In this document: in pieces, positions 1 to 33,758 of the stretch
Layout: every line of letters begins with the position of its first letter
How positions within the stretch are numbered: position 1 is the first letter of the stretch
Origin: Eubacteriales bacterium
Lineage (GTDB): Bacteria; Bacillota; Clostridia; Lachnospirales; Lachnospiraceae
Length of the DNA: 33,758 bases
Assembly: GCA_030537195.1 (NCBI GenBank)
Contig: JAUNOK010000026.1
Location: 1 to 33,758 of the forward strand
Direction: 5' to 3'
Made by a program: the position numbers and the translations under genes
The notes under the pieces: generated by a model
Seen by the model: only the letters and a program-made list of their open reading frames with translations
Told to the model about the DNA's origin: nothing
Databases searched by the model: none

Positions 1-1265
1 TTATTAGCGGTGATGGTGATTATTATGTAACGATAAATTATACAGACAAATCACAGAATCCTATGGAAACTTATACATCTGATCAGATGACAATTGATAC
101 AGAAAAGCCAACTGTAAGTATAAGTAATATAAAAAATAATTCAGCCAATAAGGATGAGAAGTATACATTTACAATTACAGCAAATGATACTAATTTTGAT
201 ATATCATCATTTACACCAATACTTAGAGCGGTAGTAAAGGATGAGTCAGGTAATTACTCAATTAAAGAAATATCTCTTGGAACAGTAAGAGAGATAGAGG
301 CTGGAAAAATATATTCATATACGGTAGATAATCTTGATGTAGACGCTGTGTATACATTAACATGTGTAATAAGAGATTTAGCGGGTAATGAAACTTCTAA
401 AGTATTGCTTGAAGATGGTCAGGAATATGATAGTGTAGTATTCTCCGTTAACAGAAATGGTTCAACATTCTCAGTCGATAATGCAACAGAAACATTGCTC
501 AGCAATTATTATGTGTATGAAGTTAACAGAGATGTAGTTGTATATGAAACTAATGTAGACCCTATTAATAATTATAAGGTTAAGTTAAATGGTATTGAAC
601 TTAAGGAAAATACTGATTATACAACAACAATGACTAATAACGAAGGTGAATGGGCAATCAGAACATATGATATTGACAGAGACCTGTTTAACAATGAAGG
701 TGAGTATAAGGTTGTTGTTGAGTCAACTGATAAGACTGAAACATTGGCATACAGTGATGTAAAGAGTATGAATATATCATTTACAGTTGATAAAACAGCA
801 CCAGTTCTTACGGTAAGTGGTATTGAAAATGGTGGAAGATATCAGAATACTGAACAGGAAGTAACGGTACTTGCTACGGATGATGGAGGTCGTTTAAATA
901 GCTTCAAAGTAGAAGTGTTTAATTCTGCTGGAGAGCCAATATCAAATGAAAGTGTAAGATTTGATAAGTCAGGAGAAGAATTAATTAATTATCTTTCATC
1001 AAACGATGGTAAAATAACATTTACTGTTCCTGAAGGATTATCGCAGAAAGTTGTTCTTACATGTAGTGATGCCGCTGTACATGATGATGGTTCAACAAAT
1101 GAAACTGTTCAGCAGTTTACGAAGGTTACAGTATCACCAAGTGGATTAATTATTTTCTATGCAAATAAGCCATTATTCTATGGTGTAATTATACTTTGTG
1201 TATTAGTTATTGCAGGTGGAGTATTCCTTATTGTAAGAAGAGTTCAAAAGAATAAAGCTAAATAA
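1..1265 (+). CDS. Surface protein with Ig-like repeats and C-terminal membrane anchor (5' partial)
   Basis: The reading frame is open from base 3, before the first ATG at 63, so the gene begins outside the window and only its C-terminal part is seen. Two stretches resemble bacterial Ig-like repeats: one begins near TEKPTVSIS and the other near DKTAPVLTVSG, each followed by alternating beta-type sequence. The chain ends with a hydrophobic segment (about YGVIILCVLVIAGGVFLIV) and a short basic tail RRVQKNKAK, the layout of a single-pass anchor with the bulk outside the cell. No sortase LPXTG motif is present. The role is unknown; adhesion or cell-wall-associated display is usual for such proteins. 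A strong terminator follows. Confidence 0.75.
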   Translation, partial: ISGDGDYYVTINYTDKSQNPMETYTSDQMTIDTEKPTVSISNIKNNSANKDEKYTFTITANDTNFDISSFTPILRAVVKDESGNYSIKEISLGTVREIEAGKIYSYTVDNLDVDAVYTLTCVIRDLAGNETSKVLLEDGQEYDSVVFSVNRNGSTFSVDNATETLLSNYYVYEVNRDVVVYETNVDPINNYKVKLNGIELKENTDYTTTMTNNEGEWAIRTYDIDRDLFNNEGEYKVVVESTDKTETLAYSDVKSMNISFTVDKTAPVLTVSGIENGGRYQNTEQEVTVLATDDGGRLNSFKVEVFNSAGEPISNESVRFDKSGEELINYLSSNDGKITFTVPEGLSQKVVLTCSDAAVHDDGSTNETVQQFTKVTVSPSGLIIFYANKPLFYGVIILCVLVIAGGVFLIVRRVQKNKAK

Positions 1266-1291
1266 TATTAAAATAGCTGAATAGAATAATT

Positions 1292-1338
1292 AAAAACGGA
1301 CAGTGACAAATCTTATGAAATGTCACTGTCCGTTTTTT
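1292..1338. terminator. Bidirectional intrinsic terminator
   Basis: A long perfect stem (1294-1308 with 1321-1335) is flanked by an A-run on the left and a T-run on the right. It lies between two convergent genes, so it can stop transcription from both sides. Confidence 0.9.
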
Positions 1339-1356
1339 AATACATTTATAACATCA

Positions 1357-2571
1357 TCAGATATAATCAGAAACATAAGGAATTCTATGGAACAGTATGT
1401 CGTCCAGATGCTCAATAGCCTCATCTGACGCCTGTATCTTGTCCATTATATGAAGTTTCTCAGCAGTTTTGTAGCCAAGCATTAATGTAGTTAATGTGCC
1501 GATTGACATGGATACTTCATAATCTGGCTGCTGTTCGGTTTCAATACATTTGCCATTATCAAAAAGGAATGTAAAGTAACCATTGTTCCATGCGAGAAGG
1601 TCGTCTTCAATGTAGAAGCGTATGCATACAGAAGGCTCGTCCGGGTCGCAGGCATATTTGGCAAAGAACTGTCTGATATCAATAATTCGTCCCATTGTGT
1701 ATGGGCGGATTGTTTCTTTAATGTCGCTGTCATCCAGTTCAAATGCGATTGGCTCACTGTAGTAATTGTTTCCACGGACTTCGTCAATCATTGAATCGTG
1801 GGCATGTATGAATTCCCACAAGCCGAGCTGTGCCTCGCGGTTAAGATAAATCATTTCTTTCACATGCATAACATCAGAACTTATCATGTAAACCATATAT
1901 CCGTAAGGAACATCGTCCTTAGAATAATATATGGCAACAGAGGTGTCGTCCTCATCCCAGCGCCAGTATTCTTCCCATGCAAGGTTGTTTCTATATAGAC
2001 AGCCATGTGTCTTTTCAGCGAACTTGGTGTGAAGCTCTTTAAATTCTTTGTCGTCCCATGAAACTCGTCTGACATAACCAGGTTCATTAAGCTTTCTTGG
2101 AATCTGTGTATCCTTGACTGTATAAGTCATTTTGTTGGAGATAATTTCCCAGCCAAGACCACGGTATAATGGAATTGAATATGGATACAGCAAAGCAAAT
2201 GATTTGTGAGCATCTCTCATTCGTATAAGGCTCTGAATCATAAGTCTTTTCATAATTCCATGACCGGTGTATTCAGGATATGTACATACGCTTGTAACGA
2301 AGCCTACGCTGTATTTAACACCATAGATATTCATATCGAGCGGGTACACCGCAAACTGTGCAATCAGATCATCACCATTGAAGCAGCCAAGTACATCAGC
2401 TCTTTGAAGAACCGGGAATTTGGACTGGGTAATCTCATCATCTTTCCAGCCTGTCTCAGCAAGCTCCTGTTCAGTTACCTGAAAGGCATATCTTAAGAGT
2501 GCATTGTATTCTTCAGCGTCATCTATAGTAAGAGGACGCAGTGTATAGTTGTTTTCATCATTTCTGCTCAT
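1357..2571 (-). CDS. Eis-like GNAT acetyltransferase with SCP2-type C-terminal domain
   Basis: The 404-residue product fits the Eis family (tandem GNAT folds followed by a sterol-carrier-like domain; members are about 400 residues). The N-terminal GNAT core is clear: LRPLTIDDAEEYNALL, then VTSVCTYPEYTGHGIMKRLM, which contains the acetyl-CoA pyrophosphate-binding type motif, then ALLYPYSIPLYRGLGWE. The C-terminal part (EVSMSIGTLTTLMLGYKTAEKL) matches the SCP2-like end. Family members acetylate amines, including aminoglycosides or protein lysines, but the substrate here is unknown. The start at MSRNDENN was chosen because an AAAAGGA site lies about 8 bases upstream. An upstream in-frame extension (30 residues to 2661) has no better ribosome site. 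It is divergent from the permease gene at 2723. Confidence 0.8.
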   Translation of the reverse strand: MSRNDENNYTLRPLTIDDAEEYNALLRYAFQVTEQELAETGWKDDEITQSKFPVLQRADVLGCFNGDDLIAQFAVYPLDMNIYGVKYSVGFVTSVCTYPEYTGHGIMKRLMIQSLIRMRDAHKSFALLYPYSIPLYRGLGWEIISNKMTYTVKDTQIPRKLNEPGYVRRVSWDDKEFKELHTKFAEKTHGCLYRNNLAWEEYWRWDEDDTSVAIYYSKDDVPYGYMVYMISSDVMHVKEMIYLNREAQLGLWEFIHAHDSMIDEVRGNNYYSEPIAFELDDSDIKETIRPYTMGRIIDIRQFFAKYACDPDEPSVCIRFYIEDDLLAWNNGYFTFLFDNGKCIETEQQPDYEVSMSIGTLTTLMLGYKTAEKLHIMDKIQASDEAIEHLDDILFHRIPYVSDYI

Positions 2572-2652
2572 TGCGTTTGTTCCTTTTCTGTGTGCGCTTT
2601 TTTCGTACATAATATAGCACTGAGGGAGGTTGTGGTCAAATGCAAAAATGAA

Positions 2653-2681
2653 TTTACACAATATTCAATGCAATATATAAT
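2653..2681 (+). promoter_or_regulatory. Sigma-A type promoter for the permease gene
   Basis: TTTACA at 2653-2658 and TATAAT at 2676-2681 are separated by exactly 17 bases, 41 bases before the ATG at 2723. It overlaps the upstream extension of the divergent acetyltransferase frame, which supports the shorter start chosen for that gene. Confidence 0.7.
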
Positions 2682-2722
2682 GTATATAATATGTTATGTC
2701 GTGAATGAAAAGGAGATAAAAT

Positions 2723-3877
2723 ATGGCAATAAAATCAGAAGCAAAGCTTACCACATTTGAGGCGATAAGCATGATTGTGGGGAACAGTATTGGAACGGGA
2801 ATAATAGCAGTTCCGTATCTTGCAACGAAGAATAGTATGATTGATGTTATCTGGATGGTAGGAGCAGCCTACATTATTAATGTAATTCTGCATCTTATTA
2901 TCGCTGAACTTTCTTATAATAACGGCGGCGTACAGCTTGTAAAAAGCTTTGAAGGAGAGCTGTTCCACGGAGTTATGAAGAAAGTGTTCAGCTGGATTGT
3001 TTTTGTAGTGTATGGACTTGCGATTATGATAGGAGTAAGTGGCAATATTAATGGTGGAGCGCAGATATTTGTGAACTGGTTCGGACTTCCTTTATGGGTT
3101 GCACAGATTATATACTATGTGATTGCTGGAATCGTTGTATTCATGGGAATGAAGGCAGTAGGAATTGCACAGAAATACGCAGTAATTCTTCTTATGGGAA
3201 TAGTTGCAGTTATGACAGTTGGAACATTTACACATCCAGTTAATGGTTTCTATACAGCACCTTTCCACTGGAATAATCTGCTTGCACTGTACAGCATGGT
3301 TGTATTTGCAACATCAGCTAATCAGGCAGTTATTCAGGTTGTCAAAGGACTTGACGGCAATCCGGGCAAGATAAGAAAATCAATATTCATAGGATTTGGC
3401 TTGTCATCAGCGTTTGTGCTTGTTGTGACATTGACAGTTCTTCTTGGAACTAAGGGAACAATAGATAAGGAACTTGCTTATATGCAGCTAGGAGAGAGCA
3501 TAGGAAAATGGGCAGTCGTTCTTGCAGGTATCTTTTCACTCTTTGCACTGCTTACAACATTCTGGAGCAACACACTTGCTTTAAGAGATGTGGTACATGA
3601 GCAGGTCGGAATCGGCAACCGTGTAAGCTGGCTTATAGCGACAGTTCCATGTATATTATTTGCAATATTTGGAGTAAGCAGCTTTATAATACTTACAAGA
3701 ATCATGAGCGGCGTTGTTGTACTGGTGAGCATAATGCTTGTTCTGACATATGGCAAATCAAGACGTAAAGCGGGAGCCAGTCCTATATGCGGAGTAATAG
3801 GAACGCTGCCGTTCCAGATCCTTATGGTAGTATCGACAATAGTTTCAGCTATCGGCGCATTAATTCCACTCAGCTAA
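2723..3877 (+). CDS. Amino-acid permease (aromatic/APC-superfamily type)
   Basis: A 384-residue polytopic membrane protein with about eleven hydrophobic helices. The N-terminal helix carries IVGNSIGTGIIAVPYLA, the glycine-rich unwound segment typical of amino-acid permeases in the APC superfamily, close to the tryptophan/tyrosine permease branch. It probably imports an amino acid by proton symport; the substrate cannot be read from the sequence. The start is set by AAAAGGAGATAAAAT just before the ATG. It has its own promoter (2653-2681). The metallophosphoesterase gene follows 48 bases later with no strong terminator between, so the two may be co-transcribed. Confidence 0.75.
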   Translation: MAIKSEAKLTTFEAISMIVGNSIGTGIIAVPYLATKNSMIDVIWMVGAAYIINVILHLIIAELSYNNGGVQLVKSFEGELFHGVMKKVFSWIVFVVYGLAIMIGVSGNINGGAQIFVNWFGLPLWVAQIIYYVIAGIVVFMGMKAVGIAQKYAVILLMGIVAVMTVGTFTHPVNGFYTAPFHWNNLLALYSMVVFATSANQAVIQVVKGLDGNPGKIRKSIFIGFGLSSAFVLVVTLTVLLGTKGTIDKELAYMQLGESIGKWAVVLAGIFSLFALLTTFWSNTLALRDVVHEQVGIGNRVSWLIATVPCILFAIFGVSSFIILTRIMSGVVVLVSIMLVLTYGKSRRKAGASPICGVIGTLPFQILMVVSTIVSAIGALIPLS

Positions 3878-3925
3878 ATGTATCACCGACATTAGCTTTA
3901 GTGTCAGAAAGAGAGGTGTGACAGT

Positions 3926-4963
3926 ATGTATGAATCAGACAATTTAAAGCAGATGGACAAAGAAACTTTTACATATACAATAGATAAGTATAAAGACTTT
4001 AAGATATTGCAGCTTACAGATCTTCATCTTGGATTTGGTTTCATATCAAGGAAGAAGGATAAGCTGGCGCTAAATGCGGTGAGAAAGATTATTCATAAGG
4101 CTAAGCCTGATATGATAGTGCTTACTGGAGATTCTATATTTCCATTCTTGCCGAAGGCAGGAACACTTAATAACAGAATGCAGGCACATAAGCTGATGAA
4201 ATTCATGGACAGCTTTGCAATCCCATATACGCTTGTGTTCGGTAATCACGATTGTGAGATGGGTTCGACATGTAATAAGGAAGAACTGGCAGAGATTTAT
4301 AAGACCGGAAAATACTGCATATTTACGGAAGGCAGGAAAGAACTTACAGGTGTCGGCAACTTCTTTATCAACCTTACAGATTCAGATGGCAATGTTTTAT
4401 TGCCGCTTGTTATGCTTGATTCCAATATGTATGGTGAGGGAGGCTGGTTTTTCAGCGGATTTGACCGCATACATGATGATCAGGTGGACTGGTGCATGAA
4501 TAAGCTTAATGACTTGAAAAAATGTAATCCTGATATTAAGGCAATGGCATTTTTCCACATGCCTCCTGCAGAATTTAAGGAAGCATACCGCAAGATGAAA
4601 CTTGGTGATAAGAGCGTAATATATCAGCATGGCAGTATAGCCGAGAAGAATGAGTATTTTGGAATATCGAAATTCAAAGGCACATTTTTTAATAAAGCAG
4701 TCGAGAATGGCGTTATTAAATGGATGTTCTGCGGACATGATCATCTGAATACATTGTCACTTATATATAAGGGGATTCAGATGACATATGGAATGTCGAT
4801 AGATTACCTTGGATATAAAGACATTGATAAGAGCTATATTCAGAGGGGCGGCACTTTGATTACGAGAAAATCCAATAGAGAAATACTGGTGAGTATGGTA
4901 CCACTTGAAGCAGTAGTGTCCACAAGAGTGAGTGGTATGAAAGCCGGGAAGTCAGGCCAGTAG
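3926..4963 (+). CDS. Calcineurin-like metallophosphoesterase
   Basis: A 345-residue cytoplasmic-looking enzyme (no signal peptide) with the full set of dinuclear-metal motifs in order: TDLHLG near residue 32, TGDSIF, FGNHDCE, FFHMPP and a final GHDH (CGHDHLN). This order is that of the metallophosphoesterase superfamily, whose members cleave phosphomonoesters, phosphodiesters or nucleotides; the substrate here is unknown. The ATG at 3926 follows AGAGAGGTG. A second in-frame Met at residue 10 is an alternative. The gene is the last of the rightward pair beginning at 2723. Just past its stop is a terminator pointing the other way. Confidence 0.85.
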   Translation: MYESDNLKQMDKETFTYTIDKYKDFKILQLTDLHLGFGFISRKKDKLALNAVRKIIHKAKPDMIVLTGDSIFPFLPKAGTLNNRMQAHKLMKFMDSFAIPYTLVFGNHDCEMGSTCNKEELAEIYKTGKYCIFTEGRKELTGVGNFFINLTDSDGNVLLPLVMLDSNMYGEGGWFFSGFDRIHDDQVDWCMNKLNDLKKCNPDIKAMAFFHMPPAEFKEAYRKMKLGDKSVIYQHGSIAEKNEYFGISKFKGTFFNKAVENGVIKWMFCGHDHLNTLSLIYKGIQMTYGMSIDYLGYKDIDKSYIQRGGTLITRKSNREILVSMVPLEAVVSTRVSGMKAGKSGQ

Positions 4964-4969
4964 GGCAAT

Positions 4970-5002
4970 AAAAAAGGCCTACCCAAGGAAGAGGGTAAGC
5001 CC
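4970..5002 (-). terminator. Leftward intrinsic terminator without an obvious gene
   Basis: On the minus strand GGCTTACCC (from 5001-4993) pairs with GGGTAGGCC (4984-4976), with one G-U pair, and is followed by TTTTTT. On the plus strand there is no T-run after the stem, so it works leftward only. The next leftward gene (5261-5854) already has its own terminator at 5197-5239. Confidence 0.7.
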
Positions 5003-5153
5003 TGCAATGATTTGAGCAAAAATCATTTACATGTTTAATATAACACACATATTGTGACAAGACAAGTGACAATTTGACAGTTTTAGAATTTTACAACTTT
5101 ACTAAAAAGGTCACAAACCCAGTATTTATCAGCTATTGTGTTTATTAAGCTGT
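4970..5153 (-). ncRNA. Candidate structured small RNA, about 180 nt
   Basis: The leftward terminator at 4970-5002 needs a transcript, and the interval up to 5165 has no convincing leftward protein gene. Reading leftward there are hairpins CAGCT/AGCTG (5152-5130), TTGTGAC/GTCACAA (5116-5052, a long-range pair), AATGATTT/AAATCATT (5027-5006), then the terminator stem. A TATAAT box at 5165-5160 would start the RNA near 5153. It does not show the rod-shaped layout expected of 6S RNA and I recognise no known family. Expression is inferred only. Confidence 0.35.
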
Positions 5154-5159
5154 AGTGCT

Positions 5160-5187
5160 ATTATACTTGTGCTTTTTGAAGTACAAT
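5160..5187 (-). promoter_or_regulatory. Possible leftward promoter for the small RNA candidate
   Basis: TATAAT on the minus strand (5165-5160) has a weak ATTGTA element at 5187-5182 with a 16-base spacer. The -10 box is perfect but the -35 is poor. Confidence 0.3.
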
Positions 5188-5196
5188 TTCATATAT

Positions 5197-5239
5197 AAAA
5201 ATGGGAAGAGAACGGTTGAAAATTCTCTTCCCATTTTTA
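5197..5239. terminator. Bidirectional intrinsic terminator
   Basis: A 16-base stem (5197-5212 with 5223-5238) has a 10-base loop and A/T runs on both sides. It ends the leftward gene at 5261 and separates it from the interval to the left. Confidence 0.9.
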
Positions 5240-5260
5240 TTATCATAAGGGGCGAAGCCC

Positions 5261-5854
5261 TTAAATATTAGTATTAAGTACAACTGAATCTCTATTCATA
5301 TCAATAACGATATTCTTGCCGCTGTTAATCATAAACAGCTTGACGTAGTTGGCAACAAATGCATATCCAACAGAAGTTATAAAGCTGTAGTCATTATCAA
5401 AACCCTGCTCGTTAGCTGCATACTGCTTATGGTTAGTTATGAGATAATCTAACATTCTGTCAGCAGATACACCACGTCCGCTATTAGATATCAGAGGTTT
5501 GTTGATATCATTCTTAGCTTCTCTTATATAATTCATGAACTTAATTTCATATAACACATGCTCAGACATTGGATCCGGATACCATGAGTTATGTGGAAAT
5601 GTAAAGTAATCCTCTATGTAATGTAAGGCATATCCTAAAGATAAGAAGGATAAACAGTTCATTCGGCCGTGTCTTTCAAGGCGGCGAAGCCTTCTGGCAA
5701 CTTTATCATATGAAGAATCCCATGTATGGCCTTTGATGTATGTATGCAGAAGAATGTCCGGCATAATACTTCCAAGCCTTAAGGCAAGGTTATGTCTTTT
5801 CTTAAGATTAGGGGTAAGTCTCTTGGTTACGGTTACATGTCCGTATTTGTTCAT
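5261..5854 (-). CDS. Zinc-dependent phospholipase C-like protein
   Basis: A 197-residue protein of the zinc-dependent phospholipase C fold. Visible metal-site motifs are KKRHNLALRLGSIMPDI near the N-terminus, then GYALHYIEDYFTFPHN (H-x3-D type helix) and a following EHVLYEIKF. Classical family members hydrolyse phospholipid head groups outside the cell, but this one has no signal peptide, so a cytoplasmic or different hydrolase role is likely. The start at MNKYGHV was chosen because AAAGGA, the best ribosome site, lies just upstream, inside the five-codon extension beginning at 5869. It is divergent from a longer relative at 6119; the 264-base gap between them has no clear consensus promoter for either. 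Confidence 0.75.
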   Translation of the reverse strand: MNKYGHVTVTKRLTPNLKKRHNLALRLGSIMPDILLHTYIKGHTWDSSYDKVARRLRRLERHGRMNCLSFLSLGYALHYIEDYFTFPHNSWYPDPMSEHVLYEIKFMNYIREAKNDINKPLISNSGRGVSADRMLDYLITNHKQYAANEQGFDNDYSFITSVGYAFVANYVKLFMINSGKNIVIDMNRDSVVLNTNI

Positions 5855-6118
5855 TAATTTTCCTTTCAAAAATGCTTTATATCCACGTTAATAAATGGAA
5901 TATAAAATAGTCCTTTAGTCCTATAAAAAAGTATCATCTTTCAATACATTTGTCTAGCACATTATTGAAAAGAATACATGAAATTTATGTAAATTTATTT
6001 TGATGTTCAAGTAAATACAAATCTTACGAACACTTTACAATCGGCAGATATCAGATTTTACAGGGTGTATATATCATTATTTCATTGTAAGAATAATTTA
6101 GACAGAGGAGTGATATAT

Positions 6119-6979
6119 ATGCCATCAACATATGCGCATTACAGATTAGGACAGGAAGTGTTGGATAGCCTGTCAGGAGGAATTAAAAGTACGATTCTTA
6201 ATCATAAACAACTTTACGATATCGGACTTCACGGACCGGACATATTGTTTTACTATAAACCATTATTTTCATGCGAGGTCAATAAACAGGGATATGACAT
6301 GCATGCCAGAAGTGGCAGACAGTTTTTTGAAAATGCGGCCGAGGTATTAAAGAGACTGGAAGGCAGGGATAAAGAGGCGGCGCTCGCTTATGTGTATGGG
6401 TTCTGTTGTCACTTCGCACTTGACGTAAGCTGTCACAGATATATAGATGAAAAGATTGAAGCAGACGGAGTAAGCCATACGGAGATTGAAGTTGAATTTG
6501 ACAGAAGCCTTATGGAAAAAGATGGTTACAACCCTGTAATACACATTTTAACCGACCATATTAAACCGTCTTATGAAAATGCGGATATTATATGCAGATT
6601 TTATGACAACCTGTCATCAGAACAGGTTAAGAAAGCCATGGAAAGCATGATTTCTTATAACAGACTGTTAATTGCACCTTCGAGATTAAAGAGAATGTTA
6701 ATATACGGACTTCTTGGTGTGACAGGCAATTATAAGGAAATGCACGGACTTATAGTTAATTACAAGGCTAATCCGTTATGTGAAGACAGCACACAGAAGC
6801 TGTATAACCTCTATGACAGCGCTGTAAGACTTGCCACAATTCTTATTGGCGAGTTCAGGGACAGCGCAGCAGGACATACAGAGTTTAATAAGATGTATGA
6901 TTATACATTTGGTTCAAAGCTGGAGAGTCAGGAAAACAGCGGGAAAGAATTAATGTGTGAAGGAAGAGAGGCAGTGTAA
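6119..6979 (+). CDS. Zinc-dependent phospholipase C-like protein (longer paralogue)
   Basis: A 286-residue protein of the same fold as its divergent neighbour. It has STYAHYRLGQEVL at the N-terminus, DIGLHGPDILFYY, VYGFCCHFALDVSCHRYID and SHTEIEVEFDRSL, which supply the expected His/Asp/Glu metal ligands. It lacks a secretion signal. The start at MPSTYAH follows AGAGGAG; an 18-residue upstream extension is unsupported. The MFS gene starts 2 bases after the stop, so the two are surely one transcript. Such cytoplasmic members are common in Clostridia and are poorly characterised. Confidence 0.75.
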   Translation: MPSTYAHYRLGQEVLDSLSGGIKSTILNHKQLYDIGLHGPDILFYYKPLFSCEVNKQGYDMHARSGRQFFENAAEVLKRLEGRDKEAALAYVYGFCCHFALDVSCHRYIDEKIEADGVSHTEIEVEFDRSLMEKDGYNPVIHILTDHIKPSYENADIICRFYDNLSSEQVKKAMESMISYNRLLIAPSRLKRMLIYGLLGVTGNYKEMHGLIVNYKANPLCEDSTQKLYNLYDSAVRLATILIGEFRDSAAGHTEFNKMYDYTFGSKLESQENSGKELMCEGREAV

Positions 6980-6981
6980 TT

Positions 6982-8286
6982 ATGAAGGAAAAACTTACAG
7001 GAAAAGAAAGCAGATGGATATTATATGATGTTGGTAATTCGGCATTCACACTGCTTATATCAACAATTATGCCAATATACTTTAATTATCTTGCTGGAAA
7101 TGCAGGACTTTCATCAGTTGATTATCTTGCATACTGGGGATATGCGGCTTCTGTATGTACAATAATAGTTGCAATTCTTGGACCGGTATGTGGTACACTC
7201 GCAGATACCAAAGGTTTTAAGAAACCGGTATTTCTTACATCCATACTGATAGGAACAATAAGCTGTGCTGTTCTTGGCGCAATGGTCCAGTGGCTGGCAT
7301 TCCTTATAGTGTTCGTTATTGCAAAGGTTGGATTCTCTTCAAGTCTTGTTTTCTACGATTCAATGCTTGTAGATGTTACAGATGAGAAACGCATGGATTA
7401 TGTATCTACCCAGGGGTATGCATGGGGATATATTGGAAGCTGTGTACCGTTTGCAGCATGTCTTGTCCTTGTATTATGTGCAGATAAGATAGGAATCAGC
7501 ATGGAACTTGCTATGGGAATCTCATTTGTAATCGTTGCTTTATGGTGGCTTGGAATGTCAATACCGCTTATTAAACAGTATGAGCAGAAGCATTATGTTG
7601 AGAAGCAGCCGCACGCGGTAAGACAGAGCTTTGTTCGCCTCGGAAGCACATTTAAGAATATCAGAAAAGAGAAGCATGTATTTATGTTCCTGCTTGCATT
7701 TTTCTTCTATATAGATGGCGTGTATACAATTATTGATATGGCAACGGCTTATGGTTCAGCACTGGGGCTTGACAGTACAGGTCTGCTTCTTGCCCTGCTT
7801 GTTACACAGATAGTTGCATTCCCATGTGCTATATTATTCGGACATCTTTCATATAAGGTAAGTACAGAGAAGCTTATAACAGTCTGTATATGTGCATATC
7901 TTGGAATTGCCATATTTGCAATATTCTTAAGAACACAGCTTCAATTCTGGATTCTTGCCATTCTTGTAGGAATGTTTCAGGGTGGAATACAGGCGTTATC
8001 AAGGTCATACTTTACTAAGATTATACCTGAGGAGCGTTCAGGGGAGTATTTCGGACTTATGGATATCTGTGGAAAGGGCGCTTCATTTGTAGGAACTACT
8101 ATTGTAAGCGTGATATCGCAGATAACAGGTAATATTAATATCGGTGTAGGAATGATTGCGATTCTGTTCTGCATCGGAGCAGTAATATTCTTTAAGTCAG
8201 TATCAATGGCTAAGAAGCAGAAATGCGCTGATGGAGTAAATATTAAAAGTGCAGATACAGGAAAGGTTGAGATAACTGCAGTATAA
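6982..8286 (+). CDS. MFS transporter, UMF1/Atg22-like family
   Basis: A 434-residue membrane protein with about twelve helices. The start WILYDVGNSAFTLLISTIMPIYF is the signature opening of the UMF1 family (relatives of yeast vacuolar Atg22, an amino-acid effluxer), and the central loop near residues 200-220 splits two six-helix bundles. It probably exports or imports a small solute; none can be named. It sits 2 bases after the phospholipase C-like gene, and its ribosome site (GAAGGAAGAGAGG) lies inside the end of that gene, which suggests translational coupling. Confidence 0.8.
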   Translation: MKEKLTGKESRWILYDVGNSAFTLLISTIMPIYFNYLAGNAGLSSVDYLAYWGYAASVCTIIVAILGPVCGTLADTKGFKKPVFLTSILIGTISCAVLGAMVQWLAFLIVFVIAKVGFSSSLVFYDSMLVDVTDEKRMDYVSTQGYAWGYIGSCVPFAACLVLVLCADKIGISMELAMGISFVIVALWWLGMSIPLIKQYEQKHYVEKQPHAVRQSFVRLGSTFKNIRKEKHVFMFLLAFFFYIDGVYTIIDMATAYGSALGLDSTGLLLALLVTQIVAFPCAILFGHLSYKVSTEKLITVCICAYLGIAIFAIFLRTQLQFWILAILVGMFQGGIQALSRSYFTKIIPEERSGEYFGLMDICGKGASFVGTTIVSVISQITGNINIGVGMIAILFCIGAVIFFKSVSMAKKQKCADGVNIKSADTGKVEITAV

Positions 8287-8311
8287 TTTAATTAAGGAAA
8301 AGTAAATGTTA

Positions 8312-8341
8312 TGTGACTTTATAGGCGAAGTGTGCTACAAT
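8312..8341 (+). promoter_or_regulatory. Possible promoter for the TetR gene
   Basis: TGTGAC at 8312-8317 and TACAAT at 8336-8341 are 18 bases apart, 35 bases before the TetR start. The -35 box is only a partial match. Confidence 0.4.
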
Positions 8342-8375
8342 AGGCAGGCAAATATAAGTAAACGGGGAGATTTAC

Positions 8376-8939
8376 ATGTCGCAGTTGACAAGAAAAGCCA
8401 TAATGCAGTGTACACTCGAACTTACTGAGAAGAAGTCACTGAAGAAAATTACAGTTAAAGATATAGCAGATGCATGTGGTATCACAAGAAGCACATTTTA
8501 CTATCATTTTTCAGATATATATGATGTACTTGATGGTGTTGTTCAGGCAAAGATTGATGAATTTAACGAAGAGTACAATGGTGAATTAGACAAGGTCCTT
8601 ATGGGATTCATAGAATACAGCATTATACATAGGAAGGTCTGGGCTAATCTTTTTGATGCAAGAGGAAGAGACTGGCTGGAGAAGTATGTTAAGACCCGTA
8701 TTCATTATCTTGCACTTCTACAGATCAGGAAGATGTCCGAAGGATATATTCTTTCAATTAAGGATGTTGAGATTATATGCAGCTTTTATGAAGAAGCCAT
8801 ATTTGGACTGCTCATAAGATGGGTTATTAAAGAGGAAGAGGCCAAGACCGTAGACGAAATCAAGGATACGGTAGAAAGAATCGAGAAATTGTTCGAGGGG
8901 CAGCTTGATCTTATAATAGCTAATATGAAGAAGAATTAA
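8376..8939 (+). CDS. TetR/AcrR-family transcriptional regulator
   Basis: A 187-residue regulator. Residues about 20-45 form the TetR DNA-binding domain: ITVKDIADACGITRSTFYYHFSDIYD, with the diagnostic FYYHF. The C-terminal part (about 70-185) is all-helical and probably binds a ligand. AACGGGGAGATTTAC precedes the start. It lies between the MFS transporter and a GNAT gene and could control either; no clear palindromic operator was seen around it. The ligand is unknown. Confidence 0.85.
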   Translation: MSQLTRKAIMQCTLELTEKKSLKKITVKDIADACGITRSTFYYHFSDIYDVLDGVVQAKIDEFNEEYNGELDKVLMGFIEYSIIHRKVWANLFDARGRDWLEKYVKTRIHYLALLQIRKMSEGYILSIKDVEIICSFYEEAIFGLLIRWVIKEEEAKTVDEIKDTVERIEKLFEGQLDLIIANMKKN

Positions 8940-8971
8940 TTGATAATTAACTGATTGATAATTAATTGATA
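8939..8971 (+). repeat. Short direct repeat between TetR and GNAT genes
   Basis: ATTGATAATTAA occurs at 8939-8950 and again at 8954-8965, with 3 bases between, followed by a partial third copy (TTGATA). It overlaps the TetR stop codon. It looks like a local duplication; an operator role is possible but unsupported. Confidence 0.6.
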
Positions 8972-8985
8972 GGAGATACAGAGTT

Positions 8986-9468
8986 ATGATAGTAAGAGCC
9001 TATGAAGACAAGGATATTAACGCAATGGTTTCAATATGGAATGGTGTTGTGGAGGAAGGAATAGCATTTCCACAGGAAGAGTTTCTTAATGAAGAGACAG
9101 GAAAAGCATTTTTCGCAGAACAGAGCTATTGCGGTGTTGCAGTTGATGATGAGGAAAAAGTTGTTGGAATGTACATTCTTCATCCGAACAATATCGGAAG
9201 ATGTGGACACATAAGCAATGCAAGCTATGCGGTTGACGCACAGTGCCGAGGAAAGCATATTGGAGAAATGCTCGTATCTGACTGCCTTAAGCAGGCTAAG
9301 AGACTGGGATTTCGTGTAATGCAGTTTAATGCTGTTGTTGAAACTAATATCCATGCACGTCATCTGTATGAGAGACTTGGATTTAAACAGTTAGGTACTA
9401 TACCTGGCGGATTCAGAATGAAAGATGGAACATACGTTAATATATGCCCATATTATCATGAACTGTAA
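8986..9468 (+). CDS. GNAT-family N-acetyltransferase
   Basis: A 160-residue single-domain acetyltransferase. VRAYEDKDINAMVSIWNGVV opens the fold. The acetyl-CoA site is in SYAVDAQCRGKHIGEMLVSD (a Q/R-x-x-G-x-G/A variant), and ETNIHARHLYERLGFKQLG is the typical C-terminal GNAT element. The substrate is unknown; the length and ending resemble phosphinothricin- or ribosomal-type acetyltransferases. The start follows TAGGAGATACAGAGTT. It lies 46 bases after the TetR gene and ends before a terminator, so TetR and GNAT probably form one short operon. Confidence 0.85.
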   Translation: MIVRAYEDKDINAMVSIWNGVVEEGIAFPQEEFLNEETGKAFFAEQSYCGVAVDDEEKVVGMYILHPNNIGRCGHISNASYAVDAQCRGKHIGEMLVSDCLKQAKRLGFRVMQFNAVVETNIHARHLYERLGFKQLGTIPGGFRMKDGTYVNICPYYHEL

Positions 9469-9514
9469 GACTTATCTACTGACAGAATATGATATGTATT
9501 TAATATTATAGCAA

Positions 9515-9542
9515 TTCGGACACTTTCACTGATATGTCCGAA
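9515..9542. other. Hairpin without a U-tract
   Basis: TTCGGACA (9515-9522) pairs with TGTCCGAA (9535-9542). No T-run follows, so it is not a proper terminator by itself, but it may protect the 3' end of the GNAT transcript. Confidence 0.5.
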
Positions 9543-9560
9543 ATTAGTACAATTATCACA

Positions 9561-9597
9561 CCCGTGTAGCGTTTTCGAACACTACACGGGTTTTGTT
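9561..9597 (+). terminator. Intrinsic terminator after the GNAT gene
   Basis: CCCGTGTAG (9561-9569) pairs with CTACACGGG (9582-9590) and is followed by TTTTGTT. It separates the TetR-GNAT unit from the acyl-assembly operon. Confidence 0.8.
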
Positions 9598-9621
9598 ATG
9601 CCAAATTTTTACAAAATCGTA

Positions 9622-9627
9622 TATAAT
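9622..9627 (+). promoter_or_regulatory. Likely -10 box of the acyl-assembly operon
   Basis: A perfect TATAAT lies 62 bases before the ACP start. The -35 region at the right distance (TGCCAA, 9599-9604) is a poor match, which suggests activator dependence or weak basal activity. No convincing FapR or FabT palindrome was seen. Confidence 0.5.
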
Positions 9628-9688
9628 ATGCGAGTGCTTTGCTTAATGGAGGCACAATATAATTAAAGAAAAAGGATGGAATATTATA

Positions 9689-9934
9689 ATGAGCGCTAAT
9701 GAAATTATGCCAAAGTTAAAAGACTTTTTATGTGAGAATTTAGGAATTGATGCAGATGTTTTAGAGTTTGATACACAGCTTTTCGGAGATGGAGAAATCG
9801 GACTTGATTCAATCGACTCACTCGAAATCATCGCTTATGTTGATGATGAATTCGGTGTTCAGATGACAGGTGTTGGTAAGGAACACTTCTACAGCATTGA
9901 GACAATCGCTAAGTATATCGAAGAAAATGCATAA
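9689..9934 (+). CDS. Acyl carrier protein, atypical (GLDSID site)
   Basis: An 81-residue acidic four-helix carrier protein. The phosphopantetheine attachment serine is Ser41 in EIGLDSIDSLEI. Housekeeping fatty-acid ACPs usually read DSLDTVEL here, so the DSI-DS pattern leans toward carrier proteins of specialised or secondary acyl pathways. It is the first gene of the operon and would carry the growing chain between the ketosynthase, FabG, FabZ and FabD products encoded downstream. The start follows AAAGGATGG. It is separated from the ketosynthase gene by a 256-base structured leader. Confidence 0.85.
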   Translation: MSANEIMPKLKDFLCENLGIDADVLEFDTQLFGDGEIGLDSIDSLEIIAYVDDEFGVQMTGVGKEHFYSIETIAKYIEENA

Positions 9935-10190
9935 TAAATAAAATGTGGCGGGTGTCAGATGGCTTTTCTGGCACCCGTATTAGTTACGGATGTAAGTTGT
10001 GGGGGATTGATTGGACTTTGTGGGTAGAAACATGACTTGAAAAGTCCAATCCGTCAAGCCAGAGCGAGCAGAATGGACGTTAGAAGCAGAAATGGCACTT
10101 ACAAAGTCCAAATCACCGCAACAGGGCAACTACGCAACCCACCAAACATATTACAAAGAAAATCATGAAAATGACAATAAAGGAGTAATT
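9935..10190 (+). promoter_or_regulatory. Structured leader with mutually exclusive pairings
   Basis: This gap between the ACP and ketosynthase genes holds a hairpin at 9949-9958/9968-9977 (followed by few U residues, so a weak terminator or processing site). Segment A (10009-10021) follows: its first part pairs over 11 bases with B (AAAGTCCAATC, 10041-10051), and its overlapping latter part pairs over 11 bases with C (ACAAAGTCCAA, 10101-10111). Also GTGGGT (10019-10024) matches ACCCAC near 10138. A:B and A:C cannot form together. This resembles an attenuator or a translation switch, but I recognise no known riboswitch. Confidence 0.55.
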
Positions 10191-12584
10191 ATGACAGAGA
10201 ATAATAACCGCGCAGTCATTACAGGTCTTGGAATGATATGTGCAATCGGTAATTCAGTAGATGAAGCATGGAAAATGGCTGTTAATTCGGTTTCAGGAAT
10301 ACATAAGACAACAACACTTGATACAACAGACTGCTACGCAGACCTTGCAGCAGAGGTTAAGTGTGACACACTTGGAGATTTTGAGGGAAGCGAAGATGCT
10401 GACCGTTCAGCACAGCTTTGTATTAAGGCAGCTGGAGAGGCAATGAAGGACGCAGGACTTGATGATTTTGCAGGAGACCCTAAGGCTTCAGTTATTATCG
10501 GAAGCTGTGTCGGTGGTGCAGTCAGCATTTCTGATTACTATGAGCATGGCAAGAAAGCAAGTGATGTAACTAAGATGCCAATTTCATCAATAGCACCTCA
10601 GGTTGCAGGTCAGTGCCATGCAGGCGGTGTCGTTACTAATATTGCAAATGCATGCGCAGCCGGAACAATCAGTATTGCATACGCATGCGAGCTTATCAGA
10701 GCAGGTAAGGCAGATGTAGTACTCGCAGGTGGTTCAGACACATTTGCAGCAGTACCATATGCTGGATTCTTATCACTTCATGCACTTGACGCAGATGGAT
10801 GCTCACCATTCAACAGATGTACAGGAATTACACTTGGTGAAGGTTCTGGTGTTGTAGTAGTAGAAAGCTACGAGCATGCCAAGGCAAGAAATGCCAAGAT
10901 GTATTGTGAAGTATTAGGTGCTGGTGTCAGCAGTGACGCACACCATATCACAGCTCCAAGACCAGACGGAGAAGGTCAGATGGAAGCTATCAACAGAGCA
11001 ATTAAGAATTCAGGATTGAAGAAATCGGACATCGGATATGTTAATGCACACGGAACAGGAACAGCTAAGAATGATGACGCAGAATTCTTATCATTACATA
11101 CAATATTTGACGGCGAGAACGATAACCTTTCAGTAAGCTCAACAAAGGCTATGACAGGACACTGCCTCGGTGCAGCAGGTGCAATCGAAGCAGTATTCTC
11201 AATCAAGGCACTTACAACTAATACAGTAGTTCCAACACTCGGCTTCAAGGATGAGGATATGGATAAGCTTGCACAGAAGGCAGGAAAGATAGATTTCTGC
11301 CCTAACAAGGCACATGAGAAAGAGCTTACAAGCGTAATGAACAACTCATTTGCATTCGGAGGTAATAACGCAAGTATCATCTTTAGCAAAGAGGCTGGTA
11401 ATGTAACAGTTAAGGAAGAGAAGAAGCCGCTTGTTATCACAGGTATTGGCGTGGTTGCACCAAGTGGTAACGGCGTAGATACATATGTTGCAAATGCAGT
11501 GAAAAACGAAGTTCCAGCAGAAGCTAATTTAAGAAGTTCAGTCGGCAAGGAAGATTACGATGCACTTGGACTTAAGATGTCGTTCTACAGAAAGCTTGAT
11601 AACTTCAGCCAGCTTCAGGCAGTATCAGGCATGGAAGCACTTAAGGACGCTGATTATGCAGTAACAGACGATAATGCAACAGATATCGGTATTATTGTGG
11701 GAACATCAGAGGGCGCACTTGGAACATGCTGTGATTTCCAGAGCATGATTACAGAGAAGGGCAATGCTTCAGGAAGCGCATTCAAATTCCCTAACACAGT
11801 ATACAACGCAGCAGGCGGATACCTTTCAATCTGCTCAGGAATCAAGGGCTACAATGTAACAGTTACTAACGGTGCACAGTCAGGTCTTGCAAGTATGGCA
11901 TATGCAATGAGCGTACTCCGTTCAGGTCAGGAAAATGCTATGTTAGCTACTGGTTCTGATGAGAACAGCGACATAATGACAGAGCTTTTCGGTAAGTTAG
12001 GTGTTACATCTGAAAAGGTTGTAGCTCCATTTGCAGGAAATGACGGATTCGTATTAAGCGATGGTAGTGCTTCAGTTCTTATCGAGGACGAGAAGGCAGC
12101 TAAAGAGCGTGGTGCAAGAATCTACTGTCATGCATCAGGTTATGGTATGGCTCATTCAAGTGTTAAGTTCGGAACACTTACAGGTTCAGAGGCAGGTCTT
12201 ACCAATGCAGTTAATAACGCATTAGCAGACGCTGGAATGACAATTGATGATATAGATGCAGTATTCGGTTTCGCAAACGGAATGAAGGCTGTTGATGATG
12301 TAGAAATCAAGGGCTTAACAGCAGTATTTGGCGACAAATTAGCAGAGAAGCCAGTTGTAGAATTAAAGGAAGTTCTTGGAGAGTCAAGAGCAGCAGCAGC
12401 TACAACAGCAGCAGCACACGCAGCACTTATGTTTGCAGGAAAGATACCTTCACAGGAAGCATACAGCATTGCAGCAGACGGAAGCGTTTCTAAGACTAAT
12501 GTAGAAGCTTCTAAGTTAAACAATGTACTTGTAGTTGCTTATGGTGCAGGTGGTTCATACACAGCAATTGTACTCAGCAAGTAA
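10191..12584 (+). CDS. Tandem ketosynthase fusion: active KS plus chain-length-factor-like KS
   Basis: A 797-residue protein made of two full ketosynthase (FabF-type) domains. Domain 1 (about 7-400) keeps the Cys-His-His triad: Cys155 in NACAAG, His287 in NAHGTGT and His324 in GHCLGAAG. It should perform decarboxylative condensation of malonyl-ACP with acyl-ACP. Domain 2 (about 413-797) has Ala562 in NGAQSG where the Cys belongs, and reads FANGMKAVDD and GESRAAAA where the two histidines belong. It is therefore catalytically dead, like the KS-beta/chain-length factor of type II polyketide systems. The two halves are a natural heterodimer joined in one chain. The start at MTENNN follows AAAGGAG; an in-frame extension back to 10092 lies in the structured leader. 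Confidence 0.85.
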   Translation: MTENNNRAVITGLGMICAIGNSVDEAWKMAVNSVSGIHKTTTLDTTDCYADLAAEVKCDTLGDFEGSEDADRSAQLCIKAAGEAMKDAGLDDFAGDPKASVIIGSCVGGAVSISDYYEHGKKASDVTKMPISSIAPQVAGQCHAGGVVTNIANACAAGTISIAYACELIRAGKADVVLAGGSDTFAAVPYAGFLSLHALDADGCSPFNRCTGITLGEGSGVVVVESYEHAKARNAKMYCEVLGAGVSSDAHHITAPRPDGEGQMEAINRAIKNSGLKKSDIGYVNAHGTGTAKNDDAEFLSLHTIFDGENDNLSVSSTKAMTGHCLGAAGAIEAVFSIKALTTNTVVPTLGFKDEDMDKLAQKAGKIDFCPNKAHEKELTSVMNNSFAFGGNNASIIFSKEAGNVTVKEEKKPLVITGIGVVAPSGNGVDTYVANAVKNEVPAEANLRSSVGKEDYDALGLKMSFYRKLDNFSQLQAVSGMEALKDADYAVTDDNATDIGIIVGTSEGALGTCCDFQSMITEKGNASGSAFKFPNTVYNAAGGYLSICSGIKGYNVTVTNGAQSGLASMAYAMSVLRSGQENAMLATGSDENSDIMTELFGKLGVTSEKVVAPFAGNDGFVLSDGSASVLIEDEKAAKERGARIYCHASGYGMAHSSVKFGTLTGSEAGLTNAVNNALADAGMTIDDIDAVFGFANGMKAVDDVEIKGLTAVFGDKLAEKPVVELKEVLGESRAAAATTAAAHAALMFAGKIPSQEAYSIAADGSVSKTNVEASKLNNVLVVAYGAGGSYTAIVLSK

Positions 12585-12651
12585 TGAGAACATGGGCAGA
12601 TGCCTATGACAAAGAACTGACATTTTCTTATAGAAGAAAGGACACACAGAT

Positions 12652-13383
12652 ATGAAAGTAGCATTAGTTACAGGGGCTTCCCGTGGTATAGGTAAGGCTT
12701 GTGCAATCCGTCTTGCAAAAGACGGATACGCCGTAGTCATCAATTACAGCCATTCAGAGGAACAGGCACAGAAGGTTCTCGATGAAATCGTGGCAGCAGG
12801 CGGCACAGCCATAACATATAAAGCAGATGTTTCAGACCTTAATCAGGTTAAGCAGATGGTTAAAGATGTAAGCAAGGAACTTGGCGGAATAGATGTACTC
12901 GTAAACAACGCAGGAATCGTAAGAGATGAGTACCTTCTTATGCTCAACAAAGATACACTTGATACATGCATGGATCTTAATGTTAAAGGTTACTTCTACT
13001 GCGCACAGCAGGCAGTACTTAAAATGTTCAGAAAGAAGAGCGGTGTCATCATCAACATGTCATCAGTAAGCTCGAAATTCGCACTTCCTGGACAGTCTGT
13101 ATACAGCGCAACAAAGGGAGCTGTTAATTCAATGACACAGACAATGGCTAAGGAGCTTGCAGGTTACGGAATCCGTGTAAATGCAGTAGCACCGGGATTC
13201 ATAGAGACAGAAATGCTTGATGCAATTCCAGAAGAGAAGAAGAAAGAGTATTTGGACGCAATCCCAATGCATAAGTTAGGAAAGGCAGAAGATGTAGCCA
13301 ATGTTGTATCATCACTCTGCTCAGACGCATTTTCATATGTAACAGGTCAGGTTATCGTGCTTGATGGAGGATTATCATTATGA
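12652..13383 (+). CDS. fabG: 3-oxoacyl-ACP reductase (FabG)
   Basis: A 243-residue short-chain dehydrogenase with TGASRGIG (residues 7-14, NADPH-binding), NNAG near 85-88, and Ser138-Tyr151-Lys155 (MSSVS, YSATK), the same numbering as typical FabG. It reduces the 3-keto group made by the ketosynthase to 3-hydroxyacyl-ACP in the cytoplasm. AGAAAGGA precedes the ATG by 9 bases. The stop overlaps the FabZ start (ATGA), so these genes are translationally coupled. Confidence 0.92.
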   Translation: MKVALVTGASRGIGKACAIRLAKDGYAVVINYSHSEEQAQKVLDEIVAAGGTAITYKADVSDLNQVKQMVKDVSKELGGIDVLVNNAGIVRDEYLLMLNKDTLDTCMDLNVKGYFYCAQQAVLKMFRKKSGVIINMSSVSSKFALPGQSVYSATKGAVNSMTQTMAKELAGYGIRVNAVAPGFIETEMLDAIPEEKKKEYLDAIPMHKLGKAEDVANVVSSLCSDAFSYVTGQVIVLDGGLSL

Positions 13384-13838
13384 TGAACATATTTGAGATT
13401 AATAAAAGAATCGGACAGCGCCCACCTTTTCAGATGATTGAGAAGGTGTTGGAGCTTGAACCTAATGTAAGTGCCAGAGGTATTAAAAATGTATCAATCA
13501 ATGAACCATATTTTATGGGACATTTTCCTGACGCACCTATAATGCCGGGAGTGCTTATAATCGAGAGCTGCGCACAGCTCTGCTCACTCGTAATTGATGA
13601 CGGTGGAAAGAGCAGGGAAGAGGGCAAATTATATGTGCTTCTTAAAGTAGATGGATTCAAGTTCGTAAAGCCTGTAATTCCGGGAGATACACTTGATATT
13701 ACAGTTACAGCTACAAGAATCAACAAGGTTCTTGCAGCATTTGACGCGGTAGTCAAGGTAGATGGCAATGTGTACGCAAAGGGAAGCATGACATTTACAA
13801 CAGTAGACCGCAAGGATATATATGGTGAAAACGCATAG
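13380..13838 (+). CDS. fabZ: 3-hydroxyacyl-ACP dehydratase (FabZ)
   Basis: A 152-residue hot-dog fold protein. The active-site helix GHFPDAPIMPGVLIIES carries His48 and Glu62. It removes water from 3-hydroxyacyl-ACP to give trans-2-enoyl-ACP. The start overlaps the fabG stop, with GGAGG 9 bases upstream inside fabG. A second Met follows immediately, so the true start is 13380 or 13383. With no enoyl reductase of a known type in the operon, the fate of its product is an open question. Confidence 0.92.
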   Translation: MMNIFEINKRIGQRPPFQMIEKVLELEPNVSARGIKNVSINEPYFMGHFPDAPIMPGVLIIESCAQLCSLVIDDGGKSREEGKLYVLLKVDGFKFVKPVIPGDTLDITVTATRINKVLAAFDAVVKVDGNVYAKGSMTFTTVDRKDIYGENA

Positions 13839-13868
13839 AAGCAGTTGACTTACAGATAGGAGATTATT

Positions 13869-14798
13869 ATGGGAAAAATAGCAGTATTGTTTTCAGGTCA
13901 GGGTGCTCAGTATGTAGGAATGGGCAAAGACCTTTACGATTCAGATTCTAATGCAAAGAAGTTATATGACTTAGGAGAGTCACTCCGTCCGGGAACAGTT
14001 AAGGTATGCTTTGAAGGCGAGGGCGAGGAGCTTACTAAGACAGAGAATACACAGCCGGCACTTTTCCTCACAGACCTTGCATTTGCCAATGCACTTAAGG
14101 ATGCTGGAATTAAGGCTGATGCTGTAGCAGGATTTTCACTTGGAGAGATTCCTGCACTTGCATACGCAGGAGTTTTATCGACAGAGGACGCATTTAAACT
14201 GGTAGTTATCAGAGGCACTAAGATGGGCGAACTCTCTACAAAGTATGCAGGCGGAATGGCAGCAGCACTTAAGCTTGCTCCAGAAGTTGTTGAAGAAACT
14301 TGCAAGGAATTCAAGGAAATCTGGCCAGTTAATTATAATTGTCCGGGACAGATTTCATGTGCAGGAAGTGCTGATGAGATAGACGCATTCTGTGCAGCAA
14401 TCAAGGAAAAAGGCGGCAGAGCAGTTAAGCTTGCAGTAAGTGGTGCTTTCCATACACCATACATGAAGGAAGCAAGTGAGGAGCTTGGAAAGGCACTTAA
14501 GACAATGACAATTAATGCCCCTCAGACAGATATATATGCCAACAGAACAGGAAAGCCTTATCCACAGGATGCAGCACAGATTGCAGAAACAATAGCACTT
14601 CAGGCTTCTTCAAGCGTAAAGTTTGAGGACACACTTAAGAATATGTGGGCTGACGGAATAGACACATTTATCGAGGTAGGAGCAGGAAAGACTCTTACAG
14701 GATTTGTCAAGAAGACACTTCCAGAAGCAAAGATGTACACAGTTACAACAGTTGATGCGTTGAATGAAGCAATTGAGAACATCAAGGCAGGAGAATAA
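13869..14798 (+). CDS. fabD: Malonyl-CoA:ACP transacylase (FabD)
   Basis: A 309-residue acyltransferase of normal FabD length. It has FSGQGAQYVGMG at the N-terminus, the nucleophile Ser90 in GFSLGE, Arg114 in IRGTKM (the carboxylate-binding Arg that selects malonyl), and His194 in GAFHTPYM. It loads malonyl groups onto the ACP. The usual motif is GHSLG; here the His before Ser is Phe, seen in some acyltransferases but worth noting. The start follows TAGGAGATTATT. accD begins 2 bases after the stop. Confidence 0.9.
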   Translation: MGKIAVLFSGQGAQYVGMGKDLYDSDSNAKKLYDLGESLRPGTVKVCFEGEGEELTKTENTQPALFLTDLAFANALKDAGIKADAVAGFSLGEIPALAYAGVLSTEDAFKLVVIRGTKMGELSTKYAGGMAAALKLAPEVVEETCKEFKEIWPVNYNCPGQISCAGSADEIDAFCAAIKEKGGRAVKLAVSGAFHTPYMKEASEELGKALKTMTINAPQTDIYANRTGKPYPQDAAQIAETIALQASSSVKFEDTLKNMWADGIDTFIEVGAGKTLTGFVKKTLPEAKMYTVTTVDALNEAIENIKAGE

Positions 14799-14800
14799 TA

Positions 14801-15571
14801 ATGACAGTTAAATGTAACAAATGTAAAGAAGAAATCAACAAAGAAGATTTAGAGAAGAATTACTACATATGTCCGTTATGCGGAAAGTTAAACCGTATGC
14901 CGGCAAAGAACAGACTTCAGATGCTTACAGAAAAGTTTGATGTAATGTTTAATGACCAGGAATTTACAGACCCTATCAATTTCCCTTCTTACAAGGAAAA
15001 GTACGAGTCTGCCAGAGAAAAAAGTGGCGAGACAGAGGGCGTTGTATGTGGCAGAGGAACTATTGGCGGACAGGATACATGTATATTCATTATGGAGCCT
15101 AACTTCATGATGGGTTCTATGGGAACAGTTGTCGGAGACAGAATTACAGCACTTTTTGAGTATGCTACAAAGCACAGACTTCCTGTTATTGGCTATACAG
15201 TTTCAGGTGGTGCAAGAATGCAGGAGGGTGCGCTGTCACTTATGCAGATGGCTAAGGTTTCAGCAGCAGCCAAGAGACACAGTGACGCAGGACTTTTATA
15301 TGTTGTATGTACAACAGACCCTACAATGGGCGGTGCTACAGCCAGCTTTGCAATGCTTGGAGATATAATCATATCTGAACCGGGTGCAATGATTGGATTC
15401 GCCGGAAAGCGAGTTGTAGAGCAGGTTACAGGTGAAGTGCTTCCGGATAATTTCCAGAGCGCAGAGTTCCAGTTAAAGAACGGATTCATTGATGATATCG
15501 TACCAAGACAGGAACAGAAAGCATATCTTGCTAACATTCTTGCAATACATGCAGAAACAGTAAGTGCATAA
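14801..15571 (+). CDS. accD: Acetyl-CoA carboxylase carboxyltransferase beta subunit (AccD)
   Basis: A 256-residue carboxyltransferase. A zinc ribbon is formed by Cys5, Cys8, Cys24 and Cys27; then come VSGGARMQEG and MIGFAGKRVVEQ, conserved in AccD. With AccA it moves the carboxyl group from biotin to acetyl-CoA to make malonyl-CoA, the substrate of FabD and the ketosynthase. It is at the short end for AccD. No biotin carrier (AccB) or biotin carboxylase (AccC) is in this operon, so these must come from elsewhere. The AccA gene follows 36 bases later, after a small TATTGC/GCAATA hairpin. Confidence 0.9.
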   Translation: MTVKCNKCKEEINKEDLEKNYYICPLCGKLNRMPAKNRLQMLTEKFDVMFNDQEFTDPINFPSYKEKYESAREKSGETEGVVCGRGTIGGQDTCIFIMEPNFMMGSMGTVVGDRITALFEYATKHRLPVIGYTVSGGARMQEGALSLMQMAKVSAAAKRHSDAGLLYVVCTTDPTMGGATASFAMLGDIIISEPGAMIGFAGKRVVEQVTGEVLPDNFQSAEFQLKNGFIDDIVPRQEQKAYLANILAIHAETVSA

Positions 15572-15607
15572 CAGTATTGCTTTGCAATATAAGGAGAAAG
15601 ATTAATC

Positions 15608-16516
15608 ATGGCAAACGAGAATTTAAGTGTTTATGACAGAATCTGCCGTACAAGAAAGAGTGGCAGAGCAACTGCATTAGATTATATAAATGCTACAATA
15701 ACTGATTTTGTAGAACTTCACGGTGACAGATGTTTCGCAGACGACCATGCTATTGTTGGTGGTATTGGACGACTTAACGGAAAGCCTGTAACTGTAATCG
15801 GAATTGAAAAGGGAAGAGACTTAAACGAAAGACTTTTAAGAAATTTTGGATGCGTTCTTCCAGAGGGATACAGAAAAGCATTAAGACTTATCAAGCAGGC
15901 TGAGAAGTTCCACAGACCTGTTATCTGCTTTGTTGATACACAGGGAGCTAACTGTGGTAAGGGCGCAGAGGAAAGAGGACAGGGACAGGCAATTGCCAAC
16001 AACCTGTATGAGCTTACAGATGTTAAGACACCTATTATATCAGTAATGATTGGCGAAGGTGGAAGCGGCGGCGCACTTGCACTTGCTGTAGCCGATGAAG
16101 TATGGATGCTTGAAAATGCATATTATTCAGTAATCACACCTGAGTCATGTGCAAGTATTCTTTTCAAAGATCCTAAGAGAGCGCCTGAGGCGGCAGAACA
16201 TCTTAAACTTACAGCTGCTGACCTTAATAAAATGGGTATCGTAGAAAAGGTTGTTGAAGAACCTGAAGATTTTTCAGAAGAAAAAGAGACAGCACATTTT
16301 ATGAAAAAGCTTGCTGACGACCTTTCAAAGGAATTAAAGCAGTTAGAGAAGAAACCGGTTGACAAGCTTCTTGATGACAGATATGAGAAATACAGAAAAA
16401 TAGGCCGTTACAGTGAATACAGTCAGGCAGTAGGAGAAGTTCCTGGTGCAGCACAGTTACTTGGCGCATCACAGGCTCCTGCAAGAAAGAGAAGAGGATT
16501 ATTTGGACGTGGCTAA
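15608..16516 (+). CDS. accA: Acetyl-CoA carboxylase carboxyltransferase alpha subunit (AccA)
   Basis: A 302-residue partner of AccD. EGYRKALRLIKQAEKF, GAEERGQGQAIANNL, IGEGGSGGALALAVADEV and YSVITPESCASILFKD match AccA. The usual FIDTPGAYPG segment reads FVDTQGANCG here, a small departure in a conserved region. The C-terminal tail (KRRGLFGRG) is basic. AAGGAGAAAGATTAATC precedes the ATG. Its last bases overlap the GTG start of the flavoprotein, so expression of the two is tied together. Confidence 0.9.
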   Translation: MANENLSVYDRICRTRKSGRATALDYINATITDFVELHGDRCFADDHAIVGGIGRLNGKPVTVIGIEKGRDLNERLLRNFGCVLPEGYRKALRLIKQAEKFHRPVICFVDTQGANCGKGAEERGQGQAIANNLYELTDVKTPIISVMIGEGGSGGALALAVADEVWMLENAYYSVITPESCASILFKDPKRAPEAAEHLKLTAADLNKMGIVEKVVEEPEDFSEEKETAHFMKKLADDLSKELKQLEKKPVDKLLDDRYEKYRKIGRYSEYSQAVGEVPGAAQLLGASQAPARKRRGLFGRG

Positions 16517-17231
16517 GATATTAGTTTTAAATGGAAGTCCACATAAGAGTGCCAGCACTACAATGGCGGTAACTAACGCATTTGTAAAAGGAATGTGTGA
16601 AGGCGGTGAATACGAGTCGGAGATAATTAATATCTCCGACTTAAATGTTACCCCTTGCATGGGCTGCCTTTCATGCTGGGCAAGGACTGAGGGTGAGTGT
16701 GTTATCAAAAATGATGACATGCCGGCAGTTAAGAAAAAGATTGAGGAAGCAGACATTATAATTGAAAGTTATCCGCTGTATTTCTTCGGAATGCCGGGGC
16801 AGATGAAGCTTTTTACAGACAGACTTTTAAGTATGATGTGTACTTACAGGGGACAGAAGCCGCCTGAAAATGGCGAATCATTTCACGGCATAAGAAATCC
16901 GAAGCCGGGACAGAAGCTTGTTCTTATATCAGGCTGTGCTTATTCGGAGTCAGAGTCAGTCTATGACTCGCTTCTTAAAGAATATGAGTGCATATGCGGT
17001 AAAGATGGATTTACTGCAATTCTATGTCCACAGTTAAAGACATTAATTGAACTGGGTGCAAGTTCAAGACTTGACAGATATTTATCAAGGTATGAGGCAG
17101 CTGGAAAAGAATTTGCTGCGACAAAACATTTGTCAGAGGAAACTAAAGAGAAGCTGGCCAAAGTGCCATTTTCAGAGGCAGTGTATAAGAATCTGCTTGA
17201 TAATTTCTGGCGGGAGCAGAAGGAGGGCTAA
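16509..17231 (+). CDS. Flavodoxin-fold NAD(P)H-dependent oxidoreductase with Cys motif
   Basis: A 240-residue FMN-binding oxidoreductase. ILVLNGSPHKSASTTMAV (residues 4-21) is the FMN phosphate loop, and ESYPLYFFGMPGQMKLFTDR is the second flavin-contact region. Cys50, Cys53, Cys56 and Cys64 form C-x2-C-x2-C-x7-C, the spacing of iron-sulfur flavoprotein (Isf)-like proteins; many relatives carry this motif and not all bind a cluster. The GTG start, overlapping accA by 8 bases, was chosen because AGAGGA lies upstream and VAKILVLNGS is the normal family start. Being inside the acyl operon, it may supply electrons or act as an unusual reductase. Confidence 0.8.
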   Translation: MAKILVLNGSPHKSASTTMAVTNAFVKGMCEGGEYESEIINISDLNVTPCMGCLSCWARTEGECVIKNDDMPAVKKKIEEADIIIESYPLYFFGMPGQMKLFTDRLLSMMCTYRGQKPPENGESFHGIRNPKPGQKLVLISGCAYSESESVYDSLLKEYECICGKDGFTAILCPQLKTLIELGASSRLDRYLSRYEAAGKEFAATKHLSEETKEKLAKVPFSEAVYKNLLDNFWREQKEG

Positions 17232-17288
17232 ATCCTCTCCTCGTCAAAAGACTCGGATTTTACTTCGTAAAACAAGGAGGATTAGAAT

Positions 17289-18278
17289 TTGATTAAGATA
17301 GTTGTAGATTTGCTTGGCGCTGACAAGCCGCAGACAGAGCTGGTTTCGGGCGCAATCAGGGCAATCAATGAGAATAAAGATTTATATGTATATCTGATGG
17401 GAAGGAAAGCCGAGCTTGAGGATTTCCTTGCTAACGTAGCTTATGATGAATCGCAGCTTGAGATTGTGGACTGCACACAGGAGATAACTAATTATGATGA
17501 TCCGGTTGATGCTTACCATGACAAGACGGATTCGTCATTAATCAAGGGACTTAAAATGTGCCGTATGAACGAGGATATTGGCGGATTCGTGACATGTGGC
17601 GCGACAGGTGTTGTGCTTATAAGCTCAATCCTTATACTTGGCAAGCTGAATGCGACAAGACCAGCACTTTCAGTAGTGCTTAATGGCCGTAATGACAAGC
17701 CGTTCTGTATAGTTGACTGCGGTGCTAATATTGACTGCAAGGCAGACCGTTTTGTTGATTTTGCAAGACTCGGCGTGGCTTACATGAAGACTCTTGGAGT
17801 TGAGAATCCTACAGTTGCCACACTTTCTAACGGAATTGAAGCAGGCAAGGGAAGTGATGTCATTAAGGCAGCTCATGAGCTTTTGGAAAAATGCGGTTTT
17901 AATTTCACAGGTAATATTGAGGGCAAAGAAGTATTAGACGGCAATGCAGATGTTGTTGTATGTGACGGATTTGCAGGGAATGTTCTTCTCAAGTCAATTG
18001 AAGGAACGGCAAAGGTTGTATTTGACGACATAAGAAGAGCAGCAGCCGGTGCATCTGATGCTGAAAAGGCACAGATTGAGGCACTTGTCAGCAGACTTGA
18101 GCCTAAGTTTGATTATAATAACGAAGGTGGAGCTATACTTCTTGGTGTTAAGAAGCCTGTTGTTAAAGGACATGGTGCAGCAACGGACAAAACAGTATAT
18201 AATACAGTCAAGATTGCTTACGGACTCGCAAAGAATAATCTTGTTGAGAAGATAAGCGAAGAATTTAAGAAAAAGTAA
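17289..18278 (+). CDS. PlsX-like phosphate acyltransferase family protein
   Basis: A 329-residue protein matching the PlsX family, which makes acyl-phosphate from acyl-ACP for phospholipid synthesis. Matching segments are TCGATGVVL (SGNTGA-like in typical PlsX), VDCGANIDCKAD, DVVVCDGFAGNVLLKS and KKPVVKGHGAATD. The N-terminus reads VVDLLGADKP where PlsX usually has a DxMGGD motif, so this is a divergent member and may be a second copy with a different acyl preference. It starts with TTG, 8 bases after a strong AAGGAGG at 17274-17280. It would release the finished chain from the operon's ACP. Confidence 0.8.
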   Translation: MIKIVVDLLGADKPQTELVSGAIRAINENKDLYVYLMGRKAELEDFLANVAYDESQLEIVDCTQEITNYDDPVDAYHDKTDSSLIKGLKMCRMNEDIGGFVTCGATGVVLISSILILGKLNATRPALSVVLNGRNDKPFCIVDCGANIDCKADRFVDFARLGVAYMKTLGVENPTVATLSNGIEAGKGSDVIKAAHELLEKCGFNFTGNIEGKEVLDGNADVVVCDGFAGNVLLKSIEGTAKVVFDDIRRAAAGASDAEKAQIEALVSRLEPKFDYNNEGGAILLGVKKPVVKGHGAATDKTVYNTVKIAYGLAKNNLVEKISEEFKKK

Positions 18279-18301
18279 TTAAGAAATGGGAATTAAGAAA
18301 T
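18277..18301 (+). repeat. Short direct repeat after the PlsX-like gene
   Basis: AATTAAGAAAT at 18277-18287 is repeated at 18291-18301 after GGG, and overlaps the stop codon of the PlsX-like gene. It has the same style as the repeat at 8939, and is probably replication slippage. Confidence 0.6.
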
Positions 18302-18328
18302 AGAAATATCCATCGAGGCGATTGAATA

Positions 18329-19102
18329 ATGCAAAGAGAGAAAAACAATAATTTTATTCTTGATTTCACTGGTGTATATGATGACGAGTTTGCTAAGAAC
18401 AGGACATCACTTACATGGATAGACTGCTCAGATATTACAGGGTGTGATATGTATGTATCAGACGAAGCTAAGAAGCAGATAGGTGAAAGAATCGATTCTG
18501 TTGGAATTCATGGAATACATTTTCTTGATTCAGGTAACTATCATTATGTTACTAAGATAATGACTGACAGAATTAAGGAACCGTTTTCTTTAGTTGTATT
18601 TGATCATCATACTGATATGCAGAAGCCTATGATTGAAGGTCTGACAAGCTGCGGAGACTGGGCCGGGAAGGTGCTTGAAGACAATCCGTATCTTTGCCAG
18701 CTCATTCTTGTAGGACCAGAGGAGAAAGATATTAATGCGATTGAGTTAAGAAGTGATAAACTTATAACTTATTCAGCGCAGGAGATAAGAAATGAGGCAA
18801 TGGAATCTAAAACTAACCAGATTGACTTGTCAGTTCCTGTATATATATCTATTGATAAGGATGTTCTTGATGAAAGCATAAGTGAAACCAATTGGAGTCA
18901 GGGGCATATGAGGCTTGGCACATTAGAGCATATGCTTGGGATAATTATAAGAAACCAGAAGGTTTTAGGAATTGATATATGTGGTGAATGTAATACAGAT
19001 ATGCCACTTCCCGAATATATGGAAGATGAGGAAAAGAACGGAGAACTTAATAAAGAATTATATGATTTTCTTATGAAACGACTGAAAAAATATAGTTTAT
19101 AA
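18329..19102 (+). CDS. Arginase/ureohydrolase-family protein
   Basis: A 257-residue enzyme of the arginase-agmatinase-formiminoglutamase superfamily. Manganese ligands are His72 (GNYHY, where arginase has GGDH), Asp92-His94-Asp96 (FDHHTD), Asp176 and Asp178 (SIDKDV); Glu220 (DICGE) follows. It probably hydrolyses a guanidino or related C-N bond; the substrate is unknown, and the shorter length and altered GGDH make true arginase unlikely. It follows the PlsX-like gene by 50 bases with no terminator between, so it is likely the last gene of the same transcript. The ribosome site (GAGGCGA) is weak. Confidence 0.75.
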   Translation: MQREKNNNFILDFTGVYDDEFAKNRTSLTWIDCSDITGCDMYVSDEAKKQIGERIDSVGIHGIHFLDSGNYHYVTKIMTDRIKEPFSLVVFDHHTDMQKPMIEGLTSCGDWAGKVLEDNPYLCQLILVGPEEKDINAIELRSDKLITYSAQEIRNEAMESKTNQIDLSVPVYISIDKDVLDESISETNWSQGHMRLGTLEHMLGIIIRNQKVLGIDICGECNTDMPLPEYMEDEEKNGELNKELYDFLMKRLKKYSL

Positions 19103-19111
19103 ATATTTTAT

Positions 19112-19155
19112 AATTCCGCAATCCCGCGTAAATACTGGGCTTGCGGAATTTTTTA
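19112..19155 (+). terminator. Intrinsic terminator of the acyl-assembly operon
   Basis: AATTCCGCAA (19112-19121) pairs with TTGCGGAATT (19141-19150), with inner CCC/GGG, and is followed by a T-run. Confidence 0.9.
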
Positions 19156-19173
19156 ATTAGAAAACAAAAATAA

Positions 19174-19200
19174 TTAGCACTCACCTCTTGACAGTGCTAA
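19174..19200 (+). promoter_or_regulatory. CIRCE element (HrcA operator)
   Basis: TTAGCACTC (19174-19182), a 9-base spacer and CAGTGCTAA (19192-19200) match the CIRCE consensus TTAGCACTC-N9-GAGTGCTAA with one mismatch. HrcA binds this to repress heat-shock genes at normal temperature. Confidence 0.92.
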
Positions 19201-19216
19201 CAAAAAGGTATATAAC
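19188..19216 (+). promoter_or_regulatory. Sigma-A promoter of hsp20, overlapping CIRCE
   Basis: TTGACA at 19188-19193 and TATAAC at 19211-19216 are 17 bases apart. The -35 box uses the last spacer bases and the first two bases of the right CIRCE arm, so HrcA binding would directly block RNA polymerase. Confidence 0.85.
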
Positions 19217-19222
19217 ATAGCC

Positions 19223-19347
19223 AAGAACAAAGGAAGGGAACCAAAAGAGGTACGAAAGTTAAGGAAAGTACCTCAGAGGTTACTGAAACATCCCGGTTCC
19301 AAAGAAACAAGGTAACAAGATAATATGAGACTTATATTAAAGGAGGA
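19223..19347 (+). promoter_or_regulatory. Long structured 5' leader of hsp20
   Basis: About 130 bases of leader contain GAGGTAC (19247-19253) pairing with GTACCTC (19268-19274), enclosed by GGAACC (19237-19242) pairing with GGTTCC (19295-19300). GGTTAC (19278-19283) can also pair with GTAAC near 19312. The ribosome site AAAGGAGG lies after it. Such leaders in hsp20 genes can act as RNA thermometers or stabilisers; here this is only a possibility. Confidence 0.5.
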
Positions 19348-19354
19348 ATGACTT

Positions 19355-19795
19355 ATGTTGATGCCTAGTATTTTTGGAGAGAATTTATTTAATGATGATT
19401 GGATGGACTTCGGATTTCCTGAAGTTGATAAGGCTTTGTATGGCAAGCATGCAAGTAATGTAATGAAGACTGATGTTAAGGAAACTGATACAGGTTATGA
19501 AGTTGATATTGATCTTCCAGGATTCAAGAAGGATGAAATCAATGCACAGCTTGATAATGGCTACCTTACAATAAGTGCTGCTAAGGGACTTGATAAGGAT
19601 GAGAAGGATAAGAAAGGTAAATACATCCGTAAGGAAAGATATGCCGGTGCTATGAGCCGTAGCTTCTATGTTGGCGAAGGTATTACACAGGAAGATATCA
19701 AGGCTAAGTATGAGGATGGTATCTTAAGACTTTCAATTCCTAAGAAAGAAGCTAAAGCAGTTGAGGACAAGAAGTACATTGCCATTGAAGGCTAA
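19355..19795 (+). CDS. Small heat-shock protein, Hsp20/alpha-crystallin family
   Basis: A 146-residue ATP-independent chaperone that holds unfolding proteins. The alpha-crystallin domain spans about residues 36-130: DVKETDTGYEVDIDLPGFKK at its start, an arm RKERYAGAMSRSFYVGEGI in the middle, and YEDGILRLSIPKKE, containing the G-x-L type motif that ends the domain. It follows a strong AAAGGAGG. Control by CIRCE/HrcA is seen directly upstream. A 40-residue basic protein gene follows on the same transcript. Confidence 0.95.
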   Translation: MLMPSIFGENLFNDDWMDFGFPEVDKALYGKHASNVMKTDVKETDTGYEVDIDLPGFKKDEINAQLDNGYLTISAAKGLDKDEKDKKGKYIRKERYAGAMSRSFYVGEGITQEDIKAKYEDGILRLSIPKKEAKAVEDKKYIAIEG

Positions 19796-19837
19796 TGACT
19801 AATCATATATTATTGAATAAGAAAGGGAGCGATTGTT

Positions 19838-19960
19838 ATGGATAAGAATCCAAAGCATCCATTAAAGAAAAAGAAAGTACATCAGAAAGTGAATGTTGCA
19901 GATCATAGTATCGAGGAACAGGCAGTTTCTGGTAAGCATAAGAAACACACATACGAATAA
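19838..19960 (+). CDS. Small basic protein (40 aa), hypothetical
   Basis: An ATG after AGAAAGGGAGCGATTGTT opens a 40-residue frame beginning MDKNPKHPLKKKKVHQK and ending GKHKKHTYE. It is very rich in Lys and His, with no membrane segment. It lies 42 bases after hsp20 and directly before the terminator, so it should be induced by heat together with hsp20. The good ribosome site and protein-like composition support a real gene; the function is unknown. Confidence 0.65.
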   Translation: MDKNPKHPLKKKKVHQKVNVADHSIEEQAVSGKHKKHTYE

Positions 19961-19970
19961 CAATGTTTTA

Positions 19971-20008
19971 GTCCCACGGTAGTTGTATGATTACCGTGGG
20001 ACTTTTTT
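19971..20008 (+). terminator. Intrinsic terminator of the hsp20 unit
   Basis: GTCCCACGGTA (19971-19981) pairs perfectly with TACCGTGGGAC (19992-20002) and is followed by TTTTTT. Confidence 0.95.
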
Positions 20009-20071
20009 AGATTAATTAGAAATTTCTAAACAGGGAATTTTAAGAATTTATGCCCTGAAAAGCTGTTTATG

Positions 20072-20080
20072 TGGTATCAT
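20072..20080 (+). promoter_or_regulatory. Possible extended -10 promoter
   Basis: TGGTATCAT fits TGnTATnAT, 40 bases before the DUF1295 gene. No clear -35 box was seen. Confidence 0.35.
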
Positions 20081-20120
20081 AGAGGCAGTTTATATAATAT
20101 GTGGAAAGAAGGCAGGGTAT

Positions 20121-20912
20121 ATGGAGTTTTTAATAATGATGATTGTTGCACTTGTTATAAGTGCCATCGGCTTCAAGAAATTTGTATGGTTTATATCGTT
20201 AGGATATGGCTTCTCGATTACAGGACTGGGAATCGCAATGCTTATAATGTTTCGTTCCAATCTTAATCCGGTCACGATAATACTTTCAGTGTTATGTATT
20301 ATATACGGTTTAAGACTTGGCGGATATCTCATGATAAGAGAGATTAAGAGTGCGTCATATCAGGCAACAATGAAAAATGATATTAAAGACGGTTCGTCTA
20401 TGAACATAGTCCTTAAGATTGTTATATGGGTAAGCTGTGCGTTATTGTACTGTTGTGAGGTGTCACCTGTATTCTTCCGTATGAAATCGGGAGCAGATAC
20501 AGATGTGACAGCAATAGTGGGAACTGTTATAATGGCTCTTGGAATAATTCTTGAGTCAGCATCAGATTTTACCAAGAATAAGTTTAAGAAAAAGAATCCG
20601 CACAGCTTCTGCAATGTAGGATTGTTTAAGATTGTAAGATGTCCTAATTATTTTGGAGAAGTGTTAATATGGACAGGAGTGTTCGTATCAGGTGTTACGG
20701 CCCTTTCAGGTGTTCTTGAATGGGTTGCAGCAATAGCCGGCTGGGTATGCATAGTCTATATTATGTTTGGCGGTGCAAGACGACTTGAACTTCGTCAGAA
20801 CAAGAATTACGGAGATAACCCGGAATATCAGGAATATGTTAAGAAAACTCCAATTCTGATACCGCTTGTACCTCTGTACAGTGTAGCAAAATATAAATGG
20901 CTGGTGGGATAG
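20121..20912 (+). CDS. DUF1295 / steroid 5-alpha-reductase-like membrane protein
   Basis: A 263-residue protein with about six membrane helices. The C-terminal part has VRCPNYFGEVLIWTGVFVSG and a following GDNPEYQEYVKKTP, the signature of the DUF1295 family, which is related to steroid 5-alpha reductases and isoprenylcysteine methyltransferases and binds NADPH or a methyl donor in characterised relatives. The actual reaction here is unknown. The ribosome site is weak (GGCAGGG). The next gene starts 2 bases after its stop. Confidence 0.8.
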   Translation: MEFLIMMIVALVISAIGFKKFVWFISLGYGFSITGLGIAMLIMFRSNLNPVTIILSVLCIIYGLRLGGYLMIREIKSASYQATMKNDIKDGSSMNIVLKIVIWVSCALLYCCEVSPVFFRMKSGADTDVTAIVGTVIMALGIILESASDFTKNKFKKKNPHSFCNVGLFKIVRCPNYFGEVLIWTGVFVSGVTALSGVLEWVAAIAGWVCIVYIMFGGARRLELRQNKNYGDNPEYQEYVKKTPILIPLVPLYSVAKYKWLVG

Positions 20913-20914
20913 TT

Positions 20915-21406
20915 ATGGGAAAAAGAAGAGATTATGAAAATTTTCCAATATCTCTGGCATTGTTTGATGCTGTTCCGGTAATATTATTCAGTATCGCGAT
21001 GATTATCATCGCTGTTAATTACAACAACTGGATATTTATTACCGGGGCAGCATTATGCACATTTGCCGGACTTGGAAAAGTAATATGGAAGATCATAATA
21101 GCAGCAACTAAGAAGGACATAGTCATATTAAACAGACAGTTAAGATTCGTTATGCCGTTAGGATTTTTATGCATAATAGCAGGCTTAATCACAGGCATGG
21201 ATAAGGCAGGCTGGGTGCTGCTGTGGAGGAATATTACCACATTTCCACAGATAATCCTGTTTATCATAACATTTGCAGGAATGGTAATGATGGGCGTGTT
21301 CGCGAAGAAGCTCGACCCGGCAAAGACTAAGTCTAACTGGATAGAGCAGATTACAAATGCGGTGGCACAGGGATGTTTACTGATTGGTGTGCTGTTGTGT
21401 TTATAG
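20915..21406 (+). CDS. Four-helix membrane protein, hypothetical
   Basis: A 163-residue hydrophobic protein with about four predicted membrane helices (near IPVILFSIAMIIIAV-type, FITGAALCTFAGL, PLGFLCIIAGLI and IILFIITFAGMVMMGVF). A short basic N-terminus (MGKRRDYEN) precedes the first. The start at MGKRRD was chosen because it clears the upstream stop by 2 bases; an earlier Met at 20897 overlaps the previous gene. I do not recognise the family. It is co-transcribed with the DUF1295 gene and may be its partner. Confidence 0.65.
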   Translation: MGKRRDYENFPISLALFDAVPVILFSIAMIIIAVNYNNWIFITGAALCTFAGLGKVIWKIIIAATKKDIVILNRQLRFVMPLGFLCIIAGLITGMDKAGWVLLWRNITTFPQIILFIITFAGMVMMGVFAKKLDPAKTKSNWIEQITNAVAQGCLLIGVLLCL

Positions 21407-21433
21407 TATAGATATGGAAGGAAGGCAGAAGAT

Positions 21434-21910
21434 ATGTCATTAGAGAAAGCACTAGGATATCTTGAGAAAGCAGGATACAGAGAACATGTAATACAGCTTG
21501 GAGAGTCAACAGCCACGGTTGCAATGGCGGCGGAGGCACTTGGAGTCGAGCCGGGAAGGATAGCCAAGACAATGTCTTTCCTTCAGGGCGACAAGGCAGT
21601 ATTGATAATCACAGAAGGAACTGCGAAGATAGATAACAGAAAATATAAAGACACATTTCATGTGAAAGCAAAGATGATACCATTTGAAGATGTTGAGAAT
21701 ATAATCGGACACGCTCCCGGAGGAGTCTGCCCATTTGGCATTAATGAGGGGATTGACGTATATCTTGATGAAAGCCTTAAACAGTTTGATGTTGTGTATC
21801 CGGCAGCAGGCGACGACCATTCTGCGGTGAAACTCACGATTGTGGAGCTGGAAGACGCGTCACAGGCTAAGGGCTGGGTTGATGTGTGCAAGGAGGCTGA
21901 AAATGTTTAA
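21434..21910 (+). CDS. YbaK/EbsC-family aminoacyl-tRNA editing protein
   Basis: A 158-residue single-domain protein. Conserved segments are RIAKTMSFLQGD (with the key Lys), IIGHAPGGVCPFGI and YPAAGDDHSAVKL. The family removes wrong amino acids from tRNA, for example Cys or Ala from tRNA-Pro. The start follows GAAGGAAGGCAGAAGAT. Its end overlaps the start of the small coiled-coil gene by 8 bases. Confidence 0.85.
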   Translation: MSLEKALGYLEKAGYREHVIQLGESTATVAMAAEALGVEPGRIAKTMSFLQGDKAVLIITEGTAKIDNRKYKDTFHVKAKMIPFEDVENIIGHAPGGVCPFGINEGIDVYLDESLKQFDVVYPAAGDDHSAVKLTIVELEDASQAKGWVDVCKEAENV

Positions 21911-22115
21911 CAGAGAAGATAATACATATAACGAAATCAGGGAAAAGTCATTATTCCAGTGGCTTGATGAGATGGAAAAGCATGAAGATATAGCGGTTCG
22001 AGGTGGTGTTAAACTTACACGGGAATATATACAGCATTTAAAAGATGAAAATAAAAGGCTTGAGGAGCAGAATAAGCTGAAGAATGAATATCTTAAGAAG
22101 GTTGTGGGAAGATAA
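21903..22115 (+). CDS. Small coiled-coil protein (70 aa), hypothetical
   Basis: A 70-residue acidic/basic mixed protein. The C-terminal half, EYIQHLKDENKRLEEQNKLK, has heptad spacing typical of a coiled coil. AAGGAGG lies 6 bases before the ATG at 21903, inside the ybaK-like gene, so the two are translationally coupled; a longer frame to 21840 is less likely. I do not recognise the family. Confidence 0.65.
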   Translation: MFNREDNTYNEIREKSLFQWLDEMEKHEDIAVRGGVKLTREYIQHLKDENKRLEEQNKLKNEYLKKVVGR

Positions 22116-22135
22116 AGTATTTACAAGGTAGAATC

Positions 22136-22672
22136 ATGAACTTACAGGTAATAAAATCCAGAAGAAGAACAATAGGAATAGAGGTTCATGCAGATGGAAA
22201 TGTGATAGTAAGAACACCATTGCGAATGTCATCAGCGCAGATTAACAGATTTATAGAAGAACATGAGGACTGGATCAGGCAGAAACTGGATTTTGTCAGA
22301 CAGAAATCAGATAACAGGCGCGATACAGGTGCGCCGGGTGTTGAATGTCTGTCGAAGCAGGAACTTGATAATATAAAGGATACATTTGAAAAGAGAGTGC
22401 AGCATTACTGTGATATAATGAATGTGAGTGTTGGCAGAATTACAATCCGTAACCAGAAAACAAGGTGGGGGAGCTGTAGTTCTAAAGGTAATGTGAATTT
22501 CAATTATCAGTTGTATTATATGCCGCATGAGCTGATGGATTATGTTATTGTGCATGAGCTTTCGCACAGAAGGCATATGAATCATTCGGCAGAATTTTGG
22601 GCGGAGGTTGAAAAATACTGTCCAGAGTATAGAACATATAGAAAGCAGTTAAAGGAATACGAACTTACTTAG
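22136..22672 (+). CDS. YgjP-like (DUF45) zinc metallopeptidase
   Basis: A 178-residue protein. HELSHRRHMNHSAEFW contains HExxH plus the downstream His expected of the YgjP/SprT-like zinc site, and RNQKTRWGSCSSKGNVNFN is the strongly conserved element before it. The family is named a metal-dependent hydrolase or peptidase; its target is unknown. It starts 20 bases after the coiled-coil gene and ends 12 bases before the Dabb gene, so it belongs to the same run. Confidence 0.85.
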   Translation: MNLQVIKSRRRTIGIEVHADGNVIVRTPLRMSSAQINRFIEEHEDWIRQKLDFVRQKSDNRRDTGAPGVECLSKQELDNIKDTFEKRVQHYCDIMNVSVGRITIRNQKTRWGSCSSKGNVNFNYQLYYMPHELMDYVIVHELSHRRHMNHSAEFWAEVEKYCPEYRTYRKQLKEYELT

Positions 22673-22684
22673 AGGAGGTATCTT

Positions 22685-22987
22685 ATGATAAGACACATAC
22701 TTTTCTGGAAATATACAGATAATATAAAGGCGGAACACAAGGAGGAATGGGCATTACATTTCCTTCAGAATTCAGTTGCAACTATGGACGGCAATGTAGA
22801 TGGACTGTTAAAGATTGAGATAGGACCTAATATGGCAGGTGGTGACTATGACCTTGTATTCTATGCAGAATTTAGGGATGAGGAGTCACTTAAGGCATTC
22901 AGGGAGCACCCACTTCATGTTGCGCACAGGGAGCGCTGTAAGGATATAGTTACAGGAAGATTATGTGGAGATGTTAAGGATTATTAG
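22685..22987 (+). CDS. Dabb-family (stress-responsive A/B barrel) protein
   Basis: A 100-residue ferredoxin-like barrel. MIRHILFWKYTDNI, IEIGPNMAGGDYDLVFYAEF and FREHPLHVAHRE are typical of Dabb proteins, which form dimers; the enzyme activity of most is unknown. AGAGGAGGTATCTT precedes the ATG. The HD gene starts 2 bases after its stop. Confidence 0.85.
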   Translation: MIRHILFWKYTDNIKAEHKEEWALHFLQNSVATMDGNVDGLLKIEIGPNMAGGDYDLVFYAEFRDEESLKAFREHPLHVAHRERCKDIVTGRLCGDVKDY

Positions 22988-22989
22988 AT

Positions 22990-23550
22990 ATGGATATCAA
23001 CAGATACATGGAATTGCTTGACAGGGCAGAGAAACTAAAGAATAATACACGCCATTCATGGACATCTTCCGGCAGACATGAAAGTGTTGCCGAACATAGC
23101 TGGAGGCTGGCATTTATGGCGTATTTTATGAAGGATGAATTTCCAGATGTGGACATTAATAAGGTTATATTAATGTGTATTATGCATGATTTTGGAGAAG
23201 CATTTACAGGAGATATTCCAGCATTTGACAAGACTTCAGATGATGAGAATACAGAAGAAAATGTAATCAAAGAGTGGATTGATTCGCTGCCAGAGCCATA
23301 CAAGGCAGAGCTTGCAGACCTTTTTGCCGAGATGAAGGAGAGAAAGACAACAGAGGCAAAGCTGTATAAGGCATTAGATAAGATGGAGGCTGTGATACAG
23401 CACAACGAGGCAGATATAAGCACATGGCTTCCGTTGGAATATAATCTTCAGCTTACATATGGTGAGAAGGAAACAGCATTTTCAGAGGCGACAAGGAATC
23501 TTAAGAAGAGAGCTAATGCGGATAGTCTGGAGAAGATGAAGAATAGGTGA
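22990..23550 (+). CDS. HD-domain phosphohydrolase (YfbR/HDDC2-like)
   Basis: A 186-residue hydrolase. The metal site is built from His36 (SVAEHSWRL) and the His66-Asp67 pair (MHDFGEAFTGDIPAFDK), the arrangement of 5'-deoxynucleotidase-type HD proteins that remove phosphate from deoxynucleoside monophosphates. A further Asp near DKMEAVIQ fits the fourth ligand. It is the last gene of the close-packed run starting at 20121. Confidence 0.8.
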   Translation: MDINRYMELLDRAEKLKNNTRHSWTSSGRHESVAEHSWRLAFMAYFMKDEFPDVDINKVILMCIMHDFGEAFTGDIPAFDKTSDDENTEENVIKEWIDSLPEPYKAELADLFAEMKERKTTEAKLYKALDKMEAVIQHNEADISTWLPLEYNLQLTYGEKETAFSEATRNLKKRANADSLEKMKNR

Positions 23551-23635
23551 TATTCCAAATGTTAATGGTTATATATGTCATTACATTGAGAGTATATGCT
23601 ATAATAAAATGTATACAATGTTGAGGAGGGAAGCG

Positions 23636-24367
23636 ATGGACAATTTTAAAGAATGGCTTATAGAACGTTTTACTATAGAGAAAAAAAGATTTGACCGTTC
23701 GGGAATATATGCTTACACGCAAAGAGCAATGGCATATAATTCCAATAAGATTGAAGGAAGTACTCTGACACCGGAGCAGACAGCTTCTCTGTTTGATACT
23801 GGAATACTGCCGAGGACAGATGATTATTATAGAGCTAAAGATGTGGAAGAAATGAATGGACATTTTTTGATGTTTAATTATATGTTAGACACATTGAATC
23901 ATGATTTGTCGCAGGAGATGATAAAACATTTTCATTATGAACTGAAATCAGGTGTATTTGAGGACAGGGCAAATGGATATGCAATAGGTGAATACAAAGA
24001 GCGTCCGAATATGATAGGCATGTATCAGACTACATCTCCGAAAGAAGTTGCGAATGAGATGGGGAAATTATTGGAATGGTATCATTCAAGTAATAAGGAT
24101 ATGGAAACGCTTGCAGAATTTCATGCCAGATATGAAGCAATACATCCATTTCAGGATGGCAATGGAAGAACCGGCCGTATGATTTTATTTAGAGAGAGTT
24201 TGAAAAATGAAGGAATGAAGCCGTTTATTGTATTGGATGTGCATAGACCCGAATATATTGAAGGACTTAAACAATATAGAGAAGAGCATAGTATAAGCAG
24301 ACTGGCAGCATTAATGCAGACAGAAGCAGATGAATATTATAAGCAATGTGAATATTTTATGGGATAA
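23636..24367 (+). CDS. Fic-family AMPylase-like protein with N-terminal inhibitory helix
   Basis: A 243-residue Fic protein. The catalytic loop HPFQDGNGRTGR (His170 to Arg181) is complete, so it should transfer AMP or a similar group from a nucleotide to a target hydroxyl. Residues 36-41, SNKIEG, match the inhibitory motif (S/T)xxxE(G/N) and lie N-terminal to the Fic core, so the protein carries its own brake and needs no separate antitoxin. The start at MDNFKEW follows GAGGAGGG; a TATAAT box at 23600-23605 lies upstream. It stands alone before the TauE-like gene. Confidence 0.85.
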   Translation: MDNFKEWLIERFTIEKKRFDRSGIYAYTQRAMAYNSNKIEGSTLTPEQTASLFDTGILPRTDDYYRAKDVEEMNGHFLMFNYMLDTLNHDLSQEMIKHFHYELKSGVFEDRANGYAIGEYKERPNMIGMYQTTSPKEVANEMGKLLEWYHSSNKDMETLAEFHARYEAIHPFQDGNGRTGRMILFRESLKNEGMKPFIVLDVHRPEYIEGLKQYREEHSISRLAALMQTEADEYYKQCEYFMG

Positions 24368-24397
24368 AAATAAGAATTAATTGTTTTAAAATAGTAC

Positions 24398-24406
24398 TGG
24401 TATAAT
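24398..24406 (+). promoter_or_regulatory. Extended -10 promoter for the TauE-pucR pair
   Basis: TGGTATAAT is a perfect extended -10 element (TGnTATAAT), 68 bases before the TauE-like start. No strong -35 is needed for such promoters. Confidence 0.5.
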
Positions 24407-24474
24407 ATATTGTTTAATGATACAATCCGAATATACTTATTTTGATTAACAGACAACACAAAAAAGGAGAGACT

Positions 24475-25182
24475 ATGAAAGAGTTTATTTTTTTGATTGT
24501 GTTGTTTATAGCTAATATAATACAGGCAATCACAGGGTTTGCTGGAACAGTGCTTGCAATGCCTGCTTCTATGTATTTACTTGGTATTGATAATGCCAAA
24601 GTAGTGCTTAATATGATGGCGTTAATATCAGGATTATTAATAGCAATTTCAAGTTATAAGAGTATCAACAAGAAAGAGTTGTTGAAAATATGTACAATAA
24701 TGATAATAGGAATGTGCATAGGTATACAGCTGTGTAAGGTGATTTCATCTGAATGGCTGTTAATAGTATATGGAATAATTATTATTGTAGTTGCAGGAAA
24801 GAATCTGCTTATTCATAAGGAGCGTCAGTTACCGGGAATATTATTGCTATGTGTATTGATTATTGCAGGAATTATACATGGAATGTTTGTATCAGGGGGA
24901 GCTTTGCTTGTTGTGTATGCAACTCAGACATTTAAAGATAAAGATGAGTTTCGTGCTACAATAGCACCTGTGTGGGTGGTTCTTAACTCGTTTCTTATTG
25001 CGTCGCAGATTTACAGCCATGAATTTGGCACTAATAATATAAGGCTTATACTGATTAGTATTATACCATTAATGATTGCGACATGGATAGGGAAAAGACT
25101 TGCACAGAAAGTATCGCAAAAGTTATTTCTTACTATTACATATATTCTGCTGTTGATATCAGGAATATCACTTGTTGTATAA
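24475..25182 (+). CDS. TauE/SafE-family anion exporter
   Basis: A 235-residue protein with about eight membrane helices. IANIIQAITGFAGTVLAMPA opens the first half and HGMFVSGGALLVVYATQ opens the second; this repeat pair with glycine-rich helices marks the TauE/SafE family, which exports sulfite, sulfoacetate or other organic sulfonates and anions. The start follows AAAAAAGGAGAGACT. It is 10 bases before the pucR-type gene and shares its ribosome site region, so the two form one unit. In this context, export of a reduced end product such as isethionate is the best guess. Confidence 0.75.
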   Translation: MKEFIFLIVLFIANIIQAITGFAGTVLAMPASMYLLGIDNAKVVLNMMALISGLLIAISSYKSINKKELLKICTIMIIGMCIGIQLCKVISSEWLLIVYGIIIIVVAGKNLLIHKERQLPGILLLCVLIIAGIIHGMFVSGGALLVVYATQTFKDKDEFRATIAPVWVVLNSFLIASQIYSHEFGTNNIRLILISIIPLMIATWIGKRLAQKVSQKLFLTITYILLLISGISLVV

Positions 25183-25192
25183 AGGAGAAACT

Positions 25193-26386
25193 GTGGGATT
25201 AACTATAAAAGAAATTATAAAACTTGTGGATCATCTTGAAATGAAACTGGTTGCAGGCGAAGCAGGAATTGATAATGAAATAACATGGACACATATGGTA
25301 GACAGCGATACGATTTCTGCTTTTTTGCAAGGAAAAGAGCTTGTTTTTACTACAGGAATAGGATTAAATAAAGAACTTTCACTTATAGAACTTGTAAAAG
25401 ATGTATATCGTGATGGAGCAAGTGGAATTGTTATTAATATAGGACCATACGTTGAGAATATTGGACAGGAAGTACTCGATTTTGCTGATGAGAAGGGATT
25501 TCCTGTTTTTGAAGTGCCATGGCATGTACATATGGCCGAAATTATGAGAATCATATGTTATGAAATTACAAGGCAGCAGCAGAATGTAATAGAGATATCA
25601 GCTGCACTTAATAATGCATTTTTATGTCCTGTGCAGGAAGATTTATATGTTCCTACACTTATGAAAAAGGGATATATGCCAGATGGCAGTTATTCGGTTG
25701 TTATGCTGGATGTGTCTGCGATAGAAGGTGATATAGCACAGGACAGACAGGAAACGCTTGTTTCACAGCTTAGTGGACATATCAGATTCAGCTATAAGAG
25801 AATTCTTGTATGTACGCAGGATAAATATATATACTTAGTTATGAATAATTATTCAGTTGAAGAAGAACGCCAGATATTAAATGAGATATTCTTCAAGATA
25901 TGCAGCTGGCTGCGAAAATACGAATCAGTTGTTATGACAGCAGGGTCTAATAATATAAAGCTTAATAATATACACAAAAGTTATGAACAATCAGTGAAGA
26001 TGAATAAGCTTGCAATATCTGGAACAATATCAGGAGAAATTATTAATGATAATAGCAAACTTTTATTTTACACGGATATTGGTGTGTATAGAATTCTTTT
26101 GTCATTAAAAGACAAAGACGCAATGGAAGAATATGTAAGAGGAACCGTATATCCTTTATTGGAATACGATAAAATACATGGAACAGATCTTTCAGGAGAA
26201 TTACAATGTTACATAAGACATGATTGCAGTTTGCAGGATACAGCAGATGAACTGATGGTACATAGGAATACAATTAACTATAAAATCAACAAGGCAGCAG
26301 ATATACTTAATATGGATTTAACAAGATTGTCCAACAGATTTGAAGTTTCAATGGGATTTTTGGTAAATAAGATGTTAGATATATGA
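25193..26386 (+). CDS. PucR-family transcriptional regulator
   Basis: A 397-residue regulator. The N-terminal PucR domain (about 1-125) has GEAGIDNEITWTHMVDSD and a following VFTTGIGL. The C-terminal helix-turn-helix (about 340-395) reads LQDTADELMVHRNTINYKIN, typical of PucR/CdaR DNA-binding domains. PucR proteins usually activate genes for use of a nitrogen compound when it is present. It starts with GTG, 5 bases after AGGAG. It lies just upstream of the aminotransferase gene and is the likely regulator of that operon. Confidence 0.85.
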   Translation: MGLTIKEIIKLVDHLEMKLVAGEAGIDNEITWTHMVDSDTISAFLQGKELVFTTGIGLNKELSLIELVKDVYRDGASGIVINIGPYVENIGQEVLDFADEKGFPVFEVPWHVHMAEIMRIICYEITRQQQNVIEISAALNNAFLCPVQEDLYVPTLMKKGYMPDGSYSVVMLDVSAIEGDIAQDRQETLVSQLSGHIRFSYKRILVCTQDKYIYLVMNNYSVEEERQILNEIFFKICSWLRKYESVVMTAGSNNIKLNNIHKSYEQSVKMNKLAISGTISGEIINDNSKLLFYTDIGVYRILLSLKDKDAMEEYVRGTVYPLLEYDKIHGTDLSGELQCYIRHDCSLQDTADELMVHRNTINYKINKAADILNMDLTRLSNRFEVSMGFLVNKMLDI

Positions 26387-26452
26387 TATTTGTACTCAAG
26401 CACAAAAATAATTAAACTTTGCTACATTGAAAGACGCTTTTTTGTATGCTAG

Positions 26453-26458
26453 TATAAT
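26453..26458 (+). promoter_or_regulatory. -10 box before the aminotransferase operon
   Basis: TATAAT at 26453-26458 has no good -35 at 17 bases (the nearest, TTGAAA at 26427-26432, is 20 bases away), a pattern common at activator-dependent promoters. Confidence 0.5.
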
Positions 26459-26470
26459 GGCAGATGAGAC

Positions 26471-26513
26471 AAAGACGTCCATTCACAGAATATGTGAGTG
26501 GGCGTCTTTTTTT
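26471..26513 (+). terminator. Terminator in the leader of the aminotransferase operon
   Basis: A 16-base stem with some G-U pairs (26471-26486 with 26494-26509) runs into a T-run. It lies just after the -10 box at 26453 and 59 bases before the aminotransferase start, so it either ends the pucR transcript or attenuates the operon. Confidence 0.85.
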
Positions 26514-26571
26514 ATCCACAAAACGTCTGTTTTCAAAATAAGTAAATTAAAAATGTCAGGAGGAAAATATT

Positions 26572-27909
26572 ATGAGTTTAACAGGAAAAGAAATCGCACA
26601 GATGCATAAGGATTATGTAATGCAGTCATGGTCAAAGTCAGGAGTAGATGCATTACCAGTAGAAAGAGCAGAAGGAATATATTTCTATGATTATGATGGT
26701 AATAAATATGCAGATATGGCCTCATTGCTGGTATGCTCTAATCTCGGACATGAGCTTCCGGAAATTGTTAATGCAATAAAGGAGCAGGCAGATAAAATGT
26801 GTTTTATGGCGCCAGCATATGCGTCAGAACCTAAGAGTGTTCTTGCAAAGAAACTTGTAGAGCTTGCAGGTGAAGATACTTATAAAAGAGTATTTTTTAC
26901 AAATGGTGGTGCAGAGTCTAATGAAAATGCAATTAAGATGGCAAGAATGGTTACTGGCAGAACAAAGATTTTCTCATGCTATAGAAGTTATCATGGAGCA
27001 ACACTTGGAGCTTCTAATGCATCAGGTGACTGGAGAAGATATGCTGCTGAGATAGGCGGTGCAAATGGATTTGTACATTTTATGAATCCACAGATGTACA
27101 GAGATGGATACACAAAGGGAGTTGATGATGCTGAGGTAACAAAAAAGTATCTTGATGCTCTTGATTTACAGCTGAGATATGAGGGACCACAGAATGTTGC
27201 TGCGATTGTAATGGAATCAATAGTTGGTGCTAATGGAGTAATTCTTCCACCAGATGGTTATATGGAAGGAGTAAGAGCACTTTGTGATAAATATGGAATT
27301 CTCCTCATATGTGATGAGGTTATGGCTGGCTTTTATAGAACAGGAAAAGCATTTGCATTCATGAACTTTGATATTAAGCCGGATATTATAACTTTTGCGA
27401 AGGGCGTAACTTGCGGATATGTACAGTTAGGCGGATGTATAGTAAGTAAAGCTGTAGCTGAGTATTTTGAAGAAAATGTATTACAGTGTGGACTTACATA
27501 TAGTGGACATACACTTGCATGTGCAGCAGGTGTTGCAGCATTAAATTATTATAAGGACCATGATATTGAGGGACATGTGGCTAAGATGCACGATATAGTA
27601 GCACCATTTATGGATGAGATGGTTGCTAAGCATAAATGTATAGGCGAGGCAAGATGCATAGGATTATTTGGTGCATTGGAAGTAGTAAAGAATAAAGAAA
27701 CAAGAGAACCTATGCAGGAATATGGAGTACCGGGACCAGTAATGCCATGGATATTTGCAGAATTAAAGAAGAGAGGTTTTGCAACATTTGGAAGAGAAAA
27801 CTTTATAGAGATATGTCCTCCTCTTATTATTACAGAGGAAGAGTTGAATGAGTATCTTCCTATTCTTGATGAAGTACTTACTATGGTTGATGAAAAATAC
27901 TGTGATTAG
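26572..27909 (+). CDS. Class III PLP aminotransferase (taurine/omega-amino-acid type)
   Basis: A 445-residue fold-type I aminotransferase of class III. Key residues are Asp248 in ICDEVMAGFYRTG (contacts the PLP ring nitrogen) and Lys277 in ITFAKGVTCGY (Schiff base). FFTNGGAESNENAIKMAR is the phosphate/cofactor segment. Class III enzymes move an amino group from omega-amino acids; the overall sequence reminds me most of taurine aminotransferases, but GABA, beta-alanine or aminoethylphosphonate remain possible. The start follows AGGAGGAAAATATT. It is the first gene of a four-gene run with an iron alcohol dehydrogenase, P-II and an APC permease. Confidence 0.82.
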   Translation: MSLTGKEIAQMHKDYVMQSWSKSGVDALPVERAEGIYFYDYDGNKYADMASLLVCSNLGHELPEIVNAIKEQADKMCFMAPAYASEPKSVLAKKLVELAGEDTYKRVFFTNGGAESNENAIKMARMVTGRTKIFSCYRSYHGATLGASNASGDWRRYAAEIGGANGFVHFMNPQMYRDGYTKGVDDAEVTKKYLDALDLQLRYEGPQNVAAIVMESIVGANGVILPPDGYMEGVRALCDKYGILLICDEVMAGFYRTGKAFAFMNFDIKPDIITFAKGVTCGYVQLGGCIVSKAVAEYFEENVLQCGLTYSGHTLACAAGVAALNYYKDHDIEGHVAKMHDIVAPFMDEMVAKHKCIGEARCIGLFGALEVVKNKETREPMQEYGVPGPVMPWIFAELKKRGFATFGRENFIEICPPLIITEEELNEYLPILDEVLTMVDEKYCD

Positions 27910-27927
27910 TATATGTGAGGTGAGCGT

Positions 27928-29052
27928 ATGAAGTGGGATTATATTCAGCCGGTAGATATACATTTTGGAAAAGGCCGTGTAAATGAAATAAAAAATATTG
28001 CATCATCTCTTGGTTGTAAAAAGGGAATCCTTGTTGCAAGTCCGTTCTTCTTTAAAAGCGGACTTGCCAAGAAAATAATGGAAGAATCAGACGGTATGCT
28101 TATAGCATCTTATGGCGATGTATCACCTAATCCGGATGTTACTGAGGTAGATGCATGTGCTGACATAATAAGACAGAACAATATAGAATTTGTTGTTGTA
28201 ATAGGAGGCGGAAGTCCAATGGATTGTGCCAAGGCAGCAGCAAGTGTCAGCCAGACTAACGATTCTATAAGAAAATATCATGGAACAGGAGTTGCACTGC
28301 CAGAAAAACATCTTCCATTGATTGCAGTTCCGACAACAGCTGGAACCGGAAGTGAGGTAACATGTGTTTCTGTTTTATCTGATCATGCAAATGGGGAAAA
28401 AGCTCCAATTGTATCTAATGGATTTTATCCAGTTGCCGCTATTATAGATCCTGAGCTTACATATACTATGCCGCCGGCAGTTACAGCAGGAACAGGAATA
28501 GATGTATTATCACACGCAATTGAAGGATATTGGAGCAAGGGACACCAGCCGATATGTGATGCACTTGCTATACATGCAGCATCGCTTGTGTTTAAGTATT
28601 TGTATAGAGCATATACGAATCCAAATGATGAAGAAGCACGTGAAAAGATGTGTGAAGCGAGTGTAATTGCAGGATTAGCTTTTACTTTACCTAAAACAAC
28701 TTCTTCGCATGCCTGCTCATTTCCATTAACTAATATATATCATATTCCACATGGTGAAGCTTGTGGATTGACACTGGATTATTTTGTGAGAATTAATTCT
28801 AAGGGTGAAGGAGCAGACAGAGTTGAATATCTGGCAGACAGATTAGGATTTAAAAATGCTTCAGACATGGCGGACGCAATATATAGTTTAAAGAAAAAAC
28901 TTGGACTCCGCTGTGATTTGAAAGATTTAGAACTTGATGAGAAGCAGATAAAAGAACTGGTAACAATAAGCCGTCATCCTAATCTTTATAATAATCCTGT
29001 AGAGATTACAGATGAGATGTTAGATGAAATGTACAGATATCTTGCATATTAA
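27928..29052 (+). CDS. Iron-containing alcohol dehydrogenase (aldehyde reductase)
   Basis: A 374-residue group III alcohol dehydrogenase. GGGSPMDCAKA (94-104) binds NAD(P)H. The metal ligands are Asp192, His196 (GIDVLSHAIEGY), His261 (SSHACSFP) and His275 (PHGEACGL). It should reduce the aldehyde formed by the aminotransferase upstream to an alcohol, for example sulfoacetaldehyde to isethionate, succinic semialdehyde to 4-hydroxybutyrate, or malonate semialdehyde to 3-hydroxypropionate. It starts 18 bases after the aminotransferase stop, behind GAGGTGAGCGT. Such enzymes often regenerate NAD+ in fermenting anaerobes. Confidence 0.88.
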   Translation: MKWDYIQPVDIHFGKGRVNEIKNIASSLGCKKGILVASPFFFKSGLAKKIMEESDGMLIASYGDVSPNPDVTEVDACADIIRQNNIEFVVVIGGGSPMDCAKAAASVSQTNDSIRKYHGTGVALPEKHLPLIAVPTTAGTGSEVTCVSVLSDHANGEKAPIVSNGFYPVAAIIDPELTYTMPPAVTAGTGIDVLSHAIEGYWSKGHQPICDALAIHAASLVFKYLYRAYTNPNDEEAREKMCEASVIAGLAFTLPKTTSSHACSFPLTNIYHIPHGEACGLTLDYFVRINSKGEGADRVEYLADRLGFKNASDMADAIYSLKKKLGLRCDLKDLELDEKQIKELVTISRHPNLYNNPVEITDEMLDEMYRYLAY

Positions 29053-29065
29053 TAGGAGGTGCACC

Positions 29066-29398
29066 ATGAAATTAGTAACTGCAATTGTAAGACCTGAAAA
29101 AGTTATGAATGTTATAAAAGCATTAGAAGAAGAGGGATATTTCGCATTTTCAAAGTGGTCAATATCAGGAAGAGGACGTGAAAAGGGAATTCAGGTAGGA
29201 GATGTTCTTTATCAGGAGATGGCAAAATGTATGCTCTATATTGCTATTGAGGATAAAGAAAAAGATGAAGTTGTTGATATAATCATTAATAGCGCAAAGA
29301 GCGGAGACAGCGGACATTGTGGAGATGGAAAGATATTTGTCTCTGACATAGGAGAAGCGTATACGATAAGTGAAGAAACCAGGGAAGATGACGAATAG
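29066..29398 (+). CDS. P-II family nitrogen-regulatory protein (NifI1-like, short T-loop)
   Basis: A 110-residue P-II protein. MKLVTAIVRPEK and ISGRGREKGIQVG open it; GDGKIFVSDIGEAYTI is the B/C-loop region with the ATP-binding GDGKI. The T-loop between GREKG and MLYIAI is short, as in NifI1-type members, and Tyr49 is its only tyrosine. P-II proteins sense nitrogen and energy status through 2-oxoglutarate and ATP/ADP. The gene starts 13 bases after the dehydrogenase behind TAGGAGGTGCACC and sits just before an APC permease gene, in the same way GlnK genes sit beside ammonium transporters. No nitrogenase genes are here. Confidence 0.88.
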   Translation: MKLVTAIVRPEKVMNVIKALEEEGYFAFSKWSISGRGREKGIQVGDVLYQEMAKCMLYIAIEDKEKDEVVDIIINSAKSGDSGHCGDGKIFVSDIGEAYTISEETREDDE

Positions 29399-29421
29399 TA
29401 TATGATGAGGAGTTGATATTT

Positions 29422-30939
29422 ATGGCAGAAAAGAGAGTGAAACTTAAAAAATCAATGGGAGCGGGATCTATATGGGCTGTAGCTTTGGGATCCATAATTG
29501 GCTGGGGTTGTTTTATACAGGGTGGATTATGGACACAGAGAGCTGGTGGACCATTGCCTTTATTCCTTGGATTCCTTGTGGGCGGACTTCTCATGATAGT
29601 TGTGGGATATAGTTATTCTTATATGATAGCTAAATTTCCTGTGGCCGGAGGAGAATTTGCATATGCATATAAGGGATTTGGAAGAACAGCTTCTTATATA
29701 TGTGGATGGATGCTTTCTTTGGGATATTTGTCTATTGTTGCACTTAATGCCACAGCTCTTCCAGTACTGGCATCATACATATTTCCAGGAGTATTTAATA
29801 AAGGATACTTGTATACAATTGCCGGATATGATGTGTATATGGGTGAAGTTGCCATATCATTATTCTTTATAATTCTATTTGGAATAATGAATTACATGGG
29901 AGCTAAATCTGTAGGAAAGCTTCAGCTTGCGATGGTTCTTATTATGTGTGCAGCTGTTGTAATATCAGTTGCAGGAACAATCGTTACAGGATCATTTGAT
30001 GCAGCTAATCTTGCACCTGCATACGGTGCAGGAGGTAAATCTTTTGGTGGAGGTTTTATATCAATTCTGGCATTAGCACCATTTCTCTATGTTGGATTTG
30101 ATTGCATTCCACAGTCTGCCGAGGAGTATGATTTTCCACCACAAAAATGTAAACTGCTGATAATATCTGCATTAATAATTGGTGCAGTTATATATGGACT
30201 TATGGCATTAGTTACAGATAGTGTAATTCCATGGCAGGATGTACTGGCATTGACAGATGCATCTGGTGCTCCAGTTAAATGGCACACAGGAGCAGTACTT
30301 GAGATGGCTATGGGAAAGATAGGTGTAGCATTTGTTGCACTTGCAGTATGTATGGGAATATTTACAGGAATGAATGGATTCTTTATGACATCAAGCAGAC
30401 TCCTTTTTGGAATGGCAAGAGCAAAAATGCTGCCGGCAGCATTTGCCAAGATTCACCCAAAGCATAAAACACCATCTGTATGTATTATATTTGTTATGAT
30501 TGTCTGCTGTATATGCCCATTCTTTGGGCGAGAGGTAATCGGATGGGTAGTTGATATGTGTTCGGTAGGTACAGCATTTGGTTATTTCTTTACATGTGCA
30601 GGTGCATATATTCTTCTTAAGAAATATGGTGATGAAAATGATACGAACAGAATTCATCCTGTAGTTGCACTTGGCGGCTGCGTAATATCCGTAGCAATAT
30701 TATTATTGCTGATAGTCCCAGGCTCTCCGGCATTCATGGCACCACAGTCTTTTGTTGCACTGGTTGCATGGATTGCACTTGGAGTAATATTCTATTTCTG
30801 TTCAAGAAAGAAGTTTATGGTAGTTACTAAAAGAGAAATGGATTATCTGATTCTTGGAAATGTTCAGGTTGTAAGAGGAATTAGAAAAGGACAGAAACAA
30901 AGTGATATTGTTCAGGGAAATATAGTTAATCCAAAATGA
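29422..30939 (+). CDS. APC-superfamily amino-acid/amine permease
   Basis: A 505-residue membrane protein with about twelve to fourteen helices. IWAVALGSIIGWGCFIQGG is the glycine-rich first helix of the APC family; FPVAGGEFAYAYKGFGRTA and a following YICGWMLSLGYL match the conserved helix-2/3 region. It probably imports the nitrogen compound used by the aminotransferase; the substrate is not readable. The start was set at MAEKRVK, 9 bases after AGGAG; an upstream TTG is possible. It is 23 bases after the P-II gene, so P-II may control it by direct contact. Confidence 0.85.
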   Translation: MAEKRVKLKKSMGAGSIWAVALGSIIGWGCFIQGGLWTQRAGGPLPLFLGFLVGGLLMIVVGYSYSYMIAKFPVAGGEFAYAYKGFGRTASYICGWMLSLGYLSIVALNATALPVLASYIFPGVFNKGYLYTIAGYDVYMGEVAISLFFIILFGIMNYMGAKSVGKLQLAMVLIMCAAVVISVAGTIVTGSFDAANLAPAYGAGGKSFGGGFISILALAPFLYVGFDCIPQSAEEYDFPPQKCKLLIISALIIGAVIYGLMALVTDSVIPWQDVLALTDASGAPVKWHTGAVLEMAMGKIGVAFVALAVCMGIFTGMNGFFMTSSRLLFGMARAKMLPAAFAKIHPKHKTPSVCIIFVMIVCCICPFFGREVIGWVVDMCSVGTAFGYFFTCAGAYILLKKYGDENDTNRIHPVVALGGCVISVAILLLLIVPGSPAFMAPQSFVALVAWIALGVIFYFCSRKKFMVVTKREMDYLILGNVQVVRGIRKGQKQSDIVQGNIVNPK

Positions 30940-30991
30940 TTTGTTATATATTCTAAGACATAGAAAATGAAAAAGAATAAATAAAATGATT

Positions 30992-31020
30992 AGGCGTAAG
31001 AGAAATCTTGCGTCTTTTTT
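30992..31020 (+). terminator. Intrinsic terminator of the aminotransferase operon
   Basis: AGGCGTAAGA (30992-31001) pairs with TCTTGCGTCT (31006-31015), with G-U pairs and a 4-base loop, and is followed by a T-run. Confidence 0.85.
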
Positions 31021-31045
31021 AGTTCAATTGAGTGAATTGTCACAT

Positions 31046-31077
31046 AATTTTATCATAATTGACTAAATGATAAAATT
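31046..31077. promoter_or_regulatory. Perfect inverted repeat upstream of the Fic-hsdM promoter
   Basis: AATTTTATCAT (31046-31056) and ATGATAAAATT (31067-31077) are perfect inverted copies 10 bases apart, ending 3 bases before the -35 box. The position and symmetry suit an operator for a dimeric regulator. Confidence 0.55.
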
Positions 31078-31080
31078 GAA

Positions 31081-31109
31081 TTGACTGTGAGGATTATGTT
31101 ATGTATAAT
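31081..31109 (+). promoter_or_regulatory. Sigma-A promoter of the Fic-hsdM unit
   Basis: TTGACT at 31081-31086 and TATAAT at 31104-31109 are separated by exactly 17 bases, 29 bases before the start codon. Confidence 0.85.
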
Positions 31110-31138
31110 GATTACATAAATAGTGACAGGAGAGATTG

Positions 31139-32188
31139 ATGAGAAGTTTTGATTATAAAGAAGAATGGAAAAAACTGCTTACTCCGGAGATAGTGACATA
31201 TTTAACACAGATTCATGAATTTAAGGGTGAGCAGACTTTATTTATAAAGGAAAAAGCTGATACATTATCGCAATTGGTTGATACAGCTAAGATTCAGAGT
31301 ACAGAAGCTTCTAATAAAATAGAAGGTATATATACATCAGATGAACGGTTGAAGGCACTGGTGAAGGACAGCACGAGACCTAGAACGCGCAATGAGCGAG
31401 AAATAGCGGGGTATAGGGATGTGTTGAATATTATTCATGAGAATCATGATTATATTCCACCGAAACCTTCAATTATTTTGCAATTGCACAGAGACTTATA
31501 TAAATTTGAGGGAATGGATATCGGGGGCAGATATAAAACATCTGATAATATTATTGAAGAACAGGACGCGGAGGGAAATAAATCTGTCAGATTCAGACCT
31601 ATGCCGGCATGGGAAACACCGGAGGCAGTTGAAGAATTGTGTCAGTCATATGATGAAGCGCTAAATTCAGGAAATATAGATGCACTTATTCTTATACCAA
31701 TGTTTGTCTTGGATTTTCTGTGTGTACATCCATTTAATGATGGGAATGGGAGACTTAGCAGATTGCTGACATTATTATTGTTGTACAGGTCAGGATATAT
31801 CGTAGGTAAATATATAAGTATAGAGAAATTAATTGAGCAGACTAAAGAAATATATTATGAAAGTCTTCAATTAAGCTCTGCAGGGTGGCATGAGAATAAA
31901 AATGATTATGAGCCATTTGTTAAGTATATGCTGGGAGTTATTGTTGCAGCATATAGAGAGTTTTCATCGCGAGTAAGTCTGCTGACTACGCAGGGAATGT
32001 CAAAGCCGGACAGAGTTAAAGAAATTATTAGGGCAACTCTAGGACCGATAACCAAGACAGAGATATTAGAAAAATGTCCAGATATAAGTCAGGTGACAGT
32101 TCAAAGGGCGCTTGCGGATTTAGTTGATAAAGGCTATATTGTCAAACTTGGTGGTGGAAGATATACCAAATATATATGGAATAATTAA
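31139..32188 (+). CDS. Fic-family protein with winged-helix C-terminal domain
   Basis: A 349-residue Fic protein. The inhibitory motif SNKIEG is at 58-63 and the catalytic loop HPFNDGNGRLSR runs from His197 to Arg208. The C-terminal part (about 285-349) has VKEIIRATLGPITKTEILEK then VTVQRALADLVDKGYIVKLG, a winged-helix DNA-binding domain. It could both AMPylate a target and bind DNA, perhaps its own promoter. The ATG at 31139 follows AGGAGAGATTG. HsdM starts 19 bases after its stop, so the two are one operon. This layout beside type I restriction genes has been seen in other bacteria. Confidence 0.85.
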   Translation: MRSFDYKEEWKKLLTPEIVTYLTQIHEFKGEQTLFIKEKADTLSQLVDTAKIQSTEASNKIEGIYTSDERLKALVKDSTRPRTRNEREIAGYRDVLNIIHENHDYIPPKPSIILQLHRDLYKFEGMDIGGRYKTSDNIIEEQDAEGNKSVRFRPMPAWETPEAVEELCQSYDEALNSGNIDALILIPMFVLDFLCVHPFNDGNGRLSRLLTLLLLYRSGYIVGKYISIEKLIEQTKEIYYESLQLSSAGWHENKNDYEPFVKYMLGVIVAAYREFSSRVSLLTTQGMSKPDRVKEIIRATLGPITKTEILEKCPDISQVTVQRALADLVDKGYIVKLGGGRYTKYIWNN

Positions 32189-32207
32189 ATAACAGGAGAT
32201 ATGAAGA

Positions 32208-33710
32208 ATGATTACAGGTGAATTAAAGAATAAAATTGATGGATTATGGGATATATTTGCAGCAGGAGGATTGGTTAATCCGCTTGAGGTAATTGAACAG
32301 ATTACTTATCTTATGTTCATACATGATTTGGATGATTCAGATAATACAAGGGCTAAAGAGAGTGCAATGCTGGGACTTCCATATCAGAGCATATTTGCAG
32401 ATGAAGTAAAGATAGGTGACAGAGTAATTGAAGGTACACAGTTGAAATGGTCAGTATTTCACGATTATCCAGCAGATAAGATGTATACGATAATGCAGGA
32501 ATGGGTTTTCCCATTTATCAAGACATTACACAGTGATAAGAACAGTGCCTATTCTAAATATATGGATGACGCTATATTTAAACTGCCAACACCACTTGTA
32601 TTGTCTAAAGTAGTTGATTCTTTAGATGACATTTATAAAATGATGAATGAGGTTCAGACAGCAGATGTCCGTGGCGATGTTTATGAGTACCTCTTGTCTA
32701 AGATTGCACAATCAGGACGAAACGGTCAGTTCAGAACTCCAAGACATATTATCAGAATGATGGTTGAGTTGATGGATCCATCAAGTGATGAAGTTATATG
32801 TGATCCGGCATGCGGAACATCAGGATTCTTAGTTGCTTCTGGGGAATATCTCAAAGAGAAGAAAAAGGATGAAATATTCTTTGATCGTCAGAAGAAAGAC
32901 CATTATATGAATCATATGTTTTACGGATATGATATGGACAGGACAATGCTTAGAATTGGTGCCATGAACATGATGACACATGGAATTGACAATCCATTTA
33001 TTGAATATAGAGATAGTTTGTCAGATCAGAATACAGATAAAGATAAATATACACTCGTGTTAGCGAATCCACCTTTTAAGGGAAGTCTCGATGCGGAATC
33101 TGTATCAGGCGACTTATTAAAAGTATGTAAGACAAAGAAGACAGAGCTTTTATTCCTGACATTATTTCTTCGTATTCTTAAAGTTGGCGGACGATGTGCC
33201 TGTATTGTACCGGATGGAGTATTATTTGGCTCGTCAACAGCACACAAGGCTATAAGAAAAGAGATTGTAGAGAATCAGAGATTAGAAGCAGTAATCTCTA
33301 TGCCATCAGGAGTTTTCAAGCCATACGCGGGAGTATCTACAGCCATTCTTATATTTACTAAAACAGAACATGGCGGAACTGATAATGTCTGGTTCTACGA
33401 CATGACAGCAGACGGATTCAGTCTTGATGACAAGCGTTCTCCTATAGCTGATAATGATATTCCAGATATTATTGAAAGATTCAGACATCTTGATAAGGAA
33501 GCAGACAGAAAGAGAACAGACAAGTCATTCATGGTTCCTAAGAAGGATATAGTCGATAATGATTACGACCTTAGTATTAATAAATACAAAGAAGTTGAGT
33601 ATGTAGCAGTTGAATACCCACCAACAGAGGAAATTATGGCTAATATCCGTGAACTTGAGATGCAGATTGGCACGGAGATGGACGAGTTGGAGAAGTTGTT
33701 GGGGTTATAA
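32208..33710 (+). CDS. hsdM: Type I restriction-modification system methylase subunit (HsdM)
   Basis: A 500-residue N6-adenine methyltransferase. The N-terminal HsdM helical domain (about 1-140) is followed by GQFRTPRHIIRMMVELMD. Motif I (DPACGTSGFL, 199-208) binds S-adenosylmethionine, and motif IV NPPF (287-290) is catalytic. The C-terminal segment has a helix, NIRELEMQIGTEMDELEKLL, that usually contacts the specificity subunit. It needs HsdS to choose its target and HsdR to cut. Neither is inside the window, but they probably follow. AGGAGATATGAAGA precedes the ATG. Confidence 0.93.
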   Translation: MITGELKNKIDGLWDIFAAGGLVNPLEVIEQITYLMFIHDLDDSDNTRAKESAMLGLPYQSIFADEVKIGDRVIEGTQLKWSVFHDYPADKMYTIMQEWVFPFIKTLHSDKNSAYSKYMDDAIFKLPTPLVLSKVVDSLDDIYKMMNEVQTADVRGDVYEYLLSKIAQSGRNGQFRTPRHIIRMMVELMDPSSDEVICDPACGTSGFLVASGEYLKEKKKDEIFFDRQKKDHYMNHMFYGYDMDRTMLRIGAMNMMTHGIDNPFIEYRDSLSDQNTDKDKYTLVLANPPFKGSLDAESVSGDLLKVCKTKKTELLFLTLFLRILKVGGRCACIVPDGVLFGSSTAHKAIRKEIVENQRLEAVISMPSGVFKPYAGVSTAILIFTKTEHGGTDNVWFYDMTADGFSLDDKRSPIADNDIPDIIERFRHLDKEADRKRTDKSFMVPKKDIVDNDYDLSINKYKEVEYVAVEYPPTEEIMANIRELEMQIGTEMDELEKLLGL

Positions 33711-33758
33711 AATAAAGAAAGGTAATACAAATTCGGATTTGTAGGGATGAGGTAGATG
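33711..33758 (+). other. End of window: short tail with a possible next start codon
   Basis: After the hsdM stop there are 48 bases and no terminator. The last three bases are ATG, preceded by GATGAGGTAG, so this may be the start codon of the next gene, probably hsdS. Confidence 0.4.

Follow-up and report, generated by a model that had tools for sequence, protein, structure and literature searches.

A stand-alone fusion of an active ketosynthase and a chain-length-factor-like ketosynthase within a type II acyl operon

A single 797-aa chain encoded in the 33,758-nucleotide stretch of Lachnospiraceae DNA analysed here (the window) joins an active ketosynthase (KS) to a catalytically dead KS that resembles a chain-length factor (CLF). 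The explanation that we favour, and consider probable, is a stand-alone KS-CLF pseudo-heterodimer of the highly-reducing type II polyketide synthase (PKS)/fatty acid synthase (FAS) kind, which would make a length-controlled and probably partly unsaturated chain for lipid. The KS-CLF mode of action is a part of this explanation that we hold with good confidence; a polyene-type product, predicted by analogy, is plausible but falls somewhat short of being probable.

Two ketosynthase halves in one chain

The ORF tool returned a frame of 830 aa (10092-12584), but because the internal ATG at 10191 is preceded by the ribosome-binding site AAGGAG, we place the start of the gene there (797 aa), as in the first-pass annotation. 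The protein and its parts are located as follows:

10191..12584, + strand: fused ketosynthase/chain-length-factor-like protein, 797 aa (Pfam, motifs, residue census)
10191..11390, + strand: domain 1, active KS (TIGR03150, 344 bits, cut-off 493.75; conserved catalytic residues)
10653-10655, 11049-11051 and 11160-11162, + strand: codons of Cys155, His287 and His324 in domain 1
11421..12581, + strand: domain 2, catalytically dead CLF-like KS (TIGR03150, 146 bits; residue census; tree)
11874-11876, 12270-12272 and 12381-12383, + strand: codons of Ala562, Phe694 and Glu731 in domain 2

Pfam detected KS domains only in the 797-aa chain, with PF00109 and PF02801 each matched twice, which bears out the earlier claim of two full-length KS halves; a short linker joins the active N-terminal KS to the full-length C-terminal one. 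Domain 1 carries the motifs NACAAG at 153 (Cys155), NAHGTG at 285 (His287) and GHCLG at 323 (His324). In domain 2, the motif NGAQSG at 560 places Ala562 in the position of the cysteine, and in an alignment with FabF, KS-alpha and CLF rows the positions of the two histidines are taken by Phe694 and Glu731, just as the first-pass annotation had described their loss. Both the whole protein (478 bits) and domain 1 (344 bits) stay below the cut-off of the FabF equivalog model TIGR03150 (493.75), whereas under the looser subfamily model NF005589 the whole protein passes (450 bits, cut-off 387) and domain 1 alone does not (330 bits).

Relatives and their distribution

The same gene and operon are found on a 626-kb replicon of [Eubacterium] eligens ATCC 27750, whose protein (WP_041688922.1) is 98.4% identical to that of the window and is annotated merely as a 'beta-ketoacyl-[acyl-carrier-protein] synthase family protein'. 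With half 2 alone as the query, 299 genomes of the same family yielded homologues (40-55% identity) in five genomes other than that of the window, all of them fused; the one at 40% (genome G106) is an intact ORF of 737 aa whose second half is shorter. A sixth genome holds a divergent fused homologue (28%), and the other best matches listed among the 299 genomes have E values no better than 7e-33 and mostly occupy frames about as long as a single KS.

When genome contigs were scanned with six half-2 sequences, there were 288 pattern matches and 263 relatives, and the best 80 of the relatives were studied. The fusion is seen in 79 of these 80 loci: 74 proteins are full-length and fused (73 by ORF picking, plus L060, found whole by tblastn), and L067, L089, L099, L106 and L120 start at a contig edge, with the remaining part fused. 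The locus L048, also at a contig edge, shows half 2 only. By the submitters' names the best 80 comprise Clostridia (46), Mollicutes (13), Spirochaetia (12), Erysipelotrichia (3), Bacilli (3), Bacillota without class (1), Bacteroidia (1) and one without a name, and include Treponema and Anaeroplasma/Acholeplasmatales; the single Bacteroidia row is a near-copy of Clostridia rows and probably a misnamed bin. One scan with the window protein found no viral copies.

A quick tree of 73 fused proteins places the window together with strain AF22-9 among 11 Treponema/Spirochaetia rows (SH-aLRT 95), away from the Lachnospiraceae rows. Because of this grouping, a transfer of the fused gene between phyla is likely, though not proved.

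Conservation of both halves

Alignment A3 holds 73 rows, the window included and L045 left out. Cys155 and His287 are present in all 73 and His324 in 72, the remaining residue being an X, so that motifs and census agree on the catalytic triad that had been proposed for domain 1. Position 562 is variable, with A in 37 rows, S in 13, P in 11, T in 3, N in 3, V in 2 and M, F, C and I once each; Cys is thus absent from 72 of the 73 rows, and the only protein to have it, from Anaeroplasma bactoclasticum (L092, 341-2776), still misses both histidines. Position 694 is F in 66 rows, L in 6 and M in 1, and His occurs at 694 or 731 in none. Glu731 and Arg733 are both invariant (73/73), and Gln563 is found in 62 of the 73 rows. 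Codon comparison gave dN/dS values of 0.031 (half 1) and 0.035 (half 2) against E. eligens, and of 0.034 and 0.033 against strain AF22-9; purifying selection is equally strong on both halves.

These data leave next to no probability for an artefact of sequencing or assembly, or for a duplicate in decay, against which stand the 74 full-length fused relatives among the 80, the near-identity of the ATCC 27750 protein along its whole length and the dN/dS of about 0.03 in both halves. Conservation and dN/dS rule out a pseudogene or a sequencing error, and a check for error at Ala562 and the missing histidines found none, the substitutions being kept across the 73 aligned rows. Another reading makes domain 2 a mere scaffold that stabilises the active KS and has no influence on chain length. 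The variability of position 562 speaks for it and makes a catalytic role of domain 2 unlikely, but the invariant Glu731 and Arg733, the full length of the domain and its low dN/dS suggest that it is more than a prop, and we consider the scaffold reading improbable.

Ancestry of the two halves

A tree of 50 rows was built from the separated halves of 16 fused proteins, together with 10 FabF-type proteins, 3 KS-alpha, 3 CLFs and 2 KS from a gene cluster of Escherichia coli CFT073, which we take to be an aryl polyene cluster; the E. coli CLF row (240 aa, with a very long branch) was left out. All 16 domain-2 rows group with the three actinobacterial CLFs and all 16 domain-1 rows with active KS (support 98/92). 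Domain 1 falls outside the housekeeping FabF clade, and one FabF-type row (Photobacterium) groups with a KS of the aryl polyene cluster. A tree forced to unite the two halves of the window family is worse by 51 log units and is rejected (p-AU 0.004), and a recent tandem duplication of one KS is rejected with it. As the tree holding both halves together is rejected, the two halves are, judged from their sequences, an old pair.

In the best tree domain 2 is separate from active FabF copies, a point that mattered to the first-pass reading, but the separation is not fully secure: a tree that constrains domain 2 with nine FabF rows costs 14 log units and is not rejected (p-AU 0.185). Domain 2 may accordingly be described as a candidate member of the CLF lineage, favoured at 98/92 in the best tree, with a FabF origin at p-AU 0.185 and long branches to be borne in mind.

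The operon and its neighbourhood

The genes and structures around the fusion in the window are the following:

9560..9591, + strand: terminator-like hairpin ahead of the operon (fold -19.3 kcal/mol, z -4.0), then TTTGTTAT
9689..9934, + strand: acyl carrier protein (ACP), 81 aa (PF00550, 1.3e-8)
9948..9978, + strand: strong hairpin between the ACP and KS-CLF genes, without a T run (RNA fold)
12652..13383, + strand: 3-oxoacyl-ACP reductase, FabG-like KR (TIGR01830, 273 bits, below the cut-off of 297.75)
13380..13838, + strand: FabZ-like dehydratase, DH (NF000582, 135 bits, above the cut-off of 113; TIGR01750, 135 bits, below 155)
13869..14798, + strand: FabD-like malonyl transferase (TIGR00128, 253 bits, below the cut-off of 260.9)
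14801..15571, + strand: AccD-like carboxyltransferase beta subunit (TIGR00515, 294 bits, below the cut-off of 317.45)
15608..16516, + strand: AccA carboxyltransferase alpha subunit (TIGR00513, 344 bits, above the cut-off)
16509..17231, + strand: flavoprotein of FMN_red/flavodoxin type with CX2CX2CX7C (PF03358); its GTG start overlaps accA
17289..18278, + strand: second PlsX, a phosphate acyltransferase paralogue (TIGR00182, 249 bits, above the cut-off)

The first-pass proposal of a KS-CLF-like pair in one chain, set in an operon resembling fatty acid synthesis, is supported by these assignments. Pfam, TIGR and NF profiles run on the operon proteins recognised ACP, KR and DH and no known enoyl reductase, and aryl starter genes (ammonia lyase, ligase) were likewise absent from the operon proteins scanned; at one relative's locus (L039) there is a gene for an AMP-binding enzyme. 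The segment 9935-10000 folds at -23.2 kcal/mol (z -4.1), with none of 200 shuffles equally stable, and its hairpin could attenuate the transcript and leave ACP in excess. A consensus scan of 9300-19200 found 21 promoter-like signals against 22.2 in shuffles and 4 terminator-like signals against 6.3; the hairpin at 9560..9591 is missing from the terminator output.

Neighbours were counted up to nine genes from the fusion in 81 loci, made up of 78 contig loci out of the 80 together with the window, L039 and L040. The counts are lower bounds, given contig ends and simple ORF picking, with clusters named from a few tested members: KR 71, flavoprotein 66, DH 64, ACP 54 (directly upstream, at position -1, in 51), AT 35, PlsC-type acyltransferase 35, AccD 27, AccA 26, TetR 20, patatin 19, second ACP 19, AccB 18, AccC 18 and PlsX 13. 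The core consists of ACP, KS-CLF, KR, DH and flavoprotein, often beside PlsX or PlsC-type acyltransferases. In the operon of one relative, a single ORF (L038, 12815-14512) matches both AccD and AccA, which are thus fused there.

The core proteins of the window have higher median identities to those of distant bacteria (KR 70%, DH 66%, KS-CLF 62%, ACP 59%) than to their housekeeping counterparts in the window genome (42, 32, 37 and 26%, respectively). AccD (50% versus 49%) and AccA (51% versus 48%) are about equally close to both, and the carboxylase may therefore have been recruited locally.

Elsewhere in the window, two Fic-family genes were found (23609-24367 and 31136-32188), the latter directly before a gene for an HsdM-type DNA methylase (32208-33710) near the contig end. 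A zinc-dependent phospholipase C domain is encoded at 6065-6979 (+), and a gene at 5261-5869 (-), compared by length and orientation, matches an E. eligens gene annotated as zinc-dependent phospholipase C.

The flavoprotein of the core matches PF03358/PF02525 and has only remote solved relatives (best E 4e-5). The motif CX2CX2CX4-9C occurs in 67 of 67 homologues, its four cysteines being at least 90% conserved; the motif is of the iron-sulfur flavoprotein (Isf) type. At E below 1e-30, a threshold that also takes in a 39% paralogue elsewhere in the window genome, a homologue is present in 40 of 41 genomes and lies on the contig of the fusion in 38; it is on another contig in two Treponema genomes (G302, G303), and in G312, the genome lacking it, a contig end interrupts the operon. 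The gene often occupies the place expected for an enoyl reductase; to our knowledge, no enoyl reductase activity has been described in this flavoprotein family. Three Treponema operons (L049-L051) have no flavoprotein gene beside the fusion.

Proposed mechanism

We propose that the N-terminal half would act as the condensing enzyme and the C-terminal half as its non-catalytic, CLF-like partner, covalently fixed, one chain thereby forming the pseudo-heterodimer that type II PKSs build from two proteins. The AT would load malonyl on ACP, the KS half would condense, KR and DH would act, and the cycle would iterate until the dead half, by closing the pocket, limits chain length. Excerpts of PMC12664062 describe priming of KS/CLF complexes by malonyl decarboxylation. 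Since the operon has no enoyl reductase of a known kind, the chain would probably leave the cycle unsaturated, in part or throughout, in the manner of highly-reducing type II PKSs and of aryl polyene systems, the latter being the analogy behind this prediction (PMC8358021 and PMC8041823, in the parts available). The product would then be handed to a dedicated PlsX, in the window, or to a PlsC-type acyltransferase, in relatives, and so reach lipid. The analysis itself establishes the fusion, its residues and their conservation, the selection on both halves, the gene neighbourhood and the co-occurrence pattern; dimer packing, length control, unsaturation and the lipid end product are what we infer. 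Against this explanation count the unrejected tree of domain 2 with FabF, the FabK of the window genome, which could saturate the chain in trans, and the fact that domain 2 has Ala562 with Gln next to it where the three actinobacterial CLFs have Gln at that very position.

Other condensing enzymes and alternative explanations

The window genome and 40 of the 80, chosen for spread, were searched for further enzymes of fatty acid synthesis. As most of these 41 genomes are metagenome bins of untold completeness, single gene absences mean little; the pattern of absences seen in many bins, and also in the named strain Anaeroplasma bactoclasticum ATCC 27112, is stronger. In 17 of the 41 (G299, G301, G304, G307-G310, G312-G316 and G321-G325), PF02801 is limited to the two halves of the fused protein. 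In sixteen of these FabH was not matched either, except for a partial match of 20 bits in G307; the seventeenth, G301, does have FabH and may be an incomplete bin. This pattern favours a saturated FAS of set length, in which FabK would act in trans and the KS-CLF would replace FabF and, through decarboxylation of malonyl-ACP, FabH as well. In its favour are also the six of the 16 genomes, ATCC 27112 among them, with FabK at 340-402 bits (below the cut-off of 453), and several Acholeplasmatales operons that add AccB, AccC, AccD, AccA, AT and a second ACP (types tested on L061). FabK-family matches reach at least 340 bits in 24 of the 41 genomes, 7 of them over the curated cut-off; 12 further genomes have weak matches only, and so have 10 of the 16, which counts against a saturated product. 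The other enoyl reductases help it no more: an E. coli FabI query found only matches of 22-34% identity in all 41 genomes, mostly at the operon's own KR, and FabI in trans was rejected, whereas FabV was found in 4 of the 41, all Treponema/Spirochaetia, and in none of the 16. The window genome, moreover, keeps FabF, FabH and FabK together on contig C38, and for this reason the KS-CLF pathway is accessory there. Taken as a whole, the saturated FAS is a serious but unlikely alternative. A separate reading applies to bacteria of the Anaeroplasma/Acholeplasmatales type: a self-contained, fatty-acid-like synthase without FabH, FabF and, in many, FabI/FabK/FabV, with a self-priming KS-CLF as sole condenser and the flavoprotein, perhaps ferredoxin-fed, as a new enoyl reductase, which Lachnospira would have acquired as an accessory lipid pathway. 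The operons L049-L051, with no adjoining flavoprotein gene, weaken this reading, which we rate as distinctly unlikely.

An elongase of outside fatty acids would work in the other direction, with a fatty acid kinase making acyl phosphate, the dedicated PlsX transferring the chain to ACP and the KS-CLF extending it; FabH would be unneeded. Two PlsX matches were found in 17 of the 41 genomes, four of the second copies having one stop in the matched stretch, and the window genome has its other PlsX on contig C33. The operon PlsX of the window is 55% identical to the second PlsX of A. bactoclasticum, which lies directly behind DegV- and FakA-like genes (L138, 4845-8398), an arrangement in keeping with an elongase. 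No FakA/FakB-like gene adjoins the PlsX of the window, however, and the malonyl-transferase and carboxylase genes that the operon itself carries are just as compatible with de novo synthesis, which leaves the elongase with little probability.

If the protein is the KS-CLF pseudo-heterodimer that we favour, its one gene with a built-in 1:1 stoichiometry offers a handy test system for length control by chain-length factors. It marks an acyl pathway in the human-gut species Lachnospira eligens as well as in bacteria from rumen and gut that span three phyla, and raises the question of whether a KS-CLF can be the only condensing enzyme of an organism's fatty acid synthesis.

Comparison with known systems

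Domain 1 shares its family and catalytic triad with FabF (KAS II), and differs from it in missing the equivalog cut-off (344 versus 493.75 bits) and in lying outside the housekeeping FabF clade. In type II PKSs, among which we count Iga11-Iga12 as a highly-reducing KS-CLF pair, the heterodimer is assembled from KS and CLF as two distinct proteins, whereas the window family has them in one chain in 79 of 80 loci; their CLFs have Gln in the Cys position, where domain 2 of the window has Ala562, with Gln563 beside it in 62 of 73 rows. The cluster of E. coli CFT073 encodes, by annotation, similar kinds of gene to those found here, namely KS, CLF, KR, DH, ACPs and a lysophospholipid acyltransferase. 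An active KS with a non-catalytic partner, ACP, KR and DH is common to the window operon and to highly-reducing and aryl polyene (ApeO-ApeC) systems, as far as excerpts of PMC8358021 and PMC8041823 describe them; the window operon differs in that no aryl-starter genes were seen in it, and the hosts of its family are Clostridia, wall-less Mollicutes and spirochaetes.

A fused KS-KS protein of Priestia megaterium plasmid pBM500 is 33% identical over 99% of the query, and its second half lacks Cys and His, like domain 2. Its neighbours differ, being GcvT-like, thioesterase and PPTase genes, and its domain 1 groups apart from that of the window family in the 50-row tree. A second, divergent family of fused KS-CLF, carried by P. 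megaterium plasmids and by one genome from the same family as the window, is seen at L126 (13998-16427) and L041 (3950-6394), each time beside a glycine-cleavage-T-like gene.

A catalogue of type II PKSs (PMC10132072, in the parts available) includes KS-CLF pairs from Firmicutes and human-gut metagenomes, its main text containing neither 'fused' nor 'fusion'. In the open-licence literature searched we found no description of a fused stand-alone KS-CLF in these bacteria, an absence that is weak evidence, and as far as such searches reach the acyl pathway of the operon is undescribed. KS and CLF in one chain, with a proposed intramolecular dimer, are described for polyunsaturated fatty acid (PUFA) synthases (PfaC; thraustochytrid PfaB) in excerpts of PMC13311796, a precedent that the first-pass annotation does not mention. 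Compared by architecture only, the window protein differs from these in being a stand-alone 797-aa chain of a type II operon, with no AT or DH domains and no megasynthase around it. Within the open-licence literature, then, the fusion of KS and CLF is known from PUFA synthases, and what is new is a stand-alone fused KS-CLF around which a type II operon of gut bacteria is built.
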